A DNA stretch of 64,000 nucleotides, taken from positions 682,001 to 746,000 of the forward strand of contig NZ_JACCBB010000001.1 of assembly GCF_013409345.1 (NCBI RefSeq), written 5' to 3'. Of the stretch, positions 1-64,000 are shown piece by piece. The notes under the pieces are model-generated. The model did not search any database. It had not been told where the DNA came from and was given only the letters and a program-made list of their open reading frames with translations. This DNA comes from Kineococcus aurantiacus (GTDB lineage: Bacteria; Actinomycetota; Actinomycetes; Actinomycetales; Kineococcaceae). The translations under genes were made by a program, and so were the position numbers. Numbering within the stretch: the stretch's first letter is position 1; each line of letters opens with the position of its first letter.

Positions 1-572
1 CCGCCGGCCTGGGCTACGAGGAGCAGGGCGTCACGATGGACCGCGGGTTCGTCCTGACGAACGAGCGCCTGCAGACCAGCGTCCCCGGCGTCTACGCCGT
101 CGGCGACATCGTCCCGGGCCTGCAGCTGGCCCACCGCGGCTTCGCGCAGGGCATCTTCGTCGCCGAGGAGATCGCCGGGCTGGACCCCCAGCCGGTCGAC
201 GAGCTCGGCATCCCGAAGGTCACCTACTGCGAACCCGAGATCGCCTCCGTGGGGGTGACCGAGGCCAAGGCCCGCGAGAAGTTCGGCGACGTCGACGTCC
301 TGGAGTACAACCTCGGCGGCAACGGCAAGAGCCAGATCCTGGGCACGACCGGTTTCGTGAAGCTGGTGCGGCAGAAGGACGGTCCCGTGGTGGGCATCCA
401 CATGATCGGCTCGCGCATCAGCGAGCAGGTCGGTGAGGCGCAGCTCATCGTGAACTGGGAGGCCTACCCCGAGGACGTCGCCGCCCTCGTCCACACGCAC
501 CCGACGCAGAACGAGGCCGTCGGCGAGGCGTTCCTGGCGCTGGCCGGCAAGCCGCTGCACTCGCACTCCTAG
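1..572 (+). CDS. lpdA: Dihydrolipoyl dehydrogenase (E3), C-terminal part, cut by window start
   Basis: The reading frame is open from the first base and ends at TAG 570-572, so only about the last 190 residues are present. The visible part carries the second FAD-binding segment (VYAVGDIVPG, then the LAHRGFAQG helix) and the dimerisation domain. That domain ends in the HTHPTQNE signature, which supplies the catalytic His-Glu pair of the E3 partner subunit. The redox disulfide lies upstream of the window. E3 reoxidises dihydrolipoyl groups on E2 with NAD+ in the cytosolic pyruvate and 2-oxoglutarate dehydrogenase complexes. The next gene encodes an E2, which supports the assignment. Other flavin disulfide reductases are unlikely given the clean HPTxxE motif. 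Confidence 0.95.
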   Translation, partial: AGLGYEEQGVTMDRGFVLTNERLQTSVPGVYAVGDIVPGLQLAHRGFAQGIFVAEEIAGLDPQPVDELGIPKVTYCEPEIASVGVTEAKAREKFGDVDVLEYNLGGNGKSQILGTTGFVKLVRQKDGPVVGIHMIGSRISEQVGEAQLIVNWEAYPEDVAALVHTHPTQNEAVGEAFLALAGKPLHSHS

Positions 573-594
573 CCGACCCGAACACCCCCGACCA

Positions 595-613
595 CGGCGT
601 CTCCGAGACGCCG
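595..613 (+). other. Short perfect hairpin between lpdA and sucB
   Basis: CGGCGTCT pairs perfectly with AGACGCCG around a 3-nt loop in the 69-nt gap between the lpdA stop and the sucB start. No U-rich tail follows. It may act as an attenuator or RNA-processing site that sets the E3:E2 ratio, or as a weak terminator. Its function is inferred only. Confidence 0.4.
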
Positions 614-641
614 GAGACCGCCCGTGAGGAGAACCGAACAG

Positions 642-2486
642 ATGTCGAACTCGGTGCAGATGCCCGCTCTCGGCGAGAGCGTGACCGAGGGCACCGTCAC
701 CCGGTGGCTGAAGCAGGTCGGCGACACCGTCGCCGTGGACGAGCCCCTGCTGGAGGTGTCCACCGACAAGGTCGACACCGAGATCCCCTCCCCGGTCGCC
801 GGCGTGCTCCTGGAGATCCTCGTGCCCGAGGACGAGACCGCCGAGGTGGGGGCCGAGCTGGCCCGCGTGGGGGACGCCTCCGAGCAGGGCGGCGCCGCCG
901 AGGCGCCGGCCCCCCAGCAGGAGTCCGCGCCCACCCCGCCGAGCACCCAGGACGCGCAGGCCGCCCCCGAGTCGGCGCAGGAGCCGGACCCGGAGCAGCC
1001 GCCCGCCGCGGCCGCGGCCCCCAGCACGGGGGGTTCGGGCTCCGGTCAGGCCGTCCAGATGCCGGCGCTGGGCGAGTCCGTCACCGAGGGCACCGTCACG
1101 CGCTGGCTCAAGGCCGTCGGGGACACCGTCGAGGTCGACGAACCGCTGCTGGAGGTGTCCACCGACAAGGTCGACACCGAGATCCCCTCCCCCGTGGCCG
1201 GGACGCTGCTGGAGATCCTCGTCGGCGAGGACGAGACCGCCGAGGTGGGGGCCGACCTGGCCCGCATCGGCGACGCCTCCCAGGCCTCCAGCCCGGCCCC
1301 GAGCTCGCCCGCGCCGCAGCAGGAACCGGCTGCGCAGGAGAGCGCACCGCAGGAGGAGTCCCTCGCGGACGAGGTCGCGGAGCGGGAGGAGGCGCGCTCG
1401 CAGGCCGAGGCCGCGACCCAGCCGTCGGCCGCCCCGGCCGCCGAGCCCGCCTCGGCCCCGGCGCAGAGCGCCCCGCCGGCCCAGCCGGCCGCCCCGGCGC
1501 AGCCGGCACCCGCCGCCCCCGCCCAGCCCGAGGCCACCGGGGGGAGCACGTACGTGACCCCGCTGGTCCGCAAGCTCGCCAAGGACCTCGGGGTTGACCT
1601 GTCCTCCGTCACGGGCACCGGCGTCGGCGGGCGCGTCCGCAAGCAGGACGTGCAGGAGGCCGCCGACAAGGCCAAGGCCGCCGCGGCCGCGGCCGCCGCA
1701 CCGGCTCCCGCCCCCGCCGCCCCCTCGGCGCCGGCTCCCGCGGCCGCCCCCGCGGTGGAGGTCTCGCCCAAGCGCGGCACGACCGAGAAGATGTCGCGCC
1801 TGCGCAAGGTCATCGCCCAGCGGATGAAGGAGTCGCTGCAGAACTCCGCGCAGCTGACCACCGTCATCGAGGTCGACGTGACCCGGATCGCCCGGCTGCG
1901 GGCCCGCGCCAAGGACTCCTTCGCGGCGACCGAGGGCGCGAAGCTGACGTTCCTGCCGTTCTTCGTCAAGGCCACGGTCGAGGCGCTCAAGCAGCACCCC
2001 TCGCTCAACGCCAGCATCGACGGCGAGAACATCGTCTACCACGGCAGCGAGAACATCTCGATGGCCGTGGACACCCCCAAGGGCCTCATCACCCCCGTCA
2101 TCAAGGACGCGGGCGACCTGAACCTCGGTGGGCTGGCGCGCAAGATCGCCGACCTCGCGGCCCGCACCCGCGCCAGCAAGATCACCCCGGACGACCTGTC
2201 CGGCGGCACCTTCACCATCACGAACACCGGCAGCATCGGGGCCCTGTTCGACACCCCGATCCTCAACGCCCCGCAGGTCGCCATCCTCGGCACCGGCGCG
2301 ATCGTCAAGCGGCCCGTCGTCCTCACCGACGCCGAGGGCCAGGAGACCATCGCGATCCGCTCGATGATGTACCTGGCGCTGTCGTACGACCACCAGATCG
2401 TCGACGGTGCCGACGCGGCCCGCTTCCTGCAGACCGTCAAGAAGCGCATCGAAGCCGGTGCGTTCGAGGGTGACCTCGGGCTCTGA
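642..2486 (+). CDS. sucB: 2-oxoacid dehydrogenase E2, dihydrolipoamide acyltransferase with two lipoyl domains
   Basis: The 614-residue protein has two lipoyl domains with the STDKVDTE lipoylation site at Lys43 and Lys176. They are joined by Ala/Pro-rich linkers to an E3/E1-binding domain from about residue 302 ([14 protein letters not shown]) and a C-terminal catalytic acyltransferase domain. The active-site motif reads DHQIVDG near residue 584, a variant of DHRxVDG. ATG 642 is preferred over GTG 624 because GAGGAG at 626-631 is correctly spaced for it. In mycobacteria the corresponding gene (dlaT/sucB) also precedes the TIGR01777 gene and lipB-lipA. It serves pyruvate and/or 2-oxoglutarate dehydrogenase; the sequence alone does not decide which substrate. 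Confidence 0.93.
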
Positions 2487-2500
2487 ACCACCCACCGGGC

Positions 2501-2530
2501 AGCCCCGTCCCCCCGCGCGGGGACGGGGCT
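2501..2530 (+). terminator. Rho-independent-like terminator after sucB
   Basis: A perfect 12-bp stem, AGCCCCGTCCCC with GGGGACGGGGCT, surrounds a 6-nt loop just after the sucB stop. No T-run follows, which is common in high-GC actinobacteria. Confidence 0.7.
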
Positions 2531-2563
2531 GTCCCGTTCTCCCCCACCTGATGAGGAGTTCTC

Positions 2564-3454
2564 GTGCGCATCGTCGTCAGCGGCGCCAGCGGTCTCGTCG
2601 GCCGCCACCTGGTGGCCCACCTGCGGAACTCGGGGCACGAGGTGCTCACCCTCGTCCGCCGTCCCGAGCGCGAACCCCACGAGGTCTCCTGGGACCCCGC
2701 GGCCGGCCGGCTCGACCCGCGGCGGCTGGGCCGCGTGGACGCCGCCGTGAACCTCTCCGGCGCCGGGGTCGGCGACAAGCGCTGGACCGCCGCCTACAAG
2801 GAGACGGTCCTGCGTTCGCGCACCGAGACGACCGGGACCCTCGTGCGGGCCCTGCTCGACCTCGACGAGCGCCCGCAGGTCCTCGTCAACGCCTCCGCCA
2901 TCGGCGCCTACGGCGACGGCGGTTCGGCCGTGCTGACCGAGGACTCCCCCCGCGGCGACGACTTCCTGGCCCACGTCGTGCGGGAGTGGGAGGAGGCCAC
3001 CGGCCCCGCCGCGGCGGCGGGCGTGCGCGTGGCGCTGGCCCGGACGGGACTGCTGGCCAACCCCGTCGGCGGCGCCTTCGGGCAGCTGCTGACGGTGCTG
3101 CGCCTCGGCGTGGGCGGTCCGCTGGGCAGCGGGCGGCAGTGGTGGAGCCCGATCTCCATGCCGGACGAGCTGGCCGCGCTGGAGTTCCTGCTCACCCACG
3201 ACGTGGCGGGCCCGGTGAACCTGGTGTGCCCCGAGCCGGCGACGAACCAGGCGGTCACCTCGGCCCTGGCCGCGGCGCTGCACCGCCCGGCGCTGCTGCC
3301 CGTGCCCGCCGCCGCGCTGCGCCTGGCCCTCGGGGAGTTCGGCGAGCAGCCGCTGGCCAGCCAGCGGGTGGTGCCGCAGGTGCTGCTGGCGGCCGGTTTC
3401 CGGTTCCAGCACCCCGACGTCGCGGCCATCGCCGGCTGGCTCGCGCGCGCCTGA
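2564..3454 (+). CDS. TIGR01777 family NAD(P)-dependent epimerase-like protein
   Basis: The 296-residue protein begins with a Rossmann dinucleotide-binding motif (VVSGASGLVGRHL) typical of extended SDR enzymes. It keeps family positions such as NLSGAGVGDKRW and NASAIGAYGDGG. The C-terminal DUF1731-like end contains the conserved segment SQRVVPQVLLAAGF. The substrate is unknown across the family (SDR39U1/YfcH/SulA-like). GTG 2564 is preceded by GAGGAG at 2553-2558. The gene sits in the conserved actinobacterial slot between the E2 gene and lipB-lipA, though here that slot is interrupted by several extra genes. Confidence 0.85.
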   Translation: MRIVVSGASGLVGRHLVAHLRNSGHEVLTLVRRPEREPHEVSWDPAAGRLDPRRLGRVDAAVNLSGAGVGDKRWTAAYKETVLRSRTETTGTLVRALLDLDERPQVLVNASAIGAYGDGGSAVLTEDSPRGDDFLAHVVREWEEATGPAAAAGVRVALARTGLLANPVGGAFGQLLTVLRLGVGGPLGSGRQWWSPISMPDELAALEFLLTHDVAGPVNLVCPEPATNQAVTSALAAALHRPALLPVPAAALRLALGEFGEQPLASQRVVPQVLLAAGFRFQHPDVAAIAGWLARA

Positions 3455-3475
3455 CACCCCGGTCCGGCGGGGCGC

Positions 3476-5227
3476 TCAGCCGACCGCGCTGACCCGCCAC
3501 TGGCCGCCGACCCGCTCCAGCGTCAACCGCGAGGCCCGGGGTTCACCGGTGGGCACCGTGCGCCGGGCCCCGGCCGCCGAGACGACGACGTGCTCGGCGG
3601 TGGTGACGTCGGCGTCCAGGACCCAGCGGTCGCCGTCGCGCTCGACCTGCCGGACGGCGGTCACGTCGAACCCCAGCGCCTCGAAGCGGGAACCACCGGC
3701 CGCCAGTTCGGCCAGCAGGGCCTCGTCGGCCGTCCGGGCCGGCGAGCCCGGGGAGTCCACGAGGTCGAGGGCCTGCGCGGACCCCGCCGTCAGCGCCCGG
3801 GCCCGTCGGTCGGCGAGCTCGGCGACCACGGCGACGGCGTCCTCCCCGCGCAGCACGTCGGCGCCGTCGGCGGGCACCGCGGGCAGGGCCCCGTCGGCGC
3901 TCGCGGGGCCGGTGGGTCGCGCGGGCGCGACGGACGGCGCGGCCGGCTCCCCCGCGACCGGCGCGGCGACCGGCGCGGCGGCCGGCGCGGCGGCGGGCGC
4001 GGGCAGGGGTGCGGCCAGGGACGCGGGCGCCGGCGTCGTGGACCGCCAGAGCACGACCAGCGCGACCGCCGCCACGGGCAGCGCCCCGGCCACCAGGAGC
4101 CCGGGCCGGACCCGGCGCCGGGTGGCGCGGGACGGGGTGCGCCGCGGGGTGGGCCGGGACGGGGTGCGCCGGGACGGGGTGGACCCGGAGGAGGGGGCCG
4201 GCCGGGCGCTCGCCGGAGGTTCGGCGACCACGGGTGAGCCCGAACCCATCCGCCGGGTCGCGGCCGGCGGCGGTGGCACCCGGGCCGGGGCCCCGGCCGC
4301 GGCCGCTCCCGCCGCGAGGCCGCGCACGGGGCGCGGCCGCGCGGCGGCGGCGACCGCGGTGGCGAGCTCGCCCGGTGTCGGGCGCCGGGACGGCTTGCGG
4401 TGCAGTCCTTCCCGCACGGCGGCGAGGACGGCGGCGGCGTTGCCCGGCGGCAGGTCGCCCAGCGCGCGCCGGTGGGCGAGGCGGTGACCGACCGCCCCCG
4501 CGGGCGCGGGGGGCGCCCCCGTCAGGGCGCACCAGGCCAGCGCGGCCAGGCCGTAGACGTCGGAGGCCGCTCCCACGCCCTCACCGGCCACTGCGGCGGG
4601 GTCGGCGAAGCCGGGGGTGCCCAGGACGCTGCCGTGCCGGCGGCCCAGGGCGCGCGAGACGCCGAGGTCGGCGAGCAGGGGCTCCCCGGCGGCGTCGAGC
4701 AGCACGTTGCCCGGGGACAGGTCGCCGTGCACGACACCGGCGGCGTGCAGGTCCTCCAGGGCCGGCCCCAGGACGCCCAGCACCCCGGACACCTCCCCCG
4801 CCGACAGGCGCCGCCGCTGGGCGAGCACCGCGGACAGCGAACCGCCCGCGGCCAGGTCCAGGACGAGCACGGGGCGGCCGTCGGCCGTGGTGGAGATGTC
4901 GTGGACGGCGACGACCCGCGGGTGCCGGACGCGGCGCAGGGTGGACAGCTCCGCGAGCAGGTCGGCGTCGGCGCCGGGGGCCAGGACCTTCAGCGCCCGC
5001 TGCACGCCGTCCACACCGGTCGCCGACCAGACGACGCTGGACCCGCCCGCCCCCAGCAGGGCGTCGACGTCGTACCCGTCGACGAGCGGCGGCCGCCGGC
5101 GCGGGTCGTCGCCCAGGGCCGCCAGCGCGGCCCGGCGCCACTGCCGGGCCGGGCCCGCCGGGCCGGTCGGGGCGTCGGTGTCCGGGCGCGTGTCCCGGGG
5201 GACGGCGTGCGGGTCGGGGAGGGTCAC
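3476..5227 (-). CDS. Membrane-anchored serine/threonine protein kinase-like protein with divergent active site
   Basis: The 583-residue protein carries a kinase domain at about residues 50-290. It has a glycine loop GAGGSS (59-64), the ATP-binding lysine in RALKV (Lys80), a catalytic loop HGDLSPGN (167-174) in place of HRDLKPxN, and DLG (187-189) in place of DFG. A Pro/Arg/Thr-rich linker with PSRRTPSR-type repeats leads to one membrane segment at about 377-394, followed by an extracytoplasmic domain of about 180 residues. The catalytic Asp and Asn remain, so weak activity is possible, but the Arg and Lys changes make a pseudokinase plausible. GTG 5227 is chosen because CACCCT lies exactly 6 nt before it and no Shine-Dalgarno sequence is seen. 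The signal sensed is unknown. Confidence 0.8.
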   Translation of the reverse strand: MTLPDPHAVPRDTRPDTDAPTGPAGPARQWRRAALAALGDDPRRRPPLVDGYDVDALLGAGGSSVVWSATGVDGVQRALKVLAPGADADLLAELSTLRRVRHPRVVAVHDISTTADGRPVLVLDLAAGGSLSAVLAQRRRLSAGEVSGVLGVLGPALEDLHAAGVVHGDLSPGNVLLDAAGEPLLADLGVSRALGRRHGSVLGTPGFADPAAVAGEGVGAASDVYGLAALAWCALTGAPPAPAGAVGHRLAHRRALGDLPPGNAAAVLAAVREGLHRKPSRRPTPGELATAVAAAARPRPVRGLAAGAAAAGAPARVPPPPAATRRMGSGSPVVAEPPASARPAPSSGSTPSRRTPSRPTPRRTPSRATRRRVRPGLLVAGALPVAAVALVVLWRSTTPAPASLAAPLPAPAAAPAAAPVAAPVAGEPAAPSVAPARPTGPASADGALPAVPADGADVLRGEDAVAVVAELADRRARALTAGSAQALDLVDSPGSPARTADEALLAELAAGGSRFEALGFDVTAVRQVERDGDRWVLDADVTTAEHVVVSAAGARRTVPTGEPRASRLTLERVGGQWRVSAVG

Positions 5228-5282
5228 CAGGACAGGGTGGCGCACGGGCGGGGACTGCCGCGCTCGTTGTCCACAGGGTCGA

Positions 5283-5288
5283 TACGCT
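5283..5288 (+). promoter_or_regulatory. -10 box of a leaderless promoter for the FAD oxidoreductase
   Basis: TACGCT ends 6 nt before GTG 5295 and there is no Shine-Dalgarno sequence, so transcription should begin at or next to the start codon. A -35 element is not obvious. Confidence 0.55.
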
Positions 5289-5294
5289 CGGGGG

Positions 5295-6620
5295 GTGACC
5301 GTCAGCTCCACTCTCGAGAACCACCCGCCCGCCACGCTGCGCTCGTCGGCCGAGGTGGTCGTCATCGGCGCCGGGCTCGCCGGCCTCGCCTGCGCCAAGC
5401 ACCTCGCCGCCGCGGGCGTCGACGTGCTGGTCGTGGAGGCCGCGGACGCCGTGGGCGGTCGCGTCCGCTCCGAGACCGTCGGCAGCTTCCGGGTGGACCG
5501 CGGGTTCCAGCTCCTCAACCCCGGCTACCCCGAGGTGGTCAAGGTCCTGGACCTCGACGCGCTGGACCTGCAGCCCTTCGACGCGGGGGTGGCCGTGCAC
5601 CGCGGGGGCCGGGTCAGCACGCTGCGCGACCCGCGGCGCCACCCCGCGTCGGTGCTGGACGTGCTGCGCTTCCCGCTGGGCAACGCCCGGGAGAAGGCCG
5701 CCGCGGCGCGGTGGCTGCTGCGCGTGACGTCGGCGGGTGACCTCAAGGAGCCGGACACGGGCTGGTCGGAGGGCCTGGACGCGGCGGAGGTGCACGGCGA
5801 GCTGCGCTGGTCGGTCCTGGAACCGTTCCTCGCCGGTGTGCTGGGCGAGGTGGACGGGACGACGTCCCGGCGGTTCGTGGACCTGCTCGTCCGCAGCTTC
5901 CTGCGCGGGACCCCGGCGGTGCCGGCGCGGGGCATGCAGGCCGTCCCCGACCAGCTCGCGGCGTCCCTGCCCGCCGGCAGCGTCGTGACGGGCGTCTCGG
6001 TCCGGCACATCGGGCACGCCCCGCGCTCGCTCGCGGTGGAGACCACCCAGGGCGGGGTGAACTGCGAGGCGATCGTCGTGGCGACCGACGCCCACGCGGC
6101 CGGTCACCTCGTCCCGGGCCTGGACGTGCCGGCGAGCCACGCGATCTCGACGTTCTGGTTCGGGGCCGCGTCCTCGCCGGCGCCGGAGTCGCGGGCCCGG
6201 CTGCTGCACCTGGACGGGGACCGCACCGGACCCATCGTGAACACCTCGGTGCTGTCGGCGGTCGCGCCGGGGTACGTGCTGGCGGGTTCGGACCACCGCG
6301 CCCTGGTGAGCGCGCAGGTGCTGGGCGCCGACACCGGCGCGGAGGTCGAGGCCCGCGTGCGGGAGCAGCTGGGGCGGGTGTACGGCGTCGACGCCGCGGG
6401 GTGGACGCGCGTGGCGGCGCACTCGCTGCCGCACGCGCTGCCCGTGGTCGCTCCGCCGTTCGAGGGTCCCCGGCCCGTCGACGTCGGCGACGGGGTGTTC
6501 GTCGCGGGTGACCACCGCGAGAACGCCTCGCTGCAGGGGGCCCTGGTCTCGGGCCGTCGCGCCGCCGACGCGGTGCTGGTGAAGGCGTTCGGGCGCAACG
6601 GGTTCAAGCGTGCCCGCTGA
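5295..6620 (+). CDS. FAD-dependent oxidoreductase of the amine oxidase/phytoene desaturase type
   Basis: The 441-residue protein has an N-terminal FAD-binding motif at about residues 20-50 (VVVIGAGLAGLACAKHL, with the acidic ribose-binding end VVEAADAVGGRVRSE). The matching C-terminal FAD motif reads GVFVAGDHRENASLQGAL. The arrangement is that of the flavin amine oxidase and carotenoid desaturase superfamily; the substrate cannot be named. GTG 5295 fits the leaderless promoter, and longer upstream frame extensions lack starts with support. Its end overlaps the next gene by 11 nt, suggesting an operon with the peptidase E-like protein. Confidence 0.8.
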   Translation: MTVSSTLENHPPATLRSSAEVVVIGAGLAGLACAKHLAAAGVDVLVVEAADAVGGRVRSETVGSFRVDRGFQLLNPGYPEVVKVLDLDALDLQPFDAGVAVHRGGRVSTLRDPRRHPASVLDVLRFPLGNAREKAAAARWLLRVTSAGDLKEPDTGWSEGLDAAEVHGELRWSVLEPFLAGVLGEVDGTTSRRFVDLLVRSFLRGTPAVPARGMQAVPDQLAASLPAGSVVTGVSVRHIGHAPRSLAVETTQGGVNCEAIVVATDAHAAGHLVPGLDVPASHAISTFWFGAASSPAPESRARLLHLDGDRTGPIVNTSVLSAVAPGYVLAGSDHRALVSAQVLGADTGAEVEARVREQLGRVYGVDAAGWTRVAAHSLPHALPVVAPPFEGPRPVDVGDGVFVAGDHRENASLQGALVSGRRAADAVLVKAFGRNGFKRAR

Positions 6621-7344
6621 GGTCCCCACGATCGTCGCGACGTCGGGGGGCTGGACCCGCCGGGAACTGGGCGGCATCGACTGGGCCGGGACGGCGCACC
6701 TGGCCGTGGAGCTGGCGCGGGTCCCCCGCGACCGGGCCCCGCGGGTGACCTACCTGGGCACGGCGGGCGGGGACCAGCGGTCGTGGGCCGGCGAGGTGCA
6801 CGCGGCCGGTGAGCGCGCCGGGTTCCGCACGACCGTGCTGGACCTGTTCCCGATGCCCAGCGTCCCGGACGTGGCCGCGCAGGTCCTGGGTTCGGACGTC
6901 GTGTGGGTCGGCGGGGGTTCGGTCGCGAACCTGCTCGCCGTGTGGCGGGTGCACGGCCTGGACGGCGTCTTCGCCCGGGCCTGGGAGGCCGGGGTCGTCC
7001 TGGGCGGGGTGAGCGCGGGGTCGATCTGCTGGTTCACCGGCGGCACCACCGACTCCTTCGGGCCCGAGCTGCGCCCGGTGACCGACGGCCTGGGCCTGCT
7101 GCCCTACGGCAACGGCGTCCACTACGACTCCGAGGCCCGGCGCCGGCCGCTGGTGCACGAGCTGGTGGCCTCCGGGGTCCTGGGCGAGACGCACTGCAGC
7201 GACGACGGCGTGGGCCTGGTCTACCAGGGCACCGAGCTCGTCGAGGCCGTCGCGGAGGTCCCCGGCAAGGGGGCCTACGTCGTGCGCCGGGAGGGGCCGG
7301 GCGTCGTGGAGACGCGCGTGGAACCCCGCCTCCTGCGTCCCTGA
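6610..7344 (+). CDS. Peptidase S51 (dipeptidase E-like) family protein
   Basis: The 244-residue protein has the S51 fold signature. The serine nucleophile lies in [10 protein letters not shown] (Ser135), with preceding [17 protein letters not shown] and later [16 protein letters not shown]. Family members are cytosolic enzymes that release N-terminal Asp from dipeptides or hydrolyse cyanophycin dipeptides; the precise substrate here is not shown. GTG 6610 overlaps the end of the upstream FAD oxidoreductase by 11 nt, so the two genes are probably translationally coupled. Confidence 0.85.
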
Positions 7345-7400
7345 GGGCGCTCCGGACGGCGCGGGCACCGCGGGCGGCACCACCGGACCGGGCGCCGACG

Positions 7401-7406
7401 TACCCT
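7401..7406 (+). promoter_or_regulatory. -10 box of a leaderless promoter for lipB
   Basis: TACCCT is separated by exactly 6 nt from GTG 7413, with no Shine-Dalgarno sequence between. The geometry is the same as for several other leading genes in the window. Confidence 0.55.
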
Positions 7407-7412
7407 GCCGTC

Positions 7413-8147
7413 GTGACGGTGCCCCCCTGCGACCTGCCCGGCGGACCGCGCGGGGGCCTCGTCGTCGAACGCGTGCGGCTCGGCGAGGGGACGGTCGACT
7501 ACCGCGAGGCGTGGGAGCTGCAGCGCACCCGGCACGCGCAGGTCGTCGCGGGTGAGGTCCCCGACACGGTCCTGCTGCTGGAGCACTCCCCCGTCTACAC
7601 GGCCGGCCGGCGCACGAACTCCTGGGAGCGCCCCGACGACGGCACGCCCGTCGTGGACGTCGACCGGGGCGGGCGGATCACCTGGCACGGGCCGGGTCAG
7701 CTGGTGGGGTACCCGATCGTGCGGCTGCGGGGGGCGCTGGACGTCGTCGGGTACGTGCGGCGGCTGGAGGAGCTGCTCATCGCCGTCGCCGCGGGGTTCG
7801 GGGTGCGGGGGTACCGCGTCGAGGACCGCACGGGCGTGTGGACGGCCGACGAGCCGCTGGCACCGGGGTGGCGGGCGGAGAACAAGCTCGCCGCGATCGG
7901 GGTCCGGGTCTCCCGCGGGGTGACGATGCACGGTTTCGCCCTGAACTGCGACACCGACCTGCAGGGGTTCAGCCACATCGTCCCGTGCGGGCTGCCGGAC
8001 GCGGGCGCGACGTCGCTCAGCGCCCGGGCCGGCCGCCGGGTCGGCGTCCTGGAGGCGGCCGCCGCGGTGACGGCCCTGCTGCCGGGGGCGGACCTGCCGG
8101 GGGCGGCTCAGACCGGCAGCAGGCCCCGCACCGACGTCGTGGCGTAG
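7413..8147 (+). CDS. lipB: Octanoyl-[ACP]:protein N-octanoyltransferase
   Basis: LipB moves an octanoyl group from acyl carrier protein to lipoyl domains, the first step of lipoate assembly. The 244-residue protein shows [17 protein letters not shown], the catalytic lysine in ENKLAAIGV (Lys158) and the acyl-thioester cysteine in [11 protein letters not shown] (Cys192). GTG 7413 is chosen from the promoter spacing. The 3' end overlaps the convergent glycosyltransferase gene by 40 nt. LipA follows two genes later, and the E2 lipoyl domains encoded upstream are likely substrates. Confidence 0.93.
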
Positions 8148-8998
8148 CGGGCGCGCAGCGACGTGCGCTGGGCGCGGGAGGCGTCGGTGCGGTCCAGCAC
8201 CTCCCACATCCTGCGGTAGCGCGAGGCGCGCCAGCGCAGCAGGTTCCCCGGTTCGGTCCCGGGGAAGAACGTGCGGTGGACGGCGGCGTAGTCGCCGGTC
8301 CCGATGCCGTGGCCGGCGGAGGCCTCGTGCAGGCGCACGTGCAGCGACCGGCGCGGGACCTCGACGAACCGGCCGCGCAGCAGGAGCTGGGCGAGCAGGA
8401 CGTGGTCGGAGCAGGGGTAGCTGCCGAGCTGGTCGGTCGCCCACACGGCCTCGGTCCGGACCAGCCCGGACAGGTAGGCCAGGACGGCGATCGAGGACGG
8501 GCCGTTGACCATGTCGATGAGCTGGTGCATGCGGCGGGCGGGGTCGGCGTCCCAGGTGAAGGAGGCCAGTTCGCGGCCGCCGCGCGCGGGGTTGCCCTCG
8601 GCGTCGACGAGGTCCCACGACGGGACGGCCAGGACGGCCCCGGCGTCGGCCTCCAGCGCCGCGACGCAGTCGGCGAGGTTCGTGGGGTCGACGAGGTCGT
8701 CGGCCATGGCCCAGCGGAAGTACCGGCCCCGCGCGAGCTGGAAGGCGCGGTTGAAGTTGCGGGCCAGGCCGATGTTCACCGGGTTGCGCACGGAGCGGAC
8801 GCGCTCGTCGCCGGCGGCGAACTTCTCGACGATCTCCGGCGTCCGGTCGGTGGAGGCGTTGTCGCAGACGACGAGCTCGAAGTCGTCGAGCGTCTGGTCC
8901 AGCAGGGCGGTGAGCGTCTGCTCGAGGTAGGCCTCACCGTTGTGGACGGGCACCCCCACGCTCACCAGCGGCGCGTCCCCGCAGGGTCGGTCGATCAC
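8108..8998 (-). CDS. Family 2 glycosyltransferase
   Basis: The 296-residue protein has a GT-A fold. The N-terminal segment is [18 protein letters not shown], with DNAST near residue 47 and a metal/nucleotide-sugar acidic motif MADDLVD near residue 105. The acceptor is unknown; roles in exopolysaccharide or protein glycosylation are possible. GTG 8998 is selected because a GGGGGGA Shine-Dalgarno-like run lies just upstream; the longer frame back to 9094 is poorly supported. Its C-terminus overlaps the end of lipB tail to tail. Confidence 0.82.
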
Positions 8999-9018
8999 GG
9001 GTCCCCCCGGGTGGCCGG

Positions 9019-9037
9019 CGACACCCCGGTGGTGTCG
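9019..9037 (-). terminator. Weak hairpin downstream of the LLM oxidoreductase gene
   Basis: CGACACC and GGTGTCG form a 7-bp stem with a 5-nt loop in the 146-nt gap. It could terminate the minus-strand LLM transcript before the glycosyltransferase gene. No T-run is present and the assignment is tentative. Confidence 0.35.
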
Positions 9038-9144
9038 GCTGACGCGAGGGTGCACGCCGGGACCGGGTGCTTCAACTCTCACCTGGGGGGACACCGCGAC
9101 CTGCGCTGACGCTGCGTCGACCGACTACCCCGGGAGGGCGACGG

Positions 9145-10068
9145 TCACAGCTGCGGCGCCACCTGGGCGGCGACGAGTTCGAGGTGCTCGAGGTCCGACA
9201 GGTCCAGCACCTGCAGGTAGAGGCGCTCGACACCGGCCTCGGCGTACCGGCCGACGGTGTCGACGACCTCGGACACGGTCCCGGCCACGCCGTGCTCGCG
9301 CAGCTCCCCCGGCTCGCGCCCGATGGCCCCGGCGCGCCGGGCGAACTCGGCCTCGTCGCGCCCGCAGGCCAGCACCAGGGCGGCCGAGTAGACCAGCGAC
9401 CCCGGGTCGCGGCCGGCCTCGGTGCACGCCGCCCGGACCCGGGCGAAGCGCTCACCGGTCTCGGCCGCCGAGCAGAACGGCACGTTGAACTCGTGGGCGT
9501 AGCGGGCCGCGATGGCCGCCCCGCGCTTCTTCGCCGCCCCGCCGACGACGACCGGCACCGGGGACTGCACGGGCTTGGGCAGCGCCGGGGAGTCGGTCAG
9601 GGAGTAGTGGCGGCCCTCGAAGGAGAAGCGCTCCCCCGCCGGCGTGCCCCACAGCCCGGTGACCACGGCGAGCTGCTCCTCGAAGCGGTCGAACCGCTCG
9701 GCCACCGGCGGGAAGGGGATGCCGTACGCGGTGTGCTCCTCCTCGTACCAGCCGGAGCCCAGCCCGAGCTCGACGCGGCCGCCGGACATCTCGTCGACCT
9801 GGGCGACCTGGATCGCCAGGACGCCCGGGAGGCGGAACGTCGCCGAGGAGACCAGCGTCCCCAGCCGGATGGACGTCGTGTCGCGGGCCAGCCCCGCCAG
9901 CGTGGTCCACGCGTCGGTCGGGCCGGGCAGCCCGTCGCCGCCCATCGTCAGGTAGTGGTCGGAGCGGAAGAAGGCCGAGAAGCCCGTCTCCTCGGCCGTG
10001 ACGGCGACCCGGCGGAGGGTCTCGTAGCTGGCGCCCTGCTGGGGCTCGGTGAAGATGCGCAGATCCAC
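9145..10068 (-). CDS. LLM class F420-dependent oxidoreductase
   Basis: The 307-residue protein belongs to the luciferase-like monooxygenase fold. Visible hallmarks are SDHYLTMGGDG, RLGTLVSSATFR, DEMSGGRVELGLGSGWYEEEH and PVPVVVGGAAKKRG. In actinobacteria this subgroup (TIGR03560-like) is generally assigned to coenzyme F420 use; the substrate is unknown. GTG 10068 follows a purine-rich GGATGGGGG stretch. The gene stands divergent from the serine hydrolase gene and is the first of three LLM proteins in the window. Confidence 0.85.
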   Translation of the reverse strand: MDLRIFTEPQQGASYETLRRVAVTAEETGFSAFFRSDHYLTMGGDGLPGPTDAWTTLAGLARDTTSIRLGTLVSSATFRLPGVLAIQVAQVDEMSGGRVELGLGSGWYEEEHTAYGIPFPPVAERFDRFEEQLAVVTGLWGTPAGERFSFEGRHYSLTDSPALPKPVQSPVPVVVGGAAKKRGAAIAARYAHEFNVPFCSAAETGERFARVRAACTEAGRDPGSLVYSAALVLACGRDEAEFARRAGAIGREPGELREHGVAGTVSEVVDTVGRYAEAGVERLYLQVLDLSDLEHLELVAAQVAPQL

Positions 10069-10133
10069 ACCCCCATCCTGCCGGGCCGGGCGGGCGCCAC
10101 CCCCGGCAGGGTCCTCCGGCCGTCGTCCTCTGG

Positions 10134-10139
10134 CAAGGT
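10134..10139 (+). promoter_or_regulatory. Leaderless -10 box for the serine hydrolase
   Basis: CAAGGT, a TAAGGT-like hexamer, lies exactly 6 nt before ATG 10146. The first base departs from the consensus, so confidence is lower. Confidence 0.4.
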
Positions 10140-10145
10140 CGGTGC

Positions 10146-11519
10146 ATGACGACCGTCCTGCTCCCCACCACCCACCGCGCGCTGGACCACCTGCTGGCCG
10201 CCGAGCAGAGCGCGGCGCGCCTGCCCTCGGTCGTGGCGGGGCTGGTGCGCGACGGGGAGCTCGTGTGGACCGGCGCGGCCGGGACGACGGGGGTGGACAC
10301 CGGCCCGGGGGCCGACACGCAGTACCGCGTGGGCTCGATCACCAAGACGTTCGTGGCGGCGGCGGTGCTGCGCCTGGTCGAGGACGGGCTGGTCGCGCTG
10401 GAGGACCCCGTGCGGGCGCACCTGCCCGAGCTGGACACCGAGGGGGTGGGCCGGGTCGGCGTGGGCCAGCTGCTGGGGCAGGCGGGCGGGGTGCAGGCCG
10501 AGACGGACGGGCCCTGGTGGGAGCGGACGCCCGGCGGGGACTGGGACGCGCTGCTGCCGCTCCTGGGCGGCTCCGCGCTGCGGCACCGGCCCGGCACGCG
10601 CTTCCACTACTCCAACCTCGGTTTCGGGGTCCTGGGCGAGCTGGTCGGCCGGGTCCGGGGCGAGGACTGGCGCCGGGTCGTGCAGGCGCAGTTCCTGGAC
10701 CCCCTCGGCATGACGCGCACGACGCTGCGCCCGCAGCAGCCGGCCGCGCGGGGCCTGGCGGTGCACCCGTGGGCCGACGTGGTGCTGCCCGAGCCGGAGC
10801 ACGACGCGGGGGCCATGGCGCCCGCGGGGCAGGTCTGGTCCACGGTCGCGGACCTGGCGCGGTGGGCCACGGTCGTGGCGGGCACCTCCACGGTGCTGCG
10901 CCCCGGCACCGTGGAGGCCATGTGGGAGCCGCAGAGCGTCGACGACCCCCGCGGCGGGGCCTGGACCGCGGGGTACGGGCTGGGCCTGCAGCTGTGGAAC
11001 GTCGCCGGCCGCCGCCACGCCGGGCACTCGGGGTCCATGCCGGGGTTCGTGGCGATGCTGCGGGTGGACGTCGCCACGGGCGACGGCGTCGTCGCGCTGA
11101 CGAACTCCACGACGGGCTTCGGCGACCTGCCAGCCCGGCTGCTGGCAGCGCTGACCGACGCCGAACCGCACCGCCCCGCCCCGTGGGTGCCCCACGACGT
11201 GCCCGCCGACGTCCTGGAGCTGGTCGGCCCCTGGTACTGGGGGCCCGCGCCGCTGGTGGTGCGCGCGAGCGCGCACGGCTTCGAGCTGCGCGGCCTGGAG
11301 GGGCGCGGGCGCGCGTCGCGGTTCGTGCGCGCCGGGGAGGGGGTCTGGCGCGGCCTGGACGGCTACTACGCGGGCGAGCTGCTGCGCCCGGTCCGCACGC
11401 CCGACGGCGCGGTGGGCCACCTGGACCTGGCGAGCTTCCGGCTGACCCGCACGCCGTACGACCCCGCCGCCGACGTGCCCGGCGGCGTCGACCCGAGGGG
11501 GTGGACGCCGCTGGCGTGA
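10146..11519 (+). CDS. Beta-lactamase-fold serine hydrolase (class C/PBP4*-like)
   Basis: The 457-residue protein has the serine beta-lactamase triad elements: SITK (Ser64, Lys67) and YSN (Tyr155). HSG near residue 298 probably plays the KTG role. A C-terminal domain of about 110 residues follows the hydrolase fold. No signal peptide is evident, so it is probably cytoplasmic and more likely an esterase or D-amino-acid peptidase than a resistance enzyme. The physiological substrate is unknown. Confidence 0.82.
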   Translation: MTTVLLPTTHRALDHLLAAEQSAARLPSVVAGLVRDGELVWTGAAGTTGVDTGPGADTQYRVGSITKTFVAAAVLRLVEDGLVALEDPVRAHLPELDTEGVGRVGVGQLLGQAGGVQAETDGPWWERTPGGDWDALLPLLGGSALRHRPGTRFHYSNLGFGVLGELVGRVRGEDWRRVVQAQFLDPLGMTRTTLRPQQPAARGLAVHPWADVVLPEPEHDAGAMAPAGQVWSTVADLARWATVVAGTSTVLRPGTVEAMWEPQSVDDPRGGAWTAGYGLGLQLWNVAGRRHAGHSGSMPGFVAMLRVDVATGDGVVALTNSTTGFGDLPARLLAALTDAEPHRPAPWVPHDVPADVLELVGPWYWGPAPLVVRASAHGFELRGLEGRGRASRFVRAGEGVWRGLDGYYAGELLRPVRTPDGAVGHLDLASFRLTRTPYDPAADVPGGVDPRGWTPLA

Positions 11520-11527
11520 GCCCGACG

Positions 11528-11533
11528 TAGGCT
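11528..11533 (+). promoter_or_regulatory. Leaderless -10 box for lipA
   Basis: TAGGCT is followed by 6 nt and then GTG 11540. The spacing selects this GTG over the in-frame GTG at 11534, which would lie directly against the hexamer. Confidence 0.55.
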
Positions 11534-11539
11534 GTGGGG

Positions 11540-12544
11540 GTGACGATCGCACCCGAGGGCCGGCGCATGCTGCGCATCGAGGCGCGCAACGCCGAGACGC
11601 CGATCGAGCGCAAGCCCGACTGGATCCGCACCAAGGCGCGCACCGGCCCGGAGTACACCGAGCTCAAGGGCCTGGTGAGGTCCGGCGGCCTGCACACGGT
11701 GTGCGAGGAGGCCGGCTGCCCCAACATCTACGAGTGCTGGGAGGACCGCGAGGCCACGTTCCTCATCGGCGGTTCCGAGTGCACGCGCCGCTGCGACTTC
11801 TGCCAGATCGACACGGGCAAGCCGTCGCCGCTGGACCGCGACGAGCCCCGCCGGGTGGCCGAGAGCATCCGCACGATGGGGCTGCGCTACGCGACCATCA
11901 CCGGCGTCGCGCGCGACGACCTCGCCGACAGCGGCGCGTGGCTGTACGCCGAGACGATCCGGCAGACCCACGCCCGCAACGAGGGCACGGGCGTGGAGAT
12001 CCTCGTCCCCGACTTCAACGGCCGGCCCGAGCTGCTGCAGCAGGTCTTCGACGCCGCCCCGGAGGTCTTCGCGCACAACGTCGAGACCGTCCCGCGGATC
12101 TTCAAGTCGATCCGGCCGGCGTTCCGGTACGAGCGGTCGCTGGACGTCATCACGCAGGGCCGCGACGCGGGCCTGGTGACGAAGTCGAACCTCATCCTGG
12201 GGATGGGCGAGACCGACGAGGAGGTCCTGGCCGCGCTGCAGGACCTGCACGACGCCGGCTGCGACATCATCACGATCACCCAGTACCTGCGCCCCACGTC
12301 GCGGCACCACCCGGTGGAGCGGTGGGTCAAGCCCGAGGCCTTCGTCGAGTTCAGCCGGGCCGCCGAGGAGATGGGCTTCGCGGGCGTCATGGCCGGCCCG
12401 CTGGTCCGCTCGTCCTACCGCGCGGGCCGGTTGTGGGCCGGGGCGATGAGGAAGCGCGGGGTCGCGATCCCCGAGCAGCTCGCGCACCTGGACAAGGAGT
12501 CCCCCGCGGCCCAGGAGGCCTCCAGCCTGCTCGCCCGTCGCTGA
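11540..12544 (+). CDS. lipA: Lipoyl synthase
   Basis: LipA is a radical SAM enzyme that inserts two sulfurs into octanoyl groups on E2 and GcvH proteins. The 334-residue protein has the radical SAM cluster CTRRCDFC (Cys81, Cys85, Cys88). The auxiliary iron-sulfur cluster motif is [12 protein letters not shown] (Cys55, Cys60, Cys66). The C-terminal RSSYRAG supplies the serine ligand of the auxiliary cluster. It completes the lipoate route with LipB upstream and precedes the DUF4191 gene, as in mycobacteria. Confidence 0.96.
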
Positions 12545-12567
12545 GCGTCCGCCCTGCGCGGGGCACG

Positions 12568-12573
12568 TATCCT
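12568..12573 (+). promoter_or_regulatory. Leaderless -10 box for the DUF4191 gene
   Basis: TATCCT stands 7 nt before ATG 12581, with no Shine-Dalgarno sequence. The gene may also receive read-through from lipA, which ends 36 nt upstream. Confidence 0.5.
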
Positions 12574-12580
12574 TGCGCGC

Positions 12581-13321
12581 ATGGCACGACGTGGATCCGA
12601 CGCCGGACGCGGGGGCAGCACCGCCGCACCGAGACCCAAGAAGCAGCGGTGGGCGCGCACCCGTCAGCTGAAGCAGGTCTACGACATGACCGTGCGGGTG
12701 GACCCGTCGGCCAAGTGGGTCCTGCTGGCCGCCCTCGTCGGCCCGATCGTCGTCGGTCTGCTGATCGGCCTGCTCACGGGGCACCCGATCTACTTCACGA
12801 TCCTCGGCCTGCTCGTCGGGATCCTGCTCGCCATGTTCCTGCTGGGCCGGCGCGCCGAGCGCGCCGCCTACGTGAACCTCGAGGGGCAGAAGGGCGCGGC
12901 CGGGGCCGCGCTGTCCTCCATCCGTCGCGGCTGGACGGTCGAGCAGGAACCGGTGGCCGCCGAGGCCCGCACCCAGGACATGGTCTTCCGCGCCGTCGGC
13001 CGCGGCGGCATCGTCCTCGTCGGTGACGGCCCGCCCAGCCGGGTGCGCAAGCTGCTGGAGACCGAGCGGCGCAAGGTCGCCCGCGTCGCCCCCAACGTCC
13101 CCGTGCACCTGTTCACCGTCGGCGACGGCGGCGCGGCCGACGAGGTGCCGCTGCGCAAGCTCGCCTCGCGCGTGCAGCGCCTGAAGCCGGAGCTGACGAA
13201 GCAGGAGGTCGGGGCCGTGCAGAAGAGGCTGCGCGCCCTGGGCGGCATCCGCCCGCCGGTGCCCAAGGGCATCGACCCGATGAGCGCCCGTCCCGACCGG
13301 CGCGCGATGCGCGGTCGCTGA
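12581..13321 (+). CDS. DUF4191 family membrane protein
   Basis: The 246-residue protein has a basic N-terminus, then two membrane segments at about residues 45-65 and 68-88 (WVLLAALVGPIVVGLLIGLL and the following FTILGLLVGILLAMFLLG). A cytosolic C-terminal domain contains SIRRGWTVEQEPV and PPSRVRKLLETER. The family is actinobacterial and regularly sits next to lipA and glnA (Mycobacterium Rv2219 position). No biochemical function is known. Confidence 0.85.
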   Translation: MARRGSDAGRGGSTAAPRPKKQRWARTRQLKQVYDMTVRVDPSAKWVLLAALVGPIVVGLLIGLLTGHPIYFTILGLLVGILLAMFLLGRRAERAAYVNLEGQKGAAGAALSSIRRGWTVEQEPVAAEARTQDMVFRAVGRGGIVLVGDGPPSRVRKLLETERRKVARVAPNVPVHLFTVGDGGAADEVPLRKLASRVQRLKPELTKQEVGAVQKRLRALGGIRPPVPKGIDPMSARPDRRAMRGR

Positions 13322-13330
13322 CCGCGGACC

Positions 13331-13370
13331 CGCAGAGCCCCCGTGACCACCCGGTCGCGGGGGCTCTGCG
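13331..13370. terminator. Bidirectional terminator between DUF4191 and RDD genes
   Basis: CGCAGAGCCCCCG pairs perfectly with CGGGGGCTCTGCG over 13 bp around a 14-nt loop. It lies between two convergent stop codons, so it probably serves both strands. Confidence 0.75.
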
Positions 13371-13389
13371 CGTCCGGGCGGGTGCGGCC

Positions 13390-13818
13390 CTACCGGCGCA
13401 CGACGACGGTGCGCGACGCCCGGTCGTGCAGGCCGCGCCGGTCGCCGTCGTAGACGACGGCGGGGATGACGAGGGTCACCAGGACGGCGCGGGCCAGGCC
13501 GAGGGCGAACCCGACGGGCCGGCCGTCCAGGCGGCGCACGGCGGTCCCGGTGACGGCGTGCCCGATGGTCATGCCGATCGTGGAGACCAGCAGCAGGTGC
13601 ATGAGGAGGAAGACCAGCAGCGGTCCCAGGTCGCGGCCGACGCCGCTGAGGGAGGCGCGGGCGACCAGGGAGGCCACGACCCAGTCCACGACCAGGCCCA
13701 GGAAGCGCCGGCCCCAGCCGGAGACCGAGCCGGGGCCCGAGGCGGGCAGGCCCAGCCGGGTGCCGGGCGCGGGCTCGGGGAAGGGGTCGTCGGGGGCGCT
13801 CGTCGTCCGGTCGGCCAC
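13390..13818 (-). CDS. RDD family membrane protein
   Basis: The 142-residue protein has an RDD domain: Arg and Asp in GWGRRFLGLVVDWVVASL, two to three hydrophobic segments and a C-terminal DRRGLHDRASRTVVV typical of the family. RDD proteins are small inner-membrane proteins, some linked to ion exchange; no substrate can be assigned. The slot between DUF4191 and glnA matches mycobacterial Rv2219A. GTG 13818 is set by a perfect leaderless promoter. Confidence 0.85.
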   Translation of the reverse strand: MADRTTSAPDDPFPEPAPGTRLGLPASGPGSVSGWGRRFLGLVVDWVVASLVARASLSGVGRDLGPLLVFLLMHLLLVSTIGMTIGHAVTGTAVRRLDGRPVGFALGLARAVLVTLVIPAVVYDGDRRGLHDRASRTVVVRR

Positions 13819-13824
13819 GGGACC

Positions 13825-13830
13825 AGCGTA
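13825..13830 (-). promoter_or_regulatory. Leaderless -10 box for the RDD gene
   Basis: On the minus strand TACGCT is followed by 6 nt and GTG 13818. It is identical in sequence and spacing to the box at 5283-5288. Confidence 0.55.
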
Positions 13831-13884
13831 CGTGCCCCGCGGCGAGTCGTCGGGGACCGCCCTGTCCAGCCCCCCGTGCCGTCG

Positions 13885-13922
13885 GTAAGGTTGCCGAAAC
13901 GTCGGCGTAACGAGCGCGAAAC
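13885..13922 (+). promoter_or_regulatory. GlnR box upstream of glnA
   Basis: Four 5-nt half elements are spaced by exactly 6 nt: GTAAG (13885-89), GAAAC (13896-900), GTAAC (13907-11) and GAAAC (13918-22). This matches the actinobacterial GlnR consensus gTnAC-n6-GaAAC repeated twice. A TACCGT -10 hexamer follows at 13933-13938, so the last half-sites overlap the expected -35 position, as for an activator. Nitrogen control of glnA by an OmpR-type GlnR is therefore expected. The glnR gene itself is not in the window. Confidence 0.85.
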
Positions 13923-13932
13923 ATCGTGCCCC

Positions 13933-13938
13933 TACCGT
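13933..13938 (+). promoter_or_regulatory. Probable glnA -10 element
   Basis: TACCGT matches TAnnnT and lies 10 nt after the GlnR box. The implied start near 13945 gives a 47-nt leader that contains a 7-bp hairpin (13953-13959 with 13965-13971) before the GGAGG at 13983-13987. Confidence 0.55.
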
Positions 13939-13991
13939 CGGCGCGTCCGCGGCGGCTCGACAACCGAGCCGGATCCGTCTCTGGAGGTTGG

Positions 13992-15416
<1,425 letters not shown>

Positions 15417-15448
15417 TCCCCGGATCGCCGTCGCGGTGGGCCCGCCGT

Positions 15449-15482
15449 CGAACCCCCGTCCCCTCCTGGGGGCGGGGGTTCG
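15449..15482 (+). terminator. Terminator downstream of glnA
   Basis: A 15-bp stem (CGAACCCCCGTCCCC with its near-perfect complement, one G-T pair) and a 4-nt loop lie 33 nt after the glnA stop. Confidence 0.75.
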
Positions 15483-15524
15483 CCCGTTCCCGCCCGGTGC
15501 CTGGATCACCTCCCCCGTCCGGAG

Positions 15525-15530
15525 TATCTT
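15525..15530 (+). promoter_or_regulatory. Putative -10 box for the zinc-ribbon membrane protein gene
   Basis: TATCTT lies upstream of a short leader of about 45 nt. Unlike the leaderless genes, an AAGGA site follows before the start. Confidence 0.4.
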
Positions 15531-15581
15531 GAGCACCTCGCGGTGACAGGACGTCACCGGACGACGAACCCAAGGACGGGG

Positions 15582-16451
15582 GTGCCCCGCGTGCCGACGA
15601 CCACCACCTGCTCGTCCTGCCGAGCAGGGATGCGGGAGGCCGACAGGTTCTGCTGGACCTGCGGGGAACCGCGGGAGGGCGTCCCGGACCGGCTGGAGGT
15701 CCTCACGTCGCCCGCCGCGGGCGCTGCGCACCGCGGGGACCGGCGGGCCCGCACGGTCATCGGCGCGTTCTCGGTGGTGCTCGTGGCGGCCGTCGGGGTG
15801 GCCGGGTGGTGGTTGCTGCGCCCCTCGGACACGGCGACCACGAGCGCGGCCCCCAGCGCCCCGGCCACGACGGCCGCTCCGGCCTCCGCGAGCGCCACCG
15901 CGAGCGCCGTGCCCGCGCAGGCGACGGCCCCGGCGACGACGCCCGCGCCGACGCCCACGGTCAGCTACGCCGCGGGTCCCGTCGTCCCGGCCGGCGTCCG
16001 GGTACCGGGCACCTCCCCCGACAGCGCCGACGCCGGGGGCCGCACGACGTCGTACGCGGCGGCGAACGTGCTCGACGGCAGGCCCTCGACGGCCTGGCGC
16101 ACCGAGGGCGACGCGACGGGGTCGACGCTGACGTTCACGTTCGCGCGGACGGTCCGCCTCACCGAGGTGGGGCTGGTGAACGGTTTCGCCAAGGTCGACC
16201 CGTACGACGGCACGGACCGCTACCAGCAGGGCCGGCGCATCACGGCGGTGACGTGGACGTTCCTGACGCCGACCGGCCCCGTGCGGGTCCCCCAGCGGCT
16301 GACCGACGGCGACCGCCGGCTGCAGCGGCTGAACGTCGCCCCCGTCGAGGTGACCTCGGTGGAGCTGACCATCGACGCGGTCACCTCCCCCGGCGCCGGC
16401 GGGCGCTTCGACCGGACCGCCGTCAGCGACGTGGCCTTCGCGAACAGCTGA
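15582..16451 (+). CDS. Zinc-ribbon, single-pass membrane protein with extracytoplasmic discoidin-like domain
   Basis: The protein of about 289 residues starts with a four-cysteine zinc ribbon (CSSC ... CWTC, residues about 8-28). A membrane segment follows at about 55-75 (TVIGAFSVVLVAAVGVAGWWLL), then an Ala/Thr/Pro-rich spacer of about 50 residues. The C-terminal beta-sandwich resembles F5/8 type C or the NADase-type glycan-binding domain (ANVLDGRPSTAWRTEGD ... LTFTFARTVRLTEVGLVNGFAK). GTG 15582 follows AAGGA; GTG 15591 is an alternative. The likely role is binding a cell-wall or extracellular glycan; partners are unknown. Confidence 0.7.
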   Translation: MPRVPTTTTCSSCRAGMREADRFCWTCGEPREGVPDRLEVLTSPAAGAAHRGDRRARTVIGAFSVVLVAAVGVAGWWLLRPSDTATTSAAPSAPATTAAPASASATASAVPAQATAPATTPAPTPTVSYAAGPVVPAGVRVPGTSPDSADAGGRTTSYAAANVLDGRPSTAWRTEGDATGSTLTFTFARTVRLTEVGLVNGFAKVDPYDGTDRYQQGRRITAVTWTFLTPTGPVRVPQRLTDGDRRLQRLNVAPVEVTSVELTIDAVTSPGAGGRFDRTAVSDVAFANS

Positions 16452-16467
16452 CGAGCGGGAGAACGAC

Positions 16468-16493
16468 CGCGGGGCGACGGGACCGGCCCCGCG
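16468..16493. terminator. Convergent terminator hairpin
   Basis: CGCGGGGC pairs with GCCCCGCG around a 10-nt loop between two convergent genes. Confidence 0.5.
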
Positions 16494-16518
16494 CTCACCG
16501 CGGGCGCCGTGCCGCCGA

Positions 16519-17277
16519 CTACAGCTGGATGCCCCGCGTCAGGGCCCCGTCCACGACGAGGTTCGTCCCGGTGACGAAACTGGCCGCGGGGCTGGCCAGG
16601 AACACCACCGGCCGCGCCACCTCCTCCGGGGTGGCCATCCGGCCCGTCGGGTTCAGCGCGAGGGCCTCGGCGAAGAACTCCGGGTCGTTGCGCTCGGTGA
16701 GCTGCCACACGCCGCCGTCGAAGTAGGTGTTCCCCGGCGAGACGGTGTTCGCCCGGATCCCCTCGGCCGCGAACTGGTGGGCCAGGCCCTGCGTGTAGGC
16801 GACCAGCGCCGCCTTGACGGTCCCGTACGGCCCGGCGAACGCGTCGACCTCGCGACCGGAGACGCTGCCGATCGTGACGATCGACCCGCCCCCGGCCCGC
16901 CGCAGGTGCGGCAGCGCCGCGTCGACGAGGGACACCGTGCCCAGCAGGTCCACGTCGAGGGACAACCGCCAGGACTCGACGTCGTTGGCGGCGGCGATGG
17001 CGCTGACGTTCGCGACGACCACGTCCAGGCCGCCGAGCTCGGCGGCGGTCTCGTCGACCCAGGCGAAGACGTCCTCGCGGCGGGAGACGTCGACGACCGC
17101 GCCGCGCAGGGTCCCCGGCCCGCCCGCCCGCTGCACGGCGGCCTCCACGTCGGCCGGCGTCCTCGCGCACATCGCGACGTCGGCCCCCTCGGCCAGGAAC
17201 TCCGCGACGATCGCGGCGCCGATCCCGCGGGTGCCGCCCGTCACCAGGACGCGGGCGCCCTCCAGCTGCAGGTCCAC
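16519..17277 (-). CDS. Short-chain dehydrogenase/reductase
   Basis: The 252-residue classical SDR has the cofactor motif TGGTRGIG near residues 14-21 and the conserved VANVS (NNAG-like). Its catalytic YxxxK reads YGTVK (Tyr151, Lys155), with the serine in TIGSVSG and C-terminal NPTGRMATPEEVA. The substrate is unknown. GTG 17277 follows GAGAGGAG. It begins 12 nt after the stop of the acetamidase-like gene, so both are probably one transcript and may act on the same compound. Confidence 0.83.
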   Translation of the reverse strand: MDLQLEGARVLVTGGTRGIGAAIVAEFLAEGADVAMCARTPADVEAAVQRAGGPGTLRGAVVDVSRREDVFAWVDETAAELGGLDVVVANVSAIAAANDVESWRLSLDVDLLGTVSLVDAALPHLRRAGGGSIVTIGSVSGREVDAFAGPYGTVKAALVAYTQGLAHQFAAEGIRANTVSPGNTYFDGGVWQLTERNDPEFFAEALALNPTGRMATPEEVARPVVFLASPAASFVTGTNLVVDGALTRGIQL

Positions 17278-17289
17278 GTCTGACTCCTC

Positions 17290-18300
17290 TCAGCGCACCA
17301 GCGCGCGCAACCGGTCGTGGACGCCGCCGTAGGCGGCGCGCTGCACGGGCAGCAGCCGTTTGGGGACCTTCGTCGCGACGCTGTAGTTCACGTCGACGGC
17401 GTTGGCGAGGGGGACCTCGCTGATCTGGGAGAGCACCTGGTAGGCGTCGAGGACGTCCAGCCCGGTCAGTTCCCGGATCCAGGCCACGGCGTCGACCTGC
17501 CCCGCGCGCCAGGCGTCCTCCAGCGGCCGGGAGGAGCCGACGACGGTCCAGTGCGTGTCGCTCTCCAGCCGGGGCCAGGCCGGGCCGGGCGTCTTGAGCA
17601 GGTCGACGAGGACCAGGGAGTTCACCGCCCCCTCCACGGCCGTCCCGCAGGACTCCCCCTCGCCCTGCCGGTAGTGCCCGTCGCCCAGGGAGAACAGGGC
17701 GCCCTCGACGTTGACGCGCAGGTACACCGTGGTGCCGGGTTTCAGCTCGGGGGTGTCCATGTTGCCGCCGAAGGTGTCGGGCACGAGGGAACTGCGCACC
17801 TCCCCCGCCGCCGGGGCGACCCCGACGGTCCCGAGCATGGGTTCGAGGGGCAGTTCCAGGGACAGCTCCCCCAGGTCCAGGCCCACGGTGCGGCGGGCGG
17901 AGTCCAGGTGGTAGATCCACGTCCGTTCCGGCAGCGGCGGCTGGAGGGTGGCGGTGCGGTCGGTGGAGGTCAGGCCGCCGAAGAAGGGGATGAGCGCGGA
18001 GGCGCCCCAGTCGCGCGCGGGTTCGAGGTCGACGACGTGCAGGACGAGGGTGTCGCCCGGTTCGGCGCCCTCGACGAAGAACGGGCCGGTCTGCGGGTTG
18101 ACGAACGGCATCCGCAGCGCGGTGCCGGGCAGGTCGGTGACCGAGCGCAGGCGCCCGCAGAAGGCGTCGTCGCTCCACAGCTTCAGGGCCGTGCCCGGCC
18201 GGACGGTCGCGACGGGCGCGACGCCGCCGAAGGTCCAGGCGTACTGCTCGGGCGTCGGGGTGAACTCGACGACCTCGACACTGCCGTCCAGGGTGTGCAC
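17290..18300 (-). CDS. Acetamidase/formamidase family protein
   Basis: The 336-residue protein matches the FmdA/AmdA family. Visible segments include PGDTLVLHVVDLEP, VPDTFGGNMDTPELKPGTTVYLRV and LFSLGDGHYRQGEGE, which carry the conserved metal- and substrate-pocket residues. Members release ammonia from formamide, acetamide or related amides. The SDR downstream hints at a multi-step substrate. GTG 18300 is set by GAGGGAG. It is divergent from fgd, with 135 nt between them. Confidence 0.82.
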   Translation of the reverse strand: MHTLDGSVEVVEFTPTPEQYAWTFGGVAPVATVRPGTALKLWSDDAFCGRLRSVTDLPGTALRMPFVNPQTGPFFVEGAEPGDTLVLHVVDLEPARDWGASALIPFFGGLTSTDRTATLQPPLPERTWIYHLDSARRTVGLDLGELSLELPLEPMLGTVGVAPAAGEVRSSLVPDTFGGNMDTPELKPGTTVYLRVNVEGALFSLGDGHYRQGEGESCGTAVEGAVNSLVLVDLLKTPGPAWPRLESDTHWTVVGSSRPLEDAWRAGQVDAVAWIRELTGLDVLDAYQVLSQISEVPLANAVDVNYSVATKVPKRLLPVQRAAYGGVHDRLRALVR

Positions 18301-18435
18301 GGGTTCTCCCTCGTGATCGCGGTCTGCACCTTCTACCGCAGGGCGGTGGGCCGGGGGAAGACCCGGCCCCCCGTGAGCGGCCCGGGCGGGGCGACGTAGG
18401 TTGGGCCCAGTCGAACCCGCGGGAAGGTGGAAACG

Positions 18436-19458
18436 GTGAGCCGAACGGTGGACACGCACGGCCAGCCCCTGAAGCTGGGGTACAAGGCGTCGGCGGAGCA
18501 GTTCACGCCCGGGGCCCTGGCCGACTTCGCCGTCCAGGCCGAGGAGCAGGGCCTGGACTCGGTGTGGATCTCCGACCACTTCCAGCCCTGGCGCCACGTC
18601 GACGGGCACGCCCCCTCGGCCCTGACCTGGCTGCCGTGGGTGGCGGCCAAGACCTCCCGGGTGCAGCTGGGCACCAGCGTCCTGACCCCCACCCTGCGCT
18701 ACAACCCCGCCGTCATCGCCCAGGCCTTCGCCACCCTCGGGGTCCTGGCCCCGGGCCGGGCGATCCTGGGCGTGGGCACCGGCGAGGCCCTCAACGAGCA
18801 CGCCGTCGGCGTCGACTTCCCCGAGGTCAAGGAACGCTTCGCCCGGCTGCGCGAGGCGGTGCGGCTCATCAAGCAGCTGTGGGCCGGGGAGCGGGTCACC
18901 TTCGAGGGCGACTACTACCGGCTGCACGACGCGACCGTCTACGACCGGCCCGAGGTCCCCGTCCCGATCTACGTCGCCGGGGGCGGGCCGGGGGTCACCA
19001 AGTACGCCGGCCGGGCCGGGGACGGGTACATCTGCACCTCCGGCAAGGGCATGGACCTGTACTCCGACACCCTGCTGCCGGCGTTGCGGGAGGGGCTGGA
19101 GGCCTCGGGGCGCACCGAGGACCAGATCGACCGGACCATCGAGATCAAGCTGTCCTTCGACGAGGACCCCGCGAAGGCGCTGGAGAACACGCGGTTCTGG
19201 GCGCCGCTGTCGCTGACCGCGGAGCAGAAGTCGCAGGTCCACGACCCCGTGGAGATGGCGCGGCTGGCCGACGAGCTGCCCATCGAGCAGGTCGCCAAGC
19301 GCTGGATCGTCTCCAGCGACCCGGCGGAGGTCGCGGCGAAGGTGCAGGAGTACGTCGACGCCGGGTTCACCCACCTGGTCTTCCACGCCCCCGGTCACGA
19401 CCAGTCGCGGTTCCTGAGCCAGTTCACCGCCGACGTCGTGCCGCTGCTGCGGCCCTGA
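18436..19458 (+). CDS. fgd: F420-dependent glucose-6-phosphate dehydrogenase
   Basis: The enzyme oxidises glucose-6-phosphate while reducing coenzyme F420, the main F420H2 source in many actinobacteria. The 340-residue LLM-fold protein opens with [12 protein letters not shown], a hallmark of FGD. It keeps [30 protein letters not shown] and [11 protein letters not shown]. The start GTG 18436 is chosen because GGAAGG at 18422-18427 and TAGGTT at 18397-18402 give a 27-nt leader. Its product could feed the two other LLM oxidoreductases of the window. Confidence 0.9.
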
Positions 19459-19464
19459 CCCCGG

Positions 19465-19510
19465 CACCCCCACCCCACCCCACCCCCACCCCCACCCCCA
19501 CCCCCCACCC
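19465..19510. repeat. C-rich/G-rich tandem tract with G-quadruplex potential on the minus strand
   Basis: Just after the fgd stop, the plus strand consists of repeated CCCCA and CCCCCA units. The minus strand therefore has at least four consecutive runs of 4-6 G separated by single T residues. It lies beside a 20-bp terminator stem at the meeting point of two convergent genes. Confidence 0.8.
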
Positions 19511-19527
19511 GCGCCCGTACCGCTCGA

Positions 19528-19576
19528 AGCACGGTTCGGGCCCTCCCGCGCCGTCGGGGAGGGCCCGAACCGTGCT
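19528..19576. terminator. Very strong bidirectional terminator between fgd and glnE
   Basis: AGCACGGTTCGGGCCCTCCC pairs perfectly with its complement at 19557-19576 over 20 bp, with a 9-nt loop. It lies between convergent stop codons. Confidence 0.85.
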
Positions 19577-19599
19577 CGGAGCGGGGGGGGGTGGCGCGG

Positions 19600-22500
19600 T
19601 CAGCTCCCCGTGCGGCCGTAGAAGACGCGCTCGACGACGGCCCGGCAGCGACGGGTGGTGCGCAGGTACAGCTCCTCGAACTCGCGGGAGCTGCCCGGTT
19701 CGAAGCCGAACATGCGCGCCACCCCGTCCAGGTCCCGGGCCTGGGTGGGCAGGGAGTCACCGGTCTTGCCGCGCCACAGCGCGACGGCGTTGCGCGCGCG
19801 GGAGGCCAGGTCCCAGGCCGTCAGGAGGGTCTCGGCGTCCTCGGCGGCGACCAGGCCGGCCGCCGACGCGGCCCGCAGCGCCCCGGGCGTCGACAGCGAC
19901 CGCAACCCCTCGTGCTCGGCGGCGTGCTGCAGCTGCAGCAGCTGCGCGGTCCACTCGACGTCGGAGATCGCCCCCCGGCCCAGCTTGAGGTGGCGGGCCG
20001 GGTCCGCCCCGCGCGGCAGCCGCTCGGCCTCCACGCGCGCCTTGATGCGCCGCACCTCGCGGACGTCGGCGTCGGACAGGCCCCCCGCGGGCCAGCGCAG
20101 CGGGTCGACGAGGGCGAGGAAGCGCTCGCCGAGGTCGGCGTCACCGGCCACGGGCCGGGCCCGCAGCAGCGCCTGCGCCTCCCAGGACAGCGACCAGCGC
20201 TGGTAGTACGCGCGGTAGCTGTCCAGGGACCGCACGAGCGGGCCGTTGCGGCCCTCGGGCCGCAGGTCGGCGTCCACCTCCAGGGCCGGTTCGGGGCCGG
20301 CGGCCGCCAGCTGCCGGCGCAGCTCGGCCACGACCTCGGTGGCCGCCCTCTGGGCGGCCGTCTCGTCGGCACCCGGCAGCGGGTCGTGGACGAACAGCAC
20401 GTCCGCGTCGCTGCCGTACCCGGTCTCCCCCGCCCCCAGCCGGCCCATGCCCACCACGAGCAGCCGGGTCGGCAGCGGGCCGCCCCGGCGGCGCTCCAGG
20501 TCGGCCACGGTGCGGCGCAGCGTGACGTCGAGGACCGCCTGGTCGGCGTCGGCGAGCGCCCGCCCGACCCCGGCGAGGTCCCGCACGCCCACGAGGTCGG
20601 CCACGACGGTGCGGAACTGCTCGCGCCGGCGCACCCCGCGCGCGGCCAGGACGGCCGCGCCCAGCTCCTCGCGGCGACCGGCGGCGGCCTCGGCGTCGGC
20701 GAGGACCTCCCCGACGTCCTCGGGGGCCAGGCGGTCGTCGTCGGCGAAGACGGAGACGGCCTCGGGTGAGCGCAGGAGCAGCTCGGTGGGCATGCGCGCC
20801 GCGGACAGCACGTAGGCCAGGCGCTCGGCGGCGGCGCCGGCGTCGCGCAGCATCGTCAGGAACCACTGGGTGCCGGCGAGCGCCTCGGAGACGCGGCGGA
20901 ACGCCAGCAGGCCGGCGTCGGGGTCGGCGCCGTCGGCGAACCAGGCGAGCATGACGGGCAGCAGCGTGCGCTGGATGCTCGCGCGCCGGCTGACGCCGCC
21001 GGTGAGGGCCTCCAGGTGGCGCAGGGCCCCGGCGGGGTCGCGGTAGCCGAGGGCGGCCAGGCGCTCGCGGGCGGCCTCGGCCGACAGCTGGGCGTCGATG
21101 CGGGCGTCGGCGGCGGGCAGCTTGGCCACGGCCGTCAGCAGCGGCCGGTAGAACAGCTTCTCGTGCAGGCGCCGCACGTCGCGGCGGGTGCCGCGCCAGA
21201 CGTCCTCGAGCCCCTGGACGGGGTCCGGGCGCAGCCCCAGCGAGCGCCCGAGGCGGCGCAGGTCGGCCTCGGCCGTGGGCAGGACGTGGGTGCGGCGCAG
21301 CCGGTGCACCTGGATGCGGTGCTCCAGGGAGCGCAGCAACCGGTAGTCGCGGTCGAGCTCACCGGCGTCGCTGCGCCCGACGTACCCGTAGGCCGCGAGC
21401 GCCTCGAGGGCTTCGAGGGTGTTGGCGCTGCGGCGCAGCCGCTCGTCGCTGCGGCCGTGGACCATCTGCAGCAGCTGGATGCTGAACTCGACGTCGCGCA
21501 GGCCGCCGGCGCCGAGCTTGAGCTGGCGGTCGGCCTCCTTGGAGGGGATGAGGGACTCCACGCGGCGGCGCATGGCCTGGACCTCCCCGACGAAGCCCTC
21601 GCGCTCGCTGGCGCTCCAGACCAGGGGGGCGATGGCGGTCAGGTACTCCCAGCCGAGGGCGAGGTCGCCGGCGACGGGCCGGGCCTTGAGCAGGGCCTGG
21701 AACTCCCACGTCTTGGCCCACCGGCGGTAGTACCCCAGGTGGCTGGCCAGGGTGCGCACGAGGGGGCCGGCCTTGCCCTCCGGGCGCAGGGCCGCGTCGA
21801 CCTCCCACAGCGCCCCCTCCCCGGTGGGGGCCGAGCAGATGCGCTGCAGCGCGGCGGCGAGCTTGGCGCCGACGGCGAGGGCGTCGTCCTCGGCGGCGCC
21901 GGGGGCGGGTTCGGCGACGTAGACGACGTCGACGTCGGAGAGGTAGTTCAGCTCCCGACCGCCGGTCTTGCCCATGCCCAGCACGGCGAGCCGGCAGGCG
22001 CGCCACGAACCGGGACCGGTGGCCGGGTCGTGGCCGGGCAGCTCGGACCGGGCGATCGCCAGGGCGGCGTCCAGGGCCGCGGCGGCGAGGTCGGCGAGCT
22101 CGGCGGAGGTCAGGTGCAGGACGGCCAGGGGGTCGGGGCTGGCGAGGTCGCGGCCGGCGAGGCCCACGAGGCGGCGGCGGTAGGCCACCCGCAGCGCGTC
22201 GACCGGGTCCGGTCCGCTCCCCGTCCCGCCCCCGGCGACGGGCACGGGGTCGGTGGGGTCGGCCCCCACGGCGGTGAGCAGCTCGGTGCGCAGCTCGCCG
22301 GGGTCCGGCGGGGTCGCCGAGGCCAGGACCGTCCACTGCCGGGGGTGGCGCACGAGGTGGTCGGTCAGGGCCAGCGAGCCGCCGAGGACGCCCAGCAGCC
22401 GGGCCGGGGTGCCCCCGGCCGGGCCGTCCCCGCCGCGCACCAGGCCCAGGGCGGCGGCGACGCACTCGTCGGGGGGGTCGGCGGGGCCCCGGCCGGCGGT

Positions 22501-22731
22501 GAGCGCCTCGACCCAGCGGACCAGGCCCAGCAGGGCCTGGTCGGGGTCGGCGGTGCGGCCCAGGGCGCGGACGAGGTCGCCCGCGCCGTCGGTGAGCTCC
22601 TGGTCGCCCTCGACGTGCACGACGTCGGCCAGGACGGGGTCGCGCAGCAGGCGCAGGGCCCGGTCGGGGTCGGCGAACCCCGCCCGGACCAGTTGCGCGG
22701 CGGCGGAGGAGCGTCGGCCCTGGGTGCTCAC
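19600..22731 (-). CDS. glnE: Bifunctional glutamine synthetase adenylyltransferase/deadenylase
   Basis: GlnE attaches and removes AMP on the regulatory tyrosine of type I-beta glutamine synthetase. The 1043-residue protein has two nucleotidyltransferase halves. The deadenylase half carries NYLSDVDVVYV (about residues 262-272) and the adenylylase half carries GYGSDADVLFV (about residue 774). Helical linker segments such as KLGAGGLRDVEFSIQLLQ and KLGRGAISDVEWTAQLLQ mark the duplication. GTG 22731 (MSTQGRR) starts 10 nt after the glnA2 stop, so the pair forms an operon. The target Tyr402 is in GlnA at 13992-15416. Confidence 0.95.
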   Translation of the reverse strand: MSTQGRRSSAAAQLVRAGFADPDRALRLLRDPVLADVVHVEGDQELTDGAGDLVRALGRTADPDQALLGLVRWVEALTAGRGPADPPDECVAAALGLVRGGDGPAGGTPARLLGVLGGSLALTDHLVRHPRQWTVLASATPPDPGELRTELLTAVGADPTDPVPVAGGGTGSGPDPVDALRVAYRRRLVGLAGRDLASPDPLAVLHLTSAELADLAAAALDAALAIARSELPGHDPATGPGSWRACRLAVLGMGKTGGRELNYLSDVDVVYVAEPAPGAAEDDALAVGAKLAAALQRICSAPTGEGALWEVDAALRPEGKAGPLVRTLASHLGYYRRWAKTWEFQALLKARPVAGDLALGWEYLTAIAPLVWSASEREGFVGEVQAMRRRVESLIPSKEADRQLKLGAGGLRDVEFSIQLLQMVHGRSDERLRRSANTLEALEALAAYGYVGRSDAGELDRDYRLLRSLEHRIQVHRLRRTHVLPTAEADLRRLGRSLGLRPDPVQGLEDVWRGTRRDVRRLHEKLFYRPLLTAVAKLPAADARIDAQLSAEAARERLAALGYRDPAGALRHLEALTGGVSRRASIQRTLLPVMLAWFADGADPDAGLLAFRRVSEALAGTQWFLTMLRDAGAAAERLAYVLSAARMPTELLLRSPEAVSVFADDDRLAPEDVGEVLADAEAAAGRREELGAAVLAARGVRRREQFRTVVADLVGVRDLAGVGRALADADQAVLDVTLRRTVADLERRRGGPLPTRLLVVGMGRLGAGETGYGSDADVLFVHDPLPGADETAAQRAATEVVAELRRQLAAAGPEPALEVDADLRPEGRNGPLVRSLDSYRAYYQRWSLSWEAQALLRARPVAGDADLGERFLALVDPLRWPAGGLSDADVREVRRIKARVEAERLPRGADPARHLKLGRGAISDVEWTAQLLQLQHAAEHEGLRSLSTPGALRAASAAGLVAAEDAETLLTAWDLASRARNAVALWRGKTGDSLPTQARDLDGVARMFGFEPGSSREFEELYLRTTRRCRAVVERVFYGRTGS

Positions 22732-22741
22732 GAGGGGACGC

Positions 22742-24085
22742 TCACAGCAGGGGCAGGTACCGCTGCAGCTCGAACGGCGTCACCTGGGAGCGGTAGTCGG
22801 CCCACTCCTGGCGCTTGTTGCGCAGGAAGTAGTCGAAGACGCCCTCGCCGAGGGTCTCGGCGACCAGCTCGGAGCGCTCCATGACCGAGATGGCGTGCTC
22901 CAGGCTCTGCGGCAGCGGTTCGATGCCCATGGAGCGGCGCTCGGCGTCGGTGAGGGACCAGACGTCGTCCTCGGCGCCGTCGGGCAGCTCGTAGCCCTCC
23001 TCGATGCCCTTCAGGCCCGCGCTCAGCAGCAGCGCGAACGCCAGGTAGGGGTTGGCGGCGGAGTCCAGGGCCCGGTACTCCACGCGGACCGACTGCCCCT
23101 TGGAGGGTTTGTACATCGGGACGCGCACGAGGGCGGAGCGGTTGTTGTGGCCCCAGCAGATGTAGCTGGGGGCCTCCCCGCCGGCCCACAACCGCTTGTA
23201 GGAGTTGACGAACTGGTTCGTCACGGCGGTGATCTCGGCGGCGTGCCGCAGGACGCCGGCGATGAACCGCCGGCCGGTGCGGGACAGCTGGTACTCCGCG
23301 CCCGCCTCGTAGAAGGCGTTGGCGTCGCCGTCGAACAGCGACAGGTGGGTGTGCATGCCCGAACCCGGTTCGCCCGCCAGCGGTTTGGGCATGAAGCTGG
23401 CGTACACGCCCTGGTCGCGGGCGACCTCCTTGAGGACCGTCCGGAACGTCATGATGTTGTCCGCGGTCGTCAGCGCGTCGGCGTACCGCAGGTCGATCTC
23501 GTTCTGGCCCGGGCCGCCCTCGTGGTGGCTGAACTCCACCGAGATGCCCATGCTCTCCAGCGTCGAGATGGCCGTGCGGCGGAAGTCGGTGGTGGTGCTG
23601 CCGGGGTGGTTGTCGAAGTAGCCGACGTAGTCCACCGGCTCGGGCGTCGCCCCGCGCTCCAGCGGCCCCTTGAAGAGGTAGAACTCGATCTCGGGGTGCG
23701 TGTAGAACGTGTAGCCCGCCTGGGCGGCCTTGTCGAGGGCGCGCTTGAGGACGAAGCGCGGGTCCGAGCGCGCCGGCTGCCCGTCCGGGGTGAGGATGTC
23801 GCAGAAGATGCGGGCGGTGCCCTGGTGCTCGTCGGTGGTGCGCCACGGCAGCACCTGGAAGGTGGACGGCTCGGGCTGCAGCAGCATGTCCGACTCCGAG
23901 ACGCGGCTCAGGCCCTCGATGGCCGACCCGTCGAAGCCGATGCCCTCGCCGAAGGCGCCCTCGAGCTCGGCCGGGGCGATCGCCACCGACTTCAGCGTCC
24001 CGATGACGTCGGTGAACCAGAGCCGGACGAAGCGGATGTCCCGCTCCTCCAGCGTCCGCAGCACGAACTCCTGCTGGCGGTCCAT
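22742..24085 (-). CDS. glnA2: Glutamine synthetase type I, GlnA2-like, without adenylylation site
   Basis: The 447-residue protein has the glutamine synthetase fold: GIGFDGSAIEG, KPLAGEPGSGMHTHLS, NNRSALVRVP and [10 protein letters not shown]. At the place where GlnA has LYELPPEE, this protein reads VWSLTDAERRSMGI and lacks the modifiable tyrosine, as do mycobacterial and streptomycete GlnA2 proteins. In streptomycetes related GlnA-like enzymes include polyamine glutamylases, so true glutamine synthesis is likely but not certain. ATG 24085 follows GAAGG. It is co-transcribed with glnE. Confidence 0.9.
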   Translation of the reverse strand: MDRQQEFVLRTLEERDIRFVRLWFTDVIGTLKSVAIAPAELEGAFGEGIGFDGSAIEGLSRVSESDMLLQPEPSTFQVLPWRTTDEHQGTARIFCDILTPDGQPARSDPRFVLKRALDKAAQAGYTFYTHPEIEFYLFKGPLERGATPEPVDYVGYFDNHPGSTTTDFRRTAISTLESMGISVEFSHHEGGPGQNEIDLRYADALTTADNIMTFRTVLKEVARDQGVYASFMPKPLAGEPGSGMHTHLSLFDGDANAFYEAGAEYQLSRTGRRFIAGVLRHAAEITAVTNQFVNSYKRLWAGGEAPSYICWGHNNRSALVRVPMYKPSKGQSVRVEYRALDSAANPYLAFALLLSAGLKGIEEGYELPDGAEDDVWSLTDAERRSMGIEPLPQSLEHAISVMERSELVAETLGEGVFDYFLRNKRQEWADYRSQVTPFELQRYLPLL

Positions 24086-24219
24086 GGCACCCTTCCCGTC
24101 GCGTCCGATCACCGGGCCGTCGGTGCTCCCGCTGGCCCCCGTAGGTCAACGGGGTCATCATCGCGCACGGGCGCGCCCGGTCGCCCCGCACCCCGGCTGA
24201 CCCGCCCCCACCGGCTCAC

Positions 24220-24225
24220 TAGGCT
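24220..24225 (+). promoter_or_regulatory. Leaderless -10 box for nadE
   Basis: TAGGCT is followed by 6 nt and ATG 24232. Its sequence and spacing are identical to the lipA box. Confidence 0.55.
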
Positions 24226-24231
24226 GCCCCC

Positions 24232-26004
24232 ATGCCCCAGCTGCGCGTGGCCATGGCCCAGATCGACACGACCGTCGGCGACCTCGACGGCAACGTCGCG
24301 GCCGTCCGGGAGTGGACGGCCCGCGCCGCGCGCGACGGCGCGCACCTGGTGCTGTTCCCCGAGACCGCCGTGACGGGCTACCCCGTGGAGGACCTGGCCC
24401 TGCGCCCCTCCTTCGTGGCGGCCTCGCGGCGGGCCGTGGGGCGGCTGGCGGCCGAGATCGCCGACGACGGCCACGGCGACGTGGCGGTGGTCGTCGGGTA
24501 CGTCGACCACCACGAGGGCCGGGGCCGGCCGCAGAACTGCGCGGCCGTCCTGCACGGCGGGCGCGTGGTGGGCCGGTACGCCAAGCACCACCTGCCGAAC
24601 TACGGCGTCTTCGACGAGTACCGCATCTTCACCCCCGGCGACGACCTGCTCGTGGCGCGCGTGCGCGGGGTCGACGTGGCCGTGGCGATCTGCGAGGACC
24701 TGTGGCAGGACGGCGGGCCGGTGCAGATGGCCGACGACGCCGGCGCCGGGCTGCTGGCCGTCCTCAACGGCTCCCCGTACGAGCGCAACAAGGACGACGT
24801 GCGCCTGGAGCTGGTCGCGCGGCGCGCGGCCGAGGCGGGCTGCCCCATCGCCTACGTCAACGCCGTCGGCGGCCAGGACGAGCTGGTCTTCGACGGGGAC
24901 TCCCTCGTGGTGGCCGCCGACGGCACCGTCCTGGCCCGCGGGCCGCAGTTCCGCGAGTCCCTGGTCGTCACCGACCTCGACCTGCCCGCGGCGGTCACGA
25001 CCCCTGGCTGGGAGGAGCGCATCGCGCGCGTCACGGTCAGCGAGGAGCCCGTGCCGGCCTACGAGCCCCGGGCCTCGGAGGTCCTCGAACCGCTGCCGGA
25101 CGTCGCCGACGTCCACGCCGCCATCGTCCTGGGCCTGCGGGACTACGTGCGCAAGAACGGTTTCCGGTCCGTCATCGTCGCCGTCTCGGGCGGCATCGAC
25201 TCCGCTCTGGTGGCGAGCCTGGCCTGCGACGCGATCGGCGCGGAGAACGTCGTCGGCATCTCGCTGCCCTCGGGGTACTCCAGCCAGCACTCCCGGGACG
25301 ACGCGCGGGAACTGGCCGAGCGCTGCGGCTTCGAGTACCGGCAGTACGCGATCGCGCCGATGGTCGAGGCGTTCCTGGCCACGGTCCCGCTGCAGGGCGT
25401 CGCCGAGGAGAACCTGCAGGCCCGGGTGCGCGGGACGACGATCATGGGCCTGGCCAACCAGGAGGGCCACCTCACGCTGGCCACCAGCAACAAGAGCGAG
25501 CTGGCCGTGGGGTACTCGACGCTGTACGGCGACTCCGTCGGCGGGTACGCGCCGCTGAAGGACGTCCCCAAGACGCTGGTGTGGGAGCTGTCGCGCTGGC
25601 GCAACGCCGAGGCGGCCGCGCGCGGGGAGAAGCCGCCGATCCCGGAGAACACCATCACCAAGCCGCCGTCGGCCGAGCTGCGCCCGGGCCAGACCGACCA
25701 GGACTCCCTGCCGCCGTACGACGTCCTGGACGCGGTCCTGGAGGACTACGTCGAGGGCGACAAGGGCCGCGCGGACATGCTCGCCGCGGGTTTCGACGGG
25801 GCGCTCGTGGACTCGATCGTCACCCTGGTGGACCGCGCCGAGTGGAAGCGCCGCCAGTTCGCCCCGGGCCCGAAGATCTCCCTGAAGGCGTTCGGGCGCG
25901 ACCGCCGGCTGCCCATCACCAACCGCTGGCGCGAGCCGCAGGCGCCTGCCTCCCTCACGCCGCCGGTGGACGTCAAGACCGACGGCACCGTGGCGGGGGG
26001 CTGA
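24232..26004 (+). CDS. nadE: Glutamine-dependent NAD+ synthetase
   Basis: The enzyme amidates nicotinic acid adenine dinucleotide to NAD+ using glutamine. The 590-residue protein has an N-terminal nitrilase-type glutaminase domain with the triad Glu44 (FPETAVTG), Lys118 ([10 protein letters not shown]) and Cys154 (AICEDLWQD). The C-terminal synthetase domain has the ATP-pyrophosphatase P-loop SGGIDS at 319-324 and ATSNKSE. Its length is slightly below the about 680 residues of mycobacterial NadE and closer to shorter glutamine-dependent forms. It is one base from panB, so the two vitamin-cofactor genes form an operon. Confidence 0.95.
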
Positions 26005-26005
26005 G

Positions 26006-26827
26006 GTGGCCTACGCCGCGGAGACGCCCGCGCCGCGCCGGCGCACGCGCGTGCACCACCTGCAGCAGTGGAAGGACGCGGGCGAGAAGTGGGCCATGCT
26101 CACCAGCTACGACGCCCTGACGGCCGCGGTGTTCGACGAGGCCGGCATCCCCGCGCTGCTCGTGGGCGACTCGGCGGCGAACACGGTGTTCGGGATGCCC
26201 AGCACCCTGCCGGTGACGCTGGAGCACCTGCTGCCGCTGGTGCGGGCCGTGGTGGCCGGGGCGCCGCACGCCCTCGTCGTGGCCGACCTGCCCTTCGGGT
26301 CCTACGAGGCCTCCGACGTGCAGGCCGTGCAGTCCGCCGTCCGCCTCATGAAGGAGGGCGGGGCGCACGCGGTGAAGCTGGAGGGCGGGGTGCGGACCGC
26401 CTCGCGGGTGCGCGCGGTCGTCGCGGCGGGGATCCCCGTGATGGGGCACGTCGGGTTCACGCCGCAGGCCGAGCACGCCCTGGGCGGCTACCGGGTGCAG
26501 GGCCGGGGGGAGGCGGGCGGGCAGGTGCTGGCCGACGCCCGCGCCGTCGCCGAGGCGGGGGCCTTCTCCGTCGTCCTGGAGATGGTCCCGGCCGAGGTGG
26601 CCGAGCAGGTCACCCGGACCCTGGCCGTGCCGACCGTCGGCATCGGGGCGGGGGCCGGCTGCGACGCGCAGGTCCTCGTCTGGCAGGACTTCGCGGGCCT
26701 GAGCGGGCGGACGGCGACGTTCGTCCGCAAGTTCGCCGACGTCCGCGCGGTGCTGTCCGAGGCGGCCCGCGAGTACGCCGCCGAGGTGCGCGGGGGGTCC
26801 TTCCCGGGGCCCGAGCACTCCTTCTGA
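26006..26827 (+). CDS. panB: 3-methyl-2-oxobutanoate hydroxymethyltransferase
   Basis: PanB transfers a hydroxymethyl group from methylene-tetrahydrofolate to 2-oxoisovalerate, the first committed step to pantothenate and coenzyme A. The 273-residue protein shows [47 protein letters not shown] and [11 protein letters not shown], which cover the substrate and Mg2+ pocket. GTG 26006 directly follows the nadE stop, with GGGGGGCTGAGG as a likely binding site. CoaD, a later step of the same pathway, is encoded at 52779-53303. Confidence 0.95.
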
Positions 26828-26837
26828 CCGAGCGGTC

Positions 26838-28016
26838 CTAGCGCAGGGACAGCGCCAGGGCCCCGGCCCGCACCTCGTCCAGCGCCCGGCGCAGCGCGCC
26901 GAGCACGACGACGTCGCGGCCCAGGGTCGAGGTGAGGACCAGCGGCCGGGGCGGGGCGAGGAACCGGGGCAGCGCGGCGTTGACGCGGTCGGCGAGGCCG
27001 GGTGCCGCGGCGACCCCGCCGGCGACGACGACGCGCTCGGGGTCGACGAGGCTGGCCACGGTCGCCACGACGCGGGCCAGCCGTTCAGCGGCGGCCTCCA
27101 GCACCGACCCGGCGAGCTCCTCCCCCGCCGCGGCCGCGGCGACGACGTCCTCGGCGGCCCCCGTGCCGCCGGCGCGGGCGACGAGGTCGCGCAGCACCTT
27201 CCCCAGCCCGTCGGCCGAGCCGACGCCGTCGACGAGGTGGAGGAACCGCATCTCCCCCACGCCCCCGTGGGCCCCGCGCAGCAGCCGGCCGTCGACGACG
27301 ACCCCGGCGCCGAGGCGTTCACCGGCCAGCAGCGTCACGTGGTCGCGCACGCCCCGGCCGCTGCCGCGCCACCCCTCGGCCAGCGCGGCGAGGTTGGCGT
27401 CGTTGTCGGTCAGCACCGGCCACCCGTGCCGGGCGGTCAGCCCGGCGGCGAGGTCGGCGTCGACGAAGGCCCAGTAGGGGTTGCCGGCGGACCCGGTGCG
27501 CCCGGAGGGGTCGACGGGTGCGGGGACCCCGACCGCGACGGACAGCACCCGGGGGTCCCCGGCGTCGGCCAGGGCGCGCCCGACGGTCGCCGCGACGGCC
27601 TCGAAGCGGTCGGCGACGGGCGTGCGGGTGGGGTCGTGGGCCACCTGCAGCGCGGTGTCGGCCAGGGCGCGCCCGCGCAGGTCCGCCACGCGGACCGCGA
27701 TCCGGTGCTCGCCGGCGTCGACGCCCACGACGACCCCGGCCCGGGCCTCGAAGCCGTAGCGCCGGGCGGGCCGGCCCTTGGTGTAGGTGCCGGTGGCCCG
27801 CTCGTCGGGCAGTTCCCGCAGCCAGCCGCGGGTGATGAGCTCGTCGCACACGTCGTGCACGGTGGCGCGGGACAGCCCGGTCGCGGCGATGAGGTCGGTG
27901 CCGGTCACGCCCGGTTCGGGACCGTCCGCGGTCGCGGGCAGGTCCCACACGTGGTGGAGCACGGCGAGCGCGTTGTCGTCGCGCAACCGCCGGGTCACCG
28001 AAACCGTCGTCGCCAC
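26838..28016 (-). CDS. ROK family transcriptional regulator
   Basis: The 392-residue protein has an N-terminal winged helix-turn-helix (GTDLIAATGLSRATVHDVCDELITRGWL, about residues 39-66). A ROK sugar-kinase-like domain follows (VVGVDAGEHRIAVRV, LTDNDANLAALAEGW, GAHGGVGEMRF). The zinc-binding cysteine set of active ROK kinases is not apparent, so it is likely a sugar sensor rather than a kinase. GTG 28016 is set by GAGGAGGG at 28024-28031. It is divergent from an alpha-glucosidase gene and probably represses it from the palindrome at 28057-28074. Confidence 0.88.
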   Translation of the reverse strand: MATTVSVTRRLRDDNALAVLHHVWDLPATADGPEPGVTGTDLIAATGLSRATVHDVCDELITRGWLRELPDERATGTYTKGRPARRYGFEARAGVVVGVDAGEHRIAVRVADLRGRALADTALQVAHDPTRTPVADRFEAVAATVGRALADAGDPRVLSVAVGVPAPVDPSGRTGSAGNPYWAFVDADLAAGLTARHGWPVLTDNDANLAALAEGWRGSGRGVRDHVTLLAGERLGAGVVVDGRLLRGAHGGVGEMRFLHLVDGVGSADGLGKVLRDLVARAGGTGAAEDVVAAAAAGEELAGSVLEAAAERLARVVATVASLVDPERVVVAGGVAAAPGLADRVNAALPRFLAPPRPLVLTSTLGRDVVVLGALRRALDEVRAGALALSLR

Positions 28017-28056
28017 CCCTTGACCCTCCTCGTGCCGCTTGGGCACACTTTAGACA

Positions 28057-28074
28057 GGCCTTAGATTTAAGGCC
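28057..28074. promoter_or_regulatory. Palindromic operator for the ROK regulator
   Basis: GGCCTTA-GATT-TAAGGCC is a perfect 7-4-7 inverted repeat inside an unusually AT-rich island (28045-28090) of the divergent intergenic region. A TTTAGA direct repeat lies immediately beside it. It overlaps the expected promoters of both genes, including TAAAGT on the minus strand, so auto- and target regulation are likely. Confidence 0.7.
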
Positions 28075-28106
28075 AAAACCAACAAAACGATCATCGGAGC
28101 CCCGCC

Positions 28107-29717
28107 GTGGAACAGCCCACGAAGGACTGGTGGCGTCAAGCCGTCGTCTACCAGGTCTACCCGCGCAGCTTCGCCGACTCCAACGGCGACGGCACCGGCG
28201 ACCTGCCGGGCATCACCTCCCGCGTCCCCCACCTGACCCGCCTCGGCGTCGACGCCGTCTGGCTCTCCCCCTTCTACCCCTCGGCCCTGGCCGACGGCGG
28301 GTACGACGTCGACGACCACCGCGACGTCGACCCGCGGATCGGGACCCTCGAGCAGTTCGACGAGCTCGTCGCCACCCTGCACGCCGCGGGGCTGAAGCTC
28401 GTCGTCGACATCGTCCCCAACCACTCCTCCGACCGGCACCCGTGGTTCCGCGCCGCGCTGGCCGCCGGGCCCGGCTCCCCCGAGCGCGAGCGGTACGTGT
28501 TCCGCCGCGGCCGCGGCGACGACGGCGAACTGCCCCCCAGCGACTGGACCGCGGCCTTCGGCGGCCCGGCGTGGGAACCGGTCGGCGACGGCGAGTGGTA
28601 CCTGCACCTGTTCACCCCCGAGCAGCCGGACTGGAACTGGGCGCACCCCGACGTGCGCGAGGACCACCTGGAGACCCTGCGGTTCTGGGCCGACCGCGGC
28701 GTCGACGGTTTCCGCATCGACGTGGCGCACGCGCTGACCAAGGACCTCACCGAACCGCTGCCGACCCAGGCCGAGCTCGCCACGCTGCTCGACGGCTCCC
28801 ACCCGCTGTTCGACCGCGACGAGGTCCACGACGTGTACGTCGAGTGGCGCAAGCTGTTCGACCAGTACGACCCGCCCCGCACGGCCGTCGCCGAGGCCTG
28901 GGTGCCGGCCCACCGCCGCGCCCGCTACGCCTCCCCCGACGGGCTGGGGCAGGCGTTCAACTTCGACCTGCTCCGGGCCGACTTCGACGCCGAGGCGTTC
29001 CGCCGCACCGTCACCGAGAACCTGGAGTTCGCCGCCGACGCCGGCAGCTCCTCCACCTGGGTGCTGTCCAACCACGACGTCGTGCGGCACGCCAGCCGGT
29101 ACGCCCTGCCCGCCGGGGCCGACCAGAACGCCTGGCTGCTCTCCGACGGCCGGTACCCCCGGCCCGACGTCGAGGGCGGCCTGCGCCGGGCCCGTGCCGC
29201 GACGGCGTTCATCCTGGCCCTGCCCGGCAGCACGTACCTCTACCAGGGCGAGGAGCTCGGGCTGGCCGAGGTCGCCGACCTCCCGGCCGCCGCCCTGCAG
29301 GACCCGACGTGGCTGCGCTCGCAGGGGACGGAGAAGGGCCGCGACGGCTGCCGCGTCCCGCTGCCGTGGACCGCCGCCGGCCCCTCCCACGGGTTCGGCC
29401 CCGGCGGCTCGCACCTGCCGCAGCCGGCCTGGTTCGCCGACGTGGCCGTCGACCGGCAGGACGGCGTCGAGGGCTCGACGCTGGAGTTCTACCGGCAGGC
29501 GCTGGCCGCGCGCCGCCGCCTGCGGACCACCGAGGACCTGACGTGGATCCCCTCCGGCGCCGACGTGGTCGCGTTCTCCCGCCCCGGCGGCTGGACGGTC
29601 CTGACGAACTTCGGCCCCGACCCCGTGGCCGTGCCCGCCGGTGAGCTCGTGCTCAGCAGCGGGCCGCTGGCCGGCGGTCTGGTCCCGCAGGACACGACGG
29701 TCTGGGTGCGGGCCTAG
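28107..29717 (+). CDS. GH13 alpha-glucosidase (oligo-1,6-glucosidase/AglA type)
   Basis: The 536-residue protein has the GH13 (beta/alpha)8 barrel. Conserved regions are VVDIVPNHSS, the nucleophile in GFRIDVAHAL (Asp205), the acid/base in VAEAWVP (Glu263) and the transition-state Asp324 in LSNHDVVRH. It hydrolyses alpha-1,4 or alpha-1,6 glucosides such as maltose or isomaltose; no signal peptide is present, so it acts on imported sugar. It reads divergently from the ROK repressor. No sugar transporter gene is adjacent, which is unusual for such a pair. Confidence 0.9.
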   Translation: MEQPTKDWWRQAVVYQVYPRSFADSNGDGTGDLPGITSRVPHLTRLGVDAVWLSPFYPSALADGGYDVDDHRDVDPRIGTLEQFDELVATLHAAGLKLVVDIVPNHSSDRHPWFRAALAAGPGSPERERYVFRRGRGDDGELPPSDWTAAFGGPAWEPVGDGEWYLHLFTPEQPDWNWAHPDVREDHLETLRFWADRGVDGFRIDVAHALTKDLTEPLPTQAELATLLDGSHPLFDRDEVHDVYVEWRKLFDQYDPPRTAVAEAWVPAHRRARYASPDGLGQAFNFDLLRADFDAEAFRRTVTENLEFAADAGSSSTWVLSNHDVVRHASRYALPAGADQNAWLLSDGRYPRPDVEGGLRRARAATAFILALPGSTYLYQGEELGLAEVADLPAAALQDPTWLRSQGTEKGRDGCRVPLPWTAAGPSHGFGPGGSHLPQPAWFADVAVDRQDGVEGSTLEFYRQALAARRRLRTTEDLTWIPSGADVVAFSRPGGWTVLTNFGPDPVAVPAGELVLSSGPLAGGLVPQDTTVWVRA

Positions 29718-29726
29718 GGCCCTCGG

Positions 29727-29756
29727 CCCGCACCGCCGCGCAGGCGGCGGTGCGGG
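29727..29756 (+). terminator. Terminator after the alpha-glucosidase gene
   Basis: CCCGCACCGCC pairs perfectly with GGCGGTGCGGG (11 bp, 8-nt loop). The stem ends immediately before the TACCGT -10 box of the next gene. Confidence 0.7.
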
Positions 29757-29762
29757 TACCGT
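29757..29762 (+). promoter_or_regulatory. Leaderless -10 box for the Cds1-like gene
   Basis: TACCGT is followed by 6 nt and GTG 29769, and abuts the upstream terminator. Confidence 0.5.
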
Positions 29763-29768
29763 CGCCCG

Positions 29769-30821
29769 GTGAGTTCCCCCGGACGCGACTGGGTGCACCG
29801 CGCGGTGCGCATCGTGGAGGCCGACGCCAACCGCAGCGCCGACACCCACCTGCGGGTGTTCGACCTGCCCCCGGACTGGGGCGTGCAGCTGTACCTCAAG
29901 GACGAGTCGGTGCACCCGACGGGCTCGCTCAAGCACCGGCTCGCCCGGTCCCTGTTCCTGTTCGGCCTGAGCAACGGCGACATCACCCCGGGCACGACGC
30001 TGGTGGAGGCCTCCAGCGGGTCCACCGCGGTCTCGGAGGCGTACTTCGCGCGGTTGCTCGGCCTGGAGTTCGTGGCGGTCGTCCCGGCGCAGACCTCGGC
30101 GGCCAAGCTCGACCTCATCACCCGCCAGGGCGGGCGCCTGCACCTCGTCGCCGACCCCGGCGAGGTGTACGCCGCGGCGGAGGCGCTGGGGGCGCAGGAC
30201 GGCTGGTTCTACCTCGACCAGTTCGCGAACGCCTCGACCGTGACCGACTGGCGCGGGAACAACAACATCGCCTGCTCGATCTTCGAGCAGCTCGCCCTCG
30301 AACCCCACCCCGAACCGGAGTGGATCGTCGTGGGCGCCGGGACGGGCGGGACGAGCGCCACCATCGGACGGTACTGCCGGTACTCCCGGCGGCCCACGCG
30401 GCTGGCCGTCGCCGACCCCGAGGGGTCGGTTTTCGAGGAGGCGTGGCGGACCGGCTCGCGCGCCGTGACGGGCCCGGGCTCGCGCGTCGAGGGCATCGGC
30501 CGGCCCCGCGTCGAACCGTCGTTCGTGCCCACGGTCATCGACGAGGTCTTCACCGTCCCGGACGCCGAGTCCGTCGCCGCGATGCGGATCCTGTTCGAGC
30601 GCACCGGGATCCGCGCGGGAGCCTCGACGGGGACCAACCTGTCGGTGGCGCTGCGCCTGGTCGACCGCATGCGGCGCGAGGGCCGGCCGGGGTCCGTCGT
30701 GACGCTGATCTGCGACGACGGGAACCGCTACCTGGACACCTACTACGCCGACGACTGGGTCCGCGCCAGGGGCATCGACGTGGACGCGGGCCGGGCCGCG
30801 GTGGAACCCTTCTTCCCGTGA
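29769..30821 (+). CDS. PLP-dependent cysteine synthase-fold enzyme, Cds1-like
   Basis: The 350-residue protein belongs to the fold-type II PLP family. The Schiff-base lysine lies in [10 protein letters not shown] (Lys55), the phosphate loop in [12 protein letters not shown] and the substrate loop in [13 protein letters not shown]. Sequence style matches mycobacterial Cds1 (Rv3684), an L-cysteine desulfhydrase that releases H2S and pyruvate, rather than CysK/CysM. A synthase role cannot be excluded. Its stop overlaps the start of the alpha/beta hydrolase gene. Confidence 0.82.
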
Positions 30822-31648
30822 CCTCCCCCGCCGAGCACCCCGAACACCCCGGCCCCGCGAAGCCCGTGCACCGCACCGAGCTGGAACTGCCCGACGGCCG
30901 CGCGCTGGGGATCCACGACACCGGCGGCACGGGCGACGTCGTGCTGTGGCACGGCGGCACCCCCAACACGGGGGAACCCCCGCTGCCGTGGCGGGAGACC
31001 GACGCCCGCTGGATCGGCGTGGACCGCCCCGGATACGGCCGGTCCTCCCGCGTGCCCGGCCGCCGCATCGCCGACGTCGCGGCGGACGTGCGGGCCGTCC
31101 TGGACCACCTCGGTGTCGCGACGTGCCGCACGGTCGGGCACTCCGGCGGCGGCGCCCACGCCCTGGCCTGCGCCGCGCTGCTGCCCGACCGCGTGACGTC
31201 CGCGCTGTCGATCTCGGGCCTGGCCCCCTTCACCGGGGCCGACTGGTTCGAGGGCATGGGCCCGCACTCGCGCGCCTCGCTGGGCCGGGCCACCGCGGGC
31301 CGCAGGGCGAAGGAGCAGTTCGAGGCGGCGGGCGGGTCCGGTGGCGTCGACTTCACCGACGAGGACCGGGAGACGCTGGACGGCCCGTGGGGCTGGTTCG
31401 GGACGGTCGTGGCCGAGGCGGGCGGGGCCGGTTCCGGCGGGCTCGTCGACGACGACGTCGCGCACGTCTCGCCCTGGGGTTTCGACCCCGCCTCGATCAC
31501 CGTGCCGGTGACGCTCGTGCACGGCGAGGCCGACCGGGTGGTCCCCGTCGCCCACGCCCGCCGCCTCGCCGAGCTGATCCCCGGCGCCGACCTCGTCACC
31601 ATCCCCGGCGCCGGGCACCTGTCGGTGCTCGTGGAGATCTCCCGCTGA
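30818..31648 (+). CDS. Alpha/beta hydrolase
   Basis: The 276-residue protein has the alpha/beta hydrolase triad: nucleophile elbow [10 protein letters not shown], an acidic residue in HGEADRVVP and the histidine in GAGHLSVL. The oxyanion region is WHGGTPNTG. The substrate is unknown. GTG 30818 overlaps the preceding TGA (GTGA), implying translational coupling with the PLP enzyme. It converges on the Ter cluster, with 15 nt between stops. Confidence 0.82.
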
Positions 31649-31663
31649 GGCGCCCGCCGGCCC

Positions 31664-32479
31664 TCAGCCGGTGGCGGCCAGCAGCCAGCGGGCGATCTCC
31701 TCACCGGCCGCGGCCCCCGCGGCGCCGGTGAGCTCCACGCGCGGGTGCTCCCACCCGGTCCGCAGCAGCTCACCGTGCCGGGGGCGGCGGGCGGCGCGCG
31801 CGGCCAGCAGCAGGTCGACGTCCAGCAGCGAGTCACCGGCCGCCACGAAACCGTCGGCCCCGTGACGGCGCACGACCTCCGCGACCGCCGCCGACTTCGT
31901 CAGCGACCGCGGCACCGCGTACAGCTTGCGCCCCTGCAGGGACACCGCGTACCCCCACGGGTCCAGCCGAGCGGTCAGGTCCCCCAGCCGCGGCCCCTCC
32001 AGCGCCTCGCGCTGCCCCTCGCGCAGCACGACGTACCCGAACAACCCCGGGACCTCCCGCACCGACGGCTCCTCCGAGCCCGGCACGACGGCCACCAGCT
32101 CCCGGGCCAGCCGGGTCAGCGCGTCCAGCACGTCCGGCAGCGGCGCGCAGGCCGCGAGCCGCTCGCGCACGGCCGCGTCCCAGCCGGGGTCGGGGACCCC
32201 GTCACGCAGGACGACCCCGCCGTTGGCGCACACCGCGTCCCGCGGCGGTCCCTGCGGCCAGCGGATCCGGGAGTACTGCTCCACCGTGCGCGTCGTCACC
32301 GGGACGAAGCCGCCGGAGGCGACGAGGTCGGCCAGCACCGACCACGCCCCCGGCGTCACCCAGGAGATCGTCGCGTCGCGGTAGTCCTCCACGGGCACGA
32401 GACCCGCCACGTCGGCCTGCGCGGAGCGGGCGGAGAACACCAGCGTCTGGTCCAGGTCGCTCGCCGCGAGCAGCGCCAT
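31664..32479 (-). CDS. HAD-superfamily phosphatase of the Ter biosynthetic block
   Basis: The 271-residue protein has the HAD nucleophile motif ASDLDQTLVF near residue 10, VTTRT for motif II, KSAAV for motif III and AAGDSLLDVDLL for motif IV. The type IIB cap resembles sucrose-6-phosphate phosphatase. It is the last gene of the minus-strand Ter cluster and shares an ATGA overlap with stiP. In Ter systems such HAD enzymes are predicted to dephosphorylate the cluster metabolite; its identity is unknown. Confidence 0.83.
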   Translation of the reverse strand: MALLAASDLDQTLVFSARSAQADVAGLVPVEDYRDATISWVTPGAWSVLADLVASGGFVPVTTRTVEQYSRIRWPQGPPRDAVCANGGVVLRDGVPDPGWDAAVRERLAACAPLPDVLDALTRLARELVAVVPGSEEPSVREVPGLFGYVVLREGQREALEGPRLGDLTARLDPWGYAVSLQGRKLYAVPRSLTKSAAVAEVVRRHGADGFVAAGDSLLDVDLLLAARAARRPRHGELLRTGWEHPRVELTGAAGAAAGEEIARWLLAATG

Positions 32480-33624
32480 CAGACGGCCCTGCCGTCCGCG
32501 CCGGTCGCCCCGCGCGTGAACCGCGGGTGGATCAGCCCGATCGCCGAGTACGACAACCCCGGCACCTCCTCGACGACGACCCCGCGCTGGTCGGCGAGCA
32601 GCCGCACGTGGGCCAGGTCGTCGGGGTGGGCCAGTTCGGCCTCGGGCCGGACCAGGACCCGCCAGGGCACCCGGCGCAGCAGGACGCGCGTGGTCTCCCC
32701 CACCCCGGGTTTGACGAGGTTCACGTCCCCGATGCCGTAGTGCTCGCTGACGCGCTCGACCTCGGACCAGCCCGTGAACACCGCCGCCCGGTCCCCGGCC
32801 CGCACCGCCTCGACGGCCGCGGGGACCTCGGTGGCCACGTCGTCGAAGCACGCCGTGACGGCGTCCAGGAAGCGGTTCGACAGGTCCGCGCCGGCCAGCT
32901 CGGCGTAGAACTTCGCGCCGTGGAACTGCCCCGGGCCGGTGAGGCGGTCGTTGAGGACCGTGCGCGAGACCAGCCCCGAGACGGTGGAGTTCAGGCACGC
33001 CGAGGGGATGAGGTAGTCCTCGCGGGTGCCGAACGTCCGCACGCAGCGGCCCGGGTCGGCCAGCACGGCCAGGTCGTCGCTGAACCCGCCGAAGCGCTCC
33101 AGCGCCGCGGACAGCTCCCGCACGATGGCGCCCTTGCCCGTCCAGCCGTCGACGAACACGACCTTCGCGGGGTCGTGGTGGGCCGCGACCCACCGCAGCG
33201 CCACCTCGTCGATCCCGCGGCCGCGCACGATGGAGACGGCGACGTGCGGCCAGTGCAGCCCCTCGCGGACCGCCCAGCGCCGCAGCAGGATCCCCACGGG
33301 GGTGCCGGCCCGCGCGAGGGAGGCCAGCAGCAGGTCCTCCCCGCGGTCGGCGCGCAGCAGCCCGGCCACGACACCCACGCCCAGCGCGACCCGGCGGGCG
33401 CCGCGGGCCAGGGCGTCGTGGAACAGCCGCTGGTACTCGGGGCTGGGCTGGTACTCCACCGGCAGCGACTCGGCGTAGTGGGCGCCGCCGCTCTGGACGG
33501 CCTCCTCGCGCTCCTCGGCGGGGGCCTCCAGGTCGGCGCCGGACAGGTCGGTCAGCAGCCAGCTCACCTCGTCGGGGGCGTAGGACCCGAACCGCGGTCC
33601 CGACAGGGCTGGGGGCAGGTTCAC
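32479..33624 (-). CDS. stiP: StiP/PELOTA-domain protein of the Ter system (cysteine protease StiP-like annotation)
   Basis: The 381-residue protein starts GTG 33624, overlapping the PRTase stop by 4 nt (GTGA). The N-terminal region matches the Ter-associated StiP family: GPRFGSYAPDEVSWLL, HYAESLPVEYQPS, then VFVDGWTGKGAI, a PRTase-like loop. The C-terminal 80 residues (LLRRVPWRVLVRP ... LSYSAIGLIHPRF) match the PELOTA RNA-binding module often fused here. Database names call it a cysteine protease, but the GWTGKG segment suggests phosphoribosyl chemistry. It probably works with the neighbouring PRTase on a nucleoside-like product. Confidence 0.82.
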   Translation of the reverse strand: MNLPPALSGPRFGSYAPDEVSWLLTDLSGADLEAPAEEREEAVQSGGAHYAESLPVEYQPSPEYQRLFHDALARGARRVALGVGVVAGLLRADRGEDLLLASLARAGTPVGILLRRWAVREGLHWPHVAVSIVRGRGIDEVALRWVAAHHDPAKVVFVDGWTGKGAIVRELSAALERFGGFSDDLAVLADPGRCVRTFGTREDYLIPSACLNSTVSGLVSRTVLNDRLTGPGQFHGAKFYAELAGADLSNRFLDAVTACFDDVATEVPAAVEAVRAGDRAAVFTGWSEVERVSEHYGIGDVNLVKPGVGETTRVLLRRVPWRVLVRPEAELAHPDDLAHVRLLADQRGVVVEEVPGLSYSAIGLIHPRFTRGATGADGRAV

Positions 33625-35003
33625 GCGGGGTCTCTCCAGGGGTCGGCGGGCAGCGTGGCGAGCAGGAGGCGGGCGGTGTGCGGGGCCAGGGCGGCCAGCA
33701 CCCCGTCGGGGGCGTGCAGCGCCGCGGGGTCGGAGGCCGAGTCGACGACGAGCACGACGGCGTCCCACGGGACCGCGCGCGCGACGTTGTGGGCGTACCG
33801 GGTCCCCGGGCCGTCCTGGGCGGGGTCGTGGGAGCCGAAGGCGACGGAGCTGCGCACCGCGTACCCGGGGTCGTCCACGGCCAGCACGGGTGAGCGCGTG
33901 GTGGAGGAGAACCGGACCGTCGCGCCGGAGCGCTCGGCCAGCTGGACCGCGAGGGCCAGCGGCGCGTGCAGCAGCTCCTCCGAGCCCAGCACGAGGACCT
34001 GCGCCCCCGCGGGCAGCTGCGGCAGCAGGTGCCGGGCGAGGTCGGCCGCGGCGACGGCCTCCCCGTGCCCGGGGGCGGTGCCGAAGCGGGCCGTCGTCGG
34101 CACCGCGGCGGGCCAGTCCACCCGCACGGGCTCGACCGCGGCCCCCGGCAGCGACCGCGGGACGACGGGCTCGACGAGGGCGGTGAGCTCGGCCCCGCGG
34201 GCCAGGACGTCCGCGGGCAGGTCCACCGCGCCGCGCACGAGGGCGACGACGTCGACCCGGGTGCCGAGTTCGCGGGCCAGGTCCTGCAGCCGGTGCCGGT
34301 CCTCCCGCGAGCGCAGGTCGACCAGCCCGGCCACGACGTAGCGGCGGTGCGGGGCGAGGGCGTGCACGGCGCGGAGGGTGTTCGCCACCGTCCGGCCCGT
34401 GGACAGCTCGTCGTCGACGAGGACGACGGGCGCGGCCGGGTCGGCCAGCGCCGCCCGGACGGCCGGGTCGGCCGGCAGGAGGCGGTGGCCGGTGGCGTGG
34501 GAGTGCTCCTCCTCGAACCCCGCCCAGTCCACGGCCCCGGGCACCTCGCGCCGGGTGGAGTGCAGGCCGGCGCAGCCGAGGGCGTCGGCGACGGTCTGGC
34601 CCAGGCCGGTGGCGGTCTCGGCGTACCCCAGGACCACGGCGTCGGGCCGGGCCGGGCCGCGCCGGGCCCCGGCCAGGACCGCGCCCGCGGCCACCGGGTC
34701 CCCCGCCAGCGCGGCGCGCCAGGTGGCGGTGCCGGCGCCGGGGACGTCGGCGACGCCGAGGGCGTCGGCGACCCGGGCCCCCAGCCGCAGGCCGGCGGCG
34801 CGCACCAGCCGCGGGTCGGTGGGGACGTGCTTGCCGAGCACCCGGCTGACGAGCAGGTGCGCGCGGCGGGGGTTGCGGCGCAGCGCCAGGCCCAGCAGGT
34901 CCTCGACGGTGAGCCCGTCGACACCCGGTTCCCCGCTGACGCGGACCCCGAGCCGGTCGGCGACCCACGTGCGGGTCCCCGCGGGCAGGTGCAGGTCGGT
35001 CAC
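33621..35003 (-). CDS. Phosphoribosyltransferase with C-terminal TRSP domain
   Basis: The 460-residue protein has a PRTase domain with VVLGYAETATGLGQTVADAL and the PRPP loop VVLVDDELSTGRTVANTL. A C-terminal TRSP domain carries the diagnostic Thr-Arg-Ser-Pro in SSTTRSPVLAVDDPG. This architecture is known only from Ter-linked gene blocks. GTG 35003 overlaps the stop of the HpcH gene by 4 nt. A PRPP-dependent ribosylation of an unknown base is the expected reaction. Confidence 0.87.
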   Translation of the reverse strand: MTDLHLPAGTRTWVADRLGVRVSGEPGVDGLTVEDLLGLALRRNPRRAHLLVSRVLGKHVPTDPRLVRAAGLRLGARVADALGVADVPGAGTATWRAALAGDPVAAGAVLAGARRGPARPDAVVLGYAETATGLGQTVADALGCAGLHSTRREVPGAVDWAGFEEEHSHATGHRLLPADPAVRAALADPAAPVVLVDDELSTGRTVANTLRAVHALAPHRRYVVAGLVDLRSREDRHRLQDLARELGTRVDVVALVRGAVDLPADVLARGAELTALVEPVVPRSLPGAAVEPVRVDWPAAVPTTARFGTAPGHGEAVAAADLARHLLPQLPAGAQVLVLGSEELLHAPLALAVQLAERSGATVRFSSTTRSPVLAVDDPGYAVRSSVAFGSHDPAQDGPGTRYAHNVARAVPWDAVVLVVDSASDPAALHAPDGVLAALAPHTARLLLATLPADPWRDPA

Positions 35004-36226
35004 GGCGCGTCCCCCGGGCCCACCGCGCCGGCGCCGGCCCGGTAGGCCCGCCACGCCTCGTCCTGGGCCTGCAGCAGGTGGGCGTAGGACACGTCGTCGC
35101 GGGCGACGCCGAAGGCCCGGGCGCGCAGCACGACCCGCTCGGCCCAGGCGCGGTGCGGGCCGGCCTCGTTCATCTTGTTCCGGTACGAGGAGGCCATCGC
35201 CCCGCCGCCGTGCTGGGCCAGGACGTCGGAGGCGTCGCAGAAGTCCTCGTGGGTCACGACCGACGTGGCGTGCACGACCGCGACGTGCGAGGGGTGGATG
35301 ACGGTCTTGCCCTGCAGCCCGTTGACGCGGTCCAGGACGAGCTCGCGCACCAGGCCGTCGAGGTCGTCGGCGATGAGCTGCTCGCGCAGCTCCTCGGCAC
35401 CCTCGGCGAACGGGGAGGCGGCCAGGCTGGTCCGGAAGACCCGCTCCCCGGAGCTGAAGTGCTCGTAGACCGGCGCCGTGATGGGGTAGCCGCTGCCGTC
35501 GGCGCGGCCCAGGACGTTGATGACGTCGCCCAGGACGTCGGCGACGACGCGCACGTCCCACACGGTCTGCCCGCGCGGGCGGCGCAGCCCGTAGGCGGCG
35601 GACAGGTCGGTGGCGCCGGTCCGCACGGCCAGCACGAGGTCGCGGTGGGCGTCGAGGACGTCGCGGACGGCGAACAGGGCGCTGTGCCGGGTGTCGAGGT
35701 GGGCCACGTCGCGGCTCTCCAGCACCGGCATCGCCCACAGCCGGCGGCCGGCGCGCGCGGAGGCCTTGCGGACGGCCTCGAGCCACTCGTCCGGCGTGGG
35801 CTGCCCCTGACCGCCGAACTTGGGCAGCACGAAGCCCTGCAGGCACCGCAGCCCGACCCCGGCCCGGTCGACGACGTCGAGCAGCTGCTCGGGGGTGCGG
35901 GTGCGCAGGAACAGCAGCAGCGGCGCCCCCCCGGACCACTCCGGGGTCCGGGCCAGCCCGGCCAGCTCGCGCACGAGGATCTCCTCGGCCTCGGCGACCC
36001 GGTGGTCGGGGACGGAGTCCTCCAGGCAGGCCACGACCGACAGCACCCCGCGGCGGGCGAGCTTGAGCAGGTCCCCGGCGAGGCGCTCGCGGGTCGCGGG
36101 GCAGTACAGGGTGGCGCCCAGGGCGACGGCGAGCTCGTCGCGGCCGGCGGTGACGTCGACGGGCTGCGGGCGGTGCAGGAAGAGCCGCTCCGTCTGCTCC
36201 TCGTCGAGGGTGGCGAAGTGCCGCAC
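35000..36226 (-). CDS. HpcH/HpaI aldolase/citrate lyase-like protein of the Ter block
   Basis: The 408-residue protein has the citrate lyase beta-like TIM barrel: TLYCPATRE, VVACLEDSVPD (metal-ligand acids), LLLFLRTRTPEQ, AMPVLES and GKTVIHPSHV. The C-terminal extension ASSYRNKMNEAGPHRAWAERV is typical of Ter-linked forms. GTG 36226 is the first plausible start, 8 nt after the terD stop; no strong ribosome-binding site is seen. It is probably a C-C bond lyase or condensing step in making the Ter metabolite. Confidence 0.85.
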   Translation of the reverse strand: MRHFATLDEEQTERLFLHRPQPVDVTAGRDELAVALGATLYCPATRERLAGDLLKLARRGVLSVVACLEDSVPDHRVAEAEEILVRELAGLARTPEWSGGAPLLLFLRTRTPEQLLDVVDRAGVGLRCLQGFVLPKFGGQGQPTPDEWLEAVRKASARAGRRLWAMPVLESRDVAHLDTRHSALFAVRDVLDAHRDLVLAVRTGATDLSAAYGLRRPRGQTVWDVRVVADVLGDVINVLGRADGSGYPITAPVYEHFSSGERVFRTSLAASPFAEGAEELREQLIADDLDGLVRELVLDRVNGLQGKTVIHPSHVAVVHATSVVTHEDFCDASDVLAQHGGGAMASSYRNKMNEAGPHRAWAERVVLRARAFGVARDDVSYAHLLQAQDEAWRAYRAGAGAVGPGDAP

Positions 36227-36234
36227 GGACGTGT

Positions 36235-36813
36235 CTACAGGTGCTGCGCGACGGCGTCGCGCAGGTCGCGGAGGTGGCGGCCGTTCGCGGGCGCGCCGAT
36301 GGCGGTGACGGCCCAGCCGGAGCCCTCTCGGGTGAGCTTGGCCATGATCTGCGCGGTGTGCGGCCCGGAGTCGGACAGCTCGTAGCGGGCGAGCTCGACC
36401 TGCTGCGGCTGCGCGGCGTCCACGACCCGGCAGACGGCGTTGCGGACCTGGGAGAAGTCCTGGCCGGTGAAGCTGGAGACGGTGAAGACGAGGGTGGCGA
36501 CGTTCGCGGGGACGGCGGGCAGGTCGACGAAGATCACCTCGTCGTCGCCCTCGCCCTCCCCGGTGAGGTTGTCGCCGGAGTGCGTGACCGAGCCGTCCTT
36601 GCTGCGCAGCTGCTGGAACCACACCTCGTCGACGAGCTTCCCGCGCGCGTCGAAGAGCAGGCAGCTGGCGTCGAGGTCGATGTCGACGCTCCGCTTGCGG
36701 AACAGGCCCTTGGCCACGGCGTCCCAGCCCAGGCCCATGAAGACGCGGGTGAGCTCGCCGCCGCCGGTCTTGCTCAGCGACAGCTTCTGGCCCTTGGTCA
36801 GGCTGACGGCCAC
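36235..36813 (-). CDS. terD: TerD family protein (first copy)
   Basis: The 192-residue protein has the TerD beta-sandwich: VSLTKGQKLSLSK, VFMGLGWDA, DIDLDASCLLFD and the calcium-binding loop GDNLTGEGEGDDE, then YELSDSGPHTAQIMAKLTR. TerD proteins are cytosolic Ca2+-binding proteins, proposed to assemble beneath the TerC membrane protein during metal, oxidative or phage stress. GTG 36813 follows GAGAGGGGA. It shares about half its residues with the second copy at 39061-39636. Confidence 0.93.
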   Translation of the reverse strand: MAVSLTKGQKLSLSKTGGGELTRVFMGLGWDAVAKGLFRKRSVDIDLDASCLLFDARGKLVDEVWFQQLRSKDGSVTHSGDNLTGEGEGDDEVIFVDLPAVPANVATLVFTVSSFTGQDFSQVRNAVCRVVDAAQPQQVELARYELSDSGPHTAQIMAKLTREGSGWAVTAIGAPANGRHLRDLRDAVAQHL

Positions 36814-36850
36814 GTGCGTCCCCTCTCGTCGGGGTTGTCGGGTTCGGTGG

Positions 36851-36884
36851 GGTCCGGTCGGGGTCGGTCGGGGTCGGTCGGGGT
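36851..36884. repeat. 10-bp tandem repeat between terA-like gene and terD
   Basis: The 10-nt unit GGGTCGGTCG occurs about three and a half times in the 74-nt gap. It is non-coding and lies upstream of the terD ribosome-binding site, so it forms part of the intergenic leader. Confidence 0.7.
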
Positions 36885-36887
36885 GGT

Positions 36888-37745
36888 TCAGGACGGGCGG
36901 GGGACGGTGCCCCCGGCGTTCCAGTCGAGGTCGTCGAAACCGTAGGCCAGGGCCACCTCGCGCACCGGACCTTCGAAGAACTCGGCCTCGCGGCGCACGA
37001 CGAGGTCGCCGCCCACGTCGTGGATCGAGGCCAGCGCGCACGTGCGGGCCCCCGGGGGCGGGTCCCCGGCCCACAGCTGGACGGTGCCGCCACCGCGCCG
37101 GCCGATGGTCAGCTGCGGGGCGAGCTGCGCGAACTCGGGGGGCTGGGGCCCCACCGCGTAGGCGTAGAGGACCAGGCGGCGCATGAGGTGCAGGTGGGCG
37201 GCGTCGGCGAGGACCTCCTCGCCGGCCTGCTCGCTGCGCGCGCCCAGGCGCAGCACCTGCCGGGCGCCGAAACCGGGGGCGGCGAGCAGGTCCCCCAGCG
37301 ACTGCACCGCCCCCGCGTGCCGGTCCCGGGTCTCCCACAGGCACCCCAGGTGGACGTCGGAGGAGCGGTGCAGCCCCGAGCGGGTCACGAGCTGCTCCCA
37401 CGTGAGGGTGAACCGCAACGTCCCGCCGCGGCGCTCGGCGGCGGGGATCGTCAGGCTCGGGCGGTCCTCGTCGAGCACGACGCGGCGCTCGCTGTCCCGC
37501 GCCCGCCCCACGACGGCCTCGGGGGGCGGGGCGGGGACCCGCACCGCCGGGACCGGAGCCGGAGCGGGCCGGGGTGCGGGGCTCGGCCGCGGCGCGGGGG
37601 CCGCGGCACGAGGAGGGGCGGCACGAGGAGGGGCGGGACGAGGGGGGTGCAGGTGGTCGGCGAACGTCCGGCTGCTGCGGCGCGGCCCCGGGTGGCCGAG
37701 GAAGGTGTGCACCGCCTCGTCCGGTCGCCCGCCCGTCCCGCTCAC
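36888..37745 (-). CDS. TerA-like TerD-superfamily protein with Pro/Ala-rich N-terminus
   Basis: The 285-residue protein has a low-complexity Ala/Pro/Arg stretch at about residues 30-85, then a TerD-superfamily domain. HLGCLWETRDRHAGAVQSLG corresponds to the TerA signature DLGCLYE..DG..GAVQALG, and the end REAEFFEGPVREVALAYGFDDLDWNAG matches the TerA C-terminus. The Asp-rich Ca2+ loop is weaker than in TerD. GTG 37745 follows GGAGG. It probably assembles with TerD at the membrane. Confidence 0.8.
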   Translation of the reverse strand: MSGTGGRPDEAVHTFLGHPGPRRSSRTFADHLHPPRPAPPRAAPPRAAAPAPRPSPAPRPAPAPVPAVRVPAPPPEAVVGRARDSERRVVLDEDRPSLTIPAAERRGGTLRFTLTWEQLVTRSGLHRSSDVHLGCLWETRDRHAGAVQSLGDLLAAPGFGARQVLRLGARSEQAGEEVLADAAHLHLMRRLVLYAYAVGPQPPEFAQLAPQLTIGRRGGGTVQLWAGDPPPGARTCALASIHDVGGDLVVRREAEFFEGPVREVALAYGFDDLDWNAGGTVPRPS

Positions 37746-37800
37746 CCGCCGACCTCCTGCCCGTTCCCGTCCCTCCCCGTCCGCGCCGACCGCGCCGGGC

Positions 37801-38928
37801 TCAGCTGTGGGCGGCCGCCGTCTCGGCGTGCGCCTCCTCCGGGTGGGCCCGGTTGTACCGGATGGAGCTGATGAGCGAGGCCACGATGAAGGCCAGGCCG
37901 ATGAGGCCGGTGACGACCTCGGGGATCTCGATCTCGATGCTGATGAGCAGGATGGCGGCCAGCGCGCCGATCGCCCAGAGCGCACCGTTCTCCAGGTACG
38001 GGTACTGGGCCAGGGTGCCCTCCTCGACGAGGTGGACGGTCATGGACCGGATGTACATCGCCCCCACGCCCAGCCCGATCGCGATGATCACCGGGTCGGA
38101 GGTGATGGCGAAGGCACCGATGACGCCGTCGAAGGAGAACGAGGCGTCGAGGACCTCCAGGTAGAGGAAGAGGAAGAACGCCGCCTTGCCCGTGGCCCGG
38201 GCCACGGGCGTCGGGCCGTTGGACCGGGCGGGCGCGCCCTCCTCGTGGTGCTCGCCGTGCTCGAGGTGCTCCTCGACGTTGAACAGCTCACCGAGCCCGT
38301 TGACCAGCAGGTACGTGACGATGCCGGCCAGGCCGGAGGCCAGGACGGTGCGGCCGTGCTCGGTGGCGAAGCTCTCGGCGACGATCAGCAGCACGGCGCC
38401 GGCGACGATGACCTGGACGTACTCGAGCTTGCCGACCTTCTCCAGCAGCCGCTCCAGGGGCCCGATCCAGTGGTGCTCCTTCTCCCCGAAGATGAAGTTC
38501 AGGAAGAGCATGAGCAGGAACATCCCGCCGAAGGCGGCGATGGTCGGGTGCGCCTCGTGCAGCTCGTAGCCGTAGGTGCCGGGGGTCTCGGGGTCCCCGC
38601 CGGCCAGCGCGAGGCGGATGACCTCGGCGGGGCTGAGACCGGCGGTCACGCAGACCAGGACGATGGGGAAGATCAGCCGCATGCCGAAGACGGCGACGAT
38701 GATGCCGACGGAGAGGAAGATCTTCCGCCAGAAGTCGCTCATCCGTTCCAGGATGGTGGCGTTCACCACGGCGTTGTCGAAGGACAGGCTGATCTCGAGG
38801 ATCGAGAGGATGAGCACGAGGGCGATCGCCTGGCCGATGCCCAGGTGGGCCGACAGGCCGTACCAGGCTGCGAGCACGAGGCCCACGGCGGTCACGACGA
38901 ACGACCAGCGGTAGGTCTTGAGGATCAC
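37801..38928 (-). CDS. TerC/DUF475 family integral membrane protein
   Basis: The 375-residue protein has about eight to nine membrane segments. Acidic motifs sit within helices (EISLSFDNAVVNATIL near residue 45 and DASFSFDGVIGAFAI in the second half), the hallmark of the TerC superfamily. The cytoplasmic loop HLEHGEHHEEGA is His-rich and may bind metal. Members transport or handle Mn2+ or other metals and anchor Ter complexes. GTG 38928 follows AAGGAAG. The first gene after the internal terminator, it may have its own promoter. Confidence 0.9.
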   Translation of the reverse strand: MILKTYRWSFVVTAVGLVLAAWYGLSAHLGIGQAIALVLILSILEISLSFDNAVVNATILERMSDFWRKIFLSVGIIVAVFGMRLIFPIVLVCVTAGLSPAEVIRLALAGGDPETPGTYGYELHEAHPTIAAFGGMFLLMLFLNFIFGEKEHHWIGPLERLLEKVGKLEYVQVIVAGAVLLIVAESFATEHGRTVLASGLAGIVTYLLVNGLGELFNVEEHLEHGEHHEEGAPARSNGPTPVARATGKAAFFLFLYLEVLDASFSFDGVIGAFAITSDPVIIAIGLGVGAMYIRSMTVHLVEEGTLAQYPYLENGALWAIGALAAILLISIEIEIPEVVTGLIGLAFIVASLISSIRYNRAHPEEAHAETAAAHS

Positions 38929-39012
38929 CAGTCAGCTTCCTTGTCGAACGGAGCCCGCACGGGCTGGACACCGCACCTTCTCACCGAACGCGCAGCTCGC
39001 GCACACCTGACG

Positions 39013-39044
39013 GACCGCGCGGCCCGGGAGCGGGCCGCGCGGTC
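39013..39044 (-). terminator. Internal terminator of the Ter cluster, after terD second copy
   Basis: GACCGCGCGGCCC pairs perfectly with GGGCCGCGCGGTC (13 bp, 6-nt loop), 17 nt after the terD stop on the minus strand. It would uncouple the telA-terD transcript from terC and the biosynthetic block unless read through. Confidence 0.75.
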
Positions 39045-39060
39045 GTCGTGAGCAGGTGGG

Positions 39061-39636
39061 TCAGACGCTGACGCCGAAGTCGGTCGCGATGCCGCGCAGA
39101 CCGTCGGCGTAGCCCTGGCCGACGGCGCGGAACTTCCAGTCGCTGCCGTTGCGGTACAGCTCGCCGAAGACCATGGCGGTCTCGGTGGAGGCGTCCTCGG
39201 ACAGGTCGTAGCGCGCGACCTCGGTGCCGCCCTCGGCGTTCACGACGCGGATGAAGGCGTTGCGGACCTGGCCGAAGGACTGCTTGCGGGTGTCGGCGTC
39301 GTAGATGGCGACGGTGAAGACGATCTTGTCGATCTCGGCCGGGACGGCGGACAGGTCGACGTTGATCTTCTCGTCGTCGCCGTCGCCCTCACCGGTGCGG
39401 TTGTCGCCGGTGTGCTCGACGGAGCCCTCGGGGGACTTCAGCTGGTTGAAGAAGACGAAGTACCCGTCGCTGGGGACCTTGCCGTTGGCGCCGACCATGA
39501 TGGCCTGCGCGTCCAGGTCGAACTCCGAGCCGGTGAAGGTGTTCGCGTCCCAGCCCAGGCCGATGACGGCCTTGGTCATCCCCGGGGCTTCCTTGGACAG
39601 GGAGACGTTGCCGCCCTTGCTGAGGCTGACGCCCAT
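39061..39636 (-). CDS. terD: TerD family protein (second copy)
   Basis: The 191-residue protein is a canonical Ter[39 protein letters not shown], the Ca2+ loop [13 protein letters not shown] and [21 protein letters not shown]. The ATG follows AAGGAG. It precedes the internal terminator, so it is the last gene of the telA-led transcript. Having two TerD paralogues in one cluster is common in Ter systems. Confidence 0.95.
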
Positions 39637-39710
39637 GGTGAACCGCTCCTTCTAGGTGTCGTGCGTGCGTGTCGTCGGGCCAACGATCACCGGCCCGTGG
39701 AAGTGCCCGG

Positions 39711-40508
39711 TCAGTCCCGCGAACCCGAGAACAGACCGCCGAGCGCGCCGAACCCCTGCTGGTCGGGTTTGGCGCTGTTCTTGACGAGGGCCTTGGCGAA
39801 GGCCTCGATCGTGACCGACTGCAGGATGACGCGCCCGTTGCCGCGCAGCGTGGCCAGCGTCAGCCCCTCCCCGCCGAGGACGGCGTTCACGATCCCCTGC
39901 CGGTTGAGCCGTCCCACCGTCTCGACGCCGTAGGTGATCTGGTCGTCCCAGGCCACGATGCAGCCGGTGTCGACGCGGATCGTGCCGCCGTAGTCGGCGG
40001 GGTTGATGTCGATGAAGTCGCCGGCCCCGGCGATCATGAGCGACCCGCGGCCGGTGAACTTCTCCAGGATGAAGCCCTCCCCGCCCATGAGCCCCTGCCC
40101 GAAGCCGGAGAAGGCGATGTCGAAGTGGACCCCGGCCTCGGCGGCCACGAAGGCGTCCTTCTCGGCGAACCACGTCGTGCGGCCGTCGAGCTCGATCACC
40201 CGCATCTCCCCGGGCAGGACGCCCGCCAGGCCCAGCAGGCCGTCCCCGCCGGGGGTGTGGAAGTGCTGGAAGGCGAACGACTCCCCCGCCAGCACCCGCT
40301 TCCCGGCGTTGGCCGCGCCGCGCAGCAGGCCGCCCAGCCCGCCGCCCGCCCCGCCGGGGTCGCTGGGCGCCGACAGCTTCGTCTCCATGACGACGTCCCC
40401 GGAGGAGAACAGGAACTTGCCCGCCTCGCAGTAGACCGTCTGGCCGGGGCGCAGGGTCACCACGGCCATCTGGGTCGTGGAGCCGACGAGCTGCACGTCG
40501 AGGGTCAT
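39711..40508 (-). CDS. AIM24 family (TIGR00266) protein
   Basis: The 265-residue beta-rich protein matches the AIM24/TIGR00266 family: RPGQTVYCEAGKFLFSSGDVVMETKL, GLLRGAANAGKRVLAGESF, GEGFILEKFTGRGSLMIAG and GGIYxL-like VLGGEGLTLATLRGNGRVILQS. Bacterial members often sit in Ter and membrane-stress clusters; their biochemistry is unknown. The gene lies 37 nt after the broken paralogue and 74 nt before terD. Confidence 0.85.
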   Translation of the reverse strand: MTLDVQLVGSTTQMAVVTLRPGQTVYCEAGKFLFSSGDVVMETKLSAPSDPGGAGGGLGGLLRGAANAGKRVLAGESFAFQHFHTPGGDGLLGLAGVLPGEMRVIELDGRTTWFAEKDAFVAAEAGVHFDIAFSGFGQGLMGGEGFILEKFTGRGSLMIAGAGDFIDINPADYGGTIRVDTGCIVAWDDQITYGVETVGRLNRQGIVNAVLGGEGLTLATLRGNGRVILQSVTIEAFAKALVKNSAKPDQQGFGALGGLFSGSRD

Positions 40509-40545
40509 GATCCCTTCCTACCGCACCCGTCGCTCCCCGCGGGGA

Positions 40546-41410
40546 TCACAGGTCCAGGTCGCTCTTGCGGAACTTGGTCTCCAGGAAGCGGCTCTGCTGC
40601 TGCTGGCGGTCGACGTCGGCGGCCAGGACGGCCTCGCGCAGCCGCTGGCAGCCCTCGACGAGCAGGTGCAGCTGGTTGCGCAGCTCCTGCACGGGGGCCC
40701 CGCGGGCGACGTCGGCGGGCAGCGCGAGGTGGTCGGCGACCGTGCGGGGCAGGTGCTCGGTGGCCAGGGTCTCCAGGTCGTGCCGGACCTGCGGGTCCGC
40801 CCCACGCTCGGCGACGCGCAGCAGCAGCGGCCCGAGCAGGTCGGCGATCTCGTGGACCAGGACGACGTCGGTGCGCTCGAACCGGTCGCTGGTGTCGACG
40901 CGGCGCACGGTGGCCACGAGGGCCTTCTCGGCCGCCGTGACGCGCGGGGCGGGCGGCGCGGCGCTCACCGGCGCGGGCGGGCGGGGCGCGCGCTCCACCG
41001 GCGGGGACGGCGGGGACGGCGGGGACGGCCAGGCCCAGCCTCACCGCGCGCCGGTAGTGGCGCCGCAGGCGGCGACGGCGGCGCGCCTCGTTCCCGTAGG
41101 CCACGTTCGCGCCGATCCAGGCCCACATGGCCAGGAACCCGACCCACCACAGCCCCAGCGGCCCGAGGGTGGCGTACAGGACGACCCAGCCGCCCAGGCC
41201 GACGAAGTTGAACAGCTGGAACCGGGCGTCGGAGACCCAGCCCAGGACCGGCAGGTCCGCGCCCAGCGGCGGTTCGAGCTGCTCGGGCCGCAGGACCTCG
41301 ACGTGCCGCTCGGGGACGGCCCCGGGAACGGCCTGGGGGACGGCCCCGGGCACGTCCTGGCGGCGCGGCTCCTCACCGGGACCGCCGGGCCTGCTCAGCT
41401 CGATCCCCAC
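40546..41410 (-). pseudogene. Third XpaC-like membrane paralogue, interrupted by a frameshift
   Basis: The N-terminal part from GTG 41410 encodes a short linker and two membrane segments (FQLFNFVGLGGWVVLYATLG, GLWWVGFLAMWAWIGANVAYG). The C-terminal part is in another frame, from about 41000 to 40546, and matches the two upstream paralogues through RHDLETLATEHLPRTV, QQQQSRFLE and the end SDLDL. The frames can join only between 41040 and 40998, inside three 9-bp repeats. One extra base (or two missing) explains it. It may be a real pseudogene, a phase-variable locus or a sequencing error. Confidence 0.8.
41001..41027. repeat. 9-bp tandem repeat at the frameshift site
   Basis: GCGGGGACG is present three times in tandem, encoding Val-Pro-Ala units in the upstream frame and Pro-Ser-Pro in the downstream frame. 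Slippage within unit repeats keeps frame, so the actual 1-base change must lie in or beside the array. Confidence 0.8.
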
Positions 41411-41417
41411 GGCAGGC

Positions 41418-42263
41418 TCACAGGTCCAGGTCGCTGCGGCGGAACTTCGACTCCAGGAAGCGGCTCTGCTGCTGCTGGCGGTCGACGTCGCGGGCCAGCA
41501 CCGACTCGCGCAGCTGCCGGCAGCCCTCGACCAGCAGCAGCAGCTGGCTGCGCAGCTCGTCGGCGGGGGTGGTCCCGGAGGGGGTGCGGTGCTCGTGGGC
41601 GTAGTCGGCGGGCAGGACGAGGTAGTCGTCGACCGTGCGCGGCAGGTGCTCGGTGGCCAGGGTCTCCAGGTCGTGCCGGACCTGCGGGTCGGACTCGCGG
41701 GTGCGCAGCTGGGCCAGCAGCGGGCGCAGCAGGCGGTCGACCTCGCGGACCAGCTCGACGCACTCGGCGTCGATGCGGCCGCCGGAGGTCTCGGCGCGCA
41801 CGACCGCACGCGCCAGCGCCCGCTCGGCGACGCTGACCGGGTCCGGTGGCGCGGGAGCCACCGGGACCGGCGCCGGCGCGCGGCGCAGCGCCCGCGCGCG
41901 GTGCCGTTCCAGCCGGCGGGCGCGGATCTCCTGGCGGTTCACCCCGGCCCACGGCAGGCCGTGGTGCTTGACGTAGCCGAACACGGCGCCCTGCACCAGC
42001 AGCATGACCAGCCCGACGAACCAGAGCCGGCCCGTGGCGAACATGACGATCCAGCCGGCCGTCCACGTCCCGGTGAACACCTTCATGCCGTGCTCGCTCA
42101 GCCCGCGGGCCGGTGCGGGCTGCGGCACGGACGGCTCGCGCTTCTCGTACGGCGCGGGCGGGGGCGTGGTCCGGGCGAGCGCTCCCCCGGTGCGGACCTG
42201 CGGCGGCGGTTCGTCCCGCTGGCGGGGGCCGGCGCCCTCCCCCTTGCCGAGTTCGACTCCCAC
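41418..42263 (-). CDS. XpaC-like membrane protein, second paralogue
   Basis: The 281-residue protein has a Pro/Arg-rich N-terminus of about 60 residues, a membrane region (TGTWTAGWIVMFATG, WFVGLVMLLVQGAVFGYV) and a helical cytosolic C-terminal domain with RHDLETLATEHLPRTVDDYLVLP and QQQQSRFLESKFRRSDLDL. I do not recognise a named family with certainty. Position next to telA and the architecture suggest XpaC (5-bromo-4-chloroindolyl phosphate hydrolysis) relatives. GTG 42263 follows GGGGGGA. Confidence 0.6.
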   Translation of the reverse strand: MGVELGKGEGAGPRQRDEPPPQVRTGGALARTTPPPAPYEKREPSVPQPAPARGLSEHGMKVFTGTWTAGWIVMFATGRLWFVGLVMLLVQGAVFGYVKHHGLPWAGVNRQEIRARRLERHRARALRRAPAPVPVAPAPPDPVSVAERALARAVVRAETSGGRIDAECVELVREVDRLLRPLLAQLRTRESDPQVRHDLETLATEHLPRTVDDYLVLPADYAHEHRTPSGTTPADELRSQLLLLVEGCRQLRESVLARDVDRQQQQSRFLESKFRRSDLDL

Positions 42264-42272
42264 GGGTCCCCC

Positions 42273-43202
42273 CTACAGGTCCAGGTCCGAACGGCGGAAC
42301 TTCGCGTCGAGGAACCGCCCCTGGACGGCCAGCTTGCGCGCGTCCTGGTCGTGCACGGCGCGCTGCAGGTCCCGGGAGCCGTCGGCGAGCAGCCGCAGCT
42401 GGTTCAGCAGCTCCTCGGCGGGGGTGGTGCCGCCGGGGCCGCGGTTGGTCAGCGCGTACTCCTCGGGCAGGTCCAGGTAGTGCTCCAGGGCACCGGGCAG
42501 GTACTCGGTGACGATGGCCTCGAGGTTGTGCAGCTCCTCGACGTCGGCGCCCCGCCGGGCGACGTGCGCCAGCAGGGGCCGCAGCACGTCCTCGATCTCG
42601 CGCACGGCCGGGACGGCGCCGTCCGGCAGCCGCCCGCCGGCGCGGTTGGCGGTGCGCACGACCTCGCGCAACCGCTCCTGCAGCGCGACGACCGGGTCGG
42701 CCGGCGGCGCCTGCACCGGGGCGGGGGCGGGGGCGGCCTCCAGGGCCGGTTCCCCCGTGAACGCCGCCTTGATCCGCAGCCACGTCGAGTTCGCCATGAT
42801 CGAGTGCACCAACCCCAGACCCCACGTCCCGGTGCCCAGGAGGACACCGAGCACGATCGACAGGTCGCCCCCGGGGAACAGGGCACCGGCCCCGACCGCC
42901 GAGCCGGCCGCGACGAAGGCGACGAGGTAGGCGACCGCCGCCAGCACCCACCGCACCCGCCGGGCCCGCAACCCCATGTACAGGAACGACAACCACGGCA
43001 ACCCGACCGCGGGGACCACCAGCCACCACGAGTTCGCCGCGCGCCAGGCCCGGCTGCGCAGCCGGCGGGCGACGAGCTCGGGCGGGGCCTGCGCCGCCCC
43101 CCGCGCACCGCCGCGGCGCACCACCGCGCCCTCGGCGGCCGCGGCGCGGCGCAGGGCGCGCGAGGGGCGGGCGTCGCCGCGGGAGGGGGCCACCGAACTC
43201 AC
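42273..43202 (-). CDS. XpaC-like membrane protein, first paralogue
   Basis: The 309-residue protein has three to four membrane segments (WWLVVPAVGLPWLSFLYMGL, WVLAAVAYLVAFVAAGSAVGAG, SIVLGVLLGTGTWGLGLVHSIM). Its helical C-terminal domain is shared with the two following genes: LHNLEAIVTEYLPGALEHYLDLP, GTTPAEELLNQLRLL and the end FRRSDLDL. GTG 43202 overlaps the telA stop by 4 nt (GTGA), so it is translated together with TelA. The XpaC relation is inferred from context and architecture. Confidence 0.65.
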   Translation of the reverse strand: MSSVAPSRGDARPSRALRRAAAAEGAVVRRGGARGAAQAPPELVARRLRSRAWRAANSWWLVVPAVGLPWLSFLYMGLRARRVRWVLAAVAYLVAFVAAGSAVGAGALFPGGDLSIVLGVLLGTGTWGLGLVHSIMANSTWLRIKAAFTGEPALEAAPAPAPVQAPPADPVVALQERLREVVRTANRAGGRLPDGAVPAVREIEDVLRPLLAHVARRGADVEELHNLEAIVTEYLPGALEHYLDLPEEYALTNRGPGGTTPAEELLNQLRLLADGSRDLQRAVHDQDARKLAVQGRFLDAKFRRSDLDL

Positions 43203-44461
43203 CGGGGGCCTTCCAGCGCCGGGCCCGCGCCCTGCTCACCGTTGCGCGCGCGCTCGAGGTAGGACCGCGAGCGGTGCACCTGCCCCTCGAGGGCGTCGAC
43301 GGTGCTGGCCATGCTGACGACGGCCTGCTGCTTGAAGGTGTCGATGGCGTCCATCGTCGCGAAGACGTTGTCGAAGGCCTTCTGCAGCGTGCCCACGTCG
43401 ACCATGGCGGTGGAGGCCTGCTGGTGGATCTGCCCCGTCTGCTGCTTCAGCATCTCCGAGGTCGACAGGATCATCTGGTTCGTCGTGGTGTTCAGCGCGT
43501 TGATCTGGTCCAGGACGAGCTTCTGGTTGGCCAGCGCCTGGGCCACGATGACGGCCGTGCGCAGCGCGGCCACCGTCGTCGTCTGCGCGCGGTCGACGCC
43601 CTTGATGAGCTCGATGTTGTTCTTGCGCACCAGGTCCAGCGCCAGGTAGCCCTGCACGCTGACGGCCAGCTGGGTCAGCAGGTCCTGGTGGCGCTGGCGG
43701 ATGGGGAACAGCGCGTCGGAGGTCAGGGCGTCGGCGGCCTGCGGGTTGGAGACCCGCAGCTCCTCGATCTTGCCCACGGTCGCCGCGTCGAGGGCCTTGG
43801 CCAGCGTGGCGTACTCGGTGAGCTTGCCCATCGTGGTCCACAGGTGCTGCTTCTCGGACTCGATGGAGGCGTTGTCCTTGCGCAGCTCGTCCTGGCCGCT
43901 GGCCAGCGCCTTGATGATGGCGTCGAGCTGGGACTGGGCGTCCTGGTAGCGCTCGAAGTAGCGCTGGACCTTGCTGCCCAGGGGGATGATCCCGAGGATC
44001 TTCTTGACGCCCTTGAGGTCGGCCCGGCCGGGGTCGAGGTCGGTGACGGTCCGGCGCAGGTCCAGCAGCGTGTTCGCGACCTTGACCTGCGCGTCGGCCC
44101 CCGGCCCGGACGCCTTCTGCCCCTTGGCCCCGGCCAGGCTGGACTGCGGGCGCTCGAGCATGCGGTTGGAGACCTGGGCCGAGGAGCGAACCTCCTGCTC
44201 GCCCATGCGCGTGATGTCGTCGACCTTCTTCTGGAAGGCGGGGCTGCGCGGGTCCTGGGCGGCCAGGTCGGCCACGAAGGCCTGCGCCTTGCGGTTCAGC
44301 TCGGCCCGGGTGGCCTCGTCCAGCGGGATCATGCCCTCGGCGGTGTCGTCGGCCACGACGGGCACGGGCGCCGGCGGGGTCAGCTGCAGGTCCGCGGGCG
44401 CCGGTGCGGGGGCCGCGGCCGGCGGGTCCAGCGGCTTGCTCAGGTCCAGCGACTCCGACAT
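43199..44461 (-). CDS. telA: Toxic anion resistance protein TelA
   Basis: The 420-residue, mostly helical cytosolic protein matches the TelA/KlaA/YaaN family: LLDLRRTVTDLDPGRADLKG, ILGIIPLGSKVQRYFERYQDAQSQLDAIIKAL, KQHLWTTMGKLTEYATLAKALD, and LQKAFDNVFATMDAIDTFKQQAV. TelA proteins are linked to resistance to tellurite and membrane-active agents, and in Bacillus the partner is XpaC. ATG 44461 follows GAGGGGAA. It is the first gene of the cluster; a TAGGAT -10 candidate lies 60 nt upstream. Confidence 0.93.
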   Translation of the reverse strand: MSESLDLSKPLDPPAAAPAPAPADLQLTPPAPVPVVADDTAEGMIPLDEATRAELNRKAQAFVADLAAQDPRSPAFQKKVDDITRMGEQEVRSSAQVSNRMLERPQSSLAGAKGQKASGPGADAQVKVANTLLDLRRTVTDLDPGRADLKGVKKILGIIPLGSKVQRYFERYQDAQSQLDAIIKALASGQDELRKDNASIESEKQHLWTTMGKLTEYATLAKALDAATVGKIEELRVSNPQAADALTSDALFPIRQRHQDLLTQLAVSVQGYLALDLVRKNNIELIKGVDRAQTTTVAALRTAVIVAQALANQKLVLDQINALNTTTNQMILSTSEMLKQQTGQIHQQASTAMVDVGTLQKAFDNVFATMDAIDTFKQQAVVSMASTVDALEGQVHRSRSYLERARNGEQGAGPALEGPR

Positions 44462-44521
44462 CAGGCGGTTCCCCTCGTCCTCGAACTGCGTTCCACCCGC
44501 GCCACCCCGGGCGTGCCACCG

Positions 44522-44527
44522 ATCCTA
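44522..44527 (-). promoter_or_regulatory. Candidate -10 element of the Ter cluster promoter
   Basis: TAGGAT on the minus strand matches TAnnnT and gives a leader of about 54 nt before telA. No recognisable -35 was found. The remaining intergenic DNA to 44699 shows only GC-rich short inverted repeats. Confidence 0.4.
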
Positions 44528-44699
44528 GGTCGGTGCCGCGCGGAGCAGGGCGCCTGCGGTCGTCCGATCCTCACCGACGCCGACGCCCCGCGGCATCCTC
44601 CCCACGGTGGAGGAATCGTGAGCACCCGTACGCCGGTCGTCGGGGGGTGCCCGGGACGTCACCCACCCCGCGGGCCGGGGTCCCGGGGTCCTCCCGGGG

Positions 44700-44882
44700 T
44701 CACCAGTCGTCCTCCTCGCGGTCGCGGCGGTCGTTCTCCTCGGTGCGGGCACGGGCCTTCTCCAGGGCGTGCTCGGCCTCCTCGCGCGTGGCGTAGGGGC
44801 CCAGCAGGTCCTTGCCCTGCCCCTTGCGCTCCAGCTCCTGCACCTGACCGGTGCTCGTGTCGTAGAACCACTGCGTCGCCAT
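44700..44882 (-). CDS. Small SPOR-like protein opposite map
   Basis: The 60-residue protein starts at ATG 44882, preceded by GAGGAT. It reads MATQWFYDTSTGQVQ and then GPYATREEAEHALEKARART, which resembles a minimal SPOR repeat (the G-P-F/Y-x-T-x-x-E-A pattern), followed by an acidic tail ending EEDDW. Similar short proteins stand divergent from methionine aminopeptidase genes in other actinobacteria. Function is unknown; it has no signal peptide or membrane segment. Confidence 0.75.
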   Translation of the reverse strand: MATQWFYDTSTGQVQELERKGQGKDLLGPYATREEAEHALEKARARTEENDRRDREEDDW

Positions 44883-44977
44883 GGGCGCATCCTCGCGCGA
44901 AGCCGCCCCCGGCGCCTCCCCCGCCGCCTCCCCCGCCGCCTCCCCGCGCCGTCGCGGAGGGGCCGGTGCGCCCGACC

Positions 44978-44983
44978 TAGACT
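44978..44983 (+). promoter_or_regulatory. Leaderless -10 box for map
   Basis: TAGACT is followed by 6 nt and ATG 44990, with no Shine-Dalgarno sequence. Confidence 0.55.
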
Positions 44984-44989
44984 CCTGGC

Positions 44990-45868
44990 ATGAGCACGGG
45001 AACCGCCACCGCACCCCTGGGCACCCTGGTGCCCGGCACCGTCTCCCCGCGTCGCGCGGTCCCGGCCCGGATCGCCCGCCCCGAGTACGTCGACCGGCCG
45101 GCCCCCGCGCCCTACCGGGGGCCGAACGTCATCGACCCCGAGGGCGTGGAGAGGATCCGGCGCGCGAGCCGGCTGGCCGCGCAGGCCATGGCCGTGGTCG
45201 CCGAGCACGTCGTGCCGGGCACGACGACGGACGAACTGGACCGCGTCGGGCACGAGTTCCTGTGCGACCACGGCGCCTACCCCTCGACGCTGGGGTACCG
45301 CTCCTTCCCGAAGTCGTTGTGCAGCAGCCTGAACGAGGTCATCTGCCACGGCATCCCGGACTCCACGGTGCTGGCCGACGGCGACATCGTGAACATCGAC
45401 ATCACGGCCTACCTCGACGGGTTCCACGGCGACACGAACGCCACCTACCTGTGCGGCGACGTCGACGAGGAGTCGCGGCTGCTCGTCGAGCGGACCCGCG
45501 AGGCGACCGAGCGGGGCATCAAGGCCGTGGCCCCGGGCCGGGCGGTCAACGTCATCGGCCGCGTCATCGAGAAGTACGCCGCGCGCTTCGGGTACGGCGT
45601 GGTCCGCGACTTCACCGGGCACGGGGTGGGGCCGGCCTTCCACACCGGCCTGGTCATCCCGCACTACGACGCCGCACCGGCGCACGACCTGGTCATGGAG
45701 CCGGGGATGGTCTTCACCATCGAGCCGATGCTGACGCTGGGCACCCACGAGTGGGACATGTGGGAGGACGGCTGGACGGTCGTCACGAAGGACCGCAAGC
45801 GCACCGCGCAGTTCGAGCACACCCTCGTCGTGACCGAGACGGGGTCGGAGGTCCTCACCCTCCCGTAG
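44990..45868 (+). CDS. map: Methionine aminopeptidase type I, with N-terminal extension
   Basis: The enzyme removes the initiator methionine from new proteins. The 292-residue protein has the pita-bread fold with metal ligands in [20 protein letters not shown] (two Asp), [11 protein letters not shown] (His), FTIEPML (Glu) and [10 protein letters not shown] (Glu). About 40 extra residues precede the catalytic domain and include a Pro-rich PAPAPYRG segment, as in the mycobacterial extended type I enzyme. The start is set by the leaderless promoter. Confidence 0.95.
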
Positions 45869-45879
45869 CCCTCCGGCGG

Positions 45880-45909
45880 CCCGCCGTCGTCCCGCGGTAG
45901 GACGGCGGG
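45880..45909 (+). terminator. Terminator after map
   Basis: CCCGCCGTC pairs perfectly with GACGGCGGG around a 12-nt loop, 12 nt after the map stop. Confidence 0.6.
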
Positions 45910-45994
45910 ACCCTCCCCCGGTCGTGCGACGAAAGCGGGGCCCCGGACGTTGGACGGTGCGCAGGGACCGACCCGACCACCGAAGGAGCCCCTC

Positions 45995-46192
45995 GTGAGC
46001 ACCCCCGTCCTGTCCCGCCCGACCCGCGGCAAGCTGATCGCCGGCGTGTGCGCCGGTCTGGGCCGCCGCTTCGGCCTGCCGGCCAACGTCGTGCGCCTGC
46101 TGTTCATCGTGTCCTGCGTGCTGCCCGGCCCGCAGGTCCTGGCCTACCTCGCGCTGTGGGTCGTCCTGCCCAAGGACACCGGCGGCCGGTGA
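45995..46192 (+). CDS. PspC domain protein
   Basis: The 65-residue protein consists almost entirely of a PspC domain: GKLIAGVCAGLGRRFGLPANVVRLLFIV, then a membrane helix ending LAYLALWVVLPKD. PspC proteins sit in the membrane and take part in envelope-stress (phage-shock) responses. GTG 45995 follows AAGGAG at 45983-45988 with 6-nt spacing, unlike the leaderless neighbours. No PspA or toxin partner gene lies next to it. Confidence 0.88.
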   Translation: MSTPVLSRPTRGKLIAGVCAGLGRRFGLPANVVRLLFIVSCVLPGPQVLAYLALWVVLPKDTGGR

Positions 46193-46221
46193 GCCGCGTG
46201 GCCCCGCCCGGGACCTCGCCC

Positions 46222-46227
46222 TAGGCT
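46222..46227 (+). promoter_or_regulatory. Leaderless -10 box for ppgK
   Basis: TAGGCT is followed by 7 nt and GTG 46235. Confidence 0.5.
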
Positions 46228-46234
46228 CGCGGGC

Positions 46235-47068
46235 GTGACCGAGACGACCGGGACGACCGAGCAGCCGACGAGCACCCCGAGCCCCCAGCGCGCCCCGCGC
46301 GCCCGGCGGGCCGCTCCCCGCACGACGGGGCTCGGGGTGGACATCGGCGGGTCGGGCATCAAGGGCGCACCGGTCGACCTGGCCGGCGGGCGCTTCGCCG
46401 CCGACCGGGTCCGGCTGGAGACCCCCCAGCCCGCGACCCCGGCCGCGGTGGCCCCCGTCGTCGCCGAGGTGCTGGCCGGGTTCGACGTCCCGGCCGACAC
46501 CCCCGTCGGGATCACCTTCCCCGCCGTCATCCAGCACGGCATCGCGCGCAGCGCGGCGAACGTCGACCCGTCGTGGATCGGCACCGACGCCGGGACGCTG
46601 TTCTCCGAGACCCTCGGCCGCGCGGTCCACGTCGTCAACGACGCCGACGCCGCCGGGTACGCCGAGGTCCGGTTCGGCGCCGGCAAGGGCGTGCACGGCG
46701 TCGTCCTGGTGACGACGCTGGGCACCGGGATCGGCAGCGCGTTGTTCGTCGACGGGCACCTGGTCCCCAACACCGAGCTGGGGCACCTGGAGATCGACGG
46801 CCACGACGCGGAGAAGAAGGCCGCCGACTCCGCCCGCGAACGGCACGACCTGTCCTGGTCGCAGTGGGCGAAGCGGCTGCAGCGCTACTACTCCCACGTC
46901 GAGGACCTGCTGTGGCCCGACCTCATCGTCGTCGGCGGCGGGGTCAGCAAGAAGCACGAGAAGTTCCTGCCGCTGCTGGACCTGCGCACCCCGATCGTCC
47001 CGGCGCAGCTGCGCAACGACGCCGGCATCATCGGTGCCGCGGCCCTGGCCGCCAACGCCGCCCGCTGA
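46235..47068 (+). CDS. ppgK: Polyphosphate glucokinase
   Basis: PpgK phosphorylates glucose with polyphosphate or ATP. The 277-residue ROK-fold protein has the phosphate loop [11 protein letters not shown] near residues 32-42, [32 protein letters not shown] and [11 protein letters not shown], and lacks the regulatory ROK helix-turn-helix. Glucose-6-phosphate from this enzyme is the substrate of the F420-dependent dehydrogenase encoded at 18436-19458. GTG 46235 fits the leaderless box. Confidence 0.92.
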
Positions 47069-47108
47069 CCGGACCGCCCCCGGCCTTCCGGTGGTGGCCC
47101 CGGCGCAC

Positions 47109-47114
47109 TAGGGT
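47109..47114 (+). promoter_or_regulatory. Leaderless -10 box for the LLM oxidoreductase at 47123
   Basis: TAGGGT is followed by 8 nt and ATG 47123, without a Shine-Dalgarno sequence. Confidence 0.45.
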
Positions 47115-47122
47115 CCTCGACC

Positions 47123-48136
47123 ATGACGGACGCGACGCCGCGGTTGAAGTTCGGGCTGTTCATCCCCCAGGGCTGGAAGCACGACCTGGTCGAGGTCGAC
47201 CCGGTCGACCACTGGAAGGTCATGAGCGGTCTGGCGCAACGCGCCGACGCCGGGGACGTGTGGGACTCGATCTGGGTCTACGACCACTTCCACACCGTCC
47301 CCGAACCCACCGACCAGGCCACCCACGAGGCCTGGAGCCTCATGGCCGCCTTCGCCGCCTCCACGACGCGGATCCGGCTGGGGCAGATGTGCACCTGCCT
47401 GAGCTACCGGAACCCCGCCTACCTGGCCAAGGTCGCCACGACGATCGACGTGGTCTCCGGCGGGCGCCTCAACATGGGCATCGGCGCGGGCTGGTACGAG
47501 CACGAGTGGCGGGCCTACGGGTACGGGTTCCCCGGGGCCGGGGAACGCCTGGCCCGCCTCGACGAGGGCGTGCAGATCTTCCGCCAGCTGTGGCAGGACG
47601 GGATCTCCACGTTCGAGGGCAGGCACTACCAGACCGCGGGGGCGATCAACCGGCCGCTGCCGGTCCAGGAGGGCGGGATCCCGTTGTGGATCGCCGGCGG
47701 CGGGGAGCGCAAGACCCTGCTGACGGCCGCGAAGTACGCCGACTTCACGAACTTCGACGGGACCCTGGAGACGTTCACCCACAAGTCCGCGGTGCTGGAG
47801 AAGCACTGCCAGGACGTCGGGCGCGACTTCGCCTCCATCACCCGCACCGCCGACTACAACGTCGCGATCGGCCGGGACGAGAAGGAGGTCGCCGACCGGG
47901 TCGCCGCCCGGCGGGCCGTCCTGGAGCGGCACGTCAGCGCCGAGGCCACCGAGCGCGAGGTCGCCGGGCTCAGCGCGAGCCTGGCCACCGGGACGCCCGA
48001 GCAGATCGTCGAGAACCTCAAGCCCCTGCTCGCCGCCGGGCTGGGGCACGCGAACTTCTACTTCCCCGAGGTCTCGACGGACACCTCGGGCCTGGAGCTG
48101 TTCGAGCGGGAGGTCGTGCCCGCCCTGCTGGCCTGA
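47123..48136 (+). CDS. LLM class F420-dependent oxidoreductase
   Basis: The 337-residue luciferase-like protein has [59 protein letters not shown] and [13 protein letters not shown], typical of F420-using actinobacterial enzymes (TIGR03560 group). The substrate is unknown. It differs clearly from the LLM protein at 9145-10068. It follows ppgK by 54 nt but has its own promoter-like element. Confidence 0.85.
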
Positions 48137-48148
48137 ACCCGGGCACGG

Positions 48149-48154
48149 CATGCT
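48149..48154 (+). promoter_or_regulatory. Leaderless -10 box for the CxxC protein
   Basis: CATGCT, one base from TATGCT/TAnnnT, lies exactly 6 nt before GTG 48161. Confidence 0.4.
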
Positions 48155-48160
48155 GGTGCC

Positions 48161-48715
48161 GTGAGCGATCCGGGCAGGTGCGCGTTCTGCGGCGCGGACG
48201 GCGAGGACGCGGGCGTGCAGGTGCAGGAACGCCTCGGCGTCGAGGTCGCCGTCTGCGCCCGCTGCCGGGAACGCTTCGCCACCGGCGCCGCGGCGCGCCC
48301 GGCCCCGGTGCCGGTCCCGCCGGACGCCCAGGGTCTGCCCCCGACGCTGGGGCAGCAGTCCTCCGCCGTCCTGGACCTCGTGCGGAGCCTGCACCGCCGT
48401 GCGGCGCAACGGCCCTACGTCGAGGAGGACTGCGAGCGCTGCGGCCACGTCGTGCACCGCTACCCCGGTCCCGACGGCGGCACCGTGGCCCTGGCGAAGG
48501 AGTCCGTCCTGGCCGCGACGGTGCCCGACGACGAACGCTGGCGGGTCGTCGACGGGCGGGCCGTCCCGGCGCCGGAGGCCGACCCCGACGACGAGGACTC
48601 GGTGGGCGCCCGCGTCCGGCACGACGTCGTGTGCCCGGCGAACCCGGCGCCGGCCAACGCCCGGCTCGCGCGGATGTGGGACGCCCACCGGCGGCCGCCG
48701 CAGCCGGAGTTCTGA
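48161..48715 (+). CDS. Hypothetical zinc-finger protein (DUF6083-like)
   Basis: The 184-residue soluble protein has two cysteine pairs at the N-terminus (CAFC ... CARC, residues about 7-36). A third pair, CERCGHVVHRY, lies near residue 90, and the protein then has an acidic stretch and a lone cysteine in DVVCPANPAP. The central CERCGH plus later ERWRVVDG recalls DUF6083 proteins of streptomycetes, though this match is from memory. No catalytic motif was found. It is probably co-transcribed with the PHP gene 21 nt downstream. Confidence 0.65.
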   Translation: MSDPGRCAFCGADGEDAGVQVQERLGVEVAVCARCRERFATGAAARPAPVPVPPDAQGLPPTLGQQSSAVLDLVRSLHRRAAQRPYVEEDCERCGHVVHRYPGPDGGTVALAKESVLAATVPDDERWRVVDGRAVPAPEADPDDEDSVGARVRHDVVCPANPAPANARLARMWDAHRRPPQPEF

Positions 48716-48736
48716 GCCAGGCACCAGGGGGGACCC

Positions 48737-49579
48737 GTGAACCTGCCGTCCGACGACCACGTCCACTCCCGGTTCTCCTGGGACGCCGTCGAGGGCGACC
48801 TCGAGGGCACCTGCCGGCGGGCCGTGGACCTCGGGCTGCCCGCCGTCTCCTTCACCGAGCACGTCGACTTCGAGGCGTGGTCGGCGCCCCCGGGCGGGTG
48901 GGCCTGGCCCCCGGGCGTCCGCGGCACCGTCGACGGGCACGGCCGGTTCCTCGGGGCCGCGCTGGAGGTCGAGGCGTACGTGGCCGAGGTGCAGCGCTGC
49001 CGGGACCTGTTCCCCGGGCTGAGGATCCGCACCGGCGTCGAGCTCGACGCCGGGCACCGGCACCCGCGGGAGGTGGCCGAGCTGCTGCGCACGGGGTTCG
49101 ACCGCGTCGTGGGGTCGATCCACGCCCTGCCCGACCTCGACGACGCCGGCGGGTACCTGGAGGTGGACGCGGCGTACGCGCAGCGGGCCGCGTCCGACGT
49201 GGTGCTCGGCTACCTCGCCGAGGTGCGGGACCTGGTGGCCTCCGGCACGCCCTTCGAGGTCCTCGGCCACGTCGACTACCCGTTGCGGCACTGGCCCGCG
49301 GGCCGGGAGGTCTCGTGGGAGGTCTTCGAGGAGCCGCTGCGGGAGACGCTGTCCGCCCTGGCCGCCTCCGGCCGCGCGCTGGAGGTCAACACCTCCCTGC
49401 CGCTGGACCTGCGCGTCGTGCGCTGGTGGCGGGAGGCCGGCGGCGGGGCCGTGGCCTTCGGCAGTGACGCCCACAGCCCCGGCGAGCTCGCCCGCAGTTT
49501 CCGCGCCGTCGCGCCGCTCGTGGAGGCCGCCGGGTTCAGGCCGGCCGACGACCCCACCGCCCTGTGGGGGCGCGGCTGA
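48737..49579 (+). CDS. PHP-domain phosphoesterase (histidinol-phosphatase-like)
   Basis: The 280-residue protein has the PHP metal-binding set: DDHVHSRFSWD at the N-terminus, SFTEHVDFE, RTGVELDA, VVGSIHALPD, EVLGHVDYPLRH and AFGSDAHSPGEL. This is the histidinol-phosphate phosphatase (HisK) layout, but other phosphoesters are possible and no his genes are nearby. GTG 48737 follows GGGGGGA. Confidence 0.85.
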   Translation: MNLPSDDHVHSRFSWDAVEGDLEGTCRRAVDLGLPAVSFTEHVDFEAWSAPPGGWAWPPGVRGTVDGHGRFLGAALEVEAYVAEVQRCRDLFPGLRIRTGVELDAGHRHPREVAELLRTGFDRVVGSIHALPDLDDAGGYLEVDAAYAQRAASDVVLGYLAEVRDLVASGTPFEVLGHVDYPLRHWPAGREVSWEVFEEPLRETLSALAASGRALEVNTSLPLDLRVVRWWREAGGGAVAFGSDAHSPGELARSFRAVAPLVEAAGFRPADDPTALWGRG

Positions 49580-49597
49580 GCGGGGGCCGGGGGCGGT

Positions 49598-50524
49598 TCA
49601 CCAGTGCGCGGCGCGCGGCACCGGCTGGCACGTCGGGCAGGAGAACGACGAGCGGTTCATGAAGGCGTCCCGGCGCACCGGCGACCCGCACCGCGGGCAC
49701 GGCCGCCCGGCCTGCCCGTACACCGCCAGGGACCGGTCGAAGTAGCCCGAGGCCCCGTTGACGTTGACGTACAGCGAGTCGAAGCTCGTCCCGCCCGCCG
49801 CCAGGGCCGCGGTCATGACCTCGCGCAGACCGGCCAGGACGGCGGCGGCCTGGGCGCGGGTGACGGACCGGGTGGGCCGGGCGTAGTGCAGCCGGGCCCG
49901 CCACAGGGCCTCGTCGGCGTAGATGTTGCCCACGCCCGAGACCAGCGTCTGGTCCAGCAGGGCGCGCTTGAGGCCCGTGGTGCGCGCCCGCAGCCGGGTG
50001 GCGAAACCCGCGTCGTCGAAGGCCGGGTCGAGGGGGTCGCGCGCGATGTGCGCGACCGGGGCGGGCAGCAGCCGGGACCAGGGGGCGTCGGGGTGCTCCC
50101 CGGCCCCGCCGAGCCCGCCGTCGGCGACCCCCACGAGCGGGACGACGGCGATCCCGCCGAAGGTGCGCTGGTCGACGAAGCGCAGGTCCTCGCGGTCGTC
50201 GTCGAACTCCCACACCGCCCGCAGGTGCTTCTCCGGCGGGGCGTCGGCGGCCTCGACGAGCAGCTGACCGCTCATGCCGAGGTGGACGACCATCGCGTCG
50301 GTCGCCGACCCGTCCGCCTCGGCCAGGGGCATCCACAGGTACTTGCCGCGCCGCACGGCGTCGGCGACGACGAGCCCCTCGGTGCGGGCCACCGCGTCGG
50401 CGGGCCCCTCGACGTGCCGGCGGGTCACGCGCGGGTGCAGGAACCGGGCGGAGGAGACGGTGCGCCCCACCACCCAGCGCGCCACCCCGCGACGGACGAC
50501 CTCGACCTCGGGCAGCTCGGGCAC
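49598..50524 (-). CDS. mutM: Formamidopyrimidine-DNA glycosylase
   Basis: MutM excises 8-oxoguanine and formamidopyrimidines and nicks the site. The 308-residue protein keeps the catalytic N-terminus [13 protein letters not shown] (Pro2, Glu3), the lysine in RRGKYLW near residue 60, [10 protein letters not shown] (helix-two-turn-helix) and the C-terminal zinc finger (CPRCG ... CPTC). The gene lies 18 nt after rnc in the same order as mycobacteria. Confidence 0.96.
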
Positions 50525-50542
50525 GTCAGGGTCCGGGGCGCG

Positions 50543-51265
50543 TCAGGACGAGGCGCGGACCGCGGCGGCGGCGGTCGCGGCGCGCAGGGCCTCGACGGCC
50601 GCCGAGGCGGCCTTCTGCTCGGCTTCCTTCTTGCTGCGCCCCTCCCCGTGCCCGATCGCCGTGCCGCCCACGACGGCGTCGGCCGTGAAGGTCTTGGCGT
50701 GGTCGGGGCCGGCCTCGGTGATGGCGTAGGAGGGCACCCCGAGGTTCTCGGCGGCGGTCAGCTCCTGCAGCGCCGTCTTCCAGTCCGTCCCGGCGCCGAG
50801 GCGCTCGGAGGACTCCATGAGCGGCGACGTCAGGCGCAGCACGAAGTCGCGCGTGTCGGCCATGCCCACCGACAGGTAGGACGCGCCGATGACGGCTTCC
50901 ATGGTGTCGGCCAGGATGGAGTTCTTGTCCCGGCCACCGGTGCCGAGCTCCCCCTTGCCCAGGCGCACGAAGTCGCCCAGGCCCAGACCGCGGGCGATGT
51001 CGGCCAGTGCGCGGGAGTTCACGACAGCGGCCCGCAGCTTGGCGAGCCGGCCCTCGGAAACGTCCGCGAACCGCGCGTACAGCTCGTGCGTCACGACCAG
51101 GCCCAGGACGGAGTCCCCCAGGAACTCCAGGCGTTCGTTGGTCGGCAGCCCGCCGTGCTCGTAGGCGTAGGAGCGGTGGGTCAGGGCGAGCACCAGCAGG
51201 TCGGGCTCGATCTGCACCCCCAGCGCAGCAGTCAGCCGGGCGACGTCGCGGACGTCGCCCGGCAT
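50543..51265 (-). CDS. rnc: Ribonuclease III
   Basis: RNase III cleaves double-stranded RNA in rRNA maturation. The 240-residue protein has the signature [12 protein letters not shown], the second catalytic helix in [12 protein letters not shown] and a C-terminal double-stranded RNA-binding domain ([20 protein letters not shown] ... [17 protein letters not shown]). ATG 51265 is chosen; no strong ribosome-binding site is present. A small CTGAGC/GCTCAG hairpin at 51281-51297 overlaps the rpmF stop just upstream. Confidence 0.94.
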
Positions 51266-51293
51266 GACGGCGGGGGCCTGCTGAGCGGTCAGC

Positions 51294-51497
51294 TCAGAGG
51301 TCCTTGACCTTGCGGCCCTTGTACTCGAGGTACAGCGGGGTGCCGGCGGAGTCGGTGACGACGCGGGCGGTGTGCGGGCGCGAGTAGGCGACCTGGCCAC
51401 GGACGGTGCCGCGGACCAGCGTCTCCTCGGACGCCTTCCACTGCGAACGGCGGGCGCGGGTGTTGCTGCGGGACATCTTCCGCTTCGGGACGGCCAC
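51294..51497 (-). CDS. rpmF: 50S ribosomal protein L32
   Basis: The 67-residue protein begins [21 protein letters not shown], the L32 signature, and ends [10 protein letters not shown]. The two cysteine pairs of zinc-binding L32 are absent, so this is a zinc-free (C-minus) form. GTG 51497 starts 2 nt after the DUF177 stop, the classical yceD-rpmF coupling. Confidence 0.96.
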
Positions 51498-51499
51498 GA

Positions 51500-52093
51500 T
51501 CAGCTCTTCTCTCTGGTTCCGGACGGGGAGTCGTCACTGCTGGGGAGCAGGGACTGCAAGGCGGCCCACCGGGGGTCCGCCGGTTCTTCGGAGACGGGGG
51601 CCGGTTCGGACACCCCGATCTCGTAGTCCTGCTGGCAGGGGCCGTCGCACTCGGGCTGGAACGGCAGGTCCAGCACGATCGCGTCCCGCACGGCGGGTTC
51701 GAGGTCGACGAGTTCGCCCGGGGCGACCTCACGGATCTCGTCCTCGTCGTCGGCCACCTCCACCGGCGTCTTGCCGGGGTAGGCGAACAGCTCCTGCACC
51801 TGCACCTCGACCGGCTCGGTGACCTCGGTGAGGCACCGGACGCACTCGCCGACGGCGGTGCCGCGGACGGTGCCGGTGACGAGCACACCCTCCATGACGG
51901 CTTCCATCCGCAGGTCGAGCTCGAGGTCGCTGCCCTCGGGGACGCCGATGACGGCGATCCCGAGGTCGGCCGGGGCGGGGACGGTGCGCTGCAGGGTGCG
52001 CATCGTGCCCGGTCGGCGGCCCAGGTCGTGGGTGGACAGCACGAGCGGCGCGTCCGGGTCCAGGTGACCCTCCGGCAGTTGCCTCTTGCTCAC
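51500..52093 (-). CDS. DUF177 (YceD) family protein
   Basis: The 197-residue protein has the DUF177 core: [44 protein letters not shown]. The four cysteines form the family metal-binding-like set. YceD proteins are linked to 23S rRNA accumulation and are usually encoded just before rpmF, as here. GTG 52093 is 7 nt after GAGG; GTG 52099 is an alternative. A TACCCT -10 candidate at 52179-52184 would give a leader of about 80 nt. Confidence 0.88.
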
Positions 52094-52178
52094 GTCCACA
52101 CCTCGTTCCCCGAGCGTTCCGACACACCACACGGCCCCGCCGCTGGTGGGAGCTCCACACGCGCCGAGGCCGTCCCCA

Positions 52179-52184
52179 AGGGTA
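52179..52184 (-). promoter_or_regulatory. Candidate -10 element for the DUF177-rpmF-rnc-mutM operon
   Basis: TACCCT on the minus strand lies about 86 nt upstream of GTG 52093. The leader is GC-rich and shows no long hairpin. Confidence 0.4.
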
Positions 52185-52217
52185 ACCGAGGGTGCGCCCC
52201 GCGACCCAATCGTGCGG

Positions 52218-52757
52218 TCAGGACCCGCTGGGCCGCTCGGCCCGCACGGCCCCGGCCACCGTCGGGGCCACGTCCGGGGTCCCGGCGGGCGCCTCCTCGG
52301 GCTCGGCGGAGGCCTCGCGCACCTTCAGCCGGTCGCGGCCGCGGGCGGCCTGCTGCTTGAGCCGGTCCAGCTCGTCCTCGAAGTCGGACAGCTTGCGGTC
52401 CACCCAGGCGTCGGCGTCCACGCGCAGCCGCTTGGCCTCCTCGCGGGCGGTGGCCACGATGTGGTCGGCGCGCTCGCGCGAGGCGCGGGTGACGGCCTGG
52501 GCGTCGACGAGCTCCTCGGCGCGCTCGCGGGCCTCGGCCAGGACCTTCTCGGCGTCGGCGCGGGCGGCCTCCAGGACCTCGTCGCGCTGGGCGAGCACGT
52601 CGCCGGCCTGCTGCACCTCGGCGGGCAGGAGCCGGCGGACGTCGCCGACCAGGGCGAGCAGCTGCTCGCGGTCGACCACCACCGACGACGACAGGGGGAC
52701 GCCCCGCGCGCCCGACACGAGCGCGGCGAGCTCGCCGAGCTTCTCGTGCACCTCCAC
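52218..52757 (-). CDS. DivIVA-like coiled-coil cell division protein (SepIVA-type)
   Basis: The 179-residue protein has a short N-terminal helix (VHEKLGELAALVSG), then a long coiled coil from about residue 50 to 145 with heptad-like EARADAEKVLAEARERAEELVDAQ and REEAKRLRVDADAWVDRKLSD. The location just upstream of DUF177-rnc-mutM matches mycobacterial Rv2927c (SepIVA), a septation factor. GTG 52757 follows GGGAGG. The C-terminal 35 residues are Pro/Ala-rich. Confidence 0.82.
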   Translation of the reverse strand: MEVHEKLGELAALVSGARGVPLSSSVVVDREQLLALVGDVRRLLPAEVQQAGDVLAQRDEVLEAARADAEKVLAEARERAEELVDAQAVTRASRERADHIVATAREEAKRLRVDADAWVDRKLSDFEDELDRLKQQAARGRDRLKVREASAEPEEAPAGTPDVAPTVAGAVRAERPSGS

Positions 52758-52778
52758 AGCAACTGCCTCCCGTAGTCC

Positions 52779-53303
52779 TCAGCCCTGGCCGGTGGGCCGG
52801 GCAGGGGCATTCTCCCCCAGCCGCGCGGCCAGCGCGGCACGCACCGCCGGGGGCACCAGCCCCGAGACGTCCGCGCCGTGGCGGGCGACCTCCTTGACCA
52901 GGGAGGAGGAGACGTGCCCGTACCGGGGGTCCCCCACGACGAACACCGTCTCCACGTCGCCCAGGTCCCGGTTCATCAGGGCCATGGGCAGCTCGTAGGC
53001 GTAGTCCGTCCCGCTGCGCAGGCCCTTGAGGACCACCCGGACCCCCAGGCGGCGGCAGTGGTCGACGAGCAGGCCGCCGGTGAACTCCTCCACCACGACG
53101 CGCCCGGCGCGCGGGTCCCCGCAGTCCGCCAGCGCCCGCCGCACCAGGTCGGCGCGCTCGGCCCCGGTGAACAGCCCCTGCTTGCCCGGGTTGACCGCCA
53201 CGCCGGCGTGCACGACGTCGAACATCCCCGCCGCCCGCAGCAGCACGTCGAGGTGCCCGAGGGTCAGGGGGTCGAAGCTGCCGGGGCAGACGCACGCGCT
53301 CAC
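52779..53303 (-). CDS. coaD: Pantetheine-phosphate adenylyltransferase
   Basis: CoaD makes dephospho-CoA from 4'-phosphopantetheine and ATP. The 174-residue protein has the nucleotidyltransferase motif GSFDPLTLGHLD (TxGH), the phosphate-binding KQGLF, the substrate loop RSGTDYAYELPMALMNR and the SSSLVKE signature. The gene lies 41 nt downstream of rsmD, the usual bacterial pairing. Confidence 0.96.
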   Translation of the reverse strand: MSACVCPGSFDPLTLGHLDVLLRAAGMFDVVHAGVAVNPGKQGLFTGAERADLVRRALADCGDPRAGRVVVEEFTGGLLVDHCRRLGVRVVLKGLRSGTDYAYELPMALMNRDLGDVETVFVVGDPRYGHVSSSLVKEVARHGADVSGLVPPAVRAALAARLGENAPARPTGQG

Positions 53304-53344
53304 CCGGTCAACCTCTCACGACCCGCTCGCGCGCCCCGCCCCCC

Positions 53345-53902
53345 TCAGAGCCCGGCGACCCAGACCGACGTCTCGCCGTACCGCCGTTCCCGCACCCCCG
53401 TCAGCGGCTCGGGCCAGCGCGGCTCGGGGCTGCGCGCGGACCGCTCCACGACGACCGTGGCCCCCGGGGCCAGCAGCGGCACCACGGCGTCCAGGACGGC
53501 GGAGACGTCGTCGGAGCCCACGGCGTAGGGCGGGTCCAGGAGCACCAGGTCCCAGCCGCCCTCGACGACGGCCCCGGCCGAGGCCAGGAAGCGCTCGACG
53601 GTGTCGGCGACGACGCGCACCCCGGCCAGGCCGACCGCCGCGACGTTGGCGCGCGCGGTGGCCGCGGCCGGGCGGGCGGCCTCGACGAGGACGACCTGCG
53701 CCGCGCCCCGGCTGGCGGCCTCCAGCCCCAGGGCCCCCGAGCCGGCGTAGAGGTCCAGCACGCGGGCCCCCTCCAGCGCGCCCGCGGCGTCGAGCGCGGA
53801 GAACAGCGCCTCGCGCACGCGGTCGCTGGTGGGGCGGGTCGTCTCCCCCGGCGGCACCTTCAGCCGGCGTCCCCCGGCCGTGCCGGCGACGATGCGTGTC
53901 AC
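53345..53902 (-). CDS. rsmD: 16S rRNA (guanine966-N2)-methyltransferase
   Basis: RsmD methylates G966 of 16S rRNA. The 185-residue protein has IVAGTAGGRRLKVPPGETTRPTSDRVREALF, the SAM-binding motif VLDLYAGSGALGLEA and the catalytic motif LLDPPYAVG. GTG 53902 follows GAGGGG with 6-nt spacing; the frame upstream to 54013 lies inside the permease gene and is rejected. Confidence 0.94.
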   Translation of the reverse strand: MTRIVAGTAGGRRLKVPPGETTRPTSDRVREALFSALDAAGALEGARVLDLYAGSGALGLEAASRGAAQVVLVEAARPAAATARANVAAVGLAGVRVVADTVERFLASAGAVVEGGWDLVLLDPPYAVGSDDVSAVLDAVVPLLAPGATVVVERSARSPEPRWPEPLTGVRERRYGETSVWVAGL

Positions 53903-53912
53903 TCGAAACCCC

Positions 53913-55562
53913 TCAGGAGATCTTGCGCGCCCGGTGCGCGGCGTAGGCCCAGCCGATGCCCACGGCGGCGGCCGAGGCCAGCAACTGTCCCAGCACCAGC
54001 AGGTCGAACGCACCGCGCGCCAGCACGGCCAGCAGGACCGGCACGCTCACGAGGACGGCCAGGTCGGGCCCGGTCGTGGTCGCGGCGGCCGCCCCGGGCG
54101 GCAGCGAGCCCATGGCCGTGGCGATGACGGGCGCCGACAGGTCGGGGTCGGGTCGCACGGCTCCGCGCAGCGCGGCGGCGGCGAACCCGGGCCCGGCCAG
54201 GGCCCCCAGCAGCGCCCAGGTCCACCATGACGACCCGATCGACTCCCCGTGCAGCAGACCGGAGGTCGTCACCGCCAGCGGGTACGCGACCGCGCCCCAC
54301 AGCGCCGAGAGCGCCGCGACGGGGATCCACCGCACGATGACGACGGTCGAGGCGGCGATGGGCAGGGTCCGCGCCGCGGCCGGCACCAGGGCCAGGCCGC
54401 GGGCCGGTTCGGACAGCGTCGTGGCCGCGGCGTACCCGGCGAGCCAGAGCAGCAGCGCGGCCACGGCCCGGTGCGCGGACGTGCCCGCCGCCAGCACGAA
54501 CGGCACGAGCGCGAGGACCCCGGCCGTCACCAGCCGGCGCGGCTGGCGGCGCAGGAGCGTGACGTCGGCCGCGACGAGCGCCGCCACGGGCCCGTGCACG
54601 CGCGGGAAGCGCCGGCGGCGGGCGACGCGGCCGTCGGAGTCCGCCGACAGGGCCCGGCCCATCTCGCGGACGTCGAACTGCAGGACCGAGGACGTCAGCC
54701 GCTCCAGCCGGGAGGCACCGCGCCGCAGCGAGGGCGAGGGGACGTCCCCCGCCCGCCGGGCCGTGGGCCGCGCCAGCAGGACCAGCCCGACGAGGGCCCC
54801 CAGCCCCACGACGAGGGCCGGGACGAGCACCTGCCGGGGGTGCACGGCGTCGAGGGAGATCCCGACGGCCGCGCTGGCGGCCAGCGCCACGACGAGCGCG
54901 ACCCCGACCGCGTCGAGGACCCGGCTCGCGCGCAGCAGGGCGGGCACCCCCGCCCCGACCGCGGGGCGCACGACGAGCAGGAACCCGAGCCCGGCCAGCC
55001 CGGCTCCGACGGCGAACCCGCCGAGCAGACCAGCGGCGACCAGCGCCCCGGACAGCTGCCCCGCGACCCCGAAGGCCACCGAGGTCGCCCACGCGGTGAA
55101 CGACCCGCCCGCCAGCGCCGAGCCCAGCGCCCGGTTGCGCACGACGGGCCGCAGGAGCCGGCCGCGGTCGACGGGCAGCGGGGTCCACCAGGTCGTCGGG
55201 GCGGTGCCCAGGGAGACCGGGCCCAGGCGGCACCAGACGGCCAGGCCGAAGGCGGTGACGCTCAGGGACAGCCCGACGGCGGTGAGGACGGCGGAGGTCT
55301 GGGCGACCCAGCCGGGGCCGTCGCCGCTGCTGGACAGCCCGGCGCGCAGCGCGTCGCGCAGCCCCGCGCTGCCGCCGAGCAGCAGCAGGAACGCGATGCC
55401 GACCTGCAGCAGGGTCGTGTAGGTGTCGACGACCGTGGCGCGCAGCCCGCGGGCGGCCCGGGAGGGGGCCGCCTCGTCGAGCAGGTCGCGGCGGGTGGGG
55501 TACGGCTGGTCGGCGAGGGGACCGACGAGCCGGCCGGCGAGGTCCGGGGGCGGCGCGCTCAC
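53913..55562 (-). CDS. ABC transporter permease-like protein (DUF6297 type)
   Basis: The 549-residue protein has about twelve hydrophobic segments in two groups around a soluble loop near residues 270-310 (SLRRGASRLERLTSSVLQFDVREMGRAL). GTG 55562 overlaps the ATPase stop by 4 nt (GTGA), identifying it as the membrane partner. The substrate is unknown; the long, duplicated layout resembles ABC-2 exporters rather than importers, and no binding-protein gene is present. Confidence 0.75.
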   Translation of the reverse strand: MSAPPPDLAGRLVGPLADQPYPTRRDLLDEAAPSRAARGLRATVVDTYTTLLQVGIAFLLLLGGSAGLRDALRAGLSSSGDGPGWVAQTSAVLTAVGLSLSVTAFGLAVWCRLGPVSLGTAPTTWWTPLPVDRGRLLRPVVRNRALGSALAGGSFTAWATSVAFGVAGQLSGALVAAGLLGGFAVGAGLAGLGFLLVVRPAVGAGVPALLRASRVLDAVGVALVVALAASAAVGISLDAVHPRQVLVPALVVGLGALVGLVLLARPTARRAGDVPSPSLRRGASRLERLTSSVLQFDVREMGRALSADSDGRVARRRRFPRVHGPVAALVAADVTLLRRQPRRLVTAGVLALVPFVLAAGTSAHRAVAALLLWLAGYAAATTLSEPARGLALVPAAARTLPIAASTVVIVRWIPVAALSALWGAVAYPLAVTTSGLLHGESIGSSWWTWALLGALAGPGFAAAALRGAVRPDPDLSAPVIATAMGSLPPGAAAATTTGPDLAVLVSVPVLLAVLARGAFDLLVLGQLLASAAAVGIGWAYAAHRARKIS

Positions 55563-56269
55563 CGGACGGGGTCGCTGACGATCCGGGCGGCCTCCTCGGC
55601 GTCGACGACCCGGCACCGCTCGTCGTCGACGACGACGGCGCGGGTCGCGAGGCGGCGCAGCAGCACGACGTCGTGGGTGGCCAGCACGAGGGCGGTCCCG
55701 GCGTCGCGCTCGGCGACCAGCCGGTCGGCCAGGGCCTCGCGGCCGGTGGGGTCCAGGCGCTGCTCGGGTTCGTCGAGCAGGAGCACCGAGCGGGGGCGGA
55801 CGAGGGCGGCGGCCAGCAGCAGCCGGCGCTTCTGGCCGCTGGACAGCGAGGTCGGCAGCTGGTCGGCGGCGTCGGTGAGGCGCTGGGCCTCCAGCTCGGC
55901 GTCGACGACCTCGACGACGTCGCGGACCCCGTGACCGCGGGCGACGAGCTCGAGGTGCTCGGCGACGGACAGCTCGGCGAACCAGGCGTCCTCGTCGAAG
56001 ACGCACGCGACCTCCCGCCGGAAGCGCACGGAGCGCTCGTCGACGGCCTGCCCGTGCAGCTGCACGGAGCCGCCCAGCGGTTCGAGCAGCCCGGCCACGG
56101 CGCGCAGGACGGTGGACTTGCCGGCGCCGTTGGCCCCCACGAGGCACAGCGCCTCGCCGCGGGCCACGTCGACGGTGACGGGGGCGCAGACGGGTTCGCC
56201 GTAGCCGACGCGCAGGTCCTGCAGGGCCAGGACGACCTCGCGCCCGGGCCGGGCCTTCGTGCGGCTCAT
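55559..56269 (-). CDS. ABC transporter ATP-binding protein
   Basis: The 236-residue protein has Walker A GANGAGKST near residue 45, signature LSSGQKRRLLLAAAL, Walker B SVLLLDEPEQ and the H-loop ATHD. ATG 56269 overlaps the recG stop by 4 nt (ATGA) and its own stop overlaps the permease start. Translation of the transporter thus appears tied to recG, an unusual coupling for a helicase. Confidence 0.9.
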   Translation of the reverse strand: MSRTKARPGREVVLALQDLRVGYGEPVCAPVTVDVARGEALCLVGANGAGKSTVLRAVAGLLEPLGGSVQLHGQAVDERSVRFRREVACVFDEDAWFAELSVAEHLELVARGHGVRDVVEVVDAELEAQRLTDAADQLPTSLSSGQKRRLLLAAALVRPRSVLLLDEPEQRLDPTGREALADRLVAERDAGTALVLATHDVVLLRRLATRAVVVDDERCRVVDAEEAARIVSDPVR

Positions 56270-58518
56270 GCTCTCCCCAGGAACGCTTCGGTGTCGCCCG
56301 TGACGCGCGCGGCGACGGCGGCGGCCAGCCCGGCGTGGCCGGCCAGGTCGGGGTCGGTCTCCACGAGCCGCCGGGCGCGGGTGCGGGCCCGCTCGATGAC
56401 CTCGCTGTGCTGCAGCACGCCCAGCAGCTGCAGGGAGCTGCGCTGACCGGACTGCGCCGAGCCCAGGACGTCGCCCTCGCGCCGTTCGAGCAGGTCCAGG
56501 CGGGCCAGCTCGAACCCGTCACGGGTGCGGGCCAGGGCGGCGAGCCGGCGCCCGGCGCGCGAGCCCTCGGTCGTGCCGGACAGCAGCAGGCAGGTCCCCG
56601 GCAGCCCGCCGCGGCCGATGCGCCCGCGCAGCTGGTGCAGCTGGGAGATGCCGAAGCGGTCGGCGTCGACGACGACCATGACGCTGGCGTTGGGGACGTC
56701 GACGCCGACCTCGACGACGGTGGTGGCCACGACGACGTCCAGCTCGCCGGCGGCGAAGCGGGCCATGACGTCGTCCTTCTCGGCCGGGGGCAGCCGGCCG
56801 TGCAGGACGTCGATGCGCAGGCCGCTGGTCGCGGGGTGGGCGCGGACGACCTCGACGACCTGGGAGACGGCCGCGGCGGGGCGGGGCTTGGGGCGCGCGC
56901 CCCCGCCGGTGGGGGCGGGTTCCTCCGCCGGCGCCTCCTGCGCCCCGTCGGCCGCCTCCTCGTCGTCGGTGTCGATGCGCGCGCACACGACGTAGGACTG
57001 CCGGCCGAGGGCGGCCTCCTCGGCGATCTTGTGCCAGGTGCGGTCGACCCAAACGGGTTTGCCCATCGGGACGACGACGGTCCGCACCTCGGCCCGGCCC
57101 GGCGGCAGCTCGGACAGCACCGACGTCTCCAGGTCCCCGAACAGCGTCATCGCCACGGTGCGCGGGATCGGCGTGGCGGTCATGACGAGCAGGTGCGGGA
57201 TCCCGTTGCCCTTGCGGCGCAGCACGTCGCGCTGCTCGACCCCGAACCGGTGCTGCTCGTCGACGACGACGAGGCCGAGGTCGGCGAACTGGACGCCCTC
57301 CTGCAGCAGGGCGTGGGTGCCGATGACGATGCCCGCCTCGCCGCTGGCGGCGGCGAGCAGCGCCTCGCGCCGGGCCGCGGTGCCCATCGAGCCGGTGAGC
57401 AGCACGACGCGGGTGCCGCGGGGGTCCCCGCCCAGCAGCCCGCCGCCGGCGAGGTCGCCGAGCATGGCGGTGATGGAGCGCAGGTGCTGGGCGGCGAGGA
57501 CCTCGGTGGGCGCCAGCAGCGCGGCCTGTCCGCCGCCGTCGGCGACGGTGAGCATGGCCCGCAGCGCCACGAGGGTCTTGCCGGAGCCGACGTCGCCCTG
57601 CAGCAGGCGCTGCATGGGGTGGGGCCGGGCCAGCTCGGCGGCGATCTCCTCCCCCACGGCGCGCTGGGACCCCGTGAGGGGGAACGGCAGGCGCTCGTCG
57701 AAGGCGGCGGCGAGGCCGTCGGCGGAGGCCTTGCGCGCGATGGCCCGCTGCGTGGCGGTGGAGGCCCGGCGCATCGCCAGGGCCGTCTGCAGGACGAAGG
57801 CCTCCTCGAAGCGCAGCCGCTCCTGGCCGGCCTCGAGCTCGGCGCGGGTGGTGGGGGTGTGGACCGCCCGCAGCGCCGCCAGCGGCGAGGGCAGCCCCTC
57901 GGCCTCCACGACGTCGGGGGGCAGGAACTCCTCCAGCCCCTCCGGGGTGGAACCCAGCCGGTCCAGCAGGGCCGAGACGCTGTCGCGCACCAGCCAGTTC
58001 GGGCAGTCCCGGGTGGCCGGGTAGAGCGGGATCGGCCGGTCGACCGCGGTCGCGGCCTCGACGCCCTGGGTGGGGTCGTCGAGGAGCTCGTAGTCGGGCT
58101 TGGCCAGCTGCCACTTGCCGTTGAAGCGGGTCGCCTTGCCCGAGGCCAGGACCAGCCGCCCCTCCTGCAGGGCGTCCCGGTGCGGTTTGAACTGCCACGG
58201 CTTGGCCATGAAGAACGTCATGGTGAGGTCGTCGCGGCCGTCCGAGAGCGTCACGACGAGGCGGGAACCGGCCTTGCTGCGCAGCGCCTGCGGTTCGGGG
58301 ACGGCGACGACCTCGGCCAGGATCGTGACGTTCTCGTCCTCGACGAGGTCCCGGACGGGGGTCAGCGCGCCGCGCTCGGCGTACTTGCGCGGCAGGTGCC
58401 ACAGCAGGTCCCGACCCGTCTCCAGGCCCAGGTCGGCGAGCCAGCGGGCCGGGTCGGCCTTCTTCCCCCCGCCGGCCGCGGGCAGCAGGCTGGACAGCGG
58501 GGCGTCCAGGTCAAGCAC
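56266..58518 (-). CDS. recG: ATP-dependent DNA helicase RecG
   Basis: RecG remodels stalled replication forks and Holliday junctions. The 750-residue protein has the N-terminal wedge (OB) domain, then helicase motifs LLQGDVGSGKTLVA (I), LAPTEVLAAQH (Ia), VVDEQHRFG (II, DEQH), MTATPIPRT (III), VATTVVEVGVDVPNA (V) and QLRGRIGRG (VI). GTG 58518 is set by the leaderless TAGCCT box 6 nt upstream. Confidence 0.95.
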   Translation of the reverse strand: MLDLDAPLSSLLPAAGGGKKADPARWLADLGLETGRDLLWHLPRKYAERGALTPVRDLVEDENVTILAEVVAVPEPQALRSKAGSRLVVTLSDGRDDLTMTFFMAKPWQFKPHRDALQEGRLVLASGKATRFNGKWQLAKPDYELLDDPTQGVEAATAVDRPIPLYPATRDCPNWLVRDSVSALLDRLGSTPEGLEEFLPPDVVEAEGLPSPLAALRAVHTPTTRAELEAGQERLRFEEAFVLQTALAMRRASTATQRAIARKASADGLAAAFDERLPFPLTGSQRAVGEEIAAELARPHPMQRLLQGDVGSGKTLVALRAMLTVADGGGQAALLAPTEVLAAQHLRSITAMLGDLAGGGLLGGDPRGTRVVLLTGSMGTAARREALLAAASGEAGIVIGTHALLQEGVQFADLGLVVVDEQHRFGVEQRDVLRRKGNGIPHLLVMTATPIPRTVAMTLFGDLETSVLSELPPGRAEVRTVVVPMGKPVWVDRTWHKIAEEAALGRQSYVVCARIDTDDEEAADGAQEAPAEEPAPTGGGARPKPRPAAAVSQVVEVVRAHPATSGLRIDVLHGRLPPAEKDDVMARFAAGELDVVVATTVVEVGVDVPNASVMVVVDADRFGISQLHQLRGRIGRGGLPGTCLLLSGTTEGSRAGRRLAALARTRDGFELARLDLLERREGDVLGSAQSGQRSSLQLLGVLQHSEVIERARTRARRLVETDPDLAGHAGLAAAVAARVTGDTEAFLGRA

Positions 58519-58524
58519 CCCGGC

Positions 58525-58530
58525 AGGCTA
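58525..58530 (-). promoter_or_regulatory. Leaderless -10 box for recG
   Basis: TAGCCT on the minus strand is followed by 6 nt and GTG 58518. Confidence 0.5.
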
Positions 58531-58656
58531 CCGCCGGGCTCGGACGCACCCGCGGAGGCAGGCCCCGACGGCGCTCCGCCGCACCCGGGCCCGCCCCGGT
58601 GCGCCCGGCGGCGCTGCGGCGCACGCGCCGGTTTCACCCGGGCGGCGGTCCTCGGC

Positions 58657-58662
58657 TATGGT
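58657..58662 (+). promoter_or_regulatory. -10 element of the rpmB promoter with structured leader
   Basis: TATGGT matches TAnnnT and implies a start near 58669. The resulting leader of about 74 nt contains two hairpins: GTGCC (58671-75) with GGCAC (58686-90), and CGTCCCG (58696-702) with CGGGACG (58704-710). A CAGGAG binding site at 58731-58736 follows. Confidence 0.5.
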
Positions 58663-58742
58663 GTTCCACGGTGCCTGGAAGGCCGGGCACCTGCGCGTCC
58701 CGTCGGGACGGCGCACCGATCGTTCGACTTCAGGAGTTCCCC

Positions 58743-58928
58743 GTGGCTGCCACCTGTGACGTCTGCGCCAAGGGCCCTGGCTTCGGCAAGAGCGTCTCGC
58801 ACTCGCACCGGCGGACCAACCGCATGTGGCTCCCGAACATCCAGCGGGTCAAGGCCACCGTGAACGGTTCCCCCAAGCGCCTCAACGTGTGCACCTCCTG
58901 CCTGAAGGCGGGCAAGGTCACGCGCTGA
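58743..58928 (+). CDS. rpmB: 50S ribosomal protein L28
   Basis: The 61-residue protein has ATCDVCAKGPGFGKSVSHSHRR, WLPNIQRVKA and a C-terminal CTSCLKAGKV. The two CxxC pairs mark the zinc-binding (C-plus) form. GTG 58743 is placed by CAGGAG. It stands divergent from recG. Confidence 0.96.
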   Translation: MAATCDVCAKGPGFGKSVSHSHRRTNRMWLPNIQRVKATVNGSPKRLNVCTSCLKAGKVTR

Positions 58929-58944
58929 CCACCTTCCAGATCGA

Positions 58945-58980
58945 CGCAGGGGCCGGATCCGCACGGATCCGGCCCCTGCG
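58945..58980. terminator. Bidirectional terminator between rpmB and thiL
   Basis: A perfect 17-bp inverted repeat (CGCAGGGGCCGGATCCG and its complement) with a 2-nt centre, effectively a 16-bp stem with a 4-nt loop, lies between convergent stops. Confidence 0.8.
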
Positions 58981-59006
58981 TCGTTCCCGGGGGCGCCGCG
59001 GCGCCC

Positions 59007-59948
59007 TCAGCGGGAGAAGTGGTCCCAGCCCGTCGAGCCGGTCCACGCCCGGCCGTCGACGAGCACCCCGTGCTCGCCGCGCTCCACGACCCGCCCGACG
59101 ACGGCGAACGGCGCGGGCAGCTCCACGCCGGGCGGGAAGCACCCCAGCAGCGCGTGGTCCTCACCCCCGGTCAGGACGGGCGCGGGGTCGCCGAGGTCGT
59201 CGATCCACTCCCCCAGCACCGTCCGCGTGGACAGCTCGACGCTCACGCCGCTGGCCACCGCGAGGCGCCCGGCGTCGCGCAGCAGGCCGTCGCTGACGTC
59301 CATGAGCGCGCTGGCCCCGGCCTCGGCGGCGGCGGGCCCGGCGGCGAGGGGCGGTTCGGGGCGCCGGTGCGCCGCCAGCAGCTCCGGCGGGGCGTCGGGG
59401 ACGCCGCGCTGCAGCAGGTCCAGGCCCGCCGCGGACCGCCCCAGCCGCCCGGCGACCGCGACGACGTGACCGGGACGGGCCCCCGAGCGCAGGACCGGCG
59501 CGCGCCCGGCCAGGTCGCCCAGGGCGGTGACGGCGACGAGGACCTCGGAGGCCGCGGACAGGTCCCCGCCCACGACGACGGCCCCGAACCGCTCGCAGGC
59601 CGCGGCGACGCCGGCGGCGAAGTCCTCGACCCAGGCGACCTCGAGGTCGGCGGGCATCCCCAGTCCGATGAGCAGGCCCGAGCAGCGGGCGCCCATGGCG
59701 GCGACGTCGGCGACGTTCTGCGCGACGGCCTTCCACCCGACGTCGGCGCCGGTGGACCAGTCGCGGCGGAAGTCCCGGCCCTCGACGAGGAGATCCGTGG
59801 TGGCCACGACCCGGCCGTCGGGGGCCGCGACGAGGGCCGCGTCGTCGCCGGGGCCGAGCAGGGCCTCGGTGGGCATGAGCGGCACCACGCGGGCCAGGAG
59901 CTCGGTCTCGTCCAGATCGCCGACGCGCAACCCTCGTCCTCTCGTCAC
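59007..59948 (-). CDS. thiL: Thiamine-monophosphate kinase
   Basis: ThiL phosphorylates thiamine monophosphate to the active diphosphate. The protein of about 313 residues has the AIRS-type ATP site: GPGDDAALVA near residue 40, TTDLLVEGRDFRRDW, VAQNVADVAAMGA, VVGGDLSAA and ALMDVSDGL. GTG 59948 and GTG 59957 are both possible; TAGTGT at 59962-59967 on the minus strand favours a very short or absent leader. Confidence 0.92.
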   Translation of the reverse strand: MTRGRGLRVGDLDETELLARVVPLMPTEALLGPGDDAALVAAPDGRVVATTDLLVEGRDFRRDWSTGADVGWKAVAQNVADVAAMGARCSGLLIGLGMPADLEVAWVEDFAAGVAAACERFGAVVVGGDLSAASEVLVAVTALGDLAGRAPVLRSGARPGHVVAVAGRLGRSAAGLDLLQRGVPDAPPELLAAHRRPEPPLAAGPAAAEAGASALMDVSDGLLRDAGRLAVASGVSVELSTRTVLGEWIDDLGDPAPVLTGGEDHALLGCFPPGVELPAPFAVVGRVVERGEHGVLVDGRAWTGSTGWDHFSR

Positions 59949-59974
59949 AGCTGCCACGGGCACACTACGGGGCG

Positions 59975-60508
59975 ATGTCCCCCGAGCCCCCCGAGCCGCC
60001 CGAGCCGCCCGGCCCGACCGCCCCCCGCCGCCCCGTCCCCCGCCCGCTCGTCGGGCTCGTCGTGGTGGTGGTGGCCGCGGCGGCGGTGTGGGCGTACGCG
60101 GTGGGCTCGCGCGGTGTCGAGGCCGCTCCCGGAGCCGGCGACCCGGCCTGCGCGCCGCTGCTGGACGCACTGCCGGCCACGCTCGGGGGCCTGGCCCGCA
60201 CCCCGCAGGGGGCGGCGGGGGTCGCGGCCTGGGGGGAGGACCAGGTCGTCCTGCGGTGCGGGGCGCTGGTCCTGGGGCCGACGACGAAGGCGTGCGTGCC
60301 GGTGGGCCCCGACGCCGGTCCCAGCGTCGACTGGGTGCAGGACGCCGCCGGCGAGCGCGCCGTGCGCTTCCTGACCTACGGCCGCACCCCGGCGGTCGAG
60401 GTGACCGTCCGCTTCGGCGACGGCATCACCCGCGACCAGGCGACGTCGCAGCTCATCGACCTCGCCGCGCCGGTCTCGGCGATCCCGCAGACCCGGACGT
60501 GCCTCTAG
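59975..60508 (+). CDS. DUF3515 family membrane-anchored protein
   Basis: The 177-residue protein starts with a Pro/Glu-rich segment (EPPEPPEPPGP), one membrane anchor (PLVGLVVVVVAAAAVWAYAVG, about residues 24-44) and an extracytoplasmic domain containing paired cysteines (DPACAPLL, LRCGAL, KACVP, RTCL). The family is actinobacterial and usually lies beside thiL and ddl. Function is unknown. Its stop overlaps the ddl stop region by 4 nt. Confidence 0.85.
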   Translation: MSPEPPEPPEPPGPTAPRRPVPRPLVGLVVVVVAAAAVWAYAVGSRGVEAAPGAGDPACAPLLDALPATLGGLARTPQGAAGVAAWGEDQVVLRCGALVLGPTTKACVPVGPDAGPSVDWVQDAAGERAVRFLTYGRTPAVEVTVRFGDGITRDQATSQLIDLAAPVSAIPQTRTCL

Positions 60509-61638
60509 CGCAGGCCGGTGGGCCGCCGCAGCGCCAGCTGCAGGAGGTGGTCGACGAGCTGAGGGTAGTCCACGCCCGTGGCCGCCCACATCCGCGGGTA
60601 CATCGAGAACGGCGTGAACCCGGGCATGGTGTTGATCTCGTTGACGACGATGCCCTCGGGTCCGCGGGCGGGGTCGACGAACAGGTCGACGCGCGCGAGC
60701 CCCTCGGCGCCCATGGCCTCGAAGACCCGCACCGCGGTGCGCCGCACGGCGGCGGTGACCTCGTCGGGCAGGTCGGCCGGGCAGGACAGCCGCACGTTGG
60801 CGGAGTCGAGGTACTTGGCCTCGAAGTCGTAGAAGTCGTGGCCGCCGACGACCTCGATCTCCCCGGGCAGGCTCGTGAGCGGTTCGCCGCCGTCGAGGTC
60901 CTCCAGGACGCCGCACTCGATCTCGCGGCCGGTCAGGGCGGCTTCCACGACGACCTTGGGGTCGTGCGAGACCGCTTCGGCGACGGCGGCCTCGAGGCCC
61001 TCGCGGCCGGTGACGCGGCTGATCCCGATGCTGGAACCGGCGCGGGCGGGCTTGACGAAGACGGGGTACCCCAGGGCCTCGACCTCGGCGACCACGGCGT
61101 CGCGGTCGGTCTCCCAGCGCTTGGCGCGGAAGGAGGTCCACGGCCCGACGGGCAGCCCCTGCCCGGCGAGCAGGAGCTTCATGACCTGCTTGTCCATGCC
61201 GGCGGCCGAGGCGAGCACGCCCGAGCCGACGTAGCGGGTGTCGGACAGCTCGAAGAGCCCCTGCAGGGTCCCGTCCTCCCCGAAGGGCCCGTGCAGCAGC
61301 GGCAGCACGACGTCGACGGGGCCGCCGAGGGCCTGCCCGGAGGGGGTCTGCAGCGCCCGGGAGTCCACGTCCTGCGACAGCGCGACGGAGGGCCCGGCGG
61401 CCGGGACCTCGGGCAGCTTGCCGTCGGTGAGCTGGAACAGGGCGGGGTCGTCGTCGACGAGCACCCAGCGGCCGGTCGTGGTGATGCCGATCGGCACGAC
61501 GTCGTAGACGTCGCGGTCGAGGGCGGCGAGGACGCCGGCGGCGGTCACGCAGCTGATGGCGTGCTCGGAGGACCGCCCGCCGAAGACGACGGCGACGCGG
61601 GGCCGGGTGGTGGCGGGGGGCGGGGGCTGGCTGCTCAT
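60505..61638 (-). CDS. ddl: D-alanine-D-alanine ligase
   Basis: Ddl joins two D-alanines for peptidoglycan precursors. The 377-residue ATP-grasp protein has VAVVFGGRSSEHAIS, LLHGPFGEDGTLQGLFEL, GYPVFVKPARAGSSIGISRV, and LARVDLFVD ... EINTMPGFTPFSMYPRMW with the Mg2+ ligands. ATG 61638 is 8 nt after TAGGGT, a leaderless arrangement. Confidence 0.96.
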   Translation of the reverse strand: MSSQPPPPATTRPRVAVVFGGRSSEHAISCVTAAGVLAALDRDVYDVVPIGITTTGRWVLVDDDPALFQLTDGKLPEVPAAGPSVALSQDVDSRALQTPSGQALGGPVDVVLPLLHGPFGEDGTLQGLFELSDTRYVGSGVLASAAGMDKQVMKLLLAGQGLPVGPWTSFRAKRWETDRDAVVAEVEALGYPVFVKPARAGSSIGISRVTGREGLEAAVAEAVSHDPKVVVEAALTGREIECGVLEDLDGGEPLTSLPGEIEVVGGHDFYDFEAKYLDSANVRLSCPADLPDEVTAAVRRTAVRVFEAMGAEGLARVDLFVDPARGPEGIVVNEINTMPGFTPFSMYPRMWAATGVDYPQLVDHLLQLALRRPTGLR

Positions 61639-61646
61639 CGGCGCCG

Positions 61647-61652
61647 ACCCTA
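61647..61652 (-). promoter_or_regulatory. Leaderless -10 box for ddl
   Basis: TAGGGT on the minus strand is followed by 8 nt and ATG 61638. Confidence 0.45.
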
Positions 61653-61676
61653 CCCGCGGTGTGGTTGGGTGCCCCC

Positions 61677-62828
61677 GTGCCAGATGACGTGTCCCCCACC
61701 CCGCTGTCCCCGAACACCGTCGCCGTCGTCGCCGGACGACCGGCGCGCGCCCTGGACAGCGAGCTCAACACCCCCGTGTCCCTGTCGGCCACCTACGTCG
61801 GCGGCGGGTCCCTCGGCGCGGCCGCCCTGGGCTACGGCCGCTTCGGGAACCCGACGTGGACGGCCCTGGAGACGGCGATCGGCCAGCTGGAGGGCGGCCG
61901 CGCGCTCGCGTTCTCCTCGGGCATGGCCGCGGTGGCCGCGGCGCTGCACCTGGTGCCCGCCGACGGCACGGTGCTGGTCCCGCACGGGGCCTACAACGGC
62001 ACGCACTCCCTCACGGCGCTGCTGGCGGCCCAGGGCCGGCTGCAGGTCCAGCCCGTCGACATCACCGACGTGGACGCGGTGCGCACCGCGCTGGCGGGCC
62101 TGGCGGGCCCGGTCCTGCTGTGGCTGGAGTCGCCGACGAACCCGCTGCTGGAGGTGGCCGACCTCGCGGCGCTGGCCGCGGCCGGTCACGAGCACGGCGC
62201 GGTCGTGGTGGTGGACAACACGTTCGCCACGCCGCTGCTGCAGCGGCCGCTGGAACTGGGCGCCGACGTCGTCGTGCACTCGGTGACGAAGTTCCTCTCG
62301 GGCCACTCCGACGTCGTCCTGGGCGCGGTCGTGGCGCGCGGGGAGGAGACGGTGGCGGCGCTGACGGCGCACCGGACGCTGCACGGGGCCATCCCCGGCC
62401 CGCTGGAGGCGTTCCTGGCCCTGCGGGGGCTGCGGACCCTGCCGCTGCGCCTGGAGCGCGCCCAGGCCAACGCGGCGGACCTGGCGCGGCGCCTGCAGGA
62501 GCACCCGGCGGTGACGCGGGTGCGCCACCCCTCGCTGCCGGGCGACCCCGGTCACGCGCTGGCGAAGGAGCAGATGAGCGGTTTCGGCGCGCTGGTGTCC
62601 ATCGAGGTGACCGGCGGCGCGGCCGGTGCGGACGCCGTCGTGGACGCCGTGCGGTTGTGGGTGCCGGCCACGAGCCTGGGCGGGGTGGAGTCGCTGGTCG
62701 AGCGGCGCCGCCGGCACGCCGGTGAGCCGCGCGTGGTCCCCGAGGACCTGCTGCGGCTGTCGGTCGGGGTCGAGGACGTCGAGGACCTGTGGCGGGACCT
62801 GCGGCAGGCGCTCGACACGCTGGGCTGA
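61677..62828 (+). CDS. Cystathionine gamma-lyase/synthase-type PLP enzyme
   Basis: The 383-residue protein is a fold-type I trans-sulfuration enzyme: YGRFGNPTWTALE, ALAFSSGMAAVAAAL, WLESPTNPLLEV, VVVDNTFATPLLQ and the PLP lysine in HSVTKFLSGHSD (Lys205). The C-terminus has ATSLGGVESLVERR and LLRLSVGVEDVEDL. Gamma-lyase, gamma-synthase and methionine gamma-lyase share these motifs, so the reaction is not resolved. GTG 61677 is preferred over GTG 61659. TTGGGT sits at the leaderless position 6 nt upstream but lacks the key -11 A. Confidence 0.88.
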   Translation: MPDDVSPTPLSPNTVAVVAGRPARALDSELNTPVSLSATYVGGGSLGAAALGYGRFGNPTWTALETAIGQLEGGRALAFSSGMAAVAAALHLVPADGTVLVPHGAYNGTHSLTALLAAQGRLQVQPVDITDVDAVRTALAGLAGPVLLWLESPTNPLLEVADLAALAAAGHEHGAVVVVDNTFATPLLQRPLELGADVVVHSVTKFLSGHSDVVLGAVVARGEETVAALTAHRTLHGAIPGPLEAFLALRGLRTLPLRLERAQANAADLARRLQEHPAVTRVRHPSLPGDPGHALAKEQMSGFGALVSIEVTGGAAGADAVVDAVRLWVPATSLGGVESLVERRRRHAGEPRVVPEDLLRLSVGVEDVEDLWRDLRQALDTLG

Positions 62829-62842
62829 GCGAGCGGGAACAA

Positions 62843-62884
62843 GCCGGGCGTGTGGCACGCTGACGAGCGGGTGACACGCCCGGC
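62843..62884 (+). terminator. Terminator after the trans-sulfuration gene
   Basis: GCCGGGCGTGT pairs perfectly with ACACGCCCGGC (11 bp) around a 20-nt loop. Confidence 0.55.
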
Positions 62885-62903
62885 ACGAGCCCTTGACGGG
62901 CAA

Positions 62904-62921
62904 TATCTCATCCATGAGATA
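62904..62921. promoter_or_regulatory. 18-bp palindromic operator over the HTH-MurA promoter
   Basis: TATCTCAT-CC-ATGAGATA is a perfect 8-2-8 inverted repeat. It lies between TTGACG (62893-62898, -35-like) and TAACGT (62920-62925, -10-like). The latter ends 7 nt before ATG 62933, a leaderless arrangement. A repressor binding here would block the promoter; the XRE domain of the downstream protein is the obvious candidate. Confidence 0.7.
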
Positions 62922-62932
62922 ACGTGGCCCGC

Positions 62933-64000
62933 ATGGCAGTCTCCACCGAGCAGATGACGCCGACCGGCGACCACTTGTCGCAGATCGGCGCCCTCATCCG
63001 CGACGCCCGCAAGCACCGCGGCCTCACCCAGGTCCAGCTCGCGGAGCGGCTGGGCACGTCCCAGAGCGCAGTGCACCGCATGGAGCAGGGGCAGCAGAAC
63101 GTGTCGATCGACATGCTGCAGCGCGTCGGGCACGCCCTGCAGGACGACATCGTCTCCATCGGCCGCCCCGGCCCGACCCACCTGCGCGTGCACGGCGGCG
63201 TCAAGCTGTCCGGCAGCATCGCGGTCAAGTCCAGCAAGAACGCCGGCGTGGCCCTGCTGTGCGCCGCGCTGCTGAACAAGGGCCGCACGACGCTGCGGGG
63301 CGTGGCCCGCATCCTCGAGATCCACCGCATCCTCGACGTCCTGGGCAGCATCGGCGTGCAGTACGAGTGGATCAACGAGGCCGACCTCGTCCTCGACGTG
63401 CCGAACGACCTCGACCTGGACGCGATGGACGGCGAGACCGCCCGCCGCACGCGCTCGATCATCATGATGCTGGGCCCGCTGCTGCACCGGTACGAGGAGT
63501 TCGCCCTCCCCTACGCCGGCGGCTGCGACCTCGGCACCCGCACCGTGGAACCGCACATGGTCGCCCTGCGCCCCTTCGGGCTGCAGGTCACCGCGACCAC
63601 GGGCTTCTACCACGCGAGCGTGGACCGCTCGGTGAGCCCGCAGCGCCCGATCGTGCTGACCGAGCGCGGGGACACCGTCACCGAGAACGCCCTCATGGCC
63701 GCGGCCCGCATGGACGGCGTCACGACGATCCGCAACGCCAGCCCCAACTACATGGTCCAGGACCTGTGCTTCTTCCTGGAGCTGCTCGGGGTCCGCATCG
63801 AGGGCATCGGCACGACGACCCTGGTGGTGCACGGCGTCCCGGACATCTCCGTCGACGTCGACTACGCCCCCTCGGAGGACCCGGTCGAGGCCATGAGCCT
63901 GCTGACCGCGGCGATCATCACCCACTCCGAGCTCACCGTGACGCGCGCCCCGATCGAGTTCCTCGAGATCGAGCTGGCGATCCTGGAGGAGATGGGCCTG
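62933..64000 (+). CDS. XRE-type HTH domain fused to MurA-like enolpyruvyl transferase, cut by window end
   Basis: The open frame runs from ATG 62933 through the last base (356 codons). Residues about 15-72 form an XRE helix-turn-helix (IGALIRDARKHRGLTQ, LAERLGTSQSAVHRMEQG). From about residue 83 the protein follows UDP-GlcNAc 1-carboxyvinyltransferase. It keeps KNA (Lys102, Asn103, like Lys22-Asn23 of E. coli MurA) and YAGGCDLGTR with Cys198 at the place of catalytic Cys115. VLTERGDTVTENALMAAA and EFLEIELAILEEMG follow. Similar fusions occur in other actinobacteria and are unstudied to my knowledge. It may be a regulator, an enzyme or both. Confidence 0.9.
   Translation, partial: MAVSTEQMTPTGDHLSQIGALIRDARKHRGLTQVQLAERLGTSQSAVHRMEQGQQNVSIDMLQRVGHALQDDIVSIGRPGPTHLRVHGGVKLSGSIAVKSSKNAGVALLCAALLNKGRTTLRGVARILEIHRILDVLGSIGVQYEWINEADLVLDVPNDLDLDAMDGETARRTRSIIMMLGPLLHRYEEFALPYAGGCDLGTRTVEPHMVALRPFGLQVTATTGFYHASVDRSVSPQRPIVLTERGDTVTENALMAAARMDGVTTIRNASPNYMVQDLCFFLELLGVRIEGIGTTTLVVHGVPDISVDVDYAPSEDPVEAMSLLTAAIITHSELTVTRAPIEFLEIELAILEEMGL

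Follow-up and report, generated by a model that had tools for sequence, protein, structure and literature searches.

Positions 31664 to 44461 of the window, i.e., the 64,000-nucleotide stretch of DNA analyzed here from the soil actinobacterium Kineococcus aurantiacus, hold 13 consecutive genes on the minus strand, which raises the question of whether they form an undescribed defense or stress system, for which a sequence-only reading had named them the best candidate, or a version of a known one. The Ter system is known through resistance to tellurite, phages, and colicins. Our analysis confirmed the single minus-strand run, but its enzyme block proved to be the published Ter-linked block, and the cluster is a conserved copy of the already described Ter stress system rather than an undescribed one.

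Eight of the 13 genes were placed by Pfam: telA, the first gene of the run, encoding a toxic anion resistance family protein (43199 to 44461; PF05816, E 5.5e-92, 308.8 bits); the gene of an AIM24-family protein (39711 to 40508; PF01987, E 6.9e-56, 189.6 bits); TerD 1 (39061 to 39636; PF02342, E 3.3e-86, 288 bits) and TerD 2 (36235 to 36813; PF02342, E 2e-45, 155 bits); a DUF475/TerC-family membrane protein (37801 to 38928; PF04332, E 5.6e-123, 410.9 bits; PF03741, E 2.2e-20, 73.6 bits); a C-C bond lyase of the CitE/HpcH type (35000 to 36226; PF15617 [C-C_Bond_Lyase], E 6.2e-109, 364.5 bits); PRTase_2-TRSP, a phosphoribosyltransferase (PRTase) with the loop VVLVDDELSTGRT (33621 to 35003; PF15609, E 1e-62, 211.4 bits; PF12500, E 1.1e-28, 100 bits); and StiP-PELOTA, a predicted second PRTase-fold protein with a PELOTA RNA-binding domain (32479 to 33624; PF11202, E 8.1e-101, 336.8 bits; PF15608 [PELOTA_1], E 1.5e-31, 108.4 bits). 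The domain search proposed with the sequence-only reading thus placed StiP, PRTase-TRSP, and the HpcH-type lyase, and the genes are those of Ter families. The last gene, encoding a HAD-family phosphatase (31664 to 32479), had no Pfam or NCBIfam match, and its profile matched the trehalose phosphatase structures 6cj0/6d3v (E 1.6e-22). Among the metal and stress proteins named in that reading, TelA, both TerD proteins, TerC/DUF475, and AIM24 were upheld by Pfam, whereas the TerA-like protein (36888 to 37745) was weakly supported. With gene starts as chosen in our analysis, 4-nt overlaps occur at TelA/X1, lyase/PRTase, and PRTase/StiP and a 1-nt overlap at StiP/HAD, i.e., three overlaps of 4 nt and one of 1 nt instead of the six 4-nt overlaps first claimed, the remaining eight junctions being gaps of 7 to 132 nt. 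The GC content of the cluster (74.7%) is close to that of the window (75.2%).

Parts of PMC7824862 describe a Ter-linked biosynthetic block in which PRTases and a HAD protein occur with TerD, TerC, and TelA, and model Ter as a signal maker, a sensor, and a membrane responder. The prediction of a nucleoside-like product, correctly attributed beforehand to Aravind and colleagues, is credited in passages of later papers to Anantharaman, Iyer and Aravind 2012 (PMC8115787, PMC7824862). In the cluster, PRTase_2-TRSP, StiP-PELOTA, and the C-C bond lyase were found together, with a HAD gene and linked TerD/TerC genes. By Pfam descriptions, the lyase and StiP are also members of the Ter-linked block. 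A Pfam description also places the ATP-grasp enzyme PF15632 in the Ter biosynthetic pathway; a whole-genome search for it gave a single match, a carbamoyl-phosphate synthase at 33 bits, so that, unlike the described block, the Kineococcus genome has no Ter-type ATP-grasp match, and the pathway would therefore be shorter or borrow an enzyme. Kineococcus further differs in adding three XpaC-like genes and AIM24 beside TelA in front. The Streptomyces Ter cluster (e.g., L049, on the same contig as L106, Streptomyces sp. NBC_00249) shares the series TerD, TerD, DUF475, and TerA-like, then lyase, PRTase, StiP, and HAD, but it has a reversed TerD gene before the lyase (an order found in 62 of 106 loci), mostly carries PRTase-StiP as one ORF where Kineococcus has separate genes, and showed no TelA, X, or AIM24 in the DNA examined around the loci. 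The ter locus of enterobacterial plasmids (R478, Klebsiella NTUH-K2044) also has a biosynthetic gene set and TerA/C/D; as described in PMC8115787, it comprises two opposed operons, a 14-gene one with terXYW and another made up of terZABCDEF, whereas Kineococcus has one run, in which Pfam matched none of the 13 genes to TerB or vWA families. In the open-license literature, no title among the papers that mention both Kineococcus radiotolerans and tellurite or tellurium concerned the cluster, no paper was found joining Kineococcus with combinations of TerD, TelA, XpaC, and phosphoribosyltransferase, and AIM24, DUF475, and HpcH were not found in papers combining Ter-cluster families.

Eleven loci of the same family were fetched, four of which were left out of the whole-cluster order count as their contigs end inside the cluster. 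In all seven loci spanning the whole region, from two genera of the family, the cluster order and the same flanking M24 peptidase gene were kept, which is beyond chance. All 12 family genomes sampled carry StiP, as do 20 of 396 genomes of the phylum. We further relied on 106 loci that overlap in species (e.g., L024/L063, L025/L064, and L049/L106) and on 80 named loci, the best among at least 587; 74 of the 80 are Streptomyces. Because of this overlap and selection, the loci are not independent. Among these best 80, HAD occurred in 80, PRTase in 79, lyase in 75, TerD in 74, TerA-like in 69, and DUF475 in 67, counts that indicate that the enzyme genes (module 1) travel with TerD/TerC. Five of the 106 loci lack a PRTase and were left out of the fusion count; in 87 of the remaining 101, which have both genes, PRTase-TRSP and StiP occupy a single stop-free frame. 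Gene content, kept order, and this shared ORF were seen directly. No second Ter cluster was found in the genome, as the translated ORFs around its other two TerD genes (L162 and L163) included no recognizable Ter neighbor.

At the front of the cluster, TelA is 83 to 95% identical across the seven complete loci, and the TelA/XpaC-like/AIM24 module was seen in this family only (7/7 complete loci; AIM24 in 6/7, not being found in L020). TelA, X, and AIM24 were found in none of the best 80 named loci (of at least 587), whose flanks reached 10 kb at most and were frequently shorter, so a single family supplies the evidence for linking these genes to module 1. The three X paralogues are X1, a membrane protein and TelA partner (42273 to 43202), X2 (41418 to 42263, with a core start possibly at 42086; both from alignment A2), and X3 (40546 to 41410), which frame comparison with relatives showed to be broken in the window. 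The membrane part of X3 is read in one frame and its C-terminal part in another, next to three copies of a 9-bp repeat at about 41026; in six of six relatives examined, the frame is continuous. X1 to X3 matched no Pfam family at E 0.001 and nothing convincingly at E 10; the XpaC model PF10112 matched none of them, nor did any protein of the 12 family genomes exceed its cut-off. Profile comparison of the X genes with XpaC (E 0.011, probability 3.9%) was near noise, a chance match in another comparison reaching E 0.015, and we rejected XpaC membership by profile, keeping the label XpaC-like on position and C-terminal motif only. In the known XpaC-TelA pair (Listeria lmo1966-lmo1967 and B. subtilis relatives), TelA likewise neighbors a membrane protein that carries a helical YLPxT...Y stretch, and PF10112 genes adjoin TelA in three of the five loci found (L154, L156, and L157, not L155 and L158); in Kineococcus, however, three copies of the partner come after TelA, and they lie below Pfam detection. 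Upstream of telA (44462 to 44660, minus strand) is a possible promoter or control region with AGGATCGG boxes (alignment A8, window included), where CCTAGGATCGG occurs in six of seven loci, L026 differing, and a second box, AGGATCG, in all seven. A genome search with CCTAGGATCGG gave three sites, one of them at telA, and a sigma-70 consensus scan upstream of telA found no site.

TerD proteins are metal-binding. Pfam gave no match for the TerA-like protein itself; among 20 aligned relatives, two matched TerD marginally (best E 0.0038), and its counterpart adjoins DUF475 in other actinobacterial loci. TerC proteins are linked to Mn metalation in part of PMC10550928, and terC is tied to Te, Zn, Mn, and phage phenotypes in part of PMC12054061. 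A Mn riboswitch (yybP-ykoY) before DUF475 was considered and rejected, since an Rfam scan of 31000 to 45500 gave only Guanidine-II (25.3 bits against a threshold of 32), itself dismissed as chance because it is sub-threshold and lies on the other strand within the X3 coding sequence.

For PRTase_2-TRSP, the predicted model (pTM 0.91) structurally resembled APRT 5zc7 (Z 12.7, rmsd 3.4, 175 aligned). Of the 50 VIA matches listed, 44 have titles that name a phosphoribosyltransferase, UMP synthase, or a PRPP synthetase, and six have titles that name no function. Residues D197, D198, T202, G203, and T205 of its canonical PRPP loop are invariant in 21 rows (alignment A5). By predicted fold and this loop, PRTase_2 is a type I phosphoribosyltransferase. 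The fold search barely covers the TRSP part, which has a strand order similar to PRTase_2 and a VLGxxE...STxR stretch. TRSP as a degenerate PRTase was rejected: hhalign gave E 0.058 (probability 0.9%) against PRTase_2 and E 0.29 against StiP, which is within noise because unrelated pairs in the same run reached similar or better values (0.015 for PRTase_2-PELOTA, over 11 columns, and 0.024 for lyase-HAD); the idea enters only the least probable reading below. The lyase profile matched 1sgj, a citrate lyase beta subunit (E 5e-8), and all 17 aligned HAD rows keep D8, D10, K195, G215, and D216.

StiP, which Pfam names a cysteine protease, is predicted to have a PRTase fold with an unusual conserved loop. 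Its model (pTM 0.87) resembled PyrR 4p81 (best VIA Z, 10.4, rmsd 3.5, 144 aligned), and 49 of the 50 VIA matches listed are of the PyrR or HPRT type, the last being a chain matched to the PELOTA region; residues 283 to 374 matched 5tzs_f (Z 9.1, rmsd 5.6, 87 aligned). Foldseek returned an HGPRT match at E 7.9e-4, with target TM-scores of only 0.26 to 0.53 for the PRTase-type matches; its top match by E-value was a cysteine desulfurase, and such PLP enzymes make up 9 of the 50 matches listed (TM about 0.2, probability 0.25 to 0.57). Profile comparison of StiP with PRTase_2 was not significant (E 0.11), and phmmer against PDB found no relative. All 107 StiP rows keep R105, P109, G111, D159, W161, T162, and G165; the conservation of these catalytic-type residues and the folds above, as predictions, are likewise shown by the analysis. 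The canonical PRPP loop motif is DDxxxTGxT, with two acidic residues. StiP departs from this motif, reading VVFVDGWTGKGA (DGWTGKG) with D159 followed by G (105 rows) or A (2 rows), and because the loop is altered, StiP may not be an active transferase.

The name given to StiP invites another account, in which it is a cysteine protease and the block acts in stress regulation by proteolysis, not in biosynthesis. The Pfam title of PF11202 speaks for this, as does the presence of Cys210 and of His235 each in 105 of 107 rows, but both are lost in two divergent members (L061 and L062, 31% identical, without the rest of the block) that keep the PRTase-type residues, and the predicted fold and the frequent ORF shared with PRTase also argue against it; we consider it quite unlikely. 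Still less probable, and hardly more than conceivable, is that PRTase_2, a diverged tandem TRSP, and an RNA-guided StiP form a multi-PRTase assembly whose "metabolite" is a stress-induced RNA modification and not a free signal; StiP would dock RNA through PELOTA, and its altered PRPP-loop site would attach or exchange a base or sugar from the other enzymes.

The run could also be two unrelated abutting operons, an envelope-stress unit of TelA, XpaC-like proteins, and AIM24 and a Ter biosynthetic unit. We regard this as doubtful: TelA and an X-like gene do form a two-gene unit in G150 (L149/L164), a genome without a StiP match, TelA went undetected around the named module 1 loci, and gaps of 74 and 132 nt flank TerD 1; those gaps, however, hold no terminator-like site, and the order is the same in every complete locus of the two genera. 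An anti-phage role, with a nucleotide product signaling infection and TerC/TelA blocking entry, appears unlikely as the main function. Such a proposal was published for jumbo phages, as part of PMC7824862 relates, phage-protein families resembling TelA, TerD, and DUF475 exist, and, according to PMC12054061, eight phages formed larger plaques on a Klebsiella terC mutant, with growth differing for only four and plating efficiency for one. Against it, the loci are syntenic and the presence of StiP in every family genome sampled favors a core function over a sporadic defense island; a PADLOC scan of the 10 cluster proteins other than X1 to X3 matched none of the enzymes and gave only a 20-bit TelA-JetC match. 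As Ter loci are linked to phage resistance in PMC12054061, the cluster may by analogy have a side role in defense.

On balance, then, the cluster is probably a chromosomal, family-wide version of the known Ter system, in which a PRPP-fed pathway is joined to TerD/TerC membrane effectors; here the sequence of reactions, their end product, and its coupling to the membrane proteins are inferred. Module 1 (HAD, StiP-PELOTA, PRTase-TRSP, and lyase) would be a PRPP-consuming pathway in which PRTase_2 transfers ribose-5-phosphate to an acceptor resembling a base, the CitE-like lyase trims or readies a carbon skeleton, StiP, held against PRTase_2 and bearing PELOTA, performs or regulates a second step involving PRPP or a nucleotide, and the HAD phosphatase strips phosphate so that a nucleoside-like product is released. 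Module 2 (two TerD proteins, TerA-like, TerC/DUF475, AIM24, three XpaC-like proteins, and TelA) would be the membrane responder, with the TerD proteins reading the signal, TerC moving or loading a divalent metal, and TelA and its XpaC-like partners guarding the envelope.

Kineococcus is a culturable, non-pathogenic genus, and its compact single-run version, with four enzyme genes and no Ter-type ATP-grasp found, is a simpler test bed than the plasmid-borne loci of pathogens. If StiP is read as having a PRTase fold and not as a protease, a different assay is called for. Finally, the family-wide TelA/XpaC-like junction joins the half for envelope stress and the half for the metabolite into a single heritable unit.

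The thirteen genes of the Ter stress cluster lie in a window (base 682001-746000) on the larger of two contigs of the 5.03-Mb Kineococcus aurantiacus genome and run on the minus strand from the telA start at 44461 to the end of the HAD phosphatase gene at 31664. Pfam placed eight of them, i.e., TelA, AIM24, two TerD, DUF475/TerC, C-C_Bond_Lyase, PRTase_2-TRSP, and StiP-PELOTA_1, and the HAD protein matched trehalose phosphatase structures by profile comparison (E 1.6e-22). The sequence-only reading of thirteen same-strand genes mostly holds. X1-X3, the paralogous membrane proteins encoded between telA and the AIM24 gene, and the TerA-like protein had no Pfam match at the default threshold. The six 4-nt overlaps counted in that reading were not reproduced with the start choices used, which gave three 4-nt overlaps (TelA/X1, lyase/PRTase, PRTase/StiP) and one of 1 nt (StiP/HAD), with gaps of 7, 8, 9, 37, 55, 74, 74, and 132 nt at the other eight junctions.

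StiP was present once per genome in all 12 sampled genomes of the family, that of the window included. Eleven same-family loci were compared, 7 spanning the whole region and 4 cut by contig ends, and all 7 spanning loci shared the order M24 (reversed), TelA, X copies, AIM24 (in 6 of 7), TerD, DUF475, TerA-like, TerD, lyase, PRTase, StiP, and HAD, with three X copies in five loci and two in the other two. StiP was found in 20 of 396 genomes of the phylum sample, with 19 matches exceeding the family cut-off, and a scan of a genome collection confirmed at least 587 relatives. Among the best 80 of these (74 from Streptomyces), HAD was encoded nearby in 80/80, PRTase in 79/80, lyase in 75/80, TerD in 74/80, TerA-like in 69/80, and DUF475 in 67/80, which indicates that the widespread unit is the enzyme block with TerD/TerC. 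TelA, X, and AIM24 were not detected in these 80 loci (flanks of up to 10 kb, less at contig ends); thus, within the sample examined, the TelA/X/AIM24 part is an addition by the family of Kineococcus. TelA with TerC and TerD has also been described elsewhere, e.g., in Caulobacter jumbo phages (PMC7824862).

The neighbors of TelA, X1-X3, have a helical domain in common at the C terminus; its motif is approximately HLPxTVxxYLxLP and its end approximately FLxxKFRxSDLDL. They fell below the XpaC model PF10112 in the Pfam search, and their profile link to XpaC (E 0.011, probability 3.9%) was barely above a chance pair in another comparison. Nevertheless, genes of PF10112 adjoin TelA in 3 of 5 PF10112 loci (L154, L156, and L157) from 198 phylum genomes, and XpaC and TelA relatives reportedly form a putative, bacteriocin-induced operon in Listeria (PMC12791056). 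We call X1-X3 XpaC-like on position and motif. The other two PF10112 loci (L155 and L158) had no TelA within the 3.5 kb compared, and there the XpaC relatives are flanked by ORFs resembling, by eye, vWA-type and solute-binding-type proteins. Across 296 phylum genomes, the X family as a whole turned up in 3, K. aurantiacus counted, and one of these matches reached no better than E 4.5e-4. A genome from the same taxonomic order that gave no StiP match carries a two-gene unit of TelA and an X-like gene (L149:26-1923/L164:6296-8268). X3 (40546-41410, minus strand) is frame-broken, its transmembrane half lying in a different frame from the conserved C-terminal half, whereas its counterpart is one continuous frame in 6 of 6 relatives examined; the break (40990-41060), which adjoins a three-copy 9-bp repeat, may be real or an assembly error.

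Upstream of telA, the alignment revealed conserved AGGATCGG boxes and a GGGG(T/A)GGATGCC element (44462-44660, minus strand). The box CCTAGGATCGG, which occurs 3 times in the K. aurantiacus genome, was present in 6 of 7 aligned loci (window counted), and a second AGGATCG with the GGGG(T/A)GGATGCC element in 7 of 7. The interval that separates the M24 peptidase gene from telA contains a 60-residue ORF (MATQWFYDTSTGQVQELE...; 44700-44882, minus strand), which was likewise conserved in 7 of 7 aligned loci, window counted, and had no Pfam match. Rfam gave no riboswitch above threshold, and a sigma-70 consensus scan of 31000-45100, little informative for high-GC actinobacteria, gave no site.

The family of StiP, PF11202, is named "cysteine protease" in Pfam. 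Five AlphaFold2 models were built from an alignment of 25 sequences, the best with pTM 0.87 and pLDDT 82.3 (71.7-73.2 in the other four). The best model resembles type I phosphoribosyltransferases, with PyrR or HPRT-type proteins in 49 of the 50 VIA rows listed (top match, PyrR 4p81; Z 10.4, rmsd 3.5, 144 aligned), and Foldseek matched HGPRT at E 7.9e-4. The remaining VIA row, the small-subunit-processome chain 5tzs_f (Z 9.1, rmsd 5.6, 87 aligned), which we take to be L7Ae-like, covers the PELOTA part (residues 283-374), where a profile of StiP also gave a nonsignificant match to RNase P subunit p38 (E 0.22). PLP enzymes (e.g., cysteine desulfurase) made up 9 of the 50 Foldseek matches listed, including the first by E-value; they had TM-scores near 0.2 and were regarded as spurious. 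Residues R105, P109, G111, H150, D159, W161, T162, G165, S208, S220, and R221 are invariant in 107 of 107 StiP sequences; Cys210 and His235 are each absent from two. The two without Cys210 are most likely L061 and L062, distant actinobacterial relatives (31% identical) that adjoin TerD genes; PRTase, lyase, and HAD were undetected in either whole locus. Altogether, the modeling supports a transferase fold for StiP. The usual PRPP-loop motif carries two acidic residues, and since the StiP loop, VVFVDGWTGKGA, lacks the second, activity as a transferase is not assured; presumably PF11202 was formerly named PRTase_1 in Pfam, so the reading as a PRTase may restate an earlier prediction.

PRTase_2, with the loop VVLVDDELSTGRT, gave a confident, APRT-like model (pTM 0.91), its top VIA row being 5zc7 (Z 12.7, rmsd 3.4, 175 aligned); of the 50 rows listed, 44 carried titles of PRTases, UMP synthase, or PRPP synthetases, and the other 6 were titled without a function. 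The TRSP part (33621-35003, residues 305-455) has in the model a strand/helix order like that of the PRTase_2 half and a similar VLGxxE...STxR stretch; its profile match to PRTase_2 (E 0.058) is within noise. The lyase matches CitE-type lyases by profile (1sgj, E 5e-8). In 87 of the 101 loci with both, PRTase-TRSP and StiP-PELOTA are encoded in a single stop-free frame, an arrangement that speaks for joint action in a complex even where, as in the window, two genes overlapping by 4 nt encode them. According to Pfam, a Ter-type ATP-grasp belongs to the biosynthetic pathway associated with the Ter operon; it was not found in the K. aurantiacus genome, the sole match being carbamoyl-phosphate synthase.

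The analysis shows the gene content, synteny, shared reading frame, and predicted folds of this cluster; the best-supported account is a PRPP-fed pathway with a TerD and TerC/TelA response, whose chemistry, product, and signaling we infer. The enzyme block would run the pathway to a dephosphorylated product, which would be read or answered by TerD together with the TerC/TelA machinery in the membrane. Published phenotypes, though from other organisms, are consistent with this account: a Klebsiella study describes terC phenotypes for tellurite, Zn, Mn, and phages, with no peroxide effect seen (PMC12054061), and a Bacillus study ties TerC to Mn metalation of secreted enzymes (PMC10550928). The sequence-only reading was mostly right as an observation and right in its family assignments, but systems of this kind have been described before. 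To that description the analysis adds a Ter ATP-grasp that is apparently missing, a broken X3, tool-based support for StiP as a transferase fold, and a junction, specific to the family, with the X genes as a multiplied partner of TelA.
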